From Cymbomonas tetramitiformis (taxonomy: Eukaryota; Chlorophyta; Pyramimonadophyceae; Pyramimonadales; Pyramimonadaceae), in contig LGRX02027129.1 in NCBI GenBank assembly GCA_001247695.2, positions 22,163 through 86,162 of the forward strand: DNA of 64,000 bases. The letters run 5' to 3'. A program made the position numbers and the translations under genes. Positions 1-64,000 of the stretch are shown piece by piece; the stretch's first letter is position 1, and every line of letters starts with the position of its first letter. Below the pieces are notes generated by a model. It did no database searches and had not been told where the DNA came from. It saw only the letters and a program-made list of their open reading frames with translations.

Positions 1-99
1 CTGGGGCATGGGGGGGAAATAGCTACATTCAGGGTGGACGGGTTGTGAAGCAAGACGCGTGTGACCTCTCTGCTGCCGCGCGTCACAAGGTGGTGCGTG

Positions 100-1080
100 C
101 GCTCCAGGCGAATCAAGCGTTTGAGTTGATACGCGCGTTTCAGGTGATGCGCGCATTTCAGGCGAACGCGTCCTTTCGGGCGAACGCGCCTTTCCGGGCG
201 CAGGGCGGAACGCGCATTGCGGGCGACACAGGTGTTTCGGGCAGACGCGCATTGCAGCGAAACGAGCACTCAATGTGATATGCACATTTCGGGCGAAGCG
301 CGCCTTTCAAGCAAAAATACGCATTTCCGATGACATACGCGTTTCAGGCGCTATGCGCATTCCTGGCGTCGTGCGCGCTTCGGGTGACACGAGCACTTCC
401 AGTGACACATGCGCCCTACTGATACGCACGCTGTAAGCGATGTGCAAGCTTCGGGCGATAGATGCAACTCGGACTGCGTAAGCTGCGCCTTTCAGGTGAT
501 GCGCATTGGCCCGGCGCTGTGCGACATTCAGGCGATGCTCGCCATTCCGGTGAGGCATGCGTGTCGTCGATACGCTCGTTCCAGGCGCACTGTGAACTTC
601 GGGTGGCGTTGCGCGAAACAAGCGGTGCGTGCGTCGCGGGCGATGCACGTGTTTCAGGCAATAGGCGCATTGCAGCAAATCGAGCATTTCAGGCGATGCG
701 CACATTTCGTGCGAAGTGCGCCTTTCGGGCGAACATGCCTTTCAGGCGACACGCGCCATCCTGGTGATGCGCGCCATTCTTCTGGTGATGTGCGCCGTCT
801 GGGCGAAACGCGCCTTTCAGCCGGTGTGCGTCGTTCAGGCGGTGCGCGCCATTCAGGCGAGTCGAGCGTTTCGGGCGATACACGTGTTTCAGGCGACAGG
901 CGCATTGCAGCGAATCGAGCATTTCAGGCGATGCGCCCATTTCGTGCGAACGCGCCTTTCGGACAGAGCGCGCCTTTCAGGCGGAACGCGCCTTTCGGGC
1001 CGCACGCGCCTTTCAGGCCGCACGCGCCTTTCGGGCCGCACGCGCCTTTCAGGTCGCACGCGCCTTCGTCAGGCTTTTCA
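100..1080. repeat. GC-rich minisatellite of ~18-bp units
   Basis: Degenerate tandem repeat built from variants of acgcgcctttcaggcgaa. The best-preserved stretch (about 985-1070) alternates acgcgcctttcgggccgc and acgcgcctttcaggccgc with an exact 18-bp period. Reading frames stay open on both strands only because the unit is a multiple of three and poor in stop codons, so the apparent proteins here are repeat artefacts. Confidence 0.85.
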
Positions 1081-1329
1081 GGTGAGGGCAGGAGTCAGGA
1101 GTCAGGGAAATTGAGACAAGGGGAGTATAAGAGTGAGTAGTAGGGAAGAGCGCGCTTGCGGAGCCGGCAGGTCGCTGCTGCCGGTGGGCTGCGAGCTTGA
1201 GGGTGACGTGCGTCTGTTGTGGGCTGCTACCCACCAGTGAAGTTGTTTTCGCGGACCTGTACACCAAGCCATACAGAGCCTCCCTCAACCCGAAAAAGCA
1301 AGGAAAGGAGCACAGCCGCTTTGGCCCGG

Positions 1330-2700
1330 AGGCATGGCTGGAAGGGCCGAAAGCAGGTGTCGCAGTTGGCATGGCACTGACTGAAAAGGTCGCAGAGCTG
1401 CGCAAAGCTGGCGTCGCAGGCGCCATGGCTGCGAAGCACTGTACCCGCGCTGAAGAGTCACCACAGAAGCACACTCAACAAAAGTTGCTGACCCAATCTG
1501 CTACAAAGTTTGAAAAACCATGTCAGGCACGCACAAGCTGGCCTGAAGTGCACTGAGCCTATGGCTGCCGTGTCACTTCGCGCGCGAGCCTGGTGCCATC
1601 ACATAGGAGTTCACGCACAAGTGACAACAAAGGAGATCCGAGGAATATTTCAAAACCAACGAAGAGGTTCGGCACCCTGTTAGGTGACACCGTTCCAGCA
1701 GAACAAAACAACACTTTGCAATTGGGCATTCACTGCGGCTCGCGTGTCGTGCGCCCGGGTCGCGGCACGAGCGGCTCCTGCGGTGAATGCCCCCAACCTG
1801 CCACAAGGCCTAGTTGGTGCCAAGCACGAGTTCGCGTCGAAAATTATGAAAGAAACTGCGGGCAAAGGCGTGCTTCGAGCACACGCATGGCAAAAAGGCA
1901 TGGGTCAGGTGTCCAGACCCGAGCTGGCGCGTCGCCACCCATGAATTCCCCCAACCTGTCATACAGGCCCGTCGGGGAATTCAACGCTGCCAACGCCCGC
2001 ACGGATCGAATTCACAAAGACAAACACAATACAAACTGAGGAAACAACATGCGTTCGGCTGCAATGTTGTCAAAAGGGTGCAGTCAGGTGTCTGGACTCA
2101 AGCTGGCGCGCCGTCAGCCGTGAATTCCCACAACCTGTCACACAGGTCCGTTCGGGGAATTCAACGTTGCCACAGCCTGCGCAGGTCGAATTCACAAAGG
2201 TAGACATCATACAAACTGTGGGAAAAACATGGGTTCGGCTACAACCTCGTCAAACAGCAAAAGTCAGGTGTCACGGCTCGCGTCAGCGCGGCTACGGTTG
2301 TGCATTCCCAAACGCCGGTCACATACGCCGGTTTGAGCATATTCAGCAAGCAAGCCCTGCGGGGTTCGAATTCGCAAAGTAAATGGTGCGAAATATGGCA
2401 CAAAAAGGCCGGGCGCATCGTGCACACACGTGAACACTGCTGAGAGTGCCTGTAACGGTTCGCCGTCGCGGGTGTGAATTATGATAAACGCAGCTTCGGG
2501 CTGTCTCGCCGCTACGCGCTCAACGGGGAAAATGCCCCTCTGTGAGAATTCGCGAGCGTGTTCTGAATTCGCGAACGTTTTCGGACAGCTGCGGATCTCC
2601 AGCGCTGCGGAACGGCAATATGCGGGTCTATTGCTGTGTCACGTAAAACATGCCAGGCGGCAACGCGCTTCTGCCGCGCCGGCTCGTGGATTCGCAAAAC
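1330..2700. repeat. Degenerate ~180-bp satellite-like tandem repeat
   Basis: A block containing gaattcccccaacctgtca, a downstream cggggaattcaacg, gaattcacaaag and gtcaggtgtc recurs at 1943, 2122 and (more diverged) 2302, a spacing of 179-180 bp. A poorer copy lies near 1785. The unit is close to nucleosomal length. No coding capacity is evident. Confidence 0.7.
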
Positions 2701-3785
2701 GGGCGCGGGTCTAACTTGTACTCGCGGACTGTAGATTCAGGCTCAGATGGAAGCATGAAAAGCAGAAAGGCAAACGAGCAACACAAGGGGGCAATTCACA
2801 GATAAAACAAGCACCCCGGCACGACTTCGCATATGCATCAGAGTGGCGTGCCGGCACTCTGGGGATCCGAACCAGACTCTTACAAACTGCTAGTGACAAA
2901 GCTCTCATGTGGATTCGAAGCATATGTATGCGTATATCGCATTTAATACTAGGCCACAAGAGGCAAATATCACTGTCCCGCAGAATGGTTTTGAAAGGTT
3001 CGGATCTGACTTTTCGAAAGCAGGAGCTAGCTAAATACTCAAGCGAGCATAGTGGAAGTCCGTGAATGCCATTGTCGTTTCGGGTGCCCTGTGACCATTG
3101 GTTCTCAGTGACAGCGGCGTTTGGTGTCCGCGCGCGCTTGCGTTTGCCCTGTCATGCATCGCCGAGACGTCATGTGTGGTCATGTCGTGATGTCACTTCG
3201 CGTGATGTCGTGCTTGACGCTCCGCGGTGCTCGCGGATCGGCACGGGCTGGTCGCGGCGACGTCGATGTAGCGCTTGGCGAGGCGTCGTGCATGATTTAT
3301 ACTGGGAGGGAGATCTGAGCTGGAGGGTGAACGTGATATGCTCCGGGCGCTCGAGCGGACAATGAACTGGGGTAGGACCGTGACTGAGGGGGGAATGACA
3401 TTTACTGAAAAAGGGGGTCATGGTTGGGGCGTTTGCTGACGGCTGAGACGGGCGCGATGGGGGCAAGTGCGGTGGGGTCTGACATGGGCTGCGGTAGCGT
3501 GACTAAATATGGGGGGTCCGACAGGCCTTTCAGGGGTGCCCGAGGGACCCCTTCTAAGCGTGTTTGTTGTTGTGACAAGGGGACGGCTTCGGCAATCTCT
3601 TCCTCAGACAATTCAAGACCTGAAACACAAGAAGAACAGCCCGCAGTTCATTACAAATTAGGGTTTCGTCCCCAAGAGTTTACATTAAGGTTGGGCATTC
3701 CACCTCAACCGCTAAGCATTCCGCAAAGCAAACTGTCTACGCCATCGTGACGTTACATTCACAACATCCAGACACGGTCTGCGCC
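2700..3785. other. No gene recognised
   Basis: Unique-looking sequence. Short open frames exist on both strands (for example 3402-3611 minus and 3424-3750 plus), but none has a recognisable domain, splice context or compositional support. Confidence 0.5.
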
Positions 3786-3965
3786 TCTGCCATAAGGGGC
3801 GTAACCGGTTGACCTGAGGTCCAACTGGTTGGAAGTGATTAGTGCGAATTGATTTACTGGTTGGGGTTAGTTAGTTAATAAAAATGAAATTGATTTGCTG
3901 GTTAGTAAGAATTAATTCCGATTTTTGTACTGGTTAACTGGTGGTATAACTGGTTACTGCCGATT
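3786..3965 (+). repeat. Left copy of a direct repeat flanking the chromodomain-BED gene
   Basis: Shares attagtgcgaattgatttac, ggttagttagtta, a 'gatttRctggttagta' block and a terminal ctaactggttactg-like motif with 6355-6540 in the same orientation. The copies are clearly diverged. They bracket the chromodomain-BED gene and could be old terminal repeats of a mobile element or just two dispersed copies. Confidence 0.5.
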
Positions 3966-4199
3966 TTGAGTATGGGCCATACAATTGCATTAAATGCAAT
4001 TTATTCGAGGTCAGACTCGACCCATACATATATGTATGCATATACATGATGCACCACATATGAAAGTTACTCCTGATTATGATGTCCTCACTCATGGCGA
4101 GCATATACGAAACGTTAATAATGAAAATCCCAGCGTACTATTACCAATTACCGCACATTTTACACTAATTTTCTCCACCGGCCAGGCCATCAACTTTAC

Positions 4200-4336
4200 G
4201 AGGAACGTTACTAGCAACTATTCTTCCTGTCTTGGGAGGTTGTTGCGTTCACCACATCTCACATCGTCGTGAGGAACGTTACTAGCAACTATTCTCCCTG
4301 TCTTGGGAGTTTGTTGCGTTCACCACATCTCACTTA
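4200..4336. repeat. 71-bp tandem duplication
   Basis: The segment starting gaggaacgttactagcaact at 4200 is repeated at 4271 with only a few substitutions. Confidence 0.85.
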
Positions 4337-4787
4337 ATAATCTGGCTTATGCGGAATGCTCTCATGGGTACATGGGAACAACACTAGGATATAAGATATA
4401 GCTCGAGACCCTGCTCGAGATATTGCTCGAGACACTTATTCTATTGCACACCGCACAAATGTAAGGGCAATATGAATGTAAATATGTAATATCACAATAT
4501 TGTTTACATGCTTTCGTGACAACATTGTAACACAATCAAACACTACTATGGGTTCACATAATCTACGAACCTGTTCAGATGCTACAGTATGCTCCACAGT
4601 GTTGGAGGTGCGGTGTGCGGTCGGCGGTGTGCAATCTACAAGATGCCCAATTCATGTGTGCATGCAACGCGGTGCCCTCCAACGTGGGTAACTGGTGCAG
4701 TTGTGATCTGTGCAAACCCGATAGTCCCGAAAAGCAACAAACCATAATATGCTTGTAAAACACTACGTATGAGAAACGCGAGCAAGA

Positions 4788-5990
4788 TCACAAAATATCA
4801 AGGGAACACGCAAATATCAAGGTTTCCGATCCACATTGTTGTGAACTATCACTGAAAGTGAGCTCACGTTTATGTGACATGCGAGTGATCTCCTTCTTCA
4901 CCTTCGTGTGGCCAGGGGGCTGGTAGGCCCCACGAGTCGCATCCCGCCACGTCCATCGATACTCCTCGTCCTCCAACAAGGCCACATGCCGTTTTTTCTT
5001 CGCGACCCAAAAACTCAACTTCTCGTCGATGTCCGCCTTGCGAGTTTCAGACCAAACACTTCCCTCCTTTCCTGTCAGCGTGTTAGATTGGTTGGGCCCA
5101 CGTGAAACCTCCGAAAGTGACACGACCTTCTCCTCCTTCTCCTGTCGAATTCTAGCGTCGACCTCCTTCCAGACCTGGTTGTGCATGTACAAACAATGGC
5201 TCTGTAATCCACTAGGGCAGGCGCTCCTAGCGATAGTTCCCCCACACTCCTTCGTGGGATCATCCTTTGATGGCAGCGTACAAAACACATGGGTGGTGTT
5301 GGCCACACCCTCCCTGAAATAAGCCCACCAGGGGGAGGTGCGCTTGGACTTCTTGTTTTTCAACTGCGCCTCTTGTCGTTGGCGTTCAGCCTCAATCTCA
5401 GCTTCCCTCGCAAGCGCTGCCGTTGACTCGGGCGCATCCCGCGCAGCTTGCTGTTTCTTGGCCACCGCAGCCGCTGCCTCTTCATTCTTGTCGAGTTGCT
5501 CCTGGTCAAATCTGCTGATGTACTCCTCCGCACCTACAACCATGTTCCAAACACGCAAAGGCGTTCAGTAAGATGACACAAAATAACGAACGACTTTGTT
5601 GCAGCATCCCTCTCCCAAATTCATTTTCCCACTATCATCGATACGCAATAGAAGAACGCAACGCGCGAGCACAGGCATATTTGGAAACCCTAAATTGTTG
5701 AGTTCCTTGCTGCGCGCACCTGCAAGGTGCTCGATCGGCTCCCAAGTGTCATCCTTTGCGCCATACCCTTTCCAACGCACCAACCACTCACGGCGGCCTT
5801 TGGTCCACCGCATGGCGATGATATCCTCAATAAAGTACTCCTCCAAGCCGCTAGCGCTGTCCGCCAAATGCTTGCGGGTTCGCTGAATCCCGCCCTTCTT
5901 ACCGTCCACGACAGCTGAAACCTCCGCGCTCCCACCTCTAGGACCGCCCTTGGAAGTTTCAGACGTCAACTTTTTCTTCATACGTCCCAT
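4788..5990 (-). CDS. Chromodomain and BED-type zinc-finger protein, two exons
   Basis: Exon 1 (5990-5720) encodes a basic N-terminus and a chromodomain at about residues 48-88, seen as EYFIEDIIAMR, then WLVRWKGYG and a DDTWEPIEHL end. The donor cag|gtgcgc and acceptor ttgtag|gtgcgg delimit a 186-bp intron (5534-5719). Joining exon 2 (5533-4788) keeps the frame, for 338 residues in all. Exon 2 has an Ala/Lys/Glu-rich coiled segment, then a BED zinc finger: an aromatic WWAYF start, Cys pair around CTLPSKDDPTKEC, and a C-terminal HCLYMH. Chromodomains bind methylated histone tails and BED fingers bind DNA; BED fingers are typical of hAT transposase N-termini. No RNase-H-like transposase core follows, so this is either a truncated hAT-type transposase or a domesticated DNA-binding protein. 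The start is the first Met before the basic region. Confidence 0.75.
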
Positions 5991-6354
5991 CCTTAACCTT
6001 CGGTTCCAGCACAGCGTATACCTTTCTGTACAGCGGACTGCTGTTTACAACGGAACGGTCACTCGACTGGCCAGAAACCATTCATATCAGATATCTTGGC
6101 TCGTGTGAAGACAATTCAACATCGGAGTGTCACACGCGTGAGCATCAGGATGTCGGATGTCGTCTCGCGCTCCGACAATACAGTATCGTTTCGGCAGTCT
6201 CAAGTCTGCGCTGCGTCTCGAGTCCGTCGGAAAATCGAAAATTCCAAATTCGAAATTGCAAATTCGTCATTTTCAGATTTTTCGCCCACGTGGACCCAGG
6301 GGGGGTGATTAACTGGCAATTAATAAATTTTTTTTTTTGGGGGGGTCAGCTCGT

Positions 6355-6540
6355 TACTGCCACTAAGTAGTTAATTCGATAATAAAATTGATTTACTAGC
6401 TACAAACGGTTAGTGCGAATTGATTTACTAGCTAGGGTCAGTTAGTTAGTTAAAAAAAAATGATTTACTGGTTAGTAACAACAACTGGTAGTAACTGGGT
6501 CTAACTAGTTAAGTGGCCTAACTGGTTACTGTGGTTACTC
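6355..6540 (+). repeat. Right copy of the direct repeat flanking the chromodomain-BED gene
   Basis: Diverged copy of 3786-3965 in the same orientation, sharing gttagtgcgaattgatttac, gttagttagttaa and aactggttactg blocks. It overlaps the 3' end of the neighbouring zinc-knuckle fragment. Confidence 0.5.
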
Positions 6541-7327
6541 TGCCACGGCCTCTACCAGCCGAGCGTGGCTGCGGGCATTGGTTTTGGTGGTGTCCCCACT
6601 CATTACAATTCCAACATTGCAGTTGGCTGCCACGTCCAGCCTGACTGGGTGGAGGGGGCGGAGGTGCCCCAGGAGCAGCAGGACGAGTCGCAACGAAGGC
6701 ACCTCGGCCCAGGCCCTTGGTCCGCCCTTTGGCAGCCGCGGCTTGCACAACGTGAAGCTTTTTTATAGAACAGGAGATATATGGCAATATATTGACTGTC
6801 ACTGAGCGGAAAAAGGCAGTCGTGTCAAGCTGGTGAAGTCTAAAGTTGATAATAACAAATGTTGAGTAGACTTTAGGGTTCGGGAGCCGGTGACACAGTG
6901 ACACGGACAGCACTGCAAGTGACAGCCAGGCGAGGGGTGACAGAAAGGTGCACCACTGCTCCCCCCTATGGGGGGATAGTTGGCATCTCCGTCACTTTTC
7001 CGCCTTCACTTCTTTCTCAGCTTTTCTCATTAACTTTTCGTCCTGTTCATCCTCTGCGTATGATTTTCGTTCGAGTTTCTCGCACATCTTCCAACCAACT
7101 TCCCGTCCCTTGTTTGAAACAAACGCCAAAATCTTCGCGCGAGCTTTGGCGCGTGCGACGCCTTTCACTGCAGTCTCGGAGAGAAATTCCAGGGCCAAGG
7201 TGACGGATTCAGGCAGCTCCACACCTTCTAACTGCTTCTTGGCATCAACGAGCGCCAACTGAGAAGCAGAGTGCGCCACGAAGTGGTGTTGGGTCTCGAG
7301 GTACTGCTTACGCGGTCCTTTGTCCTT

Positions 7328-7591
7328 TTCTGGAATATCCAAGTTCACAGATAATAGTGTGTGCTGTGAAACTGATATAGATAAAACTCTCCTAATAAAT
7401 AAACCCTAAGCTAGATATACCCCGAACGGTGACAGAGTCGGAACGGCTACGGTCCTAGCTACCTGTGACACCTTGGTGTGTCACAGTACGGGCTTACGGT
7501 CAGTCACAGGTCCAGTGTTGGCTACCTAGTAATCTGTCATAGGGGCCTGCACCGGGACTCCCGGTCAGGGCTGCCTACACAGATTTCAGCA
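7328..7591 (-). repeat. 3' LTR (264 bp)
   Basis: On the minus strand it starts TGCTGAAATC and ends TATTCCAGAA. The non-canonical AA end is supported by both the adjoining primer-binding site in the other copy and the exact 5-bp target duplication. It contains an inverted repeat around tgtgacaccttggtgtgtcaca. Confidence 0.9.
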
Positions 7592-7910
7592 CACCACCCC
7601 AGCACTGTGGGTGGTGACTGACAGGCAAGTCCGAGATACCAAATAAGTTAGGGCAGGAGCTAGGGTGACAAGCCTAACTGCTATACCAACTGTGCAATTC
7701 TGATACACAAATGGAAACCCTCTAGCCGGCACAAGTGCAGAAACATACAGGCATACAGGTCCTGCTAAACTACTGAAAGGCACGGTGCCAGCAAGTCAGA
7801 TTAACGGATATAAGGAGTCAAAGTAAAAACCAATTGAAGACCATGTTGAGGCCAAAGCACATCTCAGCACACCACCAGAAGGTGGTGCACTGCCAGAACC
7901 AGGAATAAAA

Positions 7911-10457
7911 CTACTCGGGGTCAAAGATTAGAGGAGCACCGTCACCACATTGATCACCGCAGCAGCCCGCAGCACTGCCCTCCAGCGGGTCAGGCGGCAG
8001 TAGCACTGCCGCAGCACCCAGGGAGTGCAGCACCGCATCCAGTGTGACGGGGTCCAGCTCGGAGATACCAGAGTAGATGCACAAGTCCCCCCTGCACAGC
8101 ACAGGCTGCGGAGCAGCCTGACCCGATACCTGCACAGATCCGACGTCATTGGCCGCCGTGTAGGCGGCGGTCCCCACTCCCATGATAGAAATCAAGAGAA
8201 TAAAGGAGAGCATAAAAGGCATTCCCCACAAGCCAGCGTGGGCAGGGAATCCCCACGGAGGCTTTCCACAGCCGTAGCTGCGGGGAGCACCGGCATGCCA
8301 GTCACCCAGAGCACCACCAGAGCTAGGTGCCTGGGTCGCAGGTGTAGATGAGAGATTTGCCGAGACGTCTGAAGCCCGTGGTTTTACCGTGAATGTGCCG
8401 TCGGCAAGGTCTTCATAGTCGTCGGTGTTGTAACCCGTGAGGTCAATGGGTTGGACGGCGGCGTGGTTGACAGTCTGAACGAACCCAGCAAATTCACCGT
8501 CCGTGTCCGCCGTGGCGGTCAACTTCGCCGATTGCAGTAGCTCGGGTGCGGCATCCTTCCCCTGGAAGACAGGCATAGCAGGGGCCGGCACGGCGGACGC
8601 CGATGCCGCCGCACCACCTGCCGGAACCTGCTCCTCCGGTGCGGCCACCGTTGCGGCGGACTCACACACCAGAGCCGAAGCCTCCTGTCCAATGTTGGCA
8701 GGAGGCGGGAAGGAGGCATGGGTGTAGTGCACCTGCGGATTGGCCGCGGAGTGAACCTCCGCAGCAAGATCGTCGAGTCGTTGGAGAATGGAGTCCCCCT
8801 CGGAAGTCGGCTGTTGCTCCACGGTGAACCCGTAGGCGGAGACGTCAATGCCGCCCACCGCACCCGCAGAAAGCACCGCAGGAGGCCCGTACGCAGCCGC
8901 AGCACGTGCGAAGGCTTCCGCCCCATCATCCGCAGCGTGCTGGAACACCGCACACATTGCCAGAGCGTGCACCCCGTCCGCATCCTCCTCGTCGATAGGG
9001 ATGCAGAATGCCGCCGCAGAGTTGGGCGGGTGCTGACGGCCACCCAACGGGCAGTCGCGGTAAAAGTGATAGTGCTCACCTTTGCCCGCCTTTTTGCATT
9101 TTCCGCAGAATGGCTTCGCCCGCTGCTCATCGCGGTCGAATCCCACTGGCGGGGCCTTGTGGGTGCCCACACGGAAACCCCGCGGATGTGGGGACTTCTG
9201 CTGTTGCTGTTTCTGCTGAACCCTCTCCCGCTGCTGCCGCACCACCGGAGCGGTCTCACCGTGCTGCCGCTGCACCAGCTCTTTCAGCTCCGTAATCTTC
9301 TGCAGCAGCGAGTCATATTCGCTGCTGGACAGATGCGCGGAGATTCCGCCCGCACCAGAAGCCGTCTTGCCCCCATCCGTCTGCGCCCAAGACTGATAAA
9401 TCTCGACAACCAAGGAACGAAGAGAAGCAAGGGACACGTGGGACAGGTCAGCAGCCATGGGATAGCGGACCTTCACCGCCGCGTAAAACACGGGGTCGAG
9501 GCGGGTGTAGAGGGATAATTTTCGTGTTGCCTCGGTCGGAGTCCAGTCTGAAGTCCTGTTATCCCGCACCAAACGCTGCTCCTTAGCCAAAATCGGCTGC
9601 GGGTCAACGTTCGCGGGATAACGTAAGGCCGCATGCTCCTCCTGCTGCGATTCCCGCAGCGCCACCGGTACAGAGCCCTTGATGATGTCGACAAGAGCAC
9701 GCCGTCCATCTCGGTCAGCCGAGGAGTCAGTGCCAGTCAGCCAGACATACGCGTTGCTGTGCTTCTCCACCACGAGAGCCAGAACGTCGTACAGCAGCCC
9801 ATTAACCCTGCCGACTACGGGCACCAGAGGGTCCTCGAGGTCGAAGGCCCGCAGCTCCAAACCAGCAGACTGAAACTCTGTGCGCAGCTGCACCACCAGG
9901 TCGGACAGGAGGCCAGAGTCGTCCGTACCGCGAAAATGGTGCTTCTTGTCGCCAAGAATATCCTCACGGATACTCTTGGCCCAAGCCCGATGCAAGCGCG
10001 CCTTGTAAATCTCGTCGACCAACTTGGACTGCTCCTGCAAATAACGCCTGACGGCCACGTCCGCGTCCACGTTCGATGCAGGGTTGGGAGTGGGAACCAC
10101 AGGTGTAGCAGCCGTTGGAGTGTTCCGCACCTCGTCAAGTAGCCTTAGAGAGGCATCAATGTCGCTGTCCCTCGTAAGGGACTTCTTAGATCTTGTCGTC
10201 ATTCCCATTTTCAGATAAGCCTGAGGGGAGGCGGCACGCTGTAACACGTTTGGGTAGGGTCGCGGAGAAAATGTGACGTCACAGACACGGAAAGAGCGGT
10301 CGGGCCATGCTAGCGAGGGGCGAAGGAAGATGTCGTCGAAGTCAAAGGTGCCAAGGTCACCAGCCCAAAATACGGTAGCAGGCAGGATCAGAGCGAGCAG
10401 AAAACCGTGGATAATGGACATTGCGACGACGAAACCCAATCCAAGCCGGCACCCCAT
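7911..10457 (-). CDS. Gag-like protein of the Gag-only LTR element
   Basis: Open frame of 848 codons. The first ~85 residues include a hydrophobic stretch (SIIHGFLLALILPATVF). A more conventional start may be the Met of MTTRSKKS at 10202. The middle holds predicted helices followed by a Cys/His cluster, CGKCKKAGKGEHYHFYRDC, resembling a zinc knuckle with a long Cys-His spacing. The C-terminal third is Ala/Pro-rich and low-complexity, then has a second hydrophobic segment (PFMLSFILLISIMGVG) and a Cys-rich tail. The nucleocapsid-like cluster and its place in an LTR element support Gag. Two membrane-type segments are unusual for Gag and raise the question of a fused envelope-like or leader part. 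I cannot assign a precise Gag family; the priming mode recalls Copia. Confidence 0.7.
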   Translation of the reverse strand: MGCRLGLGFVVAMSIIHGFLLALILPATVFWAGDLGTFDFDDIFLRPSLAWPDRSFRVCDVTFSPRPYPNVLQRAASPQAYLKMGMTTRSKKSLTRDSDIDASLRLLDEVRNTPTAATPVVPTPNPASNVDADVAVRRYLQEQSKLVDEIYKARLHRAWAKSIREDILGDKKHHFRGTDDSGLLSDLVVQLRTEFQSAGLELRAFDLEDPLVPVVGRVNGLLYDVLALVVEKHSNAYVWLTGTDSSADRDGRRALVDIIKGSVPVALRESQQEEHAALRYPANVDPQPILAKEQRLVRDNRTSDWTPTEATRKLSLYTRLDPVFYAAVKVRYPMAADLSHVSLASLRSLVVEIYQSWAQTDGGKTASGAGGISAHLSSSEYDSLLQKITELKELVQRQHGETAPVVRQQRERVQQKQQQQKSPHPRGFRVGTHKAPPVGFDRDEQRAKPFCGKCKKAGKGEHYHFYRDCPLGGRQHPPNSAAAFCIPIDEEDADGVHALAMCAVFQHAADDGAEAFARAAAAYGPPAVLSAGAVGGIDVSAYGFTVEQQPTSEGDSILQRLDDLAAEVHSAANPQVHYTHASFPPPANIGQEASALVCESAATVAAPEEQVPAGGAAASASAVPAPAMPVFQGKDAAPELLQSAKLTATADTDGEFAGFVQTVNHAAVQPIDLTGYNTDDYEDLADGTFTVKPRASDVSANLSSTPATQAPSSGGALGDWHAGAPRSYGCGKPPWGFPAHAGLWGMPFMLSFILLISIMGVGTAAYTAANDVGSVQVSGQAAPQPVLCRGDLCIYSGISELDPVTLDAVLHSLGAAAVLLPPDPLEGSAAGCCGDQCGDGAPLIFDPE

Positions 10458-10587
10458 AGCTGCGGCCCAAAGTCGCTCACCGCAAGCCGCTCATCTCATA
10501 ATCTCTACTAATGCCCAAACGCGCAAATGCGCACCACCTCTCCGAGCGGCCGTTTAGCCAATCATGGCCAAACTAGCAAGTGGAATA

Positions 10588-10608
10588 AAGCGTGGATGGC
10601 CCATAACC
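10588..10608 (-). promoter_or_regulatory. Primer-binding site, half-tRNA initiator Met type
   Basis: Minus-strand GGTTATGGGCC-CCACGCTT-like sequence starts at the base after the 5' LTR. It is complementary to the anticodon arm, not the 3' end, of plant-type initiator tRNA-Met. It carries one change against the two other sites in this window. Confidence 0.75.
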
Positions 10609-10872
10609 TTCTGGAATATCCAAGTTCACAGATAATAGTGTGTGCTGTGAAACTGATATAGATAAAACTCTCCTAATAAATAAACCCTAAGCTAGATATA
10701 CCCCGAACGGTGACAGAGTCGGAACGGCTACGGTCCTAGCTACCTGTGACACCTTGGTGTGTCACAGTACGGGCTTACGGTCAGTCACAGGTCCAGTGTT
10801 GGCTACCTAGTAATCTGTCATAGGGGCCTGCACCGGGACTCCCGGTCAGGGCTGCCTACACAGATTTCAGCA
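10609..10872 (-). repeat. 5' LTR (264 bp)
   Basis: Identical to 7328-7591. Flanked outside by the target duplication TCCTT at 10873-10877. Confidence 0.9.
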
Positions 10873-11559
10873 TCCTTTCCGTCGGAGTCATTACGGGTAA
10901 GCTCGAGCCTGTCGGATCCACGCAGCTGCGAAAGGTCAACAGCAACCTCCCACGGGCGCTTACGGTCACCAGAACGAGCCACCTGAGAAAGCCCCTTGAG
11001 CTCAGCAAGGCGCGCCGTCGCTCTCTCCATCTGCCTCATCAACTTCTGCTGAGGTTGCGTGAGATCCTCGCCATCCTGAAACGCAGCGAAGGCGTTTGCG
11101 TACGCCGGCTGCGCGTGCAAATCATCTATACGCCTCTGCGGGGCACAAAACTGGGTCGGTGTACCACTCCATAATCAATATACGATATACTGTACTACTG
11201 AAAATATATACGCTGAAAAAATTACGATGTCAAAGTCCACACAATCACAATAACACGGCAAGAAGCCTTCTCAGTACCGAAGCTGGCCTCTTAGGCCTCC
11301 GACTGATCAGAAAACCCCAGTTTTCAGATCTGCTCCGTATGACAGTCATACTGCCTATCATACTACACTGATCAGAAAACCATCAGTTTTTGGGGGTTTC
11401 GGACACATGAAAAAAGGGCATTTTACAGAGAAATTATTGTTTCAAAGTCCCTAGAAAACACCCTAAACATGATATTCGAGGTTCGGCAAATTTTTGACAG
11501 CAAGAGGAAGGGGTGCCTAAAACCATATTTTTTTACCCAAGGTCCAAAAGTCAAGTACA

Positions 11560-11690
11560 TAATTACCGAATATACCGAATATACCGAAATACCAAAACAT
11601 ACCGAATATACCGAAATATGCCGAAACATAAATATACCGAAATACCGAATATACCGAATATACCGTAATACCGAAAATACCCAAAAGTAC
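11560..11690. repeat. (ataccga)-type microsatellite
   Basis: Repeated ataccgaat / ataccgaaat units of 9-10 bp. Confidence 0.85.
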
Positions 11691-11908
11691 GCGCACCCTA
11701 CCCTTAACGTGTCACTGTAAATACAAAAACCAAAAACCGGTAACTACTAATAAAACTTGAAACAAGCTAACATAACACGTGGAAGGGCACAAGCCACAGA
11801 CTGATCTGCATTACTCATCGAATCGTCGTGGTCATCGTAGTCGTGGTGACACTAGCATTTTTTTAATTTTTCTGATCAAAATATCGGTGACACTGTGTCA
11901 CTGACCTA

Positions 11909-12024
11909 ACGAATTTCGTGAACATTCGAGATTTCGAGTAGACCAGTCGAGTAAGATCTCTCTCTACCCGTGACACTAAACTCGGACTGGCCTGCTCGAA
12001 ATCTCGAATGTTCACGAAATTCGT
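11909..12024. repeat. Inverted repeat with 40-bp arms
   Basis: Left arm 11909-11948 and right arm 11985-12024 are reverse complements except for a few bases around the inner end, separated by 36 bp. They would fold into a long hairpin. It may be a foldback/MITE remnant, but no target duplication was identified. Confidence 0.85.
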
Positions 12025-12480
12025 TACTGTTAACTGTAGGTAACTGTAGGTGTTATTTCTCGAACAAGTATATACTATGTGCTATAGTATATACTCATAC
12101 TGACTAAACATATAACATAAACACAGATAAACACACACGTGACACGATAAAACTTGACGATAACACGTGAAAGTTTTTGCGAAATGTCGGTTCGGTGTTA
12201 TTCCTCACTGAGGATGACTTGCTGATTGGGCATCAAATTTCTTGCTGACTGGGCATCGAGTTTGCATCCAAGCCCTATGGAACTTGACACATGGGTAGAA
12301 TGACCTAGTCGGAACCCAACTTTCATGATAACTTGCCTAGTCGGCAGACACCGCCAGATGGAGGTGGATATGGTACTTGTATTTATATGCATCTATTAGG
12401 TTAAACCTCTATCTGAAGATATCTTTGACCCGACACCACCTGAAGATATCTTCTTTGAGATTGAAACAACGTCTCCATTA
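12025..12480. other. No gene recognised
   Basis: AT-rich spacer upstream of the F-box/LRR gene. Contains a short local duplication (gcttgctgattgggcatca / cttgctgactgggcatcga near 12225-12262). Presumably includes that gene's promoter, but no motif is clear. Confidence 0.4.
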
Positions 12481-12482
12481 TT

Positions 12483-15400
12483 TTGAAAAGCTCAGGAGTC
12501 AGGACAACTGGGACCTTTACGAAACGGTTTAGAGGTTTTTCAGATCTGAACTTCATGAAAATGGTTGTCGGTTTGAAGAAACGAACTCGCACAGACTATA
12601 AATACGAAGAACAAGCCCTCCAAGATATCGATATCTTATCGCTTTGCTTGAGGAACATCGATGATTCGCGTGAGCTGTGCAGGTGCTCGTTGGTATCATG
12701 GACGTGGTGGCAGGCCCTCAACAACTGTGGTTATTTGTGGCAAAGTGTCAAAGTTATGCGTTGGAATCCGATTTTTCCCTTTCAGTCCACTGGAATTCTC
12801 AAGAATAATGCGGACTTTATTCAAAACATCACCCTCCATTTAGGCGATGACCGCTTCACAACACATAACATTCCAAGGCTGATGATGTCGCTGTCCAAGC
12901 ACTTCAGAAATTTGCGCTTGGTTACGTTGGACAGTCCGATAGGATGGACGCAAATCGGCAACTTGAACAGACTGTCACTCGATGCTCCCCACAAGGCCCT
13001 CAAACTCGAAGCTCCTCTTGGGGTGTTGGCAAGCGAGATGGATACTATCCATACTCGAGAACAGTGGGACCGCCTTCATAAGTTTTTGACCGACTCTCAT
13101 TCGTGTCAACAGTTTGAGCCGAAGGGCCTCCGTTTAAGTATCGGGCGCGTCCCGACGGCGAGGGGTGATTTGAAGAAAAATGTTCTGCGAGGTATTGGAC
13201 AACTTTTGTGCAAGAACAGCGCTGTGTTATGTCGCATCGATCTGCGAGGTTTGTCCCCGCGAAACTGAGCTTAAAGTTGAGTGCTGTGTGTGTGTGTGTC
13301 TTCGGTGTGAAAAGTAGGTAGTTGAGGCTGCTGTGGTGAGGGAGAAAGTCTAAGCTGCTGTGGTGACCCATCGAGGCCAGGCGGCTGTGGTGACCCATGG
13401 AGGCCAGGCGGCTGTGGTGACCCATGGAGGCCAGGCGGCTGTGGTGACCCATGGAGGCCAGGCGGCTGTGGTGACCCATGGAGGCCAGGCGGCTGTGGTG
13501 ACGGAGACGGGGCTAGCCGGCTGTGCGGGCCCATCGAGGCGAGCTGCTGTGGTGACGGGGCGGGGCTGCTGCGGGGACCGAGTGGAGCTCGCTTTATTGG
13601 TGACCAATTGGTGCTGGGCGGCTGTGTTGCCGGAGCGGGGCTGGGCGGCAGTAGTGCCCGAGCGGAGCGGGGCTTGGTGACGGAGCGTGACTAGGCTGCT
13701 GTGGCGACTGCGCCAGTGAGGCTGCGTTGAATGTCCAGCGTGGCTACGCAGCTTTGGTGTCTAGCTGAGGCATGGCTGCTGTGGCTGCTGCTATGCAGAT
13801 CGAGCGAGCTTGTGTTGGGTTGGCTGACTGCACAACCTTACAGAGAAGCTGGAGCTGCTTTTTGTTGTGCAGGTCAGCACCTTGGACCTGAAGGACTGAG
13901 GTGGTTGGTGGAGGACCTTCGAGAGCCCTGGAATCAAGAGTTGTATTCCATTAATTTGACAGGTGCATATCACGGCGCCTGCTCCTATCTAGAGGAATAA
14001 ATAGCTACGCGCTTCGCTCCTTTTGATTTGGCCTAATTCTTCACGAGGTGGATGACGGTGTGTGTTGATGCCAATGCAGACAACGGTATTTGTGGAATCT
14101 ATGGCGACTCTTCTGGCAGTCTGGGGGAGGTGTCCAGTGCTTACGACGCGAGCGGTCTCGAAGCTTTGTTGCGTGCGCTCGTGGATAATGGTCGCCTCAA
14201 GTCCTTGGACCTGTCACGTACGCCCTCTGTACACGGTTTTGCTTGAACAAATGCTTTTGTACTGTGAAGTTGTGCTGAATGGAGGAAGGCGCTGGACAAT
14301 GCAGGAAATGTTTTAGACGTACGGAAACAATGTGTCGAAGGAATGGCGAAGTCGAATGGCATACAGATGCTGAGCAAGGCGATTAGTGGAGTCCACTGCC
14401 CATTGACGACGCTACGCTTGGATGATACCCGCCTGGCTGGCAGATGTAGTAAACAAGAACGCGAGGATACGCAGGCCCTTGCGTGCCTGGCACAGGCTCT
14501 GAAGACGAACACCTCCCTCACCGACCTGTGCCTTTGTGGAAACTTCATCGGTGCAGAGGGTGCAGCAGCCCTGGCCTCCGGGCTTGAAGAAAACAGCACG
14601 TTGACATCCGTTGATATCTCAGGTCAGATTTCGAGACCAGTTCCGGTCGCACACCGTATATATTGTCAAAGCTGTGGAGCGTGAAGTTTACTTTGCGAAA
14701 CGAAAGTGTGCTACGCCCTGCGGCATGCGTAAATTTGTGTTCCGAGCTAAACTGGGATCACTCGCTGTTTCCCGGAGTGATCCTGGTCGAGGAAACAGTA
14801 TCCGGGGACTTGTACTCACGGTGTTGAAGTGTGGATGTGTTCTTGCAGATAATACCTTGGGATTTGATGGAGCAAAATCTTTGTCAGAAGCTGTCATGCC
14901 AAGATCAGGTCGGAAATCTGCGATCAAAGTGCTCACCTGCGATGTGAAGCTCCCTATCGAACGTATCCTGAAGGGCGAAATTGCGGAAATGGATCTCGGT
15001 GGTGAGGGAGGCCTACGCATCGAAGCACTCGTGCTCCTGCAGACCGCTTTGCAGCGCAATAGCGCGCTGTCGGTGGAAGAAGGAAACCTCAGATTTACCC
15101 GCCTTAACGTCTTTACAAACGACACAGCCGTCAGTCTCGATGATGACTTCTTGACTGAATTTAGGGAAGCGATCAACAGGCTTCGACCGAATAGCAGTGA
15201 CGTCTCTAATGGGCGAAGAGGCTTGGAATTATTTTGCAACGTTCCCCTGGACTCCGAGCAGCAACGGACCTCTGAAAAGCCCGACTTTCTGGATCTCCAA
15301 GACAAACGACTTGGGGTCTTCGGAGCCTCTTTTTTGGCCTTCCTGCTTCAAGAGAGCGGAAACGGGCCCTCCAGAGCCCCAGTGATCGGCGGACATTCGA

Positions 15401-15927
15401 TCCGCTTCCTCAACGTCCTCGGCTGCGGCGTCGGAATGGATGGAGCGCGCCTGTTGAAAAGTGCTCTGGAGAAATCTGAGACGTTGATGACCCTTTGTGG
15501 GCTCAGCCCTGGCGAAAAAGAAGTGAAGAAATCAAACCAGAATCTAAAGCCATGGGATGCAATTCTTCTGGCCGCAGATCTGACAGTGGGGAAATGCAGC
15601 AGCTCCCTGGTGACACTGCGCCTCGATTCCAGTGTCTCGAGTTTGAATGTGCTCGAAAAGTCGGTGCCTAGTTGGCATACTGGCAACCATGGCAGCTGTA
15701 GGTCATTGGATGACTCCATGAAGGTAAATTGTGGTCCAGACTGGAGAGTTGGAAGGCGCAGTGCCGGCGGAACGGTGTTTCTCCAGAGGGAAGATACCTC
15801 AGGACCCGATGCTTTGCTCGTGGCACTTAAGAAAATTGATACCTTCGAGACGCTGTTCTTGCTTGACTGGACCTGGAGCCAGAGCCCGAGCATTCTACTG
15901 CCAGGACATTTCAAACATAGCAAATAA
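12483..15927 (+). CDS. F-box / leucine-rich-repeat protein, five exons
   Basis: Exons 12483-13248, 13873-13962, 14080-14217, 14305-14622 and 14849-15927 join in one frame with GT-AG introns to give about 796 residues. Exon 1 carries an F-box-like segment at about residues 49-95 (DIDILSLCLRNID, then CSLVSWTWWQAL and LWQSVKV). Splicing rebuilds ribonuclease-inhibitor-type LRRs across the junctions: IDLRGQHLGPEGLRWLVEDL, SLDLSRNVLDVRKQC, and LTSVDISDNTLGFDGAKSLS. F-box/LRR proteins are substrate receptors of SCF ubiquitin ligases, with the LRR arc binding the target. Intron 1 (624 bp) contains a 27-bp minisatellite. The last third has weaker LRRs, and an extra intron near 15729 is possible. The alternative start MKMVVGLKK at about 12555 cannot be excluded. 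The F-box assignment is the weaker part. Confidence 0.75.
13350..13720 (+). repeat. 27-bp minisatellite inside intron 1 of the F-box/LRR gene
   Basis: About five exact or near-exact copies of gtgacccatggaggccaggcggctgtg between 13360 and 13500. Degenerate gctgctgtggtgacg-like units continue on both sides. Confidence 0.9.
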
Positions 15928-15929
15928 TT

Positions 15930-18235
15930 TTTAGTGTAGTACCACGGTGGTTGGGGCAGGATTTACGATATTCTAAATGTAATACTGCGTATGTAAATAT
16001 ATAATATGTAAATTAGTATGTATATGTAATATGTGTTGCCATAGGATCTTATCACCTAGCAGTATACTAGCAGTAGATAGCACCGTAGCTTAATAGAAGT
16101 AAATAGCACCGTATACAGTTCATATCATCTAAATTGATTGATACTCTTGCTCGAACAAACATAATCAATTGCGATAGGACTAACTGAACAAACATATTCA
16201 ATCGATAAGACTTGTCTGAAATCAAAATCAATTGATGCTGTACGCTTGTTTTGAAAATGAGAATCAACTGATTAGGCTTCTCCTTCCAACATCACTATGT
16301 CAACAAGTGCGGTATCGTGCCCATGCCGTGCCCTGATCCAGCGGAGCTTCTACCATTCAGCCAGCAGTCCATTAGAGGTCTCTTTGCCATCTCATCAACG
16401 TGTCTCCCTGCATGAGTTTTTATCACGCATCCCCCTGTCCTCAAACCAGGTCATTTTGTTGCACGCCTGGTCACGTTTCTGTCGTTTCCGCGGAAGATGT
16501 TTTTTTCGCAGGTCCGCCAAACAGAATGTTTCTCTATAAACGCTGAACGCTATCGGTTCCCTTAAAGGGGCAAATGGCGATTTCACAAAAAAAGGAGGAG
16601 AGACGACACGAGATCGTCATCGGAACACTGTCAAGGCTGCGCCAAAATTTTCTGTCGAACATTTTGATCTTAGGGTTGTCGCAAGCCCTTGGAAGATGCG
16701 GCACTCCTCCGTCGGTCGACTGTCTGTCGACCGACCGATCGGACGATTAACCGATTGACAAATCCGTCAAAATTCGGATGCCAATGGATTCGGATGGTTG
16801 GAAATGCGAAACATATATATAATGGAGCAATTTACATTTGCAGCGAGACAGTCAGAAATCGCACAGGCTTGGGGTTTTCAGTCAGAGTAAGCCATCAGGA
16901 ATAGAAATACCGGGGTTTAAGTATCGGTGCAGATTGGCATGTTGCAGATCAAAGTGCCACACCGAGGGTTGACATTGCATACTGCAAAGATACTGACTGC
17001 CACACGTGCCACAGAGTCATCTCCAAGGTTGTCAATCAGGCATACTCAGAATCGGATCAGATCAGATCGGATCATATCAGAATAAGAACAGAATCAGGTA
17101 AACATCAGGTAGATGAGAACGTACGAATAGCCAACCCGTCGTATTTTTTTGGTTGAAATGGCACGTATCGATGCAACCCACGATTTAATCGATAAGTTAT
17201 TAGTATTTGTCGATAAGGGAAAATATTATTCCAGGAGCAAATGTGACTAGTTTCCGGAACAAGTATCTTTAGGTACTTCTTTTGGATAAACATTGATTTT
17301 CCCTGGAGCAAGTTTTACTTGTTCCGTAAATAAGTTAAAGAAATACTATTTATACGCAGCGAAAAAGTGTTCATAAAGGACGATTTTTGTTGTTGTTGTT
17401 TATTGCTAAAAAATATCATTTCGCAAATCCAACCGCTAGATATGTCCATTGTGGTCAGATGTTAATAGCTACCGGTTGAATTTACATAACAATATTCATC
17501 ACATGCAATATTATGAAGTGTTAAGTCGTGAACATGGCCTTCCTACACACTGCAGTTTATTAAAAGTATTTGCCTACGCGCAGACTAGCATTAACTCATT
17601 TGTCTACGCGCAGACTACGATATTCGGCATTTGCCTATGCGCATACTCGATGTACTAGGGTACATCACGAGTCAGTACAAAAGAGACAGACGTGTCAGAG
17701 TGACGAGTAACAGAAACGATGCCAGTCACCAACCGGAAATTATGACAGTCACCAGCATGACCGAATGACAGAGGTGACTGGCAGAATTAACAAAGGTGAC
17801 CGACAGAAGTGACTGACTCAAATGTGACATTTGAATATCTGCACCTACAGCAGGTCAGACTTGAGAGAATTGGTGGGAAACCATTTAGGATTCGATCGGT
17901 CGAACATAACTGGAGGGAATCGAGGAGGACCTCAGTTATACAGTCACATCAGCAAATCTATGAGTATTCAAATTAGAGACTTGGGAGGTGACAGTCAGAG
18001 ATATTTAAGTACTGATGACAGATCCCAGCTGATTGGTTGTTGCAGTCAGCAAATGACTGAACACATGAAGTGACATGGTAAGGACGAGTTACCTTAAGTA
18101 GAGAGTTGTGCAAGCTCTCGGGGTTGAGTTTAAATTTGTTGTACGTTGCAGCCACCTCTGTGGCTGCTAAGTAACTTGACCAAAAGCGCAATTAAAAAAA
18201 AATACCGAATCCGATAACACCCCTGTGATCTTAGT
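15930..18235. other. No gene recognised; AT-rich intergenic DNA
   Basis: No domain-bearing frame on either strand. Includes three ~30-bp repeats of atttgcctacgcgcagacta (17569-17650) and a gtgac/cagtcac-rich patch at 17690-17830. Confidence 0.5.
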
Positions 18236-18245
18236 ATTACATCGG

Positions 18246-18835
18246 AGATGCTTTCCATGCATTTCCTGTAAATGTCTGCTTACACCGGAGTGAGCCTTGT
18301 CTAGTCTCACCCCCGAACACTCGACTTAACCCAAGAAATAAACTCGTCTTTTCGCCAAAACTGATCGCACACCTTATACTTCGGGGACGCGTAAAATATG
18401 TACATCTGAGAAATATTTCTGCCCGGATGGGTGCGCTATAACGCACGGTAACCTCTGGAAACCTTTGACTGTTTTGGGTTTGGGTTATTAATTCAAACCC
18501 AGACCCATAAATCTGTCATAGAAATAAACTCTTCGTTTCGCCCACAACTCATCTCAGTGCTTGTACTTCTAGAAAGTAAATGATATATATATTATCAATA
18601 TTCCTTCAAGGTCTCGGGCGTTAGAACGCACGAGAACCTCTGAAACCTTTGGTTGTTTTGGGTCGTGGGTACATTCAAAGTTTTCAAACCCAAACCCTAA
18701 ACGCGTCTCAAAGATCGCCATCCATTTTGCGGATACTTCGCTCCATGTCTTATGCTTTGGAGGGTGCACTCATATTTCGGTTGGAAATATTAGTGCAAAG
18801 TCTCGTGCGCTAGAACGCACGAGAACCCCTACGCA
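18246..18835. repeat. ~187-bp tandem repeat, about three copies
   Basis: The near-palindromic block gtgcgctagaacgcac with following gagaacctctgaaacctttg recurs at 18431, 18616 and 18805 (spacings 185 and 189 bp). Each unit also has 'aaataaactcgtcttttcgcc' and 'caaacccaaaccc' type blocks. Confidence 0.75.
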
Positions 18836-18839
18836 GCTA

Positions 18840-20660
18840 CTAATTTTCATGGCTTGCGTTTGAAAGATACAACGACCTCTCAGTTTAGTTTGCAGTCGCG
18901 ACTGCAAACTGAGCGTGATGCGGCAGCCGGGATTGGCTCATCAATCAAGAGCTCAACATATATGTGTTCGTGTTAGGAATAAATATGTATCAGTCACGAA
19001 CGCTGAAATTTTCTGGTGTAATTCAGTTACTAACAGCGTGGGATAATTCCCTGCAGTCAAGCGGGAAGCACTTATTCTTACATACTTAAGAGCACTTATG
19101 AAAGCACTGCCGTGCGTGCTACCGGACGCCGACCGACAGCGACAGACAGCAACACCGACACCGGCATCGACAGTCACGCCGAAAGATGAGAACACGGCGA
19201 CCCCATCGCGCTTGGAATACTTTGTTAAGTTTTCGTTTCTCTGTGACAAAAACAGAGATATATATGTATGTAATAAATATATATATATATATCACGGTGG
19301 TAACAGAACAAGCACAGGCGGTGGTCCGGTCAAGCTAAACTGAATAAGATAAAATAGTTGAAATGTTTTATCGCAGTGAGCGAAGGTCGGACGGATGTCG
19401 GATGCAGGATGACAAGGTGACAAGGTGACAGGGCCACTCAGGGCGAGGGGTGAACAAAGGAGGGACTGTACCCCCCCATACAGTGGGGGAAATTCAGTAC
19501 TCCCGTGACTCTGATGGCAGGCGATGCCATGTTGGCATGTCGCAGGTCAGGTAGATCTTCATAAAAAAATCCCGAATCCGACTGTCGGAAAACGATCTAT
19601 CACATGTCGTAAAAACGATGCCATCCTGTAATCGATCAGTACTGGGCACTTTCTAGCGCCGCCTGTTTTTAAGCGGGGTCAGAATCTAATGGTCGTTTGT
19701 CACATGCCGAGAAGCTATTCCCAAATAATTGTAAGTCGTTATATTCCCCGGGTGACTACTTTTCTATGCAAACCCCTCGAGTCCGCCATTCGACTAAAAT
19801 ATGAGATACGAGATTCACTACCCACCCCGGCTTAGTGCTACGACATGTGCACCCGACCCTGGAGACCCCAAAGCGGACGATACCGCTGCTGTGGCGACCT
19901 CCAGGAAATATTTTCGAGATCAACAGGCTTTGGTCGAGGAAATACAGAAAGATGTGCGACATCGAGCTAGGAGGAAGGCCCTGCGTGCGTGAGACCGTCT
20001 TGGGCGGTAAGGGCGTACGGTACGCTTCACCGCCACCAAGGACGTAGACAAACGAACTCGGGCGATTCGTTGTCAATTTGAAGCAGTAGGGCTACGTTGG
20101 GAGGGCTACGTTGGGAGGGCTATGTACGGTCGAGAGGACTACGTTGGTTGGGAGGGCATCTGCCAGGATCGCACAGACCAGTCGAACCAGGACCCCCGGA
20201 GATTGGGCTCGAGGGCGAGCCCACGCAGCCCATACAAGAAGACATGGGCGGACCCCATGTGGAACTACACTTCAGCGTACCGCGCCAGAGGTGCGGTGGA
20301 CTTCGTCGTGGAAAGGACTCAGGAGAGCAAGGGGGCGGCCGGCACAAAGGCTGAGCAAGTCAGCAGGCCGGTGAACAAGCCGTTCAGGATCCCAAAACTG
20401 AGCGATACAGTCAGGCTTACCCAGTTGGCGGTTATCATCGCAGAGCAGTAATCTCAGCGACAGCCTTTCGGAGACGTGCACCAGGACGAGCTTTGCATGA
20501 CGTGGCGCAAGAGTAAGTATACCTGTGAGCTTTGAGATGGGGGACATGCATCGAGTGATAAACCGAGCCAGGTCCTGCATCTGGGAGGAAACTGCGGTGG
20601 AGTTACACATGCAGTCGTGATGCATATGCAAGTTGGTCAGAGTACCTAAACCCGCGGGAG
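18840..20660. other. No gene recognised
   Basis: A frame at 19801-19992 resembles a short helical stretch of the 848-codon Gag at 7911-10457 (both have a Val-Glu/Asp-Glu-Ile core followed by a basic helix), but the match is too short to call. A 19400-19490 patch resembles 6920-6975 (ggcgaggggtga, then a run of c, a short insert and a run of g). Confidence 0.35.
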
Positions 20661-20669
20661 CGATTGAGC

Positions 20670-20818
20670 CTGGTGAAGGAGTACCATGAGAGGACAAGCC
20701 ACTGGGGGCTCAGGCGTACGCTGCACTTGGAAGCCCATCGGCGCATTGGTGATATGCCATGAAGGATGACTGTTACAAGGTGGTCAAACAGTGCGCCATA
20801 TGTGGAAGGTTGGAGACC
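20670..20818 (+). pseudogene. Relic of a retroviral-type integrase zinc-binding domain
   Basis: Translation gives LVKEYHERTSHWGLRRTLHL, then after a one-base shift MKDDCYKVVKQCAICGRLET. This reproduces the H-x-H ... C-x2-C order and the 'WPGM' position of the integrase H2C2 domain. A stop and frameshift lie in between, and no catalytic core follows, so it is a decayed fragment. Confidence 0.5.
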
Positions 20819-21189
20819 AGTTATACTCGCACGTTCACGCTCTCCCGGAAGGGGCTAGGGGGAGTCGGTCAGGGGATGGAGAGAGGGGTCCCCACTGCGC
20901 CTCCCCCAAAACTGCCTCCCCCCAAAACTGCCTCCCCCCGGTCTATACCCACCTTCCCTTTCCTCCGCCTTCCATATCTTCCTTCCTTGCTACGTCTTCC
21001 ATGCCCCCTTCAGTTCCGAATTCACGGATTGTAAGCACCATTCATGTTTGCATCGGGTCTTATACCCGGTTGATATGGCAGATGAAAACCACATCGGACT
21101 TGACTGGATCCCTTATAAGACTCTGGAAATCATTTAAACAACTAGCCCTCCTTCGGGGGGAGGGGGTTTCGCCCCCTCCACGACGTGTC

Positions 21190-21480
21190 TGAACAGATCG
21201 ATTCGCGATGTTCGATCTGAAATCGAAAATACGAAATGCAAAATCTAAAATCGAACATGGATCGGGAATCGAATATGCAAAATCTGGAAATCTGAACGAA
21301 TCGAACATGGATCGGAAATCGAAAATGCAAAATGCAAAATCTGGAAATCTCAAATAATTATTATCAGATTAATGTCATAGAAAATGAAGTAGAAATGCAG
21401 AATCGAAAATTGGGAATGTAGAATCGACAAATCGAAGATGAAAATTCTGAAAATTCTGAAAATTCTGAGCGTACGTTGCT
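21190..21480. repeat. Low-complexity aatcgaaaatgcaaaa repeats
   Basis: Degenerate short-period repeats of (ga)aatcgaaaatgcaaaatct, ending in a (tgaaaattc)n run at about 21440-21468. Confidence 0.8.
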
Positions 21481-21659
21481 GCTCCCATAGGTCACGCGTG
21501 TTCTCGAAATTATCGATATAAATATAACTTCGATACAACATAAGTGAAAATAGGTGAGGAGGGTATGCAAAAATGGAATGACGAACGATCGGGGGTGTCA
21601 ATCTAAAAGGGGACCCCCCGAGGGGCTACGTCCCCCTTGTGCCCTTCCAATCGCACGAT

Positions 21660-21975
21660 TTGATACGATGCGATGCGATGCGATGCGATGCGATGCGACG
21701 CGACTCGACTCGACGCGATGCTACGCGTTGCGACGCGACTCGACGCGATGCGACGCGATTAAATCGAAATAGCGCGGGGGTGTCTCGGGGGTGCGCGCGG
21801 GGTGGCGGAGGGTCTCGATCCGTCCGATGAGACTAACGGAGTCACGCTTTTGATGGTGTTTGCGTTAATATGATGAGACGGACGGTCGGACGGACACTTT
21901 CGATGCTGTTCGGCTTTATATGCGATGCTGATGCGATGGTTGATGCGACGCGACGCGACGCGATGCGATGTGACG
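21660..21975. repeat. gatgc pentanucleotide microsatellites
   Basis: Perfect (gatgc)n at 21666-21698 grading into gacgc/gactc variants to 21770, and a second shorter tract at 21930-21975. Confidence 0.9.
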
Positions 21976-22042
21976 CGAATTAAATCGAAATAGCGCGGGG
22001 GTGTCTCGGGGGTGCGCGTGGGGTTAGCGGAGGGGTCTCGAT
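21758..22042. repeat. Direct repeat with G-rich core (two copies, ~218 bp apart)
   Basis: Copy 1 is 21758-21822 and copy 2 is 21977-22042, both running ttaaatcgaaatagcgcggg to tctcgatc. Both keep four G-runs (G5, G5, G4, G3-4) and each follows a gatgc/gacgc tract, so they are units of one compound repeat. Confidence 0.8.
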
Positions 22043-22413
22043 CTGAATCCGATTCAGATCGATCTGAATCGAACCTTGATTGATCAAGATCAACGGGTCC
22101 GATCTTGATACGATGGGACGGACCAACGGACGGACGCTTTTGACGGTGTTTGCGTTATTATTAAACAAAAAGTAGGCACGCACTTCCCGGAATTTGCAAA
22201 CCGAAACTTCCCGTATTCGAGATACACAGATTTTCTTGTCACAAATGAATTTCCTTAAATCGGAGCACACGGCGACTACTAATTGAACTAGCATACTACT
22301 AAGCATCCTTTCAGTCATCAAAATTCGATACACAGGCAGTTGGCACGTCAAGCCCAGAGGACTAGAGTTCGCTGGGCTTCAACATTAGACACAATAAATC
22401 TCAATCAGTCCAC

Positions 22414-22419
22414 TTTATT
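22414..22419 (-). promoter_or_regulatory. Candidate polyadenylation signal for the fusion PKS gene
   Basis: AATAAA on the minus strand, about 460 bp past the stop codon. Other AT-rich candidates exist (e.g. near 22586), so assignment is tentative. Confidence 0.25.
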
Positions 22420-22878
22420 GATCCCACTTACATTGATGGTTCATTAATCTTGCTCCTCCCGAATGCAATTCAGAATGATCATCTGATCCACACAGTTCAT
22501 ACAACTAATGGCACCAACTGTAGGTGGCCCATAAAACATTGATAAATATGTAAAAATACAGGAGTGTAGTGCAGCTCAGCACATTTATTTGTAACTGCTA
22601 AGCTACATTCATGTTCAATTTGAGATGTAAGGTTTTATGTGAACGTCACAACAATATGCTGTGCTTAATACTTAACAGAGCACCACAGCAATTAATCCTT
22701 TTCCCCTTCTGGTCTTGTACCTCCACTTTCCAGAGCTCTTTCAGCATTGCTGCTGCCTGCTTTTAGATGCTTTCATCAACTTTTGCACCGCACCGCAGTA
22801 TATCATTAAAAAGGTTTTGCGACTCTCTAGAGCAGTCCAATAAAAAGGCAGGTTCCCTTCTGTCCTGGCATAGACTCC

Positions 22879-25800
22879 TCAAACGGTTTGCAGCTCTGTA
22901 GGTGGTGGAAGCATGTCAGCATTTGCTCGCCACAAGGCACATTCCATTCCTGCGCCGGGGCCCATGGTCACAAAGACACCATAGTCGCCCCTCTTGACTG
23001 TGCTCTCTTTCTGTAACCTCTCAAACGCTAAGAGGAAGGCACCAGATGACACGTTACCGTAGTCCCTCAAAGTAGAAACTGTGTGACGAACATCATGTTT
23101 TGTGATGCCGACTGAATACACCATTGAGTCCAGCACTTTTTTACCACCACTGTGAACCACCCAGTGCGTGATGTCCTTCTTGGTCATGCCAAATCGATCA
23201 AACAACTTGTTCAGCATGAGTGGCATGTGTTCACCGATGGCATATGGCACATCAGATGTCAAGAAGAAGCTAAACTTGGTTGTGATCTCATCCCACTCCA
23301 AGTAGAGGGTATCCAAAGATTTGGGGATGATGTAGCTCTCATATCCCAGGACGTTGCAGTTAATGCGCCCGGCAGGAAGAGGCGGCGGAATTCTTCCCAT
23401 ACGAGGCTCTTCATCACATCGCACCACAGCAGCAGTGCATCCATCGCCAAACAAGCTATTGGTGACAGCAATAGACATTTGTTGGGTGGGGTCCACATTA
23501 TGCTGCCAAACATACTCTGCGGAGCAGATTTCAATGGAGCACATGACAGCGTTTTGACCAGGATTTGCAAGAGCCCAGTTGCTGGCAGCCTGCAGAATGT
23601 TCAATCCAGCATGACATCCCATTCCTACAATATCTGCGCGCTGGATGTGTGGGCTCAGGCCCATGCATTCCACCAGGTGGCAACTCAATGTAGGAATGAG
23701 GAAACCGGTGGAAGTTGCAATTGTCAAAAACTTGATGTCTGCACGTGTAATCCCAGCGCGAGCAAGTGCTTGATCAATTGCACGTTCTCCCAGGATCTTT
23801 GCCCAGCGCAGGTGCTTGTCTAGTAGATATTTTTGGGTAACAGCTTCGCCGCTCTGCTCCTTGTCAATGTCGGCAAGGTGACGAGTCACAATGTGTGAAG
23901 CTGTAAACAGGCTTCGCAATCGTTTGTCATGGATATTCAATAAGTCAGCCACCTCATGCTGTGTGTACTTGAACTCCTCAGGCACTGCTGTGCCGGTTCC
24001 AACAATGGAAGGCATGGGCCGATGCTTGACCTGCAAATAGTCACAGTGCGGTCAGCTGAAAAGGCAGACATACAAAAAACATCCACCTTAGGAGTGCTGA
24101 GAGCTTTGTCAAAGCACTGTCAAGCCTTAAGGAGGCATATGACTTGGAATTCAAAAGTATCAAAGATGACAACCCTTGATTCAACTGTTTTATACAAAGA
24201 CGTAATCAACCGTGAATGTGAATTTCATCAATGGAACTCACCTGGTAAAGCACACCTTCACTGATACGCTCCAGCAGCAAGTTGCCGTCACTTGTTCCAC
24301 TGCCGAAGTCAATCACCTTCTTAGCGAGCTCCAGTGCGATTGCCGGGCGTTTGAGCATCTTCCCTGCAAGCTCCTTTGCGTAGCCAACAGGATCACTCTC
24401 GGCATAATATTGGGCGACGCCCCAATCAACTGCTCTCTGCGCATTGATGACGTCCCCGCACATGATGATCTGCTTCGCACGTGCACCTCCAGTAAGGGCC
24501 GTGAGCCGTGTGCAGCCTCCAGCGGACGGGATGAGGCCGAGAGCGGTCTCTGGGAAGAAGCACTTGCATCCCTTCCCAACGACACGGACGTCGCACGCAA
24601 GGGCCCATTCCAGTCCACCACCACAGGCAGCTCCTTCGATCACAGCGATGGAAACAAATCCAGCCTGCATGACACAGTTGGGCTTACGTGAGAATGGCAC
24701 AACAACATCTCATGCATGCAGTGAGTGGGGAGTAACTGTAAACGTCGTAGCACAGAAATGATGAGAGCAATACCTGAGCAAGCTTATCAAATACTGCCTG
24801 CGACTCAAGATGAAGAGCATCTGCAGCAGATGGGTTTGAAATGCGCTCTTTGTCCGCTCCAGCACAGAAAAACCGCGGATCTGAGGATTTGATGATCACG
24901 ACTCGTGCCGTTTCCTCCAACTTGACGATCAACTCGGACAAGCGAGCAAGCATCTTTCCGTCATATGCGTTAGCCTGTCACCACAAGCTCTTCAACCATA
25001 AAGACCGTGGGATAGCAGTGACCAGACTCACCAGTAATACGACCCTTGCTCTGGGCACGTCGCAACACATGTTTGCTTACTCAAAATTTGTACAAAGTAC
25101 AAAGACTAGCAGTACCTTGTTTGCTCGGTTGATGGTGAGCGTGGCCACAGGACCGTCAACCTCGAAAATCAGGGTGGAATCATCCAGCTTTTCAGAGCTG
25201 TACCCAGCCGCTGCCGCATCGGCGTAGATGGTGGTCAAGTTCTTCGGCCAGTCTCCCTGTGGCATCTCGCGGAGACGTTGCCTAATAATACCAGCGGACT
25301 TGAAACCTTTCACAGTCTCCTTGATGCAGTCAGCCTTCGCCAACTCCACCAAGGCCTCTTTCGAAGCCAACTGCAAGAGCAAAGGAAATACGTAAAGGTC
25401 CTGGTGCTTTTTCCTGACAAGGGTCAAATGTAATACAGGTCGTTGCAGGTGCAAGGCAGATTTTAACATATGAAAACAACACTTTGGTCTCTCATCTCGA
25501 GGCAATAAGGATCTAAGCGAGCAGGAAACTTTTGCAAAGCTGGTCAGGAAGCCTCCAGGATGATGTAAGACTAGCCGCAAGTGCAAACGGACATATACAC
25601 ACACCTTGGCGGAGGCAAAGTTGTATGCGAGGATGCCGTCAGTATCCAGAGATTTGCCAAGCAAAAGCAGCTCCTGCAGCTTGCCCATACGGACCGAGCG
25701 AACGGCTTCCAAAACCATGGCACTCGGAATTTTGCCCTCTTGCACTTCAGTCACCTGGTGAAGGAGATCGGGTCACATTTTAGGGGCAAAGCATGGGAGC

Positions 25801-28800
25801 AGAAATAACTGGCAAGCAAGGCCCGAAAAGAAATGCACACATCACATCTGTATATAAATACACATACATATATATACATGAGGAAGTACATGTATATTCG
25901 CTTGCACACACACAGCGGTCAAACAGAATAACAACAGGCCACTGCTGGTGGGCATACCTGCAGTTCGGTTCCATCCAGCACGCAAGGCGTGGAGCAGGCG
26001 AGGGCAATCGCAAGCCCGTTGCCGTTGACCTTGCCGTGCAACAACATATACGTTGGCACGTTGAGTTGGAAAATCCACAAAAGGAACTCATCCCACATGT
26101 CCATCAGCTCCTCATCAGCGTCTTCGGGGAACTCCAAGTCACACCCGCCACTGTGTCCAAGGAAGCACAGAGCATTCGCCGCCAGGTTGGAAGTCTCTTC
26201 CTTCAACTCCTGAGGACCACAAGATGACCTGTCAGCGTCTAAGTAGCAAATACAAACAACATATTTTGCAGCTCCGTGAGATCAGCGTGGTCCTCCTTCT
26301 CCTCTAAGGTTTTGTCTTATGGGAGTGCTCGAGTGACGACTAGATGTTTCATGGTTGCACCCCTCCCCTTTTGCTCCTTGTTGGAATCGCGAAACGAGGA
26401 AGACGAAAACTGTACCTTGAGCAAAGCCTTCGTGATGACAGGCTGGAGCAAAGTTACAGCCAACACGCCGGACTTGTAGGCAATATCCACGAGGCTTCCA
26501 CCCTCTGCTGGGACTGGCGCTTTTCCGGAAATCCCGAGCTTGGTTCGGACTTTCTTGCACATCTTTATCAGACTAGCGAAGTCCAGGCTCCACAGTTCGT
26601 CCAGTAGACGACGCGTGTCCAGCAGCGCGGCGGTATTCATAGAGCCAACCAGCGCGTTTACCTGCAAGGTAGTTGCCTCTCCCGTCATATCTGTCCTACG
26701 GATGACAGAAACCTTTGTTCTACGCAGTGGTGCTATTGAGACAATGAAGAGCTAGCTAAGTATCACGTTGCTGTGAGGGCGGCATTGGGCACACCTCATC
26801 CACTTTCAGATTTTGGGTGAACCCGATATCCGATAGCTTCGAAGAGGATGTGGAGGACATGAGCATAGTGTTGGCGTTCATAGGGGAAACATGCTTGCTC
26901 AACTGGAAGGTCATCACGCCGGGAAGCGTATGACGTGTTGGGAAAGAAGTGACCACTTCGCCCGCTGAGATACGGAAGTCGCAGGCGATTGAAAGCTGGA
27001 GAGCTTCTGTACTCGGGGAACCCGGGCCCTGGAGCACGGCCATGGTCACCATAGGCAGAGCCTGAATGAAATCCACAACGCGCTCCCAACGCAGAAACCA
27101 CTGGATTACGGCGCGCTGTTTCTCTTGATGCGTGAGGCCGCCGTTAGACATGGAATCGATTAGCTCTGAGGGCACCAGGATGTTCTCCATCGCCATCTCG
27201 GTGGGAGCGATGCCCTGCAGAATATGACATCCGACCCTCCGTTAAGTGACTGGAGAACGTAACTTGGCAGCCATACAAAAAACTGAAAAGAAAAAACATA
27301 ATACCAGGCCTACAAGCAAAAACCCCGGCTCCGCATCTGGCAATAACCCTGACCGTCACCTTCATGAGCAAGCGGGCCTATGCTGCGAGACGATCACAAC
27401 TGAACAAGAGCAATAGTGAAAAATTGCGACAGGCTCAAGGCAAATTCAGCTATTTTTGTAGGCTCGTGGTGCAAAGAAAAGGACCCAGTGGGAGACGTCG
27501 GCATTCAAAGGAGCTTTCAAAAGATCGCATGGGCGCACACGTGCTCGGGTCAGCAGAGACGGTTAAAGCGTGCAAGTACATAGCACTGCTCTCAAGCAAA
27601 AGCGAAGAGACTGTAGCTCACCGGCATGTAAATCGCAGCGAGCTTGGGAAGCGCGCTGCACACCCAAGAAACAAAGCCAAAACTAAGCGACTCGACACAG
27701 CCTGCGCAGGCTCGAGAAGGTGGTGAAACAAGTCCTTCGACGCAAATAGTAACTTTCTTCAAGCGTTCCTTCCGTCTCACAACTACGTAAGCTAAGAAGG
27801 ATCGTCAAACACGGTTACAGGCCAAGTTGAGGAGGCGGGTGTAGTGTGCTCAGAATATTATGTTTACGGTATGTTGTCTTAACGGAACAAAACAGTCGCC
27901 TGTCCCAAAGACACACGCTCCCTGTCCTAAACAAAGCGTGGGGAGGGGCCAACCAACCTGCCGGCGTCCTTAATCGCCGTGAGCATATGGTCGAAGCCTC
28001 CGAGGAGTTCGCGGGAAGGAACATCACGGATATGGGGGGCAAGATTGATCTCGAGGATTTTCCCTGGAGTGATCTTGATTGCGTCTTCCACACTCAAAAT
28101 TGTGCGTGGCACGGTAACGTTATCCCAGGAGGTCGCGTGTTGCACGCACAAAGCGTTACACGCTGCGGCATGACCCTTCAGCTCAATCCTCTCGACAATG
28201 CAGCACCCGTGCACGAGACGGCGTTGCAGTCCCAAGACTTGTGCCTTGGGAATCACCAGATCCTGTTTACAACAGAGGCCTTGTTTGAGTCGCGAACATA
28301 GACAAACAAGACTTGAAGATACAACTTTCTACAGCTTTTCGTTGCTCAACTTTATACGTTTCTCTTTTGCTTAAAGCATATTCAGCGCCAAGTAGCTCTA
28401 ACGTTAGTGGCCTGTGCGTAACCTGACCTTTATGAATTCAGTCGTCGCGGTGGAGAGGTCGCCTTTAATTTCCGCAAAGAACCCCGAGCTTTTCATTTCC
28501 TCAAACTCCATGCAGGAAACGTATCCCAGGGCCTTTTGAGCAAGCACCAGCCCGACGTGCATGGAAAGAGGGGACATCGAGCACAGAGGTACGACTCCAG
28601 AGCCACCAAATCTGAGTATGCACGAAGGAAAGCCTGGTCAATGTCTTTTAACTAGACACGGAGCGGGTTCAGAGTAGCATTCAACTTTGTTGTGTATGTA
28701 CACACATGTTGCTAGCGCATAACTTTAAGCGTCGGCTGTGTGTGCAGCAGCTAGGGATCAAAGGAATGCGGAAACTGACGGCAAGTAGTGCAGCACTCAC

Positions 28801-29769
28801 ACCAAAGCTATTTGAAGAGGTCAGGGCGAAGCTGCGTTGCGAGTGTATTACTGATACAATATCCCTATGAAAAGCATAAATATCACGCTGAGATATTAAT
28901 CTACGGGCACTACAGTCGTTCTTTGCTTTTCTCGCCTCGTGAATCGGTAAGTCGGCGGCACCTGACCGAGACAAACCTCAACACGGCCAGGCGACCAAAA
29001 GAAATCCTTACCCGCAGAACCGCGTCGAATAGACAGTGAATATCAAGTCAAAATAGAGTATTCGGTTGTTAAAAAAACGGTATAACTTTTTGCGGTGTTG
29101 CGCAGGGTTACACAAGAAGATGCTGCTTGAAGCTGACTTGTGGAAGAGCTGGTGCAGCACGCGCAAGTGACGGGCTGCAAACCTACCTGGCAGTGAACTT
29201 GGCAGCTGGTGTAGCAAGACGGTAGTCAGAGGAAAGACCCATGGCGAGACCCAACTGAGTGCGCAAAATCAGTTACTTTCGTCAGTGACCGCGCGAACGG
29301 CAAGGCATGCGCTGATTAACATCGTCAGCGTGCTGTGAACGATAAAGCATGGGTATCACAAATCCTGTAAAAGAAAACGTAGGTTTTATGTGCAGGAACT
29401 TTTCCTGAGGACACGCTTCTCCTGAGTGCAAGTGACTGAACGCATGTATCAGTAGAAATGTACCTCGTGAAACTCTCCATCAAAGCAAGTGACGAACAGT
29501 AGGCGAATTTCTCTGAGCTGCCCGACCAATTTTTCCCAGCGAGCCAAAAGTCCCTCCTCGGACTGAAGCAATTCGTCTCCCAGTCCAAACAGGGGCACAT
29601 CCGGGGAAACGCTTTTGATAAGCAAAGTTGTCACTTGTTCGCCTTGAGCTTTTGCGATATCTGGAACCTTCCGGACCACAGAGGACAAGCAAGCCACTGC
29701 TTCAGAGAAAGTATTCAGCTTTGGGATGATACATATCACTTGAGCTCCCTCGTGAAACACATTCGCCAT
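22879..29769 (-). CDS. Four crotonase domains fused to a DpgA-type type III polyketide synthase
   Basis: Exons, 5' to 3' (high to low): 29769-29464, 29254-29187, 28831-28803, 28594-28428, 28262-27958, 27655-27622, 27214-26795, 26661-26416, 26209-25958, 25754-25605, 25370-25116, 24974-24774, 24664-24242, 24030-22879. All introns are GT-AG with compatible phases; only the exon 3/4 junction is doubtful. The start is ATG in ACCATGG at 29769. The product is ~1335 residues. Crotonase folds lie at about 1-200, 205-470, 515-700 and 720-950. Only the fourth keeps the oxyanion loop FFCAGADKE and both catalytic Glu (830 in CGGGLEW, 850 in FPETALG). Residues 953-1335 are a complete type III PKS with Cys1091 (VGMGCHAGLN), His1245 (VVHSGGKKV), Asn1278 (YGNVSSG) and GPGAG. 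The motifs CSAEY and NSLFGDG match DpgA, which condenses malonyl-CoA to 3,5-dihydroxyphenylacetyl-CoA with crotonases DpgB/DpgD. A similar one-chain aromatic polyketide synthase is inferred; the product is unknown. Confidence 0.88.
27622..27655 (-). other. 34-nt microexon of the crotonase-PKS gene
   Basis: Bounded by ggtgtgcag| and |gtgagc. Its length shifts phase 2 to phase 0, exactly what is needed to connect the flanking exons, and it encodes ALPKLAAIYMP. Confidence 0.75.
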
Positions 29770-30860
29770 GGTACTAAGACTTGTCAAGAACCCTGGGTCG
29801 GGGGAAGCTTGAAATTTAGCGCTGGCGAGGTCTACAAAGGCAATAGAGCATCATGCGAGCGGTTACGAAAGCTTGCAGCGAGTGAACACTTCCAGTTTCG
29901 TCATCTAGCATACGTCATCTTGCCGTATGTATTACTAACCGTCGATTCACATGCTTTATTTGATCCCTTGTGATTCCTTACATTACTGCAGCTTTCTCAT
30001 GGAGCATATCGACCACGTCAAATGCGATCGTGGCGTACATCTAACAGTTGAGGACTTAGCGCTTCGATTTTATAACAGTTCTTTTAGGTTTACGTTTCTC
30101 ATTCTCTGAACTCCGATGCCATACGACGATTGCTCCACGTATGAAAATTCATACAGGTGGCAGGCAAAAGTCGAGGCTGCTCATATCGAACAGTTGTCAA
30201 ACAGAGTTCGGACGCGAGTTGTGTTGAGGAGTTGAGCCCGGAATGTTTGGTCTCTTATGTAGAGTTATGTAGCTCTAGCGAATCAAAAATGGCCACCACT
30301 GCGGCACCACGAGAACATAAATCTCTCAATCTGCTCTGTGCCCTGTGTCAGCCGCTCATGTTTGACTTGAGGTTGCGTTTACGTTTTCTGGCTCCTTCGC
30401 TTGGTTGGCCAATAGCAATACACTATTAGAATTACATACTATGCAGTCCAGTGGACACCGTGGACACTCTCACAAGTCAGAGCCTCCGGACGCGGCGATT
30501 TTCTCCCGAATTTATCGATTTTTTATTTTATGTGGTGTCCGGAGGGAAGGAGTTACGAGCTTTCCATTGCTTTCTGTCGAGAATCGCGCGATCGGCCGCG
30601 CAGCGGCCGAAGCTCGTAACCTGAATGCTGAAACCTCTGGCTTGCAAGAGAGAAGCAGTGAGGAGTGACACCGCACCGTATCATTGCATTCCGTTTCCGA
30701 TTCTCGATTTATAGGCCGCAACCCCATTTTGCATTTTGATACCGGAGAGCTCTTCGGTATAAAAATAGTAGCGGTGCTGCGGTAGCCGAGTATCGCTGTA
30801 TCGTAACATTACGTATTCAATAAAATACCAGAGGCTTTTGAAACATCATCATCAATAGAG
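29770..30860. other. Upstream region of the crotonase-PKS gene; no other gene
   Basis: Presumably holds its promoter. An inverted pair gttacgagctt (about 30551) / aagctcgtaac (about 30610) with gcggccg between is visible. No coding domain recognised. Confidence 0.4.
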
Positions 30861-30864
30861 CTAT

Positions 30865-31400
30865 GATCGGGATATGACCGATGACATATGTGTCATACAT
30901 GTCATACGTGTCATACATGTCATGTCATATCATATCATGTCATGTCATGTCATGTCATGTCATATGTTATAATGACATACAGTCGTCGAGTATTGTCAAT
31001 ACGGTCGACTATGGCATGTACAGTCATAATATCTATCATCCACTCACCATGAGTGACATTTGTCATCGAGAGGCCGAGTACGGCAGCTCGATGATGAAGC
31101 AAGACAAGTTCTTGAAGAACAAACTGTTCTGAGAGGACGCGTCTTCGCTTCGACGAGCATGAATTGAACAACATGCGGGTATCAACAGGCTAATTCGACC
31201 AACCGATATTGTTAGTTCACCCAATGCCCTCGGGTTCACAACCCGATGGTGGTAACGCTTATGAAGCGTGAGGGCATCGGGTATATGAGGAGCATTGCGC
31301 TCAAGCAGACTACTGGACACCAGAGACTGCACTCATTCCCCACCAAATATTGATGCGCGTTGCTACAGTTCAATAGCAGCCGCATAGTCTGAAAGGTTGG
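30865..31400 (-). repeat. Inverted fragment of the ~1.5-kb LTR-like repeat
   Basis: Reverse-complement similarity to 37850-38330 and 40890-41390: a (tgtcatacatgtcatg)n tract, then caatgccctcgggttcacaacccgatggtgg, matching ccgcaatcgggttgtgaaccc...ggcattgg in the other orientation. Confidence 0.65.
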
Positions 31401-31856
31401 ATATCAACCTTGACAGTGGTTATTCTCCGTCCACGCGACGAACGAGGACATACAAGTGTGTGCAACAGTAGATATATTGTATATAGATTGTCGTACTGTG
31501 TGTGTGACAGGTTCGCGCATACATACCGGCGACAGCGCTCGCACATATACGATCATCTACAAGCGAATAATAGCATTCGTTGCAATATCGTCAGCAAACG
31601 GAGTGCGCGAGGAATCATCATCGCGAACGCATTCGCAACTGATAGCATTCGTCGCACTAACATCGTCAGCAAATAATCAGCGACAAGGTGTGCGCACTGC
31701 GTACGGATCGCACATACATGTTGTCACCATTTCGCAGGGTTGGTACGATATGCGACATACGGACGCGCGACGAAAAATCATCATCAATATGTGTGATTCG
31801 CATCAGCTTCGGCAGGACGCACGGAGTTTTGTTATACGCGCGATGGCATTCATATA

Positions 31857-32195
31857 CAGTAATACCTCACCTTTAAGAGAATCGACGATAAGAGACCAGC
31901 CAGCGGTTTTTTTCTTTTTTTTTGGGGGGGGTCGCGTTTTTTACGATGACCCTGAGCCTTTTCAAATCGTTAAGAGAATGGGTCCAAATAAGAGAACGGG
32001 AGCTGGCTAGATGAGGAAATATGGTTGGGAAACCATGTTAAACCATGTATTAAATATGGTATGGTCGCAAATAAGGAACAAACCTGGCTATCGCTGACCT
32101 TATTGGATCGCGCTTCGTTAAGCGCCGCTGGCGTGTTGGGGGGGGGAGGGGTTCACTTTTTTTCCGATGAGGCTGGCTGACCGCATATCCCTGTT
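31857..32195 (+). mobile_element. Possible mariner/pogo-like terminal repeat and element fragment
   Basis: After a TA dinucleotide, CAGTAATACCTCACCTTTAAG resembles the end of the MITE at 36072 (CAGTAAACGCTCGATTTTAAG). No matching right end is found before the N gap, so extent is uncertain. Confidence 0.35.
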
Positions 32196-32215
32196 NNNNN
32201 NNNNNNNNNNNNNNN
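32196..32215. other. Assembly gap (20 N)
   Basis: Twenty ambiguous bases. The two sides may not be truly adjacent. Confidence 0.99.
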
Positions 32216-32421
32216 GTACCATGCGACATACACCGGCGACAGCGATGTTCGCTATCCGCACTAATCGTTCAGTGCAGCGCACGCACATGATAATTTCGTT
32301 ATTTGCAGATGATTTGCAAAAATCTCTCATCGACGCGCACGTACGATGATTTAGTTCTTCAGGCGATGCGCACCTGCTATGATTTCATCATGTGCAGGGG
32401 ACGCGCGATAGAGGGCGCATA

Positions 32422-32543
32422 ATTCGTGATGCATCTACATGCAGCGCGTCATACAATATGTGTTGCGCGCGCACGCATGATCCATGATGCATCAACATGC
32501 AGCGCGTCATACAATATGTGTTACGCGCGCACATAGCATGCAA
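32422..32543. repeat. 58-bp tandem duplication
   Basis: gatgcatcWacatgcagcgcgtcatacaatatgtgttRcgcgcgcac occurs at 32428 and 32486. Confidence 0.85.
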
Positions 32544-32599
32544 ACATGATGTTCGTTCAAATACTGGCAGATGTACATACAATATTTGCAGTCGGATAT

Positions 32600-33640
32600 A
32601 ACATCAGATGAGCATTGATGCTGCGCAGTCATATGTGTATTGTACCAATTAGCAGTATACACACATATGCTGTAAAATAATAGTGTGCACTATCATTTCA
32701 CACACTTACAACATGCAGCATACACTATACATGCAGCATGCGGCATGCAGTATACACCATGCAGCACAATTCCACTATTATAACACATGTTGACAGTAAG
32801 TGATAAGTTAATACACTTATACCACTGACCACAAGTCATCATTATTAACACACACTACAACTTTCCATATTATACTGCGACATGTGCACCATTTACACTG
32901 TTATAATTATCAGTTTGATCACAAATGTTTGGCATACATGCGCACATATGCATATCCAACTTGATCACGATAACAGTTGGCATACATATGCATATATTGA
33001 CAGTGTATCATGGAAGTCGTGCAAGATTAAAAAGTAAGGACTTATCTTGAAATCACCATGTAGTTCCGTTGATCGATTTGGTGACTGTCTGTCCGCGCCT
33101 AACCGACCATAGGTTTGTACCCTATGGAACCGGGGGTTGATCAAGCGCAATACAACTGTGTTACACTGTAAATATGCACATCTTACATACATACTAGATG
33201 TTGCATCAATATACCATATAGCATACCTGCTGTGCAAGTATAGACTATAAATGAATCCACTTGGTATAAGGTGCCAATCTTGATCATAAAGACAGTAATT
33301 AGCTCAGTCATTCCTGACGTAGGATTTGGGATGGCTGACGGTTCTACTGTTGATCAAAGATGGAATACTCACCGGAGCCATTTGTGAAATATATCAATCA
33401 ACTCGTCATTCATCATGATGAGATATGCAGGATTACAACTTATTAACCAAATTGATATGCATCATGCTAGCCACATATTGTCCAGTGGTATACAGATTAT
33501 CTGGTATGATAAATCACTATCAATTTGCTTAAAAGTGTACTAAATCAGCAAGTACCTGCACAATGCACAATCACTGACACTATATTGACATTCACTGATT
33601 CAGTAAGTGAAATGATCAACTATAATATCAACCACGTGTA
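32600..33640. other. No gene recognised; AT-rich
   Basis: Contains catgcagcat-type short repeats at 32700-32770. No domain-bearing frame. Confidence 0.4.
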
Positions 33641-33832
33641 TTGCTGGATGTGACACACCGTGTGTCACTTCCTGTTATCTGTACTAGTACTCCGTACAGT
33701 ACGGGTGTCACAGGTTTAGGGTTTCCGGCATAAAGCCGAGACTATCTTATGTTTATTGACTCTTATGCAAACACCGAAAGTGAAAGCATTCTGACTGTGA
33801 CCCGATATATACCCGTAGCTATATATCTCACA

Positions 33833-33858
33833 GGTTATGGGCCCACCACGCTTCCACT
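33833..33858 (+). promoter_or_regulatory. Primer-binding site, half-tRNA initiator Met type
   Basis: GGTTATGGGCCCACCACGCT and following tccact start immediately after the LTR. Complementary to the anticodon arm and D-arm side of plant-type initiator tRNA-Met. Confidence 0.85.
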
Positions 33859-33864
33859 CTGTTC

Positions 33865-34161
33865 ATGTGTGTGAGCATGGCTTTGCTCGACACCGTCACC
33901 GCCTCTGCACTTTGTGGCGCGGAGATTGCTCCACGGGCGGTGGTGTCCGGGCAGTACTTCAATTATCAGAATTGCGCAATGGACTTCTTCCGTGACTCCG
34001 CCTTTCTGGACTCTGGACCCGCTGACCCCGACGACAACTTCAATCTGGACTCTGGTTCTTTGGACTTTGACACTTTTGACATCTTCAATCTGGACTTTGA
34101 GATTGACAACGGCAACTTCTACAGTGAACTCTGCTTTGTGGACCACTTTCAAAGTGGCTAG
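33865..34161 (+). CDS. Small acidic protein in the 926-bp LTR element
   Basis: 98 codons between the primer-binding site and the 3' LTR. After ~45 residues of mixed sequence it is dominated by Asp, Phe and Asn in a quasi-repeat (FLDSG, NLDSGSLDFDTFDIFNLDF). No known domain. It may be a relic of a longer Gag: the Gag-only element has a similar FDFDDIF near its N-terminus. Whether it is translated is unknown. Confidence 0.4.
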   Translation: MCVSMALLDTVTASALCGAEIAPRAVVSGQYFNYQNCAMDFFRDSAFLDSGPADPDDNFNLDSGSLDFDTFDIFNLDFEIDNGNFYSELCFVDHFQSG

Positions 34162-34569
34162 AGTTGCTGTGACTGCTAGTAGCCCTGCTAGATCAGCTTC
34201 AAGGCCAAGATGCCTCCCTGTGTGCACGGCTAGCTAGAGATTTGGGACCGCCCTGGCCAAGAGCACACAGCACAGGCCCCCTCTAGAATTGTTTCCACCG
34301 CTTGAGATGGTGTGTTTTCTAACTGCAACAACCCTGCTCCACCCTAACTCTTCTTCCGTAATAGTCCAGGGTGGTGTGCTGGATGTGACACACCGTGTGT
34401 CACTTCCTGTTATCTGTACTAGTACTCCGTACAGTACGGGTGTCACAGGTTTAGGGTTTCCGGCATAAAGCCGAGACTATCTTATGTTTATTGACTCTTA
34501 TGCAAACACCGAAAGTGAAAGCATTCTGACTGTAACCCGATATATACCCGTAGCTATATATCTCACATG

Positions 34570-35950
34570 TATGATAATGTAGATACCATCCAACAAACAC
34601 ATGTGCGTCTTGGATGTCAGTGATGGCGATAGTTATGGTAAACAGGATAAAACCACATGCCGTAGGGTTGGATGGAGAATATCTCCAGACCCGAAGGTAG
34701 TATACGGTGTTCATAATGCAGCTGGTAACTGCTGAACACTGTCCATACCTTTACTATCGCTGGAGCAACACCAACTTCTACATTGCATTCTGACAATTGA
34801 TACATTTCTGATCAGTTCAAATGCATGTAACTCTCTCAGATCAGTAACCATATTGACAGTTGATAGAGGTTATTATAGACACTGCTCTGATTCATTTATC
34901 AAGCTTTGTTCTAATTTACTTGGAATCTGAAGATATCACTTTGATACTCTTTCAGTGCACCGCCATATCCCATATGCCCAAGTAGATGATAGGTTACTGA
35001 CAAGTTATCACTTAAGTGACTGCACTTAAAGTTGATACACTATATATATATATCATTAGGGTTTGGTCTGATTTGTCATGGGTTTCAATCAGCAAAACCC
35101 AATGTACCAAATATTGACCATACATATATCTTCACATACAGACATGAAAAATGACAAATTCCATTTCATGTATACAGGTGAGATATATTACAGAGGTGTA
35201 ACAGCCGTATACATTATAGTATACACCTAGTGCTCACATACTCACTGACTTATAAGTCAAAAAGTGGTGAAAATGGGTAAAAATCTCACACGTATGATTT
35301 CAAAATGAAAATTCGGGTCTGATTTTTTTTGCTGATCCAATTTTTTACCTATCAATGGTTTATGCCAAAATATTTCAGCACTTGTAACACCATGTAACAC
35401 CCTAATAATCACGTGCAAAAACTAGGGGGTGTAACGTACCTATCAAGTATCACGTGGTAAACAGTGACATGCTGAATGCAGTTTTGCTTCATTCCTTCAG
35501 GAAATGTTCATACTGCTTAAATTTAATATAATTAGGTGTTACTGATACCATGTAACACCCTAAGGTCACTGTAGGTGATGAGGGGCACAGTAACCCTACA
35601 CACCCTAAAATGCCATTAAATAATGGTGAACCACACTATATTTGGCATTTTGGTTATGCTGAAATCAGCACATTCATGACCAATATATCGGGCAACAACC
35701 CAATAACTGTAGGGCAACAACCCAATAAATGTACAGCTGCTTCCTATGAGAATTGCATGCTGCTTAATGAGGTAATAGGCACTTGACAACTGCCTATGGA
35801 ATTCACACTTCCTTGAGGGGGGAAGAAGGTGGAACCATATATATACTTCACCTCATTATATCAATGTACAAATATAATACATGTACAATATATATATATC
35901 ACACACACACACATCATTTTGAAGGTTTTGTTGGTGTGGTGTTTTATTTT
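34570..35950. other. No gene recognised; AT-rich
   Basis: Contains TA/CA microsatellites (35040-35055, 35880-35912) and repeated gtaacacc(c)taa motifs at 35385-35560. It lies directly 5' of the Ty3 gag below and may be that element's leader/LTR, but no terminal repeat partner was found. Confidence 0.4.
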
Positions 35951-36071
35951 AGATGGCAGAAGAACCAGCTATACCAGCTATCGATATTGATCCTAATAAC
36001 TGGTACTTTGACATTCTGGGTTCTTATGATCATTTCAGCAGATTCAAAATACCTTCATGGTTAAAGGGTTA

Positions 36072-36239
36072 CAGTAAACGCTCGATTTTAAGAAAACAGG
36101 AATTTTAGGTAAGTCTAGCAACTTTCTTATTTATATAGAGATCTTAAATATGGAGTGTTATGTATTAAATATTGTGAAGAAATTAAAAAAGCTGGCTACT
36201 TTCTTATTGGCGGGTTTTCTTATTACTGAGTGATTACTG
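36072..36239. mobile_element. Tc1/mariner-type MITE (168 bp) in gag
   Basis: Imperfect ~30-bp terminal inverted repeats (CAGTAAACGCTC...AAGAAAAC and its inverse ending gtgattactg) flanked by TA (36070-36071 and 36240-36241). Excision in silico restores the gag reading frame. Confidence 0.85.
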
Positions 36240-36788
36240 TATGCTGACACTCAGACCCGGTATGATCAGATAGGATATTTCGATGCCATTAGTCGGTACA
36301 GAGATCCAGAGACTGAGCCTAAGGAACCAGATGAGGATTACTCAAAGGATAATCCCCCGCCTGCATTTACAGATCCAGATATTGGTCAGGCCACCGCAGC
36401 ATTAATTCCAGCCACAATTGTCCCGAAGGTGAAAATGAATGCACCGAAGGAGTACAAAGTCGGACAGGATGCGGAGGTTTGGATGGAGACAGTAGACAGA
36501 TATTTTCAGCTTACATATCCGCAGGTGCATCAGATAAGGATCTCACCACAGTCTTCCTCACGTTCATTCAGAATAATGACAGACACTACTTTCATGTCGT
36601 TCATGAGGAACGTAATTATTTCCCCCAACAGTCGCGGCGGAACCAGCCGCGTGCCCCGCGGGTCCAGCGGGGTACCGACAACGGCAGATTGGGGGGAAAA
36701 CATAGCGTTCCTTCGTGTGTCACTCCTCGGCGTCTACGTGGCACGGTGGGGATCCAGTACTCTGTACGGCACCAGAATCGCCATCAAT

Positions 36789-36860
36789 AGCCAGAGTAGC
36801 TCAACGGCAGAGCGCTCGTCCGGTATGCGAGAGGTCACGGGCTCGATCCCGGCCTGGCTC
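36789..36860 (+). ncRNA. tRNA-like sequence in the 5' LTR of the TRIM
   Basis: An A-box-like tagctcaacggc and a B-box-like ggctcgatccc are correctly ordered and spaced. The D arm pairs GCTC/GAGC, the anticodon arm pairs CTCGT/GCGAG with a 7-base loop CCGGTAT, and six acceptor pairs AGCCAG/CTGGCT form. The T stem pairs poorly and position 33 is C, so it is probably a Pol III promoter relic rather than a functional tRNA. Four-T terminator-like cccctttt follows. Confidence 0.65.
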
Positions 36861-36910
36861 ACCCCTTTTCGGGCTTCTGGACTAGCGGTACAGTTTCTGT
36901 TTCCCCATGA

Positions 36911-36936
36911 GGTTATGGGCCCACCACGCTTCCACT
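36911..36936 (+). promoter_or_regulatory. Primer-binding site of the TRIM, half-tRNA initiator Met type
   Basis: GGTTATGGGCCCACCACGCT plus tccact, starting at the base after the LTR. Identical over its length to 33833-33858. Confidence 0.85.
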
Positions 36937-37176
36937 GCGCATCGCAGTTGTGTGGTTGTGCCACGTAGACACTTCAGAGTGAGGTTGTGTCATGAGGAAC
37001 GTAATTACTTCCCCCAACAGTCGCGGCGGAACCAGCCGCGTGCCCCGCGGGTCCAGCGGGGTACCGACAACGGCAGATTGGGGGAAAACATAGCGTTCCT
37101 TCGTGTGTCACTCCTCGGTGTCTACGTGGCACGGTGGGGATCCAGTACTCTGTACGGCACCAGAATCGCCATCAAT

Positions 37177-37248
37177 AGCCAGAGTAGCTCAACGGCAGAG
37201 CGCTCGTCCGGTATGCGAGAGGTCACGGGCTCGATCCCAGCCTGGCTC
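37177..37248 (+). ncRNA. tRNA-like sequence in the 3' LTR of the TRIM
   Basis: Second copy of the 36789-36860 block, with one substitution near the 3' side (cccagcc versus cccggcc). Confidence 0.65.
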
Positions 37249-37811
37249 ACCCCTTTTCGGGCTTCTGGACTAGCGGTACAGTTTATGTTTCCCCATGAGT
37301 CGTGGCTAAAACACCAGATGCCACGTATGAAGATGTCAAGAATACATTCCTCAGGCAGTTCGGAAATCCCCACAGAGCGGTCAGTTGCCAAAAAGCATCT
37401 AATGGCACTGCAGCAAGGTAACCAGACTTTTTCAGATTACTTACGCACATTCACATCACTCGCTTCTCTAGCATCAGTTGATTTGGATGATGTCTTGATC
37501 AAGGACAGATTCGTCAGTAACATGGAGTCAGACCTTCGGAAACAGTTTCATCTCAGATTTTTGACAGAGGATGAAAGGAATAACCTGTCGTGGACACAGA
37601 CCACACAGGTTCTGCTCGATTCGAATTATGTAGTTCATTCGAAGCAGGCAGAGACCCTTCACTATAGGGGACAGAAGGAACAGTCAGGAGGCCCAGTCAG
37701 GAAAGATAAGGACAAGGGCCGTGGCAATACGCCATATGACAAAGCCAACCAGAATCGAGGCAACCTGATAGGGCTTCGCTTGGAAGCGAATAGATATGAT
37801 ACAAGCGAGGT

Positions 37812-39312
37812 TATTATGGAACGATAATAACTCACGCAGCGTAAGTGCGGGTGATGAGTGCAGTGCTTCGTCCGAAGTGACTGCTGTAGCTCAATGCTAC
37901 CTCATTATACGCAATGCCCTGCATCTCATAGATGCCACCGCAATCGGGTTGTGAACCCAAGGCATTGGTTGAACAATCAGTATCGGCTGAACGAATAAGC
38001 CATATGATACTCACATGTTTGTTCAGAACATGCTTGAAGCGAAGATGAGTTTTCTCCGAACCATTCGGTTCTTCAAGGTCCCATCTTGCTTTGCCATCTC
38101 GAGTCCAGAATACTGGCCTCTCGATGACAGGTGTCACTCAAGTCTCACCTTGAGTAAATGACAAATGATATGACTGTACATGTCATAGTCGACCGTACTA
38201 GCGACTGTCTGTCATTATAATATATGACATGCCTCGACATGACATGACATGGTATGACATGTCTGACAGGTATGACACGTATGACATGTATGACATGTAT
38301 GACACATGTGTCATCGGTCATAACCCTGACAGATCTCCCCTCTTAAGAGAGTTGTGACCTCACAACGGGCATACCTTTGTATATGTCTTTGATGTCTTTG
38401 TTGTTGTTGTTGCTGCTGTTGGTACCAGTCTTCTTACACCGATGTGAGGCGTCCCTCATGGTGTTTTAGGATATTGGGGGGAACTGAGTCCACTTTAAAC
38501 CCTCACCTTAGGCATTTAGCCTTACAGTTCTTAGGATGTAGCCCCCATGAATTGCGTATCGTATTGCAGAGTGACGTTTCAAGGTTCCATGAATTGCGTA
38601 TCGTGATTCAGAGTGACGATTCAAGGTTCCATGAATTGCGTATCGTGATTCAGAGTGACGATTCAAGGTATCCGAGGTTTACGTTACGGATATATTTGCG
38701 CTTGCCGTCGATGCTTTTGCGAACGATGATCGACGATTAACGATCGATTCTCGGCCTTATATATACAACTGGTCGACGAAAACCCTTGGGTACATGTTTC
38801 CACAGTTATATATATATATAGTGCACCCAACCCTTCCTCCCCTCCTGAAGCTACTATGGAGGTTCATAGGTGGTCATGGGGAGCCCGATTTTTGGGGCTT
38901 GTTTTAATGCAAACGGAGTGGCCCTGCTTAACGGGATTGGACTTATAATCCTTTACCCGGTCTGCTCAACTCCTCAATATTTGGTCCGGTACGCGCGCTT
39001 TGAGGAACATCTGTCGATTCAGAGTGGATTCGACACGTACTAATGTGAGATTTGTTTTAGTTATGTGTGTCAAGCATAACTCAGGATCACAACTCCGTCT
39101 ACCTCAGTCAATGTCTCCGGTAGCTTCGGATGACTGGCCACAAGATCCGAATGACAAACCACGGTATGGCAAAGGTAGCATTTAGCAGTTTTTATTTATC
39201 CACAGATATGATATCTCGCATGTGTGCGTATCTGTGCAAGGGTATGATTTTGTACAAGGCTCACTACACCTTTAGCAAGGAAGGATCAATTTCCCGCTTC
39301 TATGCAACATAA
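37812..39312 (-). repeat. LTR-like direct repeat, left copy (~1.5 kb)
   Basis: Aligns throughout with 40870-42345, same orientation, with frequent substitutions and indels. Landmarks in both: gggttgtgaaccc, a tgacatg-rich tract, cccctcttaagagagttgtg (ccctcttaaaagagttgtg in the right copy), tcttacaccgatttgaggcg and a caaggctcactacacctt end. It may be the 3' LTR of the integrase/chromodomain fragment at 39402-40830, but exact ends and target duplication could not be fixed. Confidence 0.6.
38546..38671 (+). repeat. 42-bp tandem repeat, three copies
   Basis: catgaattgcgtatcgtgat-led 42-bp units begin at 38546, 38588 and 38630, inside the left LTR-like copy. Confidence 0.9.
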
Positions 39313-39401
39313 TGATAAAACATTAAGAGCAAGGTATATAGATGATCGACATGTATTAGTATATATTACAAGAAGTAAGGGCATCAGGCTTAATATAATG
39401 T

Positions 39402-40830
39402 TTAGCCTTCATAGGCAGCTATCATGTCTGCTGCATTGGTCAGCTCTGTGGCTTTGACCCAGGTGCCATGCTCAGGGCCATAGCCTGCATATCGCACTAA
39501 ATAGTACTTGACACCTCTAATGATCTTATCTGAGAGTATGTGTGATATCTCAAACAGTGGTTGCCCTTCTTCGGTGATCATCTGTGGCAGAGGCAAAGGT
39601 GCTTGGATCGAGTCGTTATACAGCTCTATTCTGGATACAGGCTGTACCGGATGGATACGGATATCGAGATCTCCGAAATCTAACTCGTATGCACGTCCAT
39701 GGCTTAGCACTTTGGATATGGTAAACGGCCCAATATATGGTTGCTTAAAGTGTCTGCCTGCCTCTGTCAAACCAGTCCATTGGATAAACTCGGTCCGTAA
39801 AAGAACTTTCTGCCCTACTGCATATTGCCGAGGCATGTGAGTCTTATTGAATCTGGCTTGGCTAATTTCTGCTGCTCGGGAAATGTTGTCTACCGCGTTG
39901 GCATGTACAGCCGAGTACTGGTCAAAATGATCTCGAATAGCATTCTGTATTGGAACAGGAGCTTCTGGCGGAATATGATTGCCAGGTCATGAGGCGAAAG
40001 TGGCTGCGCCATCGAGTCGAGATAAAATGGTGAATAACCAGTAGTTGCAGAAACTGTGTTGTTAATTGCAAACTCCACCAGAGGCAACTTGTCCTCCCAC
40101 GAATTGGTTGAAGTATCATTGCAACAACACCTGTGGAGAAAAATACTATCTAATCAGTTTATAAACCAGAGGATGGTGAATCATGCATCAACAAATTGAA
40201 AAATACCTGAGGATGTCCTCAATGAAGGCATGGCTCCTCTCATTGCTTGCATTCGACTGTGGATGGTGTGAAGACGTCATAGACAATCTCGTACCAGCAG
40301 ATTTCCACAGTGTTTGCCAGAATGTAGAGGTAAATATGGGGTCTCGATCTGAGATGATGTTCCTCGGAAGACCATACCCATGGAGCTTGAAGATATGCTG
40401 CATATATATCGAAGCAGTATGCTGAGCAGTCCAGGTCATGCTGAAGGGAATGAGATGACAGCGATGAGAGAATTGGCACATTACCACAAAAATACTGTCG
40501 TGCCCATTAGTGGTGATAGGCAGGTCAGTAATCCAGTCAAGAGATACATCAAGCCATTTTGTCTTAGGCACACAATATCGTATATGTGACTGACCATAGG
40601 GTTTGTGTCTCCTCGTTTTCTGGCGTTGACACACGGGGCACTCCCGAATGTACTGGATGGCTGCCCTCGTCATTCCTGGCCAATAATATCGGCTACGCAA
40701 TAGATGAAGCATGCGATTTTTGCCTACATGACCAGAAATAGTGGCTGAGTGGCACTCATGAAAAAGAATGTGGCGAAGCTGTGTGATCTCACCGTCATCT
40801 GTAGGGACCTTGGCTATTAGGGCTGAATAA
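39402..40830 (-). pseudogene. Ty3/gypsy integrase and chromodomain fragment with an intron
   Basis: The frame runs from about 40830: zinc-binding HECHSATISGHVG then CPVCQRQK, and catalytic core DWITDLP, ISDRDPIF and an SNASNERSHAFIED end (the usual NGQ replaced by SNA). A 76-bp intron (40131-40206) has donor cctcag|gtattt and acceptor ctccacag|gtgttg and joins IEDILR to CCCNDTSTNSWED in frame, leading into LPLVEFAINN. A one-base shift near 39990 moves to the frame with GPFTISKVL and a C-terminal chromodomain (HILSDKIIRG, YYLVRYAGYGPEHGTWV). No RT lies on this side. The family matches the Ty3 RT at 60914-63031, so it may be its displaced 3' half. Confidence 0.75.
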
Positions 40831-40869
40831 GCGAGCCCTCAGTATATCATACAAAATAATAGTAAACGC

Positions 40870-42345
40870 TGTGTTATGGGACGGTAACACACGCGTAAGA
40901 TAATAGCGGGGATGAGTGCAGACTTCTGTGAGAAGATGCTGCCTCTAGCACAACGCTAGCTCATCTAAATACCATATGTCTCCCATCGCATAGATGGTGC
41001 CGCCATTGGGTTGTGAACCCGAGACATTGGTTGAACGACCAGTATCGTCAGAACGAATAATACGTTCGCCCCACAATACTGCGCATGCTTGTTCCGCACA
41101 TGCTTGAAGCGAAGATGATTTCTTGTTTGTTACTTCAAGATGTATCTTGCTTTGCCATCTTCGAGTTCGACATACGAACTCTCGATGACAGGTGTCATTC
41201 AAGTCTTTCCTTGAATAATGACAGATGATGTGACTTATCATCTGACGACATGTACAGTCATAGTCGACCGTACTGACGACTGTCTGTCATTATAATATAT
41301 GACATGACTCGACATGACATGACATGGTATGACATGTCTGACAGGTATGACACGTATGACATGTATGACACATATGTCATCGGTCATGACCCTGACAGAT
41401 CTCCCCTCTTAAAAGAGTTGTGACCTCACAACGGGCATACCTTTGTATATGTCTTTGATGTCATTGTTGTTGTTGCTTCTGCTGGTACCAGTCTTCTTAC
41501 ACCGATTTGAGGCGTCCCTCATGGTGTTTTTAGGTTATTGGGGGGAACTGGGTCCACTTTAGTCCCTCACCTTGGCATGATGCCTTATAGGCTAATGCCT
41601 TACAGTTCTTAGGATGTAGCCCCCTTTGAATTGCGTATCGTATTTCAGAGTGACGTTTCAAGGTTCAATGAATTGCGTTTCGTGATACAAATTGACGCTG
41701 GATTACTGATTGATCCACACGTATCGTGCGTCAGAGTGACGATTCAAAGTATCCGAGGTGTACGTTACGGATTATTGCGCTAGCCGTCGTCGCTTTTGCG
41801 AACGATGATCCCACGATTCAACGATTTATAATCGAACGATTCTCGGCCTGATTTAGTGCACCCACTCCTTCCTCCCCTCCTTAAGCTACTTCGGAGGATC
41901 ACAGGCGGCAACGGGGAGCCCGTGTTTGTTTCCGGAGTTATTTCACCGGGGGCTTGTTTTAATGCAAACAGAGTGGCCCTGCTTAACGGGATTGGACTTA
42001 TAATCCTTTACCCGGTCTGCTCACTCTTGATTATTGGTCCAGTACGCACGCTTTGACGAACATCTATCGCGATGAGTGAGAATGGATTCGCCACGTACTA
42101 ATGTGAGATTTATTTAGTTATGTTTGTCAAGCACAACTTAGGATCACAACTCCGTCTACCTCAGTCGATGTCTCCGGTAGCTTCGGATGACTGGCCACAG
42201 AATCCGATGACAAACCACGGTCTTGGCAAAGGTAGCATTAGCAGTTTTTCACAGATATCGGTACCCGCATATGCGTATCTGTGTAAGGGTATGATTTATA
42301 CAAGGCTCACTACACCTTAGCAAGGAAGGATCAATTCCTGCTCCT
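40870..42345 (-). repeat. LTR-like direct repeat, right copy (~1.5 kb)
   Basis: Diverged copy of 37812-39312. It abuts the first codons of the integrase fragment, so it is either the 5' LTR of a deletion derivative or an insertion between RT and integrase of one older element. Confidence 0.6.
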
Positions 42346-42415
42346 GTCATATCAATTTGATGCAGGGTAAAAATGTTAGGGATATAACCCTGCAGTTCCC
42401 GGGTTGCAGCCCATT

Positions 42416-43108
42416 TGTGCCAGGGGCACGACGACAGATGCTCGGAGATATGTTTTTGATTGAACGTGCAAAGGTACACAATTCGGATTTTTATAATATA
42501 CTGGATCAGGGCCAGATTGAGGTACAAACGATAATTCGGTTCCGAGTTCTGAAGGCTAAACACTTCTCAAGTGCTCTACTTATTCACTCGTCACTCAGGT
42601 TGCAGGGTCAACCACTCGAGAGCCGATGTCACACTTCGGCTCAACGTTCAGTTCCCGATCCGATCTCATTTCTAATTCCGATTCGTCATTCTCGATTCAG
42701 ATGTTATGCCGACAGGCTGACACGATGACTGCCCCACAGTACTGTCATACTACTGTACTGTCATACTGTCATACTGTCATAGCGTCATACTGTCATACTG
42801 TCATAACCTTAATATCTGATATTCGATTTCATTGTCTTTTCAACCCCGATGCGAATCTGACCATTCTTCGAGGGTCTGACTGAGTTCCACGATGACACCC
42901 CCCACAGTACTGTCATACTACTATAGTGTCATACTGTCATATTGTCATAGTGTCATAGTGTCATACTGTCATACCCCGGACATCTGGTATTCATTCTCAT
43001 CGTGATTTCAAGCCCAATTTCACTGTCATCGTGCCAATCCCAGATTACCCCCGATGACACACATACGGACGCATAGGCATATCGGCTCACGCTGTGCCTC
43101 CGGGCACA
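42416..43108 (-). repeat. 3' LTR of the methyltransferase Ty3 element
   Basis: 693 bp, with the 8-bp tandem motif actgtcat in two clusters (about 42738-42805 and 42905-42977). Confidence 0.93.
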
Positions 43109-43125
43109 ACTCTCCCCCCCTTAGG
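43109..43125 (-). promoter_or_regulatory. Polypurine tract
   Basis: Minus-strand AAGGGGGGGGAGAGT lies directly before the 3' LTR, the expected plus-strand priming site. Confidence 0.8.
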
Positions 43126-43309
43126 AGTGGTCTACCTCCTGGGATCACTCCGCTAAGGTACCCATCTAAGTTCCGGTTCTTAGGTTTTCTGGTTCCTTGC
43201 TGTTTCCAGTTCTTAGGTTCTCTGGTCCCTCTTCGAGCATAGTTTGCCTGCCGCTACCAGGGCACCACTTTCAAGAAGAAGGGTGCCACTTGGAATCTAA
43301 AGCGGGTCT

Positions 43310-46300
43310 TCAGTGTCGCGGAGGCGTAAATGTCGGAAAAGTTGTCGTAGCAGGAGTGCTGGCACGGGATATACACTCGCAGATCGACCTGCTCCAGTCT
43401 GCTGCGGGTGAGGTCCAAGCTGAGCAGTCTCTGGATGAGCACCGGTTGCCCATCTGCACGCACACGGTGTTGAAGTAGTACAGCGTAGCAGGGGCGAGGG
43501 TGGTGCTGAGTTCGTCCATATGCAGGTGGGTTTCATGTACTGCGTACCGTACATGCAGTAGGTACACACCAGCGGAGGAGGGAAGCTGGCGCATCATAGG
43601 GCGAAGCCGTAGCGCGTTAGGGAAGCGACCTCTGGGGTTTTCCATGAACCAATGTTTTGGCTCCAGGTAGTCAATGATCTGCAATGCTCGTCGTACGATT
43701 TTGTCAGCCTGGGGAAGGTCAGGGGGTCCACCAGTGGTGCGCGCTTGACTGTACTGCCTGCAGGGGGGACTTGCCCAAACAACATCGAAGAATCCAGGCG
43801 GGTATTGTTTGTAGTCCCATTGCAGGATGTCACACACATGAGTGGGTTGCCAGATATGCCCGGAGTCGAGGGTCACTACTGAAGCGGAGGGGAAGCAATT
43901 TAGGAATTCCCTCTCTACTGAGCCAGTACCGCTGAAAAGTACGAGAATCCTGGGCGTGCGGGTTGTTTTTGCCTGTATTGCCAGCAGCTCTGTCACCAGT
44001 GCCAACGACCCATCTTCCACGCGCTCTTGGTGTTCCCACGGCAGGGGGATATCATCTTCCATCTGTTCGAGCTGGTCCAGTTCATCGCAGGGATTAGTGA
44101 TGAGGTGGGCCAGTGTCATTCCGGCTTGAGCGGAGTGACGGCCACGCTGCTCGCGTCGCCGAGTGGCTTCGTCGCGGACTTGCGCTTCCATGTGCAGTCT
44201 CGCTTGCTCGAATTCACGAAGTTGTTGAAGTGGACTTCCGCGTTCAAGTTTGTCACGCGTCCTCCATTGGTCGTGAGCTTTGGAGTAGCCAGTCCAGCGA
44301 ACCTTCCACTCTTCCACCTCCTTTCCTCGAACAGACCGCACTCGACGTGCAAGAATGCGCTCAACGTGTGCTTCCTTCTGACCGTCCACTACCACCTCTT
44401 CAGGTACTGCTAGGTGATCGCGTGCGGCAAAAGCATCTTGACCGCTGGTGTACGGTTTGAGGCGATGTTGAGCGAACACGTCGTGAATCCGCCAGTGAGG
44501 AGGGAGGCGTAGGCGGTAGGCTACTGGAGCTCCTCTGTCGGCCTCTGGCATGGTCATCTGTACATCGCTGAAGAAGCGTTCGGTCACAGGAACTGGTCCA
44601 TGCCAGCGCTTGGTCAGTTTCCTACAGATGGAGCGATCCATCACCTTCTCCGTAAGGTGTTTCGCCTCTATCCAGACCAGATCTCCAACAGCATACTCCC
44701 GCTGCCCGTGTCTGCGATCAAACTGTTCGCGCTGTCGCTGTTGAGCCAGCTCTAACCGCTGTCTGGCGTCCCGCAGCTGCGACGAAAATTTCACAGCCAC
44801 TTCGTGTGCGGTGCCTACTCCCCCAGTTCGTCGTCCAGCGGTGGACTGTGCGGCCTCCAGGAAAAGGTCCAACTGCGACAGCGGCGAGAACCCGAACACC
44901 AGTTCAAATGGCGTGAAGCCAGTAGATTCACTCCTGGAGTCATTGATCGCGAACTCCACGTTAGTGGTGAACAGATCCCAGTCCTCCACATTGGCGTCTA
45001 CAAAGGACCTGAGCATGTCCTCAATAACCCTGTTGCTGTGTTCCGCCTGGCCGTCAGACCGAGGGTTGTACGGCGTGGTACGAGCCACTTTCACACCCAT
45101 CAGTCTCATGAGTTCCTGCCAGAAAGCATCTTGAAACCGCGGGTCACGATCAGAGACAATCTTCATAGGCGCGCCATGTAAGCGCCATACCGAGTCAAAG
45201 TAGATTCTGGCCACCACAGCTGCGGAGCTGTCGCCGAAGTTCATCGGCACAACGTGGACCATCTTCGTCAGCTTGCAGGTGAAGGCCACGAAAGCATCAT
45301 TGCCTCTCTCTGATACCGGCAGGCCGGTGACGAAGTCCACCGCGACATCCTGCCATGGCCTGTTCGGGATGCTGTGAGGGTTTAGCAACCCATCCGGGTA
45401 AGTTCCCCGCGGCCTCACTGATTGGCACACTGCGCAGGATGCAACCCAGGTGCCCACATCTTCCGCGGCACCACGCCAATAGAAGCGTCGCAGCACCCTC
45501 TCCAGAGTCTTGTCTCGCCCAGTGTGACCCGAGGACAATGACTCATGAGCATGGCGAATCACTACTTCTCGAAGTGGAGAGTCCTCCCCCAGCACCAACT
45601 GATATCTCCCTGCTGCGGTCCTCCAAACCACTTCACCCACTAGCCTGAAGTCCTGTAGGCATTGGTGTGGTGCCGCCTTCACTTTCTCTCTTAGTGAACG
45701 AAGTGTCCCCTCTCGGGTGTACTCCGCTTTCAACGCGCGCAGGAACTTTGAGTCCGACTGCTGGGAGGCTGCGTCTCTGAAGTCTGCCGCCTCACCTGTC
45801 CTTATCACAGCGGGGGCTGTTCGCGGATGCCTCACGCGTGCTGGTTGTGGTTTGGCGGGAGGGGCGTGTACTATCAGAACAGGCCAGCGAAGGTCGAAGG
45901 CTCTCCCATCTGGGTTCTCGAAGAACTGGTTGGGCTCGCCCTTGTCATCGTGAGTAGGGATGACCTCCACAATCTGCATATTGGCCTTTCTGAAAAGTTT
46001 GCGCCACGCGGGGAGCTTGGACTGGTGATCTGGTAGAACGAATACTGCTGAGGTGTTCTCTGGGTCTGCCTTCCATTCTGCGATATACTTGTTCAAGATC
46101 GCCTCCACAGTAATGCACTTGGAGTTGTATGGAGGGTTACACCAAACCCGAAGGCCCCTCCATTTCTCTGAAAGGCAGTCTGTCCAGAATCTATCCGCCT
46201 GTCTGTTGCGGCCGCCAAAGTCACAACAGGCGTCCACATCGAAGGGTCCAAATTTCTCGGCGTACTTCGAGGAGTACTCTGCTCGGACACGCCAATTCTG

Positions 46301-49300
46301 TGAGTCCTCTGGGGGAGCCTGCCGTTTCTGTGGGTGAAGGACCGGGGATGGAGTTGACTGTTGGGGCGCCTGCTGCGGGGTTGGTGAGCTCGTTGGCACC
46401 TTCTCAGTGGGCGCCTCCGATGCGTCAGCTCGTGACGTAGGCGTTCGCGTCTTCGGTGACGCCAACTGCGGAGGCGCTGGGGTCGTAGAGGCCTTCCCAG
46501 CGCGTGACATACTCCTCGTTATCCTTATCTGGGGTGGGGCTCTATCAGGGGGTTTGTGTGGAGCTTCTACCGGCTTCGCGCTATCAGCTGCAGGCCAGGC
46601 AGGCATGTCGAAGTCGAGGTGATCCTCCTCCATTCCCTTATAGAGCTTCGGGTTAACGAGAGCGATGGTCTCCCCCATGTCCATGGCCTGTTCCGCCACG
46701 GAGAGGGTCTCCACTGCTGAGAGCCAACAGTCAACAGTCTGGGCCCAGTGGGGATGAGCTGCGGGTGGTGAGCTGGAGAAGTATTCAGACTCCAGCGTTG
46801 CCAGGGGGTCTTTCGGTAGATCTGAGGTGGGGTCGATCACCCCTGCCTCCTTCAACCCCTCACGCACGTCCTTGTCTTTGAAGTCGGGTCTTCTGGACAG
46901 GGCGTCCGGTACCAGCAGCAGCGCTCCTTTGATGTACTCCATTCTCGGGACTCCCACCTCCACCAGATCCATGTACCAGCGTGCCTGTCTGCGGCTAAGC
47001 TCCCTGCCAGGTTCCATCAGCCATTCAAGGGGGCGGTGATCACCCTGGATGCGGAAGTTGGTGAAGATGAGGTAATGCCGCCAGGTAACGGTGGTACAGT
47101 GGTGTAGAGCACCTAGCTCACGCTCGCCGGTGTGATAATTCTGCTCGGCGGCTGAGAACTGGCGGCTCTCGTATGCTATCACGCGCAGTCCAAGACCATC
47201 TCCATTGTCTTGCATCGGTACTCCCCCAAGAGCGATGCCGCTAGCATCCGTCTGCACCACGAAAGGTGCTGTGCCGTCTGCGGCACCCTTAATGTTGGGC
47301 AAGGCGAGCACTGGCGCTGAGGTGAGGGCCTTCTTCAGCTCCTCGAAGGCCCACTGCTGCATGGGACCCCACTCCCAGGGTACGTCCGACTTGGTCAACC
47401 GGGTGAGGGGCTGAGCGATCTCGGAGAAGCAGTGGATGAACCTGCGGTAATACCCCGCCAGGCCCAAGAACTGCCTGACGTGGGTAACCGTTTCCAGCTC
47501 GGGCCAGTCCCTCACTGCAGCCACCTTGTCGTGTTGGGGTCTGCAGCCATCTGCGGAGATACAGTGGCCAAGGAACCGCAAGGATTTCTTCAACAGTTGG
47601 CACTTGGACCTCTTGAGGAAGACGCCCTTCTCCCTGCATGTCAGGAGCAGTTGCTTGACGTGCTCGTAGTGCTCTGCAGCGGTGTTGCTGAAGACGACCA
47701 CATCATCGATGAAGATCCGGACAAATGGGAGATGGCCCAAGGCCCGCTGCATCCGTCGCTGGTACTGAGACGGTGAATTCTGCAGCCCCTGCGGCATGAC
47801 CAACCACTCATATGACCCCATCTGGGTGGTGAAGGCGGTCTTCTCGACATCTCCTGGTGCCATCGGTACTTGCCAGAAGCCATCCACCGCGTCGAACGAA
47901 GAGAAGAACTTCGCACCCTGCATCTCGTCGAACATCATCTGGATGTCTGGGAGAGGATACTTGTCCTTAACTGTCTGGCGGTTGAGGAGCCGGTAATCGA
48001 TCACCAGTCGCAGCTCCTTGGGGTTCCCCGGTTTGGGGACCATCAGACAGGGAGCTGCATAAGGGCTGGAAGAGGGTCGGATGTAGCCCTTGGACATCAG
48101 AGTCTCCACGCGTTCTCGAAGTTGGCGGAGTTCCTCTGCGGACTTCTTGTAGATGCGCTGGCAGGGAGGCCCCTTCTTGCTCAGCTCAGGGTCCAGGTTA
48201 ATGTTGGCTTCATCTTGGGGGTCATGTCTGAGTCCATCGATGTTCGGTAGGGCAGTCGTCATCTCCTTTTTGTACTCCTCACCCCAGAAGTCCTGAAACT
48301 TGAGGGTCCACTCAGGGCTCACTTCTGCATCTTCAGTATCCGCAGCGGGTTCGGCGTTCTCAGAGTCGATAGCCGTGGCTGCAAAGGCAGAAGCAGTATC
48401 GTCGGGGGACTTCTCGGCCACCATGAGCCAGGCGGGCTGTATCTCCGGGTCGTCATTGCCGCGTAGCTTCTGCGTCTCCGCGTACACCAGGTACTTCTTC
48501 AGCTGGGCAGGGGTTAGGAACACCTCATCCACCAATCCCGCGCAGGCCGTGCCCTTCGGAGACCTGTCCCCAGATGCTTTCCCAGGAGAACAGCCTGTGA
48601 TGGTGACGCGATCCCCAATCTTACCACTGCGGGACTTCCTGAGGAAGGAGACGGAGCCATTCCCTTCATAGCCCAGAGTGACAGGAGAGTGACTGCGCAG
48701 CCACCTTCCGCCGAGGATAACATCCACCTGTATGCCCAGTGGTAGGATCCGGAGGGCAAGGGCGTTCTCCGTATAGGTGCCCGTGGTGGTGTGCGTGTTA
48801 AACTTGGCGTACGCGGTGGCGCCAGTGATCTTCACAGATCCATCCGCCAGGGTGACTCGCATCTCGGAGCCGGCTCGTGTCGTGAGGCCACATCGCTTAG
48901 CGCTCTGCTCCGAGATGAAGTTGTCAGAGGCCCCCGAGTCGATCAGCACCTTGACCGTGTGCCCTCTGAGGGTTGCGTAGAATACCAGCAGTAGCGGTCC
49001 TTCTTCGTCATGTGCCGCTGCAAGGGTACCCTCGATGTCGGTCTTCCACTGAACTCCCCCATCTGTGCGTATGCTTTTGCACTTGAGGTTGGGGAGGAGG
49101 TTGTCCGAGGCCTCGCGGCATTCTTCCAACGTTTGCCTACACGCGGCGTAGAACTCCTCATCCAGCAAATCAACATCTTCAGTCGGATGACTGACGAGGT
49201 TGTCTACACTCGCCGTCAGCAGGGTGCCCGCTGAGGTGCATTCGCTCGAGGTGGGGCTGACATGAGTGGTGTCGCTGGTGGTAGGGCTCACATGGGTGGT

Positions 49301-49645
49301 GTCACTGGTAGTAGGGCTCACATGAGTAGTGCCACTGGTGGTAGGGCTCACATGGGTAGTGCCGCTTACTGTGGGGCTCACGTGGGTAGTGCCGCTTGTT
49401 GTGGGGCTCGCATGGGTAGCGACACTATTGATGAGACTGCCATGGGTGAGAGGATCCTCGTCATGCTGAGGGCTGCCAGTAGGGGAGTTGTGGGCGAGTT
49501 GGTGGGAGCTCTGGTGGTCAGTTCTCGCCTCAGGGGTCCCAGCTGCTGCCATCTGCTGGGTGAAGCAGAGCGAATTGACCGAGGACTCCTCTTCCATCAC
49601 CTCAGTGGCTACTGCCCGGTGGTATGGTACTGTCACAAGTACCAA
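43310..49645 (-). CDS. Ty3 pol polyprotein with Dam-like and cytosine-5 DNA methyltransferase domains
   Basis: An uninterrupted 2111-codon frame. The first ~13 codons lie in an inserted repeat; Met17 (49597) is the first Met outside it. In order: aspartic protease (LIDSGASDN, ~237), reverse transcriptase (FIDDVVVF, ~645), RNase H (QTDASG, ~800), then a domain at ~1105-1250 resembling phage-type Dam N6-adenine methyltransferases: FDVDACCDF, WRGLRVW and catalytic NPPY at 1170-1173. Next is integrase (zinc site ~1370-1410, SDRDPRF ~1500, DGQAEHSNRVIED ~1535) and a chromodomain (~1765-1815). From ~1895 there is a C5 cytosine methyltransferase: motif I LFSGTGS, motif IV SPPC with Cys1962, motif VI ENPRG. 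The conserved YCMYG...KPT...WTN block and a motif-X-like VPALLLRQL lie in another frame, so a one-base shift at about 43570 breaks this domain. The roles (re-methylating new copies or self-modification) are inferred. Confidence 0.9.
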   Translation of the reverse strand: MVLVTVPYHRAVATEVMEEESSVNSLCFTQQMAAAGTPEARTDHQSSHQLAHNSPTGSPQHDEDPLTHGSLINSVATHASPTTSGTTHVSPTVSGTTHVSPTTSGTTHVSPTTSDTTHVSPTTSDTTHVSPTSSECTSAGTLLTASVDNLVSHPTEDVDLLDEEFYAACRQTLEECREASDNLLPNLKCKSIRTDGGVQWKTDIEGTLAAAHDEEGPLLLVFYATLRGHTVKVLIDSGASDNFISEQSAKRCGLTTRAGSEMRVTLADGSVKITGATAYAKFNTHTTTGTYTENALALRILPLGIQVDVILGGRWLRSHSPVTLGYEGNGSVSFLRKSRSGKIGDRVTITGCSPGKASGDRSPKGTACAGLVDEVFLTPAQLKKYLVYAETQKLRGNDDPEIQPAWLMVAEKSPDDTASAFAATAIDSENAEPAADTEDAEVSPEWTLKFQDFWGEEYKKEMTTALPNIDGLRHDPQDEANINLDPELSKKGPPCQRIYKKSAEELRQLRERVETLMSKGYIRPSSSPYAAPCLMVPKPGNPKELRLVIDYRLLNRQTVKDKYPLPDIQMMFDEMQGAKFFSSFDAVDGFWQVPMAPGDVEKTAFTTQMGSYEWLVMPQGLQNSPSQYQRRMQRALGHLPFVRIFIDDVVVFSNTAAEHYEHVKQLLLTCREKGVFLKRSKCQLLKKSLRFLGHCISADGCRPQHDKVAAVRDWPELETVTHVRQFLGLAGYYRRFIHCFSEIAQPLTRLTKSDVPWEWGPMQQWAFEELKKALTSAPVLALPNIKGAADGTAPFVVQTDASGIALGGVPMQDNGDGLGLRVIAYESRQFSAAEQNYHTGERELGALHHCTTVTWRHYLIFTNFRIQGDHRPLEWLMEPGRELSRRQARWYMDLVEVGVPRMEYIKGALLLVPDALSRRPDFKDKDVREGLKEAGVIDPTSDLPKDPLATLESEYFSSSPPAAHPHWAQTVDCWLSAVETLSVAEQAMDMGETIALVNPKLYKGMEEDHLDFDMPAWPAADSAKPVEAPHKPPDRAPPQIRITRSMSRAGKASTTPAPPQLASPKTRTPTSRADASEAPTEKVPTSSPTPQQAPQQSTPSPVLHPQKRQAPPEDSQNWRVRAEYSSKYAEKFGPFDVDACCDFGGRNRQADRFWTDCLSEKWRGLRVWCNPPYNSKCITVEAILNKYIAEWKADPENTSAVFVLPDHQSKLPAWRKLFRKANMQIVEVIPTHDDKGEPNQFFENPDGRAFDLRWPVLIVHAPPAKPQPARVRHPRTAPAVIRTGEAADFRDAASQQSDSKFLRALKAEYTREGTLRSLREKVKAAPHQCLQDFRLVGEVVWRTAAGRYQLVLGEDSPLREVVIRHAHESLSSGHTGRDKTLERVLRRFYWRGAAEDVGTWVASCAVCQSVRPRGTYPDGLLNPHSIPNRPWQDVAVDFVTGLPVSERGNDAFVAFTCKLTKMVHVVPMNFGDSSAAVVARIYFDSVWRLHGAPMKIVSDRDPRFQDAFWQELMRLMGVKVARTTPYNPRSDGQAEHSNRVIEDMLRSFVDANVEDWDLFTTNVEFAINDSRSESTGFTPFELVFGFSPLSQLDLFLEAAQSTAGRRTGGVGTAHEVAVKFSSQLRDARQRLELAQQRQREQFDRRHGQREYAVGDLVWIEAKHLTEKVMDRSICRKLTKRWHGPVPVTERFFSDVQMTMPEADRGAPVAYRLRLPPHWRIHDVFAQHRLKPYTSGQDAFAARDHLAVPEEVVVDGQKEAHVERILARRVRSVRGKEVEEWKVRWTGYSKAHDQWRTRDKLERGSPLQQLREFEQARLHMEAQVRDEATRRREQRGRHSAQAGMTLAHLITNPCDELDQLEQMEDDIPLPWEHQERVEDGSLALVTELLAIQAKTTRTPRILVLFSGTGSVEREFLNCFPSASVVTLDSGHIWQPTHVCDILQWDYKQYPPGFFDVVWASPPCRQYSQARTTGGPPDLPQADKIVRRALQIIDYLEPKHWFMENPRGRFPNALRLRPMMRQLPSSAGVYLLHVRYAVHETHLHMDELSTTLAPATLYYFNTVCVQMGNRCSSRDCSAWTSPAADWSRSICECISRASTPATTTFPTFTPPRH

Positions 49646-50692
49646 AATGTATGCTTTATTATGGGCACTAGATGGGGTGTATGAGTCCCATGAAGGTTTT
49701 GAAAAATCATTTAGGACCCTTTTGAATTGTTATTGATGCTGAAATGTACTCTCGTGAACTTTAGGTATGTGTATGTGCGGTGTGCTTTTGGGGGGTGTAA
49801 CGCCATAAAATTAATTAAAATTTCTGGTACTGTCACAAGTACCAAGCGCGCGGTGACTTAAAAGGGCACGCTATGTGGCCACGAGGTGGCATGCATAATG
49901 TCAAATTTCATTATTGAGATGTATCCTAAGTGGTCGTCATGCGTTGTGCCATTTGAACGTCTTTAACGCCAGTATTGGGATTCGATAACACCCAAGGGTG
50001 TGACAAAATGGCCTCTCAGCATTTTTTGCAGTAATATCGGGAGCGGTTTCGTACTTAAGTTCCATGTGTAGAGTGCAAGTACGGCAACTTCCGTCATGCA
50101 TGTAAAGGTCTTGAAAAATCGATATATGGGTTTACTTTTGATGTCATAAACGCTGGTGAGGCGATCCGACGTTATAATATACTTATTTCGTAGCTTTAGT
50201 GCCACGACTAGGCTCCAAAATCGACGATAGCCCTCATACTCAAGGAATCTTGAGTTGGGCCATTTGGTGGAGATGGGATGTTTAGCATGTCGCAGTTTCA
50301 GCGACGGGCAGTATGCCAACTGCCCCATGCTCACATCCATCATTGGCCATGTTATACAGCTTCAATTTGAGCCATCGCTGGGTTGAATAGAATCCCAAGT
50401 CTGTTCAAAAAAAAATCCGAAAGTAGCGCCATGATTTCGAAGACAAGTGAGACACCATTGTGCAACACAAAACTCCACCTTGTTGGCAATATGCATCCAC
50501 TGGGAGGGCTACACGTAACCTATGGACCAATGGGGCATAATACAACTCAGTTTGGGTCGTTAAGGTAATGTTATATCATGGATATCACCATCAGGATGGA
50601 GGAGGACATCAAAAAAAATTCTAGCGTTTTGGTACTTGTGATAGTACCAGATTCGATTCTGGTACTATGACTAGTACCACCGGGCAGTAGCC
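49607..50692. mobile_element. Inverted-repeat insertion between linker frame and pol
   Basis: Ends are inverted copies of GGCTACTGCCCGGTGGTA, followed inward by the self-complementary ggtactgtcacaagtacc, which recurs near 49826 and 50630-50670. No transposase frame is seen. I found no convincing target duplication. The surrounding sequence shows a direct repeat (coding SLCFTQQM) on both sides, so the region could also be a rearrangement. Confidence 0.5.
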
Positions 50693-52259
50693 ATCAGGGT
50701 CTTCAGCGATGGGGTGGCTGTCGAGACAGGGCGGCGCTTCATCTGCTTCATGCGTTCTGACGGTGGTCATCTGCTGGGTGAAGCAAAGCGAACTGGGTGT
50801 GGAGGTCTCCTCTGCCTCTGAGCAGTAGGATGAACCTTCGGGGTTTCCTCCCGGAGTGGCCGGCGCGTTATCATGGTGCGAAGGTGTAGTCTCTGTTGTG
50901 GGCTCGGTCAGCGAGGATGATGGAGGGGATGCTCCCAAGGGGCTGGGACCCAGCTTCCTCATCTTGTACTGGTGTACTGCGTGCAGACTGCACCAGGCGC
51001 CAGGTAGACCCACATCTCCCGCTGTCCCAGGTATCGTGCCCACTTCAGTGTCCAGGGTGCAGAGGGATGTCGAAGACCTCGCTGCTGCTCTTCGTGCTCC
51101 CTCATTTTCCCACAGCCTGCTACCTGGGGAAGAGTCTGGACTCGAAGTGGCGATTGCCTTTTGCTGCTCGGCGGGCGACAGCTCTCTCCAAGCCGCGTAG
51201 AGGTCGTGGGAGCTGGCGTTAGAGGGTTCGGGGACTTGCTGGCGACCGTCGTGTGAGAGGAGGTGCCACAATGCTATGCGCTGATGGCCCTCCTTGCGAT
51301 CTTGAGGTTCGCGGGCAATGCGTATCCTCTCTGCCAGCTGGTTGGCGCGGTTCACGCGCTCCTTTGGCGATCGACTCCCAGAGTGTATGCGGCTGCGGAC
51401 GCGCTCCGACATTTTATCCACCAGGTCCTTGGCAGCCTCTGGGGATTTGCGCAGAGCTCTGCGGACCTTATGCATGGCGACCTCGAGGGGGAGGGAGTAC
51501 AGATCTCTCTTCCAGTGCCACGCAGTTAGCCTCTTCCGTGGGTCTGCGAGGTTGGACTGATAGATGGGCAGTGGTAGGACAACACGCGGTCGGGGGCGAA
51601 GATCGCAGGGCTCTCCGCGGTTGTTGCCCATAATGGGGGGTCTGTGCCGGGGGACTCGCCGTCCCCTCCGACCCTCGATCCTCGCTTGTGTATAAGCAGG
51701 GCCGTCATCAGGGAACATTGCTTACCCTGACGGGCCGGCCCGGGGCTGCTTGACGCCGCTCCGGGCCGCTCGCGGGCCGATGATGTGCCCACTTGCGGGC
51801 CGTCCATAATTTCGCACCGGCCATGTTTCGGCCAAAGAAAACAAGTACTTTCGATACTATTTTAACAATTCGCCATACTTAAATCCAAAATTTCGCGCCT
51901 GCGGCGGGCGATTTTAGTGTTCGGCCGATTTGGCCGATGGCTGGCCTATGATATTATCGCATCCGGGCCGATGGAGAAAAATAAAGCAATGTACTCTGGC
52001 CGTCATCAAGAGGTAGTGACGGCTCATCGAAGGGGGTGCTTCCTGCAAGAGGGTGGCTGGACAAGTCATCCCTCGGCGGCGATGGGGCACCAGCTGAGCG
52101 GTAGGTGCGTCGCAAGCGGGTCCCAGAGGTGAAGGCCACGCTCTTGGGATGGGGACGTTGGCCCCAAGGGTCTCTGCGTCCTCGGGCGCGTCGGGGTTCC
52201 ACTGGTTCTGACCGCTTCTCCAGGGCGGAGAGGGTCTGATCATCAGGGCAAGACCTCAC
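50621..52259 (-). pseudogene. Linker open frame between gag and pol, split by a hAT MITE
   Basis: The upstream part (about 52259-51999) encodes an Arg/Pro-rich segment ending SLPLDD. The downstream part (51708-50621) continues GPAYTQARIEGRRGRR in the same frame once the 51709-51998 MITE and one TSD copy are removed. Further on: a Lys/Arg-rich helical stretch (KSPEAAKDLVDKMSERVR), LSPAEQQKAI, and a Ser/Thr/Pro tail with SLCFTQQM that reappears at the pol N-terminus. No known domain. It may be part of a Gag-Pol readthrough. Confidence 0.5.
51709..51998. mobile_element. hAT-type MITE (290 bp)
   Basis: Terminal inverted repeats CAGGGAACATTGCTT / CAGAGTACATTGCTT with 8-bp duplication GCCGTCAT at 51701-51708 and 51999-52006. 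The interior is rich in gggccg motifs and has 'catacttaaa...gcgcctgcggcgggcRatttt', shared with 60680-60880, so it is a repeated family. Confidence 0.88.
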
Positions 52260-52951
52260 TTCCTCGAAGGGCAGGGTCTGGGGCTGGCCGCCGGCCAGTC
52301 ATTCATCGCTCTCCACCGGGGGGAGGCCGTCACCCTCCACAAGCTCGATGCCCGCAAGGGCCGCCAGGGTCTGGTAGCTCTGCTCGTCCTCACAGGTAGC
52401 AAGAGCCAAGACCTCCTCGGAGAACTCCTCTGGGACGCCATCCACCGAGGAGATGTCCTCCTGCTGCTCGATGGCCCAAACGACGGCGGCTACAAACCCA
52501 GGGGAGTTCGCCAGTCGAGCGGGTGCATTGGCCCTCCACTCCTTGAGTTTAGCCTCGTCCGTACAGTTACGGACGATGTGCTCCGCAGAGCCGCAGGCGA
52601 AGCACCGGCGGACTTTCGGAGCGTCGGGGCGGGAGAGGCCAGGTGGTGGTGGCAAAGGGGTCACTGCCGCGGCGACGGTGGTGGCAGGCCCATTCTCCAG
52701 CATGGCAAGAGCTGGGCGGCTCGAAGAGGGGGTACGCCTGTAGAAGGGGGTGCGAGGTGGTGGGTTAGCGAAGGAAACAGCACGGGGAGGACGGTCTTGA
52801 GAGCGCCTCTGAGCCGCCTCCGTGTCAATGTCACTCTCCACCTCCTCAGCAACTTCCCGAATCTTCAACAAGGCGTTGTGGGTGCCTGGGATGTCGTCAG
52901 CGACGGCCTTCCTCTCCCACTCTTCTGGTTTGGAGACATCCAAGTGGATGG

Positions 52952-53562
52952 CAGGGCTCTTCATGAATAGGATTAGTAATCATGATTTTTGATTTGATTA
53001 GGCCTTATTTCCTATTAATCAAGTCACGATTTGGACCCCTACCGTACTAATCAAGTCATGATTTGGGCCCTTTCCTATAAATCAAGTCATGATTTCGTCG
53101 CGAGCCTATAAATCATGACTTGATTCGAAACGTGATTACTATGCACGATTTTCCCGCGCCACCCGACCGATCTCGCCCGACGGACTGACGCAGTTCCGGT
53201 TCTAGCCATCTATTCGTTGCGTCAGGTCTGTTCGACAGCCCACAATTTATTCCGGAGATGAAAAGCCTCCCACGTGCTTGCGCGCGGCCTATCGCGGGAA
53301 ATGAATGCAATGTGAATTGAACTTAAAACGTTCACCAATATGGGTACTAATCACACTAGTAATCATGATTTTTGATTTGATTACGCCTTATTTCCTAAAA
53401 ATCAAGTCATGATTTGGACCAACTCCGTACTAATCAAGTCATGAGTTGGACGATCGCGGTACTAGTCAAGTCATGATTCGGACCTTCGCCGTACTAATCA
53501 AATTATGATTTAAGCATTTTAAAACTAATCAAATCTAATCAAAGTATTCATGAAGAGCCCTG
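52952..53562. mobile_element. hAT-type MITE (611 bp)
   Basis: Terminal inverted repeats CAGGGCTCTTCATGAATA and exact inverse, with 8-bp duplication GTGGATGG at 52944-52951 and 53563-53570. Interior is non-coding, with many copies of aatcaagtcatgatttggac in both orientations. Confidence 0.93.
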
Positions 53563-55849
53563 GTGGATGGCTCTCAGGCGCCGCATCACCTTGGGTGCAT
53601 ATTTCAGCCCTCTGCGGTACGTAGAGAGCATCGACAGGTTGGTCATCTCCACGCAATTGGGGACTCTGCCGGCCAGGAAGTTGACGGAGGCCATGCGGGT
53701 CTCCAGTCGCGAGAAATACTCCGCCGCGGTCTCGTTCACCGCCTGCTTCAGGGCAATGGCCTCGCCGTGTGCGTTCTCCAGGTAGGCCTGCGTCAAGAGC
53801 ACACCGCCAGATCGCTGAAGAACACGTCCAGCTCCCCGTAGCGTTGGTGCCAAGCTTGCTCGGACCCAAAGGTCCCCGCCGCGCGCTCCAAGAACTTTCT
53901 CTGCTGGTCTTGAAGAGTGTACTCCTTGAAGCTCCAAAGAAGACTTGACACACTCGCCTGGTACGCTGATACTGACGGCGTACAACTGGGAGTGGTCAGT
54001 GCTTCGATCACGATGGCCTCCTGGAATACCTTCCGCACCATGTTGGAGTAGTGCTCCAACTGCGTCAGGAGGCCCTCCTTGTCGGCCGATTTTGTGTCGG
54101 ACGCGGAGCGGGGGAACCTGGTGACGCTCTTGACCAGCTTTAGCACCATCTCTTTGGTCTTGTGCTCCAGGCGGACCTCGTCTGGGGATGCTCGCAGGTT
54201 AGTGCCCTGCGGCAAACGGACGATGCCTGGAACAAAGGGGGTGGCGCTGGGAGAGAGCACGGGGTTCGCAGCGGCGGCAGAGTGAACGGGGTTCGCGGCA
54301 GCGGCAGAGTGAACGGGGTTTGCGGCGGCGGAGTGGGGGAAACGGGCTGGAGGTGGTGGTCCCGGGGCATGCGCGGGCGGAGGCGCAGGCGCGGGATTTG
54401 TGGGGACTGCGGTCGGAGTGGGCGGTAATGTAGGGGCTGATGGTGGTGCGGGGAGTGGAAGAGGTGTATGGAAGGGCAGGGGTGTGGATGGTTGTGCGGC
54501 CACCACGCTCATGCTCCGGTACCAATCGGAGTTGCTGACCTCCGACCACGCGGCGAGCCCGTCCTGATCGAAGTTCTGCATCTCCGACTCCCGCGCAGTA
54601 GCAGGGATCCACTCCCACACTGGCTGCCCCATGCTGGTAGACCGCACATTGGCCGCGGCTGGGTCCCCCATTGCCATATCCATGACCTCGCGGTCGACCA
54701 TGAGGACCCAGGTCTCCACACGAGGGTTGGTAAGGGGTAGGGGTGCATGGTGTAGCCGGCCTCCCATGCGCGCATATGCAGTCAGCGGCGCTCCCAGCAG
54801 GTGCATGATCCTGAACAAGATGGCGTCGCCCTGCACCCCAGCCCGGCGGCGTTCGTCCCATGGTAGGGAGACGGTTGCCGCGCCTCGCACCCCAGCTGAC
54901 TGGTGCACCCACAATGACCCACCATCGTGGGTGACGAAGAGGGCTCTGACCTCTGGGTACTGAGGGTAGGAGGGCTCTGGTGCGGGATCGTCAGGGGGAT
55001 CCTGAGGTGGATCACTAGGGGGGCCTGGTGGCGAGTCGCTTGGACTGGAGTCTCTGGGCTCTGAGTCGGGGTTGCCACCGCCGTGCACCACCGTCTCCAT
55101 CGACTGCCGCCGGCGGGCCACCATCATGTTATGGGGATTTGGCCGGCCCTGAGTGGGAGGTTCGGCGGGAGCGGTCTCAGCGGCGGTCTGAGGCACTGGA
55201 GGGGTTACGCTGGCGGCGGCGTCTGCCTCGTGTAGATGGTCCGCCGTCAGGCCCTGTGCGCTGCCCTGAGGGTCGCCTGGTGGGGAGGCTCCTGCCGATG
55301 CCGTCGCACCAGGCAGCGCGAGTCCTCTCGAGAGCACCGCGGAGATGTCCAGGGCCTGTACTGCCGCCAGGACTTCTCTGCGAATGTGTTCACTTCGGCT
55401 GCTCGCGTCCGAGTCGGAGCCGGACCTGTGGGCGGCCCTCCGCCTGCGCTCAGCCCGTGCCTGCGTGCTTCGGCTGCCTCTGGTCCCCGTGCTGGTGCGG
55501 CTGATGTCCGTACCGGAGTCGGGGTCAGAGTGATCAGGTGCGTGGCTTGGGCCTGGAAGATGTTTGCCATGTGTCGCAGGGCCCGAAGATGCCCTTCGGG
55601 AACGCCGACGCCGGCGAGTCTCTGAGGTTGTCGCCACCGCGGGAAGGTGACGCACCAAGAGCTGGGTACCGCCCAAGACGTTCTGCTGAACCCCGCTGTC
55701 AAGGGGTACCTGCAGAGGGTCCGGCAGGGCCGCGGCGCCGATGCTGATGAAGTGCTGCAGCGATGAGAGATCCGCGCCTGAGTCATGAAGCGCGGAGGTG
55801 GCTGGTGCCAGCTGATGGGGCTGCTGTGGTCGATGCTGCGGCTGTTGTG

Positions 55850-55858
55850 GCGGCTGCG

Positions 55859-55889
<31 letters not shown>

Positions 55890-56020
55890 CTGTTGCTGCT
55901 GTAACTGCTGCTGTAACTGCTGCTGCTGTAACTGCTGCTGCATCGGTTCCAGTGGCTGCTGCTGAAGCCACTGCTGTTGCTGCTGCTGGTACGCGAGCCA
56001 CTGCTGCTGCTGCTGTAGCT
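55850..56020. repeat. ctg/cag trinucleotide tract coding for Gln in gag
   Basis: Runs of ctg on the plus strand, read as Gln codons on the minus strand. The longest uninterrupted run is about 55862-55900. Confidence 0.85.
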
Positions 56021-56405
56021 GTTGTTGGAACGGTGTGGGATATGCGCCCACGGGGTGATGGGTTCCCAGTGTGAACGGCACTGGTGATACTCCCCCAGCG
56101 AGGGGCGCTGATTGGGGCAATACCCAATTGACGCCGTTCCATACAGCCTGTGCGGGGGTGCCATCCGGCATAGTATAAGGGCGGGGCACCGCTGTGTAGG
56201 GCATGGTGGTGCCTGGATGTGGAATGGGGTGAGCGGAAGCGTATGCGGTGGGCGATGGGAAGGTCATGGGAGAGAACAGAGTGTGGTGTAGCTGCTCTGC
56301 GCTGACACTCATGCTGGGAAATGCCTCTGATGTCTGCTGTGACATTCTGACTGCTGAGCTGGTTGAGTTCAAAGACTGGGTGTGGCAATAGCCACAGGTG
56401 AGCAA

Positions 56406-57612
56406 AAGTAGTGAGTGCTCGCCTTTTTATTTAATCAGTCTCGTCCTCGTCGATGTCACTCGCTGGAGGCGAAGGAGCGGGACTTCCAGGTGGAGATGGG
56501 GGGACCCAAGGCCACTCTTCGATTCCTTGCACTGGATATGAACCAGGGAGCGCGGGGAAGACTGTTAGGTCTTGGGAGTTCGGGTAGCGGAAGAGAAGGT
56601 TTCCAATCTGAAGCCACACGAAATTGTGATGTACTGGTGGGATAGCCAGCGTGACTATGTCCAGGCGCTCAGTCGCTGTTCTCCTCTTCGTCGTCAGAAG
56701 AAGAGGGGGAAGGAGGACCGCTCCAAGGACCGCTCTGCCAGAAAGCGCCTGCTGGTGGGTAGGTAGGGTCTGGAGGGAATACCCACTTGATAGGTCCTTG
56801 CTTCCACCACGCTCTTCTGTATTCTTCTGGCGAAGGGGGTACTGCCATACACCAGCGAACTCAAAATTTGGCCAGGGCTCCGCGACACGATTTTTGAGTG
56901 CCTAGGCGCGCGGGCAAGAGTCAAGCAGCAGTGAAAAAGGAGGTGTCAGGTCCAATATGGGGGTCCAGTGAGGTCCCAGACGGTATCTGTACTCCGTAGG
57001 TCCCAAGAAAAGCCCCAGTCAGTGCGCTGCTGGAAGATACCAGGAGGTGCTGAAGGGCTGCCAGAAACGTCCCAGAACTGCTGAAAGCGCCTTTTGGTGG
57101 AGCTTTCCCCGCTGCTGATGGCCGTGAGGGCGGTATCAGGGGTTTCTAGGCTGTTCTATGGGGTCTAAAGAGGGGTTTTTTGGTGGTGGGGGCTACTGGG
57201 AGAGGTTTTGGGGTAGGCTGGAAACTGTCAAAAACGGCTATTTTTGGCTGTTTTGGGCGGTTTTTCGCCTTTTTGGGGCTCTGAAAGGTGAGCTATATCG
57301 TTTTCTTGGCTACTGTAGACCGGGGAAACCCTTTAGGGTGCTCCCTGACGGTCGTTTGTGGCCTGGGACGGACTTCGGGTTTAAGATCGGAAAACGAATG
57401 CTTGGGTTTCTGAGCCAGTTTGAGCCCCCAGTGTTAAGGAGCAAAAATATGAAGTTTTGGAGATGTTTTCCAGAGGATACGGCCGTTGTATACGAAAAAA
57501 AATGTACTTACGGAGGCTAAAATTGCGCACAGATAGCCGGAAGTACAGCTCTCCCCCTGTATCACAACGAAAGTTTCAATAGGCCCGTGGGCGAGTTGCG
57601 CAGAGGCGAAAT
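56406..57612 (-). other. Untranslated leader of the methyltransferase Ty3 element
   Basis: 1.2 kb between primer-binding site and gag. No domain-bearing frame. G/T-rich on the plus strand. Presumably holds packaging signals, but none can be pinpointed. Confidence 0.5.
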
Positions 57613-57630
57613 CGCAGCACGCTGATACCA
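57613..57630 (-). promoter_or_regulatory. Primer-binding site, tRNA 3'-end type
   Basis: Minus-strand TGGTATCAGCGTGC lies two bases after the 5' LTR. TGGTATCAG is the usual complement of the 3' end of initiator tRNA-Met, so this element primes conventionally, unlike the three small elements. Confidence 0.8.
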
Positions 57631-57632
57631 AA

Positions 57633-58323
57633 TGTGCCAGGGGCACGACGACAGATGCTCGGAGATATGTTTTTGATTGAACGTGCAAAGGTACACAATT
57701 CGGATTTTTATAATATACTGGATCAGGGCCAGATTGAGGTACAAACGATAATTCGGTTCCGAGTTCTGAAGGCTAAACACTTCTCAAGTGCTCTACTTAT
57801 TCACTCGTCACTCAGGTTGCAGGGTCAACCACTCGAGAGCCGATGTCACACTTCGGCTCAACGTTCAGTTCCCGATCCGATCTCATTTCTAATTCCGATT
57901 CGTCATTCTCGATTCAGATGTTATGCCGACAGGCTGACACGATGACTGCCCCACAGTACTGTCATACTACTGTACTGTCATACTGTCATACTGTCATAGC
58001 GTCATACTGTCATACTGTCATAACCTTAATATCTGATATTCGATTTCATTGTCTTTTCAACCCCGATGCGAATCTGACCATTCTTCGAGGGTCTGACTGA
58101 GTTCCACGATGACACCCCCCACAGTACTGTCATACTACTATAGTGTCATACTGTCATAGTGTCACTGTCATAGTGTCATACTGTCATACCCCGGACATCT
58201 GGTATTCATTCTCATCGTGATTTCAAGCCCAATTTCACTGTCATCGTGCCAATCCCAGATTACCCCCGATGACACACATACGGACGCATAGGCATATCGG
58301 CTCACGCTGTGCCTCCGGGCACA
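57633..58323 (-). repeat. 5' LTR of the methyltransferase Ty3 element
   Basis: 691 bp, almost identical to 42416-43108. Differs mainly in copy number of the tcatactgtcat motif near 58150-58180. Confidence 0.93.
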
Positions 58324-58328
58324 CCATT

Positions 58329-60660
58329 GCACCAAAGGTGCATCGCAGTTCTTGGGATGCAGCCCTGCAGTTCTTGGGATGCAGCCCTGATATATATATA
58401 TGACCGATGGACGAAATCCTCTTGGGTATATGTTTCCACGGCCTGATTATTATTTGGTCGGCAATTATTGGCAAAAGTCATCGGCTATCAGCTTTTGACT
58501 CAGAAGCCACAATGTTATAGAAGCTGCGACCTATTGTGATCATATGCGGCAGTTATGCCTTCAGCATACGTAGACAATATGATTATGTGGAACTTATAAT
58601 CCCACTTAAGTTGCATCATGATAAATTTATCCAGGTGTTAACAAGTGTTCAGGATTTGATAAGGGGTTGACGCCCCACAAGCTAAAGGTCACTGTCTCAT
58701 AAGGCTCGCCTCAAGTGTGCGGCTTTGAGGATCAGTGTCCCAGCGAGGCACAGGCATGATGCTTCCTTGATCATGGTGGAGCTGGAAATGAGAATGCTCT
58801 AGATATCCGAAGACAGGAAGGCTTTTTGTTGGCCAGAGTTACTGTCTAGATGCTTAACCTCGATGGGGTTGCATTCGGATACAAACTGTGCAACCATGCA
58901 TATGTGACTTATACATTGGTGTATGATATTGATGAATCATCTCTTGTCATGGACCTGGAAGGAATGACGGCAAATAGCTAAAGTGACGGATCTCACTCAC
59001 TCGGCTTTGCTGTTATGGAATTCGATGCCTGATGGCATAACTGGCAATCCTTTGCTCAGATGCTTTCCTTAAGACATTAACAACAACTTGTGTGCCAGCT
59101 TCTCTAGATTTGGGGAGAAACCATGGATCAACAATTCATCAATCAAAACACATGTTATCAAGGCTGATTCAACGAGTCCTTTAACTCTTGAATTTCGACC
59201 ATCAGCATCTCAGGCTGTTGACGTCAAAGTGATGGTCGTAAGCTTACAATATAGCTTATTCACATTTGAAAAACCATCGTTCTCCTATGTCAGTGCCCTT
59301 CATATAATATGATAGAGCCGGAGAAATATGTATCTATGATTTCTTCATAATGAACTTTATGTGTCAGTAAGTCAAATAAGACTTCATTTGATGCTTCAAT
59401 CGGCATGATGTACCGTGTCATCAACTTTATGGCTGCTATACAGATGCTGGAACTTTTGATAAGATTTTTAATCTTCCAAGCAAAATCACAATGATGTAAA
59501 TCAATTTGTGGCAGCTGTATGAAAAATGAATGAATCTATACTCTTCCTCCCCCTTTTAAAAAGAGGTGTATCAAACCAATCAGATGGTGATGGAGGATGT
59601 TATTCAATCATTATGTTATGTGAAAATGGTTTGATAGAAAATCAGACTGAGATTACTCATCGAATGCTTTAGAGGTAACAATGTCAATCTGAACATTGAT
59701 TCTCTCTACGTCATACCGGCAATATGCCTGACGTTTTTGAATGTGGCAAATGCCAGATGATGTCAAATGGAGTCGTTGGGTTGCAGCCCACATACTTTGT
59801 CAGTTCAGGGTCACTATAATGTGCCCAACTTAGACAATGGTGTGCCCAACTTAGACAATGGTGTGCCCAACTTAGACAATGGTGTGCCCAACTTAGACAA
59901 AGCTTCTGGATAATGATTGTCATAATGAATAACGAAATCAGTGATGGTACCGAAGTTAACTTTGGTATCGAAGCTAATGGAGAGTCAATTAAGAAGTGTC
60001 TGTAATGACAACAACTTACTACGAGTTGTATTTTCGTAGTTGATGGATGGCTGACATGTCATTTCATTATGATTAGAACATGGCATTGCCTAGTGATATG
60101 TGTATATTCTTCACCATATGATCACTTATCTCAATGGTGCCCATTTTATTTTTGGGCAAACACTATTCAGAGACTTGTTATGATAAAGAAGTATGAATGA
60201 TGAATGTGTCATTTCAATCCGATAGAATTGTGACTTGTTTATGACTATAAAATCTGTCACTTTCCAGAATGAGGATGAACTGCGCTTGGAAACCGTATGC
60301 AGATTGCGGGTTCGAGTCCCGACATGGCTTTTCCAAGACTTCGTGGCCTAATGGATGAGGCAACAAATTTCTAAACATTCCAGAATGAGCTTTCAAAGAG
60401 TCTTTATTCCTCAATGAAGCATGCTTGTCTTATGCCAAAATGATATGAAACCACAAATATGGTGTTTAATCTATATGTGGATGGTTTATACCATTGTATG
60501 CTATTCCACAAATAAGTAGTGATGTCAGAATAAAAACTTTGGACAATTGCAACTCAGTACAAACTTGAGTGCATTCAAGCCCACTTATATGGTCAGAATC
60601 TGAGTCTAATGTACTTTTACTCTAGCTAAAGCTACCACTGACTGTCCAACATCCACTGAG
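58329..60660. other. No gene recognised; AT-rich repeats
   Basis: The first ~130 bp resemble parts of the ~1.5-kb LTR-like repeat (gttcttgggatgcagccc, tgggtatatgtttccacgg). The rest has no coding signal apart from a 21-bp tandem repeat and a tRNA-like B-box at about 60305-60325. Confidence 0.4.
59821..59901 (+). repeat. 21-bp tandem repeat, four copies
   Basis: gtgcccaacttagacaatgg(t) begins at 59821, 59842, 59863 and 59884. Confidence 0.95.
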
Positions 60661-60664
60661 GACA

Positions 60665-60905
60665 TTCAGGGAAGATATCTTCCTGGGGTTGGCCGGCCCG
60701 GGGCCGTGTCACGGAGGCCCGGGCCGAAGGCGGGCCGAAGGAAAAGTTGCGGATGGGCCGAGTCGCATTAAGGGGAAAATCGATAAATTTCCAAAATTTT
60801 ATCGATTTTTGACAAATTGTCATACTTAAAATTAAAATTTTGCGCCTGCGGCGGGCAATTTTGGGTTCGGGCCGACACGGGTTTATATATGTTTCATGCG
60901 GGCAT
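60665..60905. mobile_element. Probable ggccgg-rich non-autonomous element, relative of the 290-bp hAT MITE
   Basis: Shares ggccggcccgggg at one end and catacttaaaattaaaattttgcgcctgcggcgggcaatttt inside with 51709-51998. A CAGGG at 60668 could be the left end. The right end and target duplication were not resolved. It lies directly after the stop of the RT frame. Confidence 0.5.
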
Positions 60906-60913
60906 ATAAATGT

Positions 60914-63031
60914 TTATATATGTTTCAGACAATCAGTGAGTTCAAAGAGTGTAGAAATACGAGTGAGTGCATCTGCAACCTTGTTCTTCTCGCCAGAAAT
61001 GTGCTCTATTCGGAAGTTGTACTCGGAGAGCTCATCCAACCACCTCGCCTGTTTGGGGCTTAGTGTGGATTTGGACTGGAAATAAACCAGTCGTGGCTGA
61101 TGATCTGAGCGTACAATAGTCCCAAGAGCTCCCAGCAAGATGTGGCGAAAGAATCGGAAGCCCTCCACAATGGCAAAAAGCTCGATCTCAGGAATAGGCC
61201 AACGTCTCTGTGTATCAGAAAGAGTGACGCTGTGATAGCCACATGGCTTCATACCTTTTCCTTGGTCCTGTAGTACCACTTGACCAACGTGTGTGCCTAA
61301 TCCATCGACCTCCATAATAGATGGCAGTTTCTGATCTGGAAGCTGTAGTACTGGAGCATTGCAGATGGCACTTTTGAGGTTATCAAATGCCTTCTGCTGC
61401 TCAGATTCCCAGACAAACTCTGCATTATCTTTAAGGAGACGATTGAGCGGCTCGGCAATCTCGGAGAACTTTGGTATGAATCTCCTAAATTGGCCGACCA
61501 TGCCCAAGAATGACCGAAGGGATGACTTGCCATCTTTAGCCATACGGCGTAGAGGCTGTTTTCCAACGGTAGGACCATACGACACTGGAGGCTGTATTGC
61601 CATAACTGCTCGGATTCGGTCTTCGATGATGGATATGCCTGCTTCAGAGATGTGATGTCCGATAAAATCTATGGATCTGACGAACAACTCCACCTTGGAA
61701 GGCCTGATGAAGAACTGGTGATCTCTGCAACGCTGGAGGAACTGTCGGACATGCTTCACGTGGCTGTCAAAGTCCGGACTGTACACAATAGTGTCATCCA
61801 TGAAAATTACAAGGAACCGATCGATGAAGTCGAAGAATGCCCGATTTCCTACACGTAGAGCGGTTGCAGGAGCATTGGTCAATCCGAAAGGCATAACTGT
61901 CCACTCATAGGAACCGTATCTGGTGCGAATCGCTGTTTTGTGAATGTCATCTGGATGTATAGGGATCTGATGGAAAAACTGATTGAAGTCGAATCTGCTA
62001 AACCATCGTGCACCTTTTAGCTGTTCAAGAAGGGTGTCGTGAGGTGGCAATGGATACGTGTCCTTAATTGTGATGTTATTAAGGGCTCGATAATCACAGC
62101 ACATCCTCCACTTCCCACCTGGCTTAGGAGCGAAAATGATAGGACATCCATATGGAGATGATGACGGACGAAGGATACCCAATTCGACATATTTGATGAT
62201 CTGTCGTTTGAGCTCTTCCATCATGGGCACTGGAATGGTACGAGCTGGCTGTGATGGTGGCTTGTGCCCAGGTTCAATGTTGATGCGATGATAACCACCT
62301 TCAAACCGTTCTGGCCTATGGCCAGCTGGAAGATCCTCCTGGAAAATATCTGAAAAGTCTTCCCTCATCTGATCACGTGCTGCTGTGACCTCTGGGTCTT
62401 CCATAGTGGTGTCTGAGTCTGCTGCTGCGAAGACCAGTTCACCATCGACCTCTGAGAGAAAGAAGAGATAAGCTACGGCTTCTTCAGCCGAACCACTGGA
62501 TCGAATACGACGTAGGTGCTTTCTCATGGTGGTGGCACTGACCAATTCCATTTCAGGAAGGCCATCTGAGCCTGGAGTCTGTTCAACTCTGGATAATACT
62601 GTGCGAACACTGGAGCCTGATGAGTGCTTCCTAGTGATCGTCAGATTTTTGGACTGGAAGTCAATGTGTGGATTTCTCCTCTCCAACCAATCTTGACCCA
62701 GGATGACAGTGAAGGGTTTCATGTCAATGATGTAGAAATCCTCTGTGTCCTTATACTTACCCAGCGTGAATGTAGCATTGGGAAGATAGGATGTACAGGG
62801 TAGTTGGCTTCCTCTAGCCAATCCCACTGAGAATGATGAGGAATCTGTGGGTGTAATACCAAGCTGAGCAGCGAACTGTCTGTCGATGAAAGACGATGTA
62901 GCTCCTGGATCTACCAATATGTGAGTACTCTGTCCATATACTTTCCCTTTGTACAACAACAGCTTCTTCTGGGATTCCAGCTGTGCTGTCTGAGACTTCA
63001 TCTGTGTGATGTGCTCTGAGGGAGTGTCCAT
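60914..63031 (-). CDS. Ty3/gypsy protease, reverse transcriptase and RNase H (truncated pol)
   Basis: 705 codons. Order: aspartic protease around residue 35-45 (LVDPGATSSF, with Pro where Ser or Thr is usual), reverse transcriptase (YPLPPHDTLLEQL, FSRFDFNQFFHQI, catalytic FMDDTIVY), then RNase H connection and domain (MEVDGLGTHVG, HPxL-type FRFFRHILLGALG, SGEKNKVADALTR). The frame ends soon after RNase H in a ggccgg-rich repeat, where integrase should follow. An integrase/chromodomain of the same type lies at 39402-40830 on the same strand, beyond the 15.9-kb insertion. That suggests one older element torn apart by later insertions. Gag of the same family lies immediately upstream (63151 onward). 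Confidence 0.85.
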   Translation of the reverse strand: MDTPSEHITQMKSQTAQLESQKKLLLYKGKVYGQSTHILVDPGATSSFIDRQFAAQLGITPTDSSSFSVGLARGSQLPCTSYLPNATFTLGKYKDTEDFYIIDMKPFTVILGQDWLERRNPHIDFQSKNLTITRKHSSGSSVRTVLSRVEQTPGSDGLPEMELVSATTMRKHLRRIRSSGSAEEAVAYLFFLSEVDGELVFAAADSDTTMEDPEVTAARDQMREDFSDIFQEDLPAGHRPERFEGGYHRINIEPGHKPPSQPARTIPVPMMEELKRQIIKYVELGILRPSSSPYGCPIIFAPKPGGKWRMCCDYRALNNITIKDTYPLPPHDTLLEQLKGARWFSRFDFNQFFHQIPIHPDDIHKTAIRTRYGSYEWTVMPFGLTNAPATALRVGNRAFFDFIDRFLVIFMDDTIVYSPDFDSHVKHVRQFLQRCRDHQFFIRPSKVELFVRSIDFIGHHISEAGISIIEDRIRAVMAIQPPVSYGPTVGKQPLRRMAKDGKSSLRSFLGMVGQFRRFIPKFSEIAEPLNRLLKDNAEFVWESEQQKAFDNLKSAICNAPVLQLPDQKLPSIMEVDGLGTHVGQVVLQDQGKGMKPCGYHSVTLSDTQRRWPIPEIELFAIVEGFRFFRHILLGALGTIVRSDHQPRLVYFQSKSTLSPKQARWLDELSEYNFRIEHISGEKNKVADALTRISTLFELTDCLKHI

Positions 63032-63150
63032 CTGCTGAAACTGTAATGCCAGACTGGAAAGGACTTCTTCTGAGATACTCTCAACCCGGCCACTTGCTTC
63101 AGTGGCATTTTCAGGCTGATTTACCCTCGGGGTGCTCTCAACACTGGTAC

Positions 63151-64000
63151 CTATGCAGTACCCTGAGAGTTTCCCTGAGGAGCTGGAGCTGGAGCTGAAG
63201 CTGGAACTGGAGCTGGAGCTGCAACTGCTGCATTGATGCTCTGCTGATTCTTTAGCTCCTTAACCAGGGTGTTGATTGTTTTGACAAGTTTGCCAGACTC
63301 GTTCTTAGCACCCTGATTACTCTGTTGTTGCTGTCTTCTGAAAGGATTCTGAGCTGGAGGATTGCCTTGTATGGCTTTTCCTTCTGGTGTCCTGGTGGAG
63401 AAACAATCCTTTGTGGCGTGATTGGTACGACCACAACGTTGGCAAGGCTGAGGAGGATTTGCTGCTGCTCCTTTCCCTTTTCCTTTGCCTTTGCCTTTTT
63501 CCACTTTTCCCTTTGTTCCTTTGGGAATTCTGATTGGCATTTGGATTTCGATTGCCATTCTGATTCTGATTCCAGTTCCTATTGGATCTGTCATATGGCT
63601 TTCTGCCACGCCCTTTGTCCTTATCCTTTCTGACTGGGCCTCATCCTGATGATTGTTCCTTTTGCCCCCGATAGTGTAGGGTCTTTGACTGCTTCGAATG
63701 AACAACGTAATTCAAGTCGAGCAGGATCTGTGTGGTTTGTGACCACGACAGATTATTCCTTTCGTCTTCTGTAAGGAATCTCAGATGGAACTGTTTGCGA
63801 AGATCAGAATCCATACTGCTGACGAATAATCTGTCCTTTATCAACACATCATCCAGATCAACTGATGCTAATGCAGCCAGTGACGTGAACGTGCGTAGAT
63901 AATCTGAGAAAGTCTGGTTCCCTTGATTCAGCGCCATTAGGAGTTTTTTAGCCACTGATCTTTTATGGGGGTTGCCAAACTGACTGAGGAAAATCCTTCT
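63151..64000 (-). pseudogene. Ty3/gypsy gag, running off the window edge
   Basis: The frame enters from beyond 64000 (FLSQFGNPHKRSVAKKLL) and encodes a capsid C-terminal part (LRKQFHLRFLTEDERNNLSW), close to the plus-strand copy at 37384-37680. Near 63650-63700 the frame shifts. The second part has basic K/G repeats and the CCHC knuckle CQRCGRTNHATKDC, then an Ala/Pro tail ending 120 bp before pol in another frame. The -1/+1 change to pol is normal for Ty3 elements; the shift inside gag looks like damage. Confidence 0.8.

Follow-up and report, generated by a model that had tools for sequence, protein, structure and literature searches.

The minus strand of the window, i.e., the stretch of 64,000 nucleotides of DNA from the green alga Cymbomonas tetramitiformis analysed here, carries a gene that encodes four crotonase-fold domains (CRT1 to CRT4) followed by a type III PKS (Table 1). 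A eukaryotic fusion gene of this composition had been described in the initial annotation, and its limits are exact: the start codon lies at 29769 and the stop codon ends at 22879. The 13 exons are separated by 12 GT-AG introns, which gives 12 junctions instead of the 13 first counted. When spliced, they form a joined frame of 1331 residues without an internal stop; by naive chance, uncorrected for exon choice, exon codons would all be open with a probability of about 10^-28. The product is identical to the hypothetical protein CYMTET_40793 (P0001) deposited at NCBI. The available text on the 2023 C. tetramitiformis assembly describes an annotation by BRAKER2 with transcriptome and protein evidence (PMC10675990). 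The gene is flanked by long retroelement-like frames. Outside the exons of the gene, the matches listed from the same genome were limited to crotonases and type III PKSs with 24-35% identity; therefore, no second copy was seen among the best candidates scored.

Table 1. Features of the CYMTET_40793 gene (positions are those of the window; aa, residues of the protein).
Feature	Position	Strand	Evidence
Whole gene, 13 exons and 12 GT-AG introns; 1331-aa four-crotonase and type III PKS protein CYMTET_40793	22879..29769	(-)	Spliced model and identical deposited protein P0001
CRT1, aa 1-205, exons 1-4; crotonase domain, DpgB/pD-like but diverged, without the catalytic Glu pair	28206..29769	(-)	HMM 18 bits; DpgB model 26 bits; tree; residues
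CRT2, aa 288-439, exons 5-6, HMM core 333-419; DpgB/pD-like crotonase domain, Gln372 at first catalytic Glu position	26795..27959	(-)	HMM 30 bits; DpgB model 28 bits
CRT3, aa 486-712, exons 7-10; DpgB/pD-like crotonase domain that retains a single catalytic Glu (E608)	25200..26523	(-)	HMM 33 bits; tree; residues
CRT4, aa 718-952, exons 10-13; canonical enoyl-CoA hydratase-type, Glu E826 and E846; pU group	24019..25184	(-)	HMM 204 bits; Pfam ECH_1; group HMM 234 bits; tree 99/95
Type III PKS, aa 952-1331, in exon 13; DpgA clade	22882..24021	(-)	NCBIfam DpgA 389 bits; trees; residues
PKS triad codon C1087	23614-23616	(-)	Residue mapping
PKS triad codon H1241	23152-23154	(-)	Residue mapping
PKS triad codon N1274	23053-23055	(-)	Residue mapping

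The crotonase HMM detected domains at residues ~75-205, 333-419, 496-651 and 717-952 (18, 30, 33 and 204 bits, respectively), and the type III PKS profile matched residues 952-1316 with 556 bits. Only CRT4 (ECH_1) and the PKS passed the Pfam cut-off; when scanned alone against Pfam, none of CRT1-3 rose above it, and closer profiles are needed for their detection.

The PKS domain carries the full Cys-His-Asn set that had been reported for it (C1087, H1241 and N1274). This triad is kept in 9/9 rows of the eukaryotic clade and in 80/80 bacterial rows, but it is common to type III PKSs at large. The NCBIfam DpgA model (NF042429, an equivalog) gave 389 bits, below its curated cut-off of 425, while the bacterial DpgA of locus L047 reached 467. 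The nine eukaryotic rows form a clade (100/100) nested within DpgA, and the DpgA clade including them is set apart from four other type III PKSs with 99/97 and, in a second tree, from six with 97/98, in trees that contain no plant CHS and whose outgroup branches are very long. The second tree included 23 of the 80 bacterial rows, and the environmental proteins P0123-P0126 are in neither. The DpgA-like character that had been proposed for this domain is thus borne out by phylogeny, and an ordinary CHS-like PKS was rejected, given that its best relatives of solved structure, which are other type III PKSs, reach ~108 bits versus 389 bits for the DpgA model. A search of solved structures with a DpgA-clade profile gave up to 196 bits, and no chain named DpgA was found among the best 60 matches listed. 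On these profiles and trees, the PKS is a deep eukaryotic branch of the DpgA clade that falls under the curated cut-off. In the AU test, neither a clade of the eukaryotic PKS with actinobacteria (p 0.43) nor one that unites all bacteria to the exclusion of the eukaryotes (p 0.26) was rejected; hence, the PKS tree does not pick out a donor, and an actinobacterial one would be neither shown nor excluded.

The crotonase domains were compared with DpgB, DpgC and DpgD, and with pU and pD, i.e., the crotonases encoded upstream and downstream of dpgA, respectively, in loci of the Myxococcota/Pseudomonadota/Bdellovibrionota type. The tree was built with 12 of 52 DpgB, 8 of 46 DpgC, 12 of 25 DpgD, 16 of 26 pD and 11 of 11 pU sequences. 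Three sequences misplaced in a first tree were left out of the final one, namely gen_P0141 (long branch), L040_pU (a misfiled actinobacterial DpgB fragment) and L023_pU (opposite strand); the last two are still included in the pU group HMM, which thus has 9 true members among 11 rows. With the group HMMs, CRT4 scored 234 bits for pU versus 69 for DpgD and 34 for DpgC, and in the tree it clusters with pU (99/95), apart from the separate clades of DpgD (NF042430; 100/100) and DpgC (100/100). The assignment of CRT4 to DpgD and of one of CRT1-3 to DpgC is supported neither by these scores nor by the tree: no DpgC-type domain (NF042432) was found on the chain, where the DpgC group HMM gave -2.5, 2.3, -2.0 and 34.3 for CRT1 to CRT4. 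CRT1-3 group with DpgB and pD (97/98), away from DpgC, DpgD and generic crotonases, in a part of the tree where DpgB and pD are not told apart; their placement is less sure because of the long branches. The NCBIfam DpgB model (NF042431) is the best family for the CRT1 piece, with 26 bits, and gave 28 for CRT2, 21 for CRT3 and 96 for the whole protein, all below its cut-off of 140; likewise, the best listed NCBIfam family for the environmental protein P0127, which carries CRT1-3, was DpgB, with 83 bits and thus below the same cut-off. Not every row is assigned cleanly to one of DpgB, pD and pU by the group scores: pU beats DpgB for Cymbomonas CRT3 (22 versus 19 bits), and CRT3 of P0127 has pU as its best group (42 bits). 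The rows most similar to Cymbomonas CRT1-3 are all environmental counterparts, at 23-28% identity. Both catalytic glutamates (E144/E164 in the numbering of rat ECH) are present only in CRT4 (E826 and E846, kept in 5/5 CRT4 rows), and the pair is absent from CRT1, CRT2 and CRT3; Gln372 of CRT2 is found at the same site in bacterial pD (and DpgC). CRT1-3 are thus diverged relatives of DpgB and pD, and CRT4 a relative of pU.

Bacteria build the phenolic ring of vancomycin-type antibiotics by the DpgA route, whose enzymes are made as separate proteins. In the parts of the sources consulted, DpgA takes four malonyl-CoA, and DpgB and DpgD increase its efficiency (PMC5132015), by 35-fold (PMC8773403). 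The alga resembles the actinobacterial glycopeptide DpgA/DpgB/DpgD system (including the Ken and Vem clusters) in having a PKS of the same clade and crotonase-fold helpers, with DpgB related to CRT1-3; it differs in that the bacterial proteins are separate, whereas the algal chain has no counterpart of DpgD or DpgC, lacks the dioxygenase step and does not reach the curated cut-offs. The initial proposal of a Dpg pathway on one chain therefore stands for the DpgA-clade PKS with crotonases in cis and for the DpgB relatives, but not for DpgD and DpgC. A likeness was also found among the best 80 of 352 bacterial relatives, whose loci were examined. In the Myxococcota/Pseudomonadota-type loci with the order pU-dpgA-pD (e.g., L047, L053 and L069), no dpgC was found among the crotonases called. 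In these three, pU and dpgA share a strand, and pU ends 15, 59 and 24 bases, respectively, upstream of the dpgA start as called mechanically, an order that matches that of CRT4 and the PKS on the chain. The alga has the same three ingredients; however, the bacterial genes are separate with one pD, and in the alga they are fused with three DpgB/pD-type domains. No name or function for the pU-dpgA-pD loci was met in a literature text search.

The reading that we consider rather probable from this sequence comparison is a (3,5-dihydroxyphenyl)acetyl-CoA synthase that is encoded as a single chain and has a bacterial origin. The PKS would condense four malonyl-CoA to a tetraketide and then cyclise it, as does bacterial DpgA; CRT4, with both glutamates, would promote in cis the dehydration and aromatisation of the CoA-bound intermediate, a step in which separate crotonases assist in bacteria, and CRT1-3, having lost the glutamate pair, may act as built-in structural activators. 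Given the lack of a DpgC-like domain, the chain would release (3,5-dihydroxyphenyl)acetyl-CoA or the free acid and stop there, short of dihydroxyphenylglycine. An alternative that we regard as possible but unlikely is that a changed starter, chain length or cyclisation yields another pyrone, resorcinol or phenolic, on which CRT4 would act as a hydratase or dehydratase. Product specificity may indeed have changed, because five PKS positions are fixed differently from bacteria, including H1088 adjoining the catalytic Cys (Asn in 79/80 bacteria); the long branch of 1.31 changes per column that leads to the eukaryotic clade, the missed DpgA cut-off and the lack of any domain grouping with DpgC point the same way. 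Against this, the triad and 91 of 110 near-invariant bacterial positions are retained, and the chain carries in cis relatives of the two crotonases that accompany Myxococcota-type dpgA. A PKS portion of reduced catalytic activity, in a protein that serves instead as a scaffold or as a lipid or fatty-acid enzyme, is very unlikely: the catalytic pair is missing in three of the four crotonase domains, but the PKS triad is intact in all aligned clade rows and the CRT4 glutamates in all of theirs.

The same crotonase-PKS layout is found in environmental proteins (P0002, P0005, P0123 and P0124), aligned along the chain in alignment A3; P0002 is 42% identical to CYMTET_40793. Seven of the 12 splice junctions (at residues 102, 287, 521, 605, 740, 807 and 948) show no gap within 12 residues to either side when aligned with at least one environmental frame. 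A merging by annotation of two adjacent genes, with the crotonase chain and the PKS on separate transcripts and a possible internal Met at residue 954, would fit the coincidence of the CRT4/PKS boundary with the exon 12/13 junction, but is extremely improbable, as P0002 and P0124 can be aligned across that junction (948/949) with no gap, and in P0002, P0005 and P0123 crotonase and the whole PKS are predicted as one protein. An annotation artefact is unlikely because environmental proteins repeat the layout, three of them with crotonase and the entire PKS in one unbroken frame. Bacterial contamination of the assembly is countered by the 12 spliceosomal-type introns and the retroelement-like flanking frames. 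CYMTET_40793 is thus confirmed, at the level of sequence, as a genuine one-gene fusion of four crotonase-fold domains and a type III PKS.

Regarding its origin, the earlier suggestion of bacterial transfer followed by fusion and intron gain is supported as probable, with the donor of the PKS left unselected by the AU tests. The ancestor of the proposed synthase would be a Myxococcota-type gene set (pU-dpgA-pD) transferred to a eukaryote; the DpgB/pD-type domain would have been triplicated, and the fusion would predate the split of the Cymbomonas and environmental lineages. Among eukaryotes, the Dictyostelium Steely type I/III hybrid PKSs are also fusions with a terminal type III PKS (Steely1, PDB 2h84); however, the PKS of Steely1 falls outside the DpgA clade in the tree and that of the alga inside. 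The partner domains of Steely1 are type I FAS/PKS, not crotonases. In agreement with the initial impression that the architecture was undescribed, no description of this crotonase-PKS fusion was met in the literature text search. We give even chances to the broader reading that this is a new PKS architecture, in which the accessory enzymes of a eukaryotic type III PKS lie in cis, one crotonase being active and three being structural domains that no longer catalyse. The PKS would then have been acquired independently of the known plant/fungal/algal clade, would be common to several planktonic lineages and might make an aromatic product not yet known from algae.

In a published tree of type III PKSs, DpgA-like enzymes lie in an actinobacterial clade and eukaryotic ones mostly in another, with a common ancestor inferred for the eukaryotic enzymes (PMC8086630); CYMTET_40793, from a bacteria-eating alga, departs from this pattern. 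The gene is a case where a bacterial pathway of several genes seems to have been turned into a single eukaryotic polypeptide, and it may point to a phenolic product unreported from such algae, as far as the literature search reached. It also joins crotonase helpers that are catalytic and helpers that are not in a single polypeptide, a testable route to the role of the DpgB-type helpers.

The Cymbomonas tetramitiformis gene CYMTET_40793 lies in the minus strand and was modelled as 13 exons separated by 12 GT-AG introns of 109–575 bases, ten of them in phase 0 and two in phase 2. The reading frame starts with the ATG at 29769 and its stop codon ends at 22879; the spliced product of 1331 residues (P0001) is identical to the deposited hypothetical protein CYMTET_40793. 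The host assembly (G000, contig C18094) comprises 851.7 Mb over 25,745 contigs, and according to the 2023 Cymbomonas genome report the genes were predicted with BRAKER2 from Cymbomonas transcriptome data and other prasinophyte proteins (PMC10675990). Simple repeats (GATGC/GCGAC-like and TCATG-like) flank the gene on both sides, at 21670–22000 and 30880–30980.

In a Pfam scan, an enoyl-CoA hydratase domain (best stretch 729–925) and a chalcone synthase-type polyketide synthase (PKS) passed the cut-off. Four crotonase-fold domains, CRT1 to CRT4, were delimited with a profile of crotonases adjoining bacterial dpgA genes, whose seeds included CRT4 and its relatives in the environmental proteins P0002 and P0005, and from which CRT1–3 were absent. 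When the domains were scanned apart, the best NCBIfam model for CRT1 and CRT2 was DpgB (26 and 28 bits), which for CRT3 ranked third by E-value (21 bits). The PKS domain scored 389 bits with the DpgA model, below its curated cut-off of 425, and 59 bits with the next family. Its Cys-His-Asn triad is intact.

Domains of the Cymbomonas chain and of its environmental relatives
Protein	Domains	Residues	Crotonase profile (bits)
P0001	CRT1	75-205	18
P0001	CRT2	333-419	30
P0001	CRT3	496-651	33
P0001	CRT4	717-952	204, partly by construction because CRT4 is itself a seed
P0002	CRT2-4 and PKS
P0005 and P0123	CRT4 and PKS
P0124	four crotonases and roughly the N-terminal third of the PKS, at which point the frame ends
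P0127	CRT1-3 and a CRT4 remnant
P0125 and P0126	CRT4 and partial PKS, with inserts

The initial annotation had proposed a DpgA-like PKS, and the phylogeny bore this out, both with four outgroup sequences and with six, plant CHS being left out of the trees. In a tree of 93 sequences, with a bootstrap that was not fully settled and four very long outgroup branches, nine algal and environmental PKSs formed a single clade inside DpgA (100/100), and DpgA was split from PKS11, PKS18, Steely1 and 1u0m at 99/97. A tree of 38 sequences also included two further type III PKS domains encoded at other places in the Cymbomonas genome; it again united the nine (100/100), and the six type III PKSs from outside DpgA were set apart (97/98). 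A His residue adjoins the catalytic Cys in 9/9 sequences of this clade versus 1/80 bacterial ones. The nearest bacteria in the 93-sequence tree were of the Myxococcota/Pseudomonadota type, with weak support (84/96 and 80/75); the AU test rejected neither a grouping of the clade with actinobacteria (p 0.43) nor a clade that unites all bacteria and excludes the eukaryotes (p 0.26). According to a study on cyanobacterial type III PKSs, DpgA belongs to an actinobacterial clade, whereas most eukaryotic enzymes fall into a different one (PMC8086630). Three dpgA loci titled as Klebsiella pneumoniae and Bifidobacterium breve MAGs (L016, L023 and L052) group among environmental Pseudomonadota/Myxococcota, and these titles are probably wrong.

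The bacterial sample consisted of 80 dpgA-like loci from genome contigs, the best 80 of 352 relatives; 52 of these 80 show the actinobacterial dpgA-dpgB pattern, and within range dpgC was called in 46 and dpgD in 25. The set of non-actinobacterial type, without a cut actinobacterial contig (L040), has 27 loci. In 26 of them a crotonase gene, pD, directly follows dpgA (none was called in L020), and in at least nine a second crotonase gene, pU, lies upstream in the same strand, a lower bound because several contigs stop short of its place. From the end of pU to the mechanically called dpgA start there are 15, 59 and 24 bases in L047, L053 and L069, respectively. A third gene of 225–310 residues (mechanical starts), ending near FYGK[ED]M...LDL, follows pD in L009, L018, L047, L053 and L069; the three copies scanned gave no clear Pfam family. 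A divergent gene of the arginyl-tRNA-protein transferase type occurs near pU in L009 and L047.

With group profiles, CRT4 scored 234 bits for pU, 70 for pD, 69 for DpgD, 38 for DpgB and 34 for DpgC. For CRT1, CRT2 and CRT3 the best group is pD (39, 47 and 46 bits), since it outscores DpgB (32, 33 and 19), pU (17, 31 and 22), and DpgC and DpgD (9 or less); for CRT3, pU also outscores DpgB. The top profile was pU for CRT3 of P0127 (42 bits) and DpgB for CRT1 of P0124 and P0127. The crotonase tree separates the groups more cleanly than these scores: CRT4 joined pU (99/95), CRT1–3, on long branches, joined DpgB and pD (97/98), and DpgD and DpgC each stood apart (100/100). From sequence, we interpret the chain as a pU domain, a DpgA domain and three domains of the DpgB/pD type.

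A database search with the whole protein retrieved itself and P0002, a metagenomic protein of 1126 residues. With P0002 as query, P0123, P0005, P0124, P0125, P0126 and P0127 appeared among the 120 matches listed of 150; the others listed were crotonase-type multidomain proteins with no type III PKS domain. The inserts in P0125 and P0126 look like translated intron. The alignment holds along the chain for P0001, P0124, P0127 and P0002, and in the first crotonase tree as drawn each CRT is adjoined by the matching domains of environmental proteins, the CRT2 group also taking in one long stray sequence; in the later tree, to which the support values given above belong, the smallest well-supported sets hold 3 sequences for CRT1 (100/99), 4 for CRT2 (97/88), 4 for CRT3 (98/95) and 5 for CRT4 (100/99). 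Another protein, P0003 (261 residues), shows 86% identity to the PKS of Cymbomonas across 68% of that domain. The crotonase-PKS fusion extends beyond one annotation. P0008, a relative by its PKS, comes from the source "merc", which we take to be a marine eukaryote metatranscriptome catalogue. Between CRT2 and CRT3, a stretch of at least about 36 residues in the environmental relatives, with a conserved core in the FFPDQFIMPTE.WQWK region, has no counterpart inside Cymbomonas exon 7 (26416–26661, residues 440–521).

Several of the longest frames of the window are retroelement-like by eye, among them two in the minus strand with the look of Ty3/gypsy-type polyproteins (43310–49729, 2139 residues, and 60914–63259, 781 residues), and four had no Pfam family. 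No biosynthetic neighbours were seen among these frames, an inspection that genes in short exons would escape. Elsewhere in the assembly (C25413, ~18142–32211; L089–L090), a 4875-residue open frame has 12 chalcone-synthase-like matches among those listed, arranged as near-identical 791-residue units that comprise two domains apiece, and the adjoining frame has acyl-carrier-like repeats. Either a single chain strings type III PKS domains in tandem here, or the assembly is repeat-expanded. No description of a DpgA-crotonase fusion or of an algal DpgA was found in the literature within reach, which included few subscription papers and no bioRxiv preprints. The 2015 Cymbomonas genome paper lacks the words polyketide, chalcone and crotonase (PMC5741210), and a review of algal natural-product genes has Cymbomonas in its table, "crotonase" and "enoyl-CoA hydratase" being absent from the main text (PMC7073580).

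Both glutamates of active hydratases (E826 and E846) are kept in 5/5 CRT4 sequences, as in 9/11 pU (two strays fail), 12/12 DpgD and the 4/4 generic sequences shown. A Gln occupies the first position in 4/4 eukaryotic CRT2, 16/16 pD and 8/8 DpgC sequences. Where the alignment is loose, Cymbomonas CRT1 has neither glutamate, its CRT3 only the second (E608) and three environmental CRT3 only the first; no CRT1–3 sequence in this loose alignment has the pair. As described in two papers, DpgA forms (3,5-dihydroxyphenyl)acetyl-CoA from four malonyl-CoA, and DpgB and DpgD boost its efficiency (PMC5132015, PMC8773403). The Cymbomonas chain, which has no DpgC-like domain, probably carries out the same DpgA chemistry in cis; CRT4 would replace the separate hydratase-type helper, and CRT1–3 would act as non-catalytic activators.
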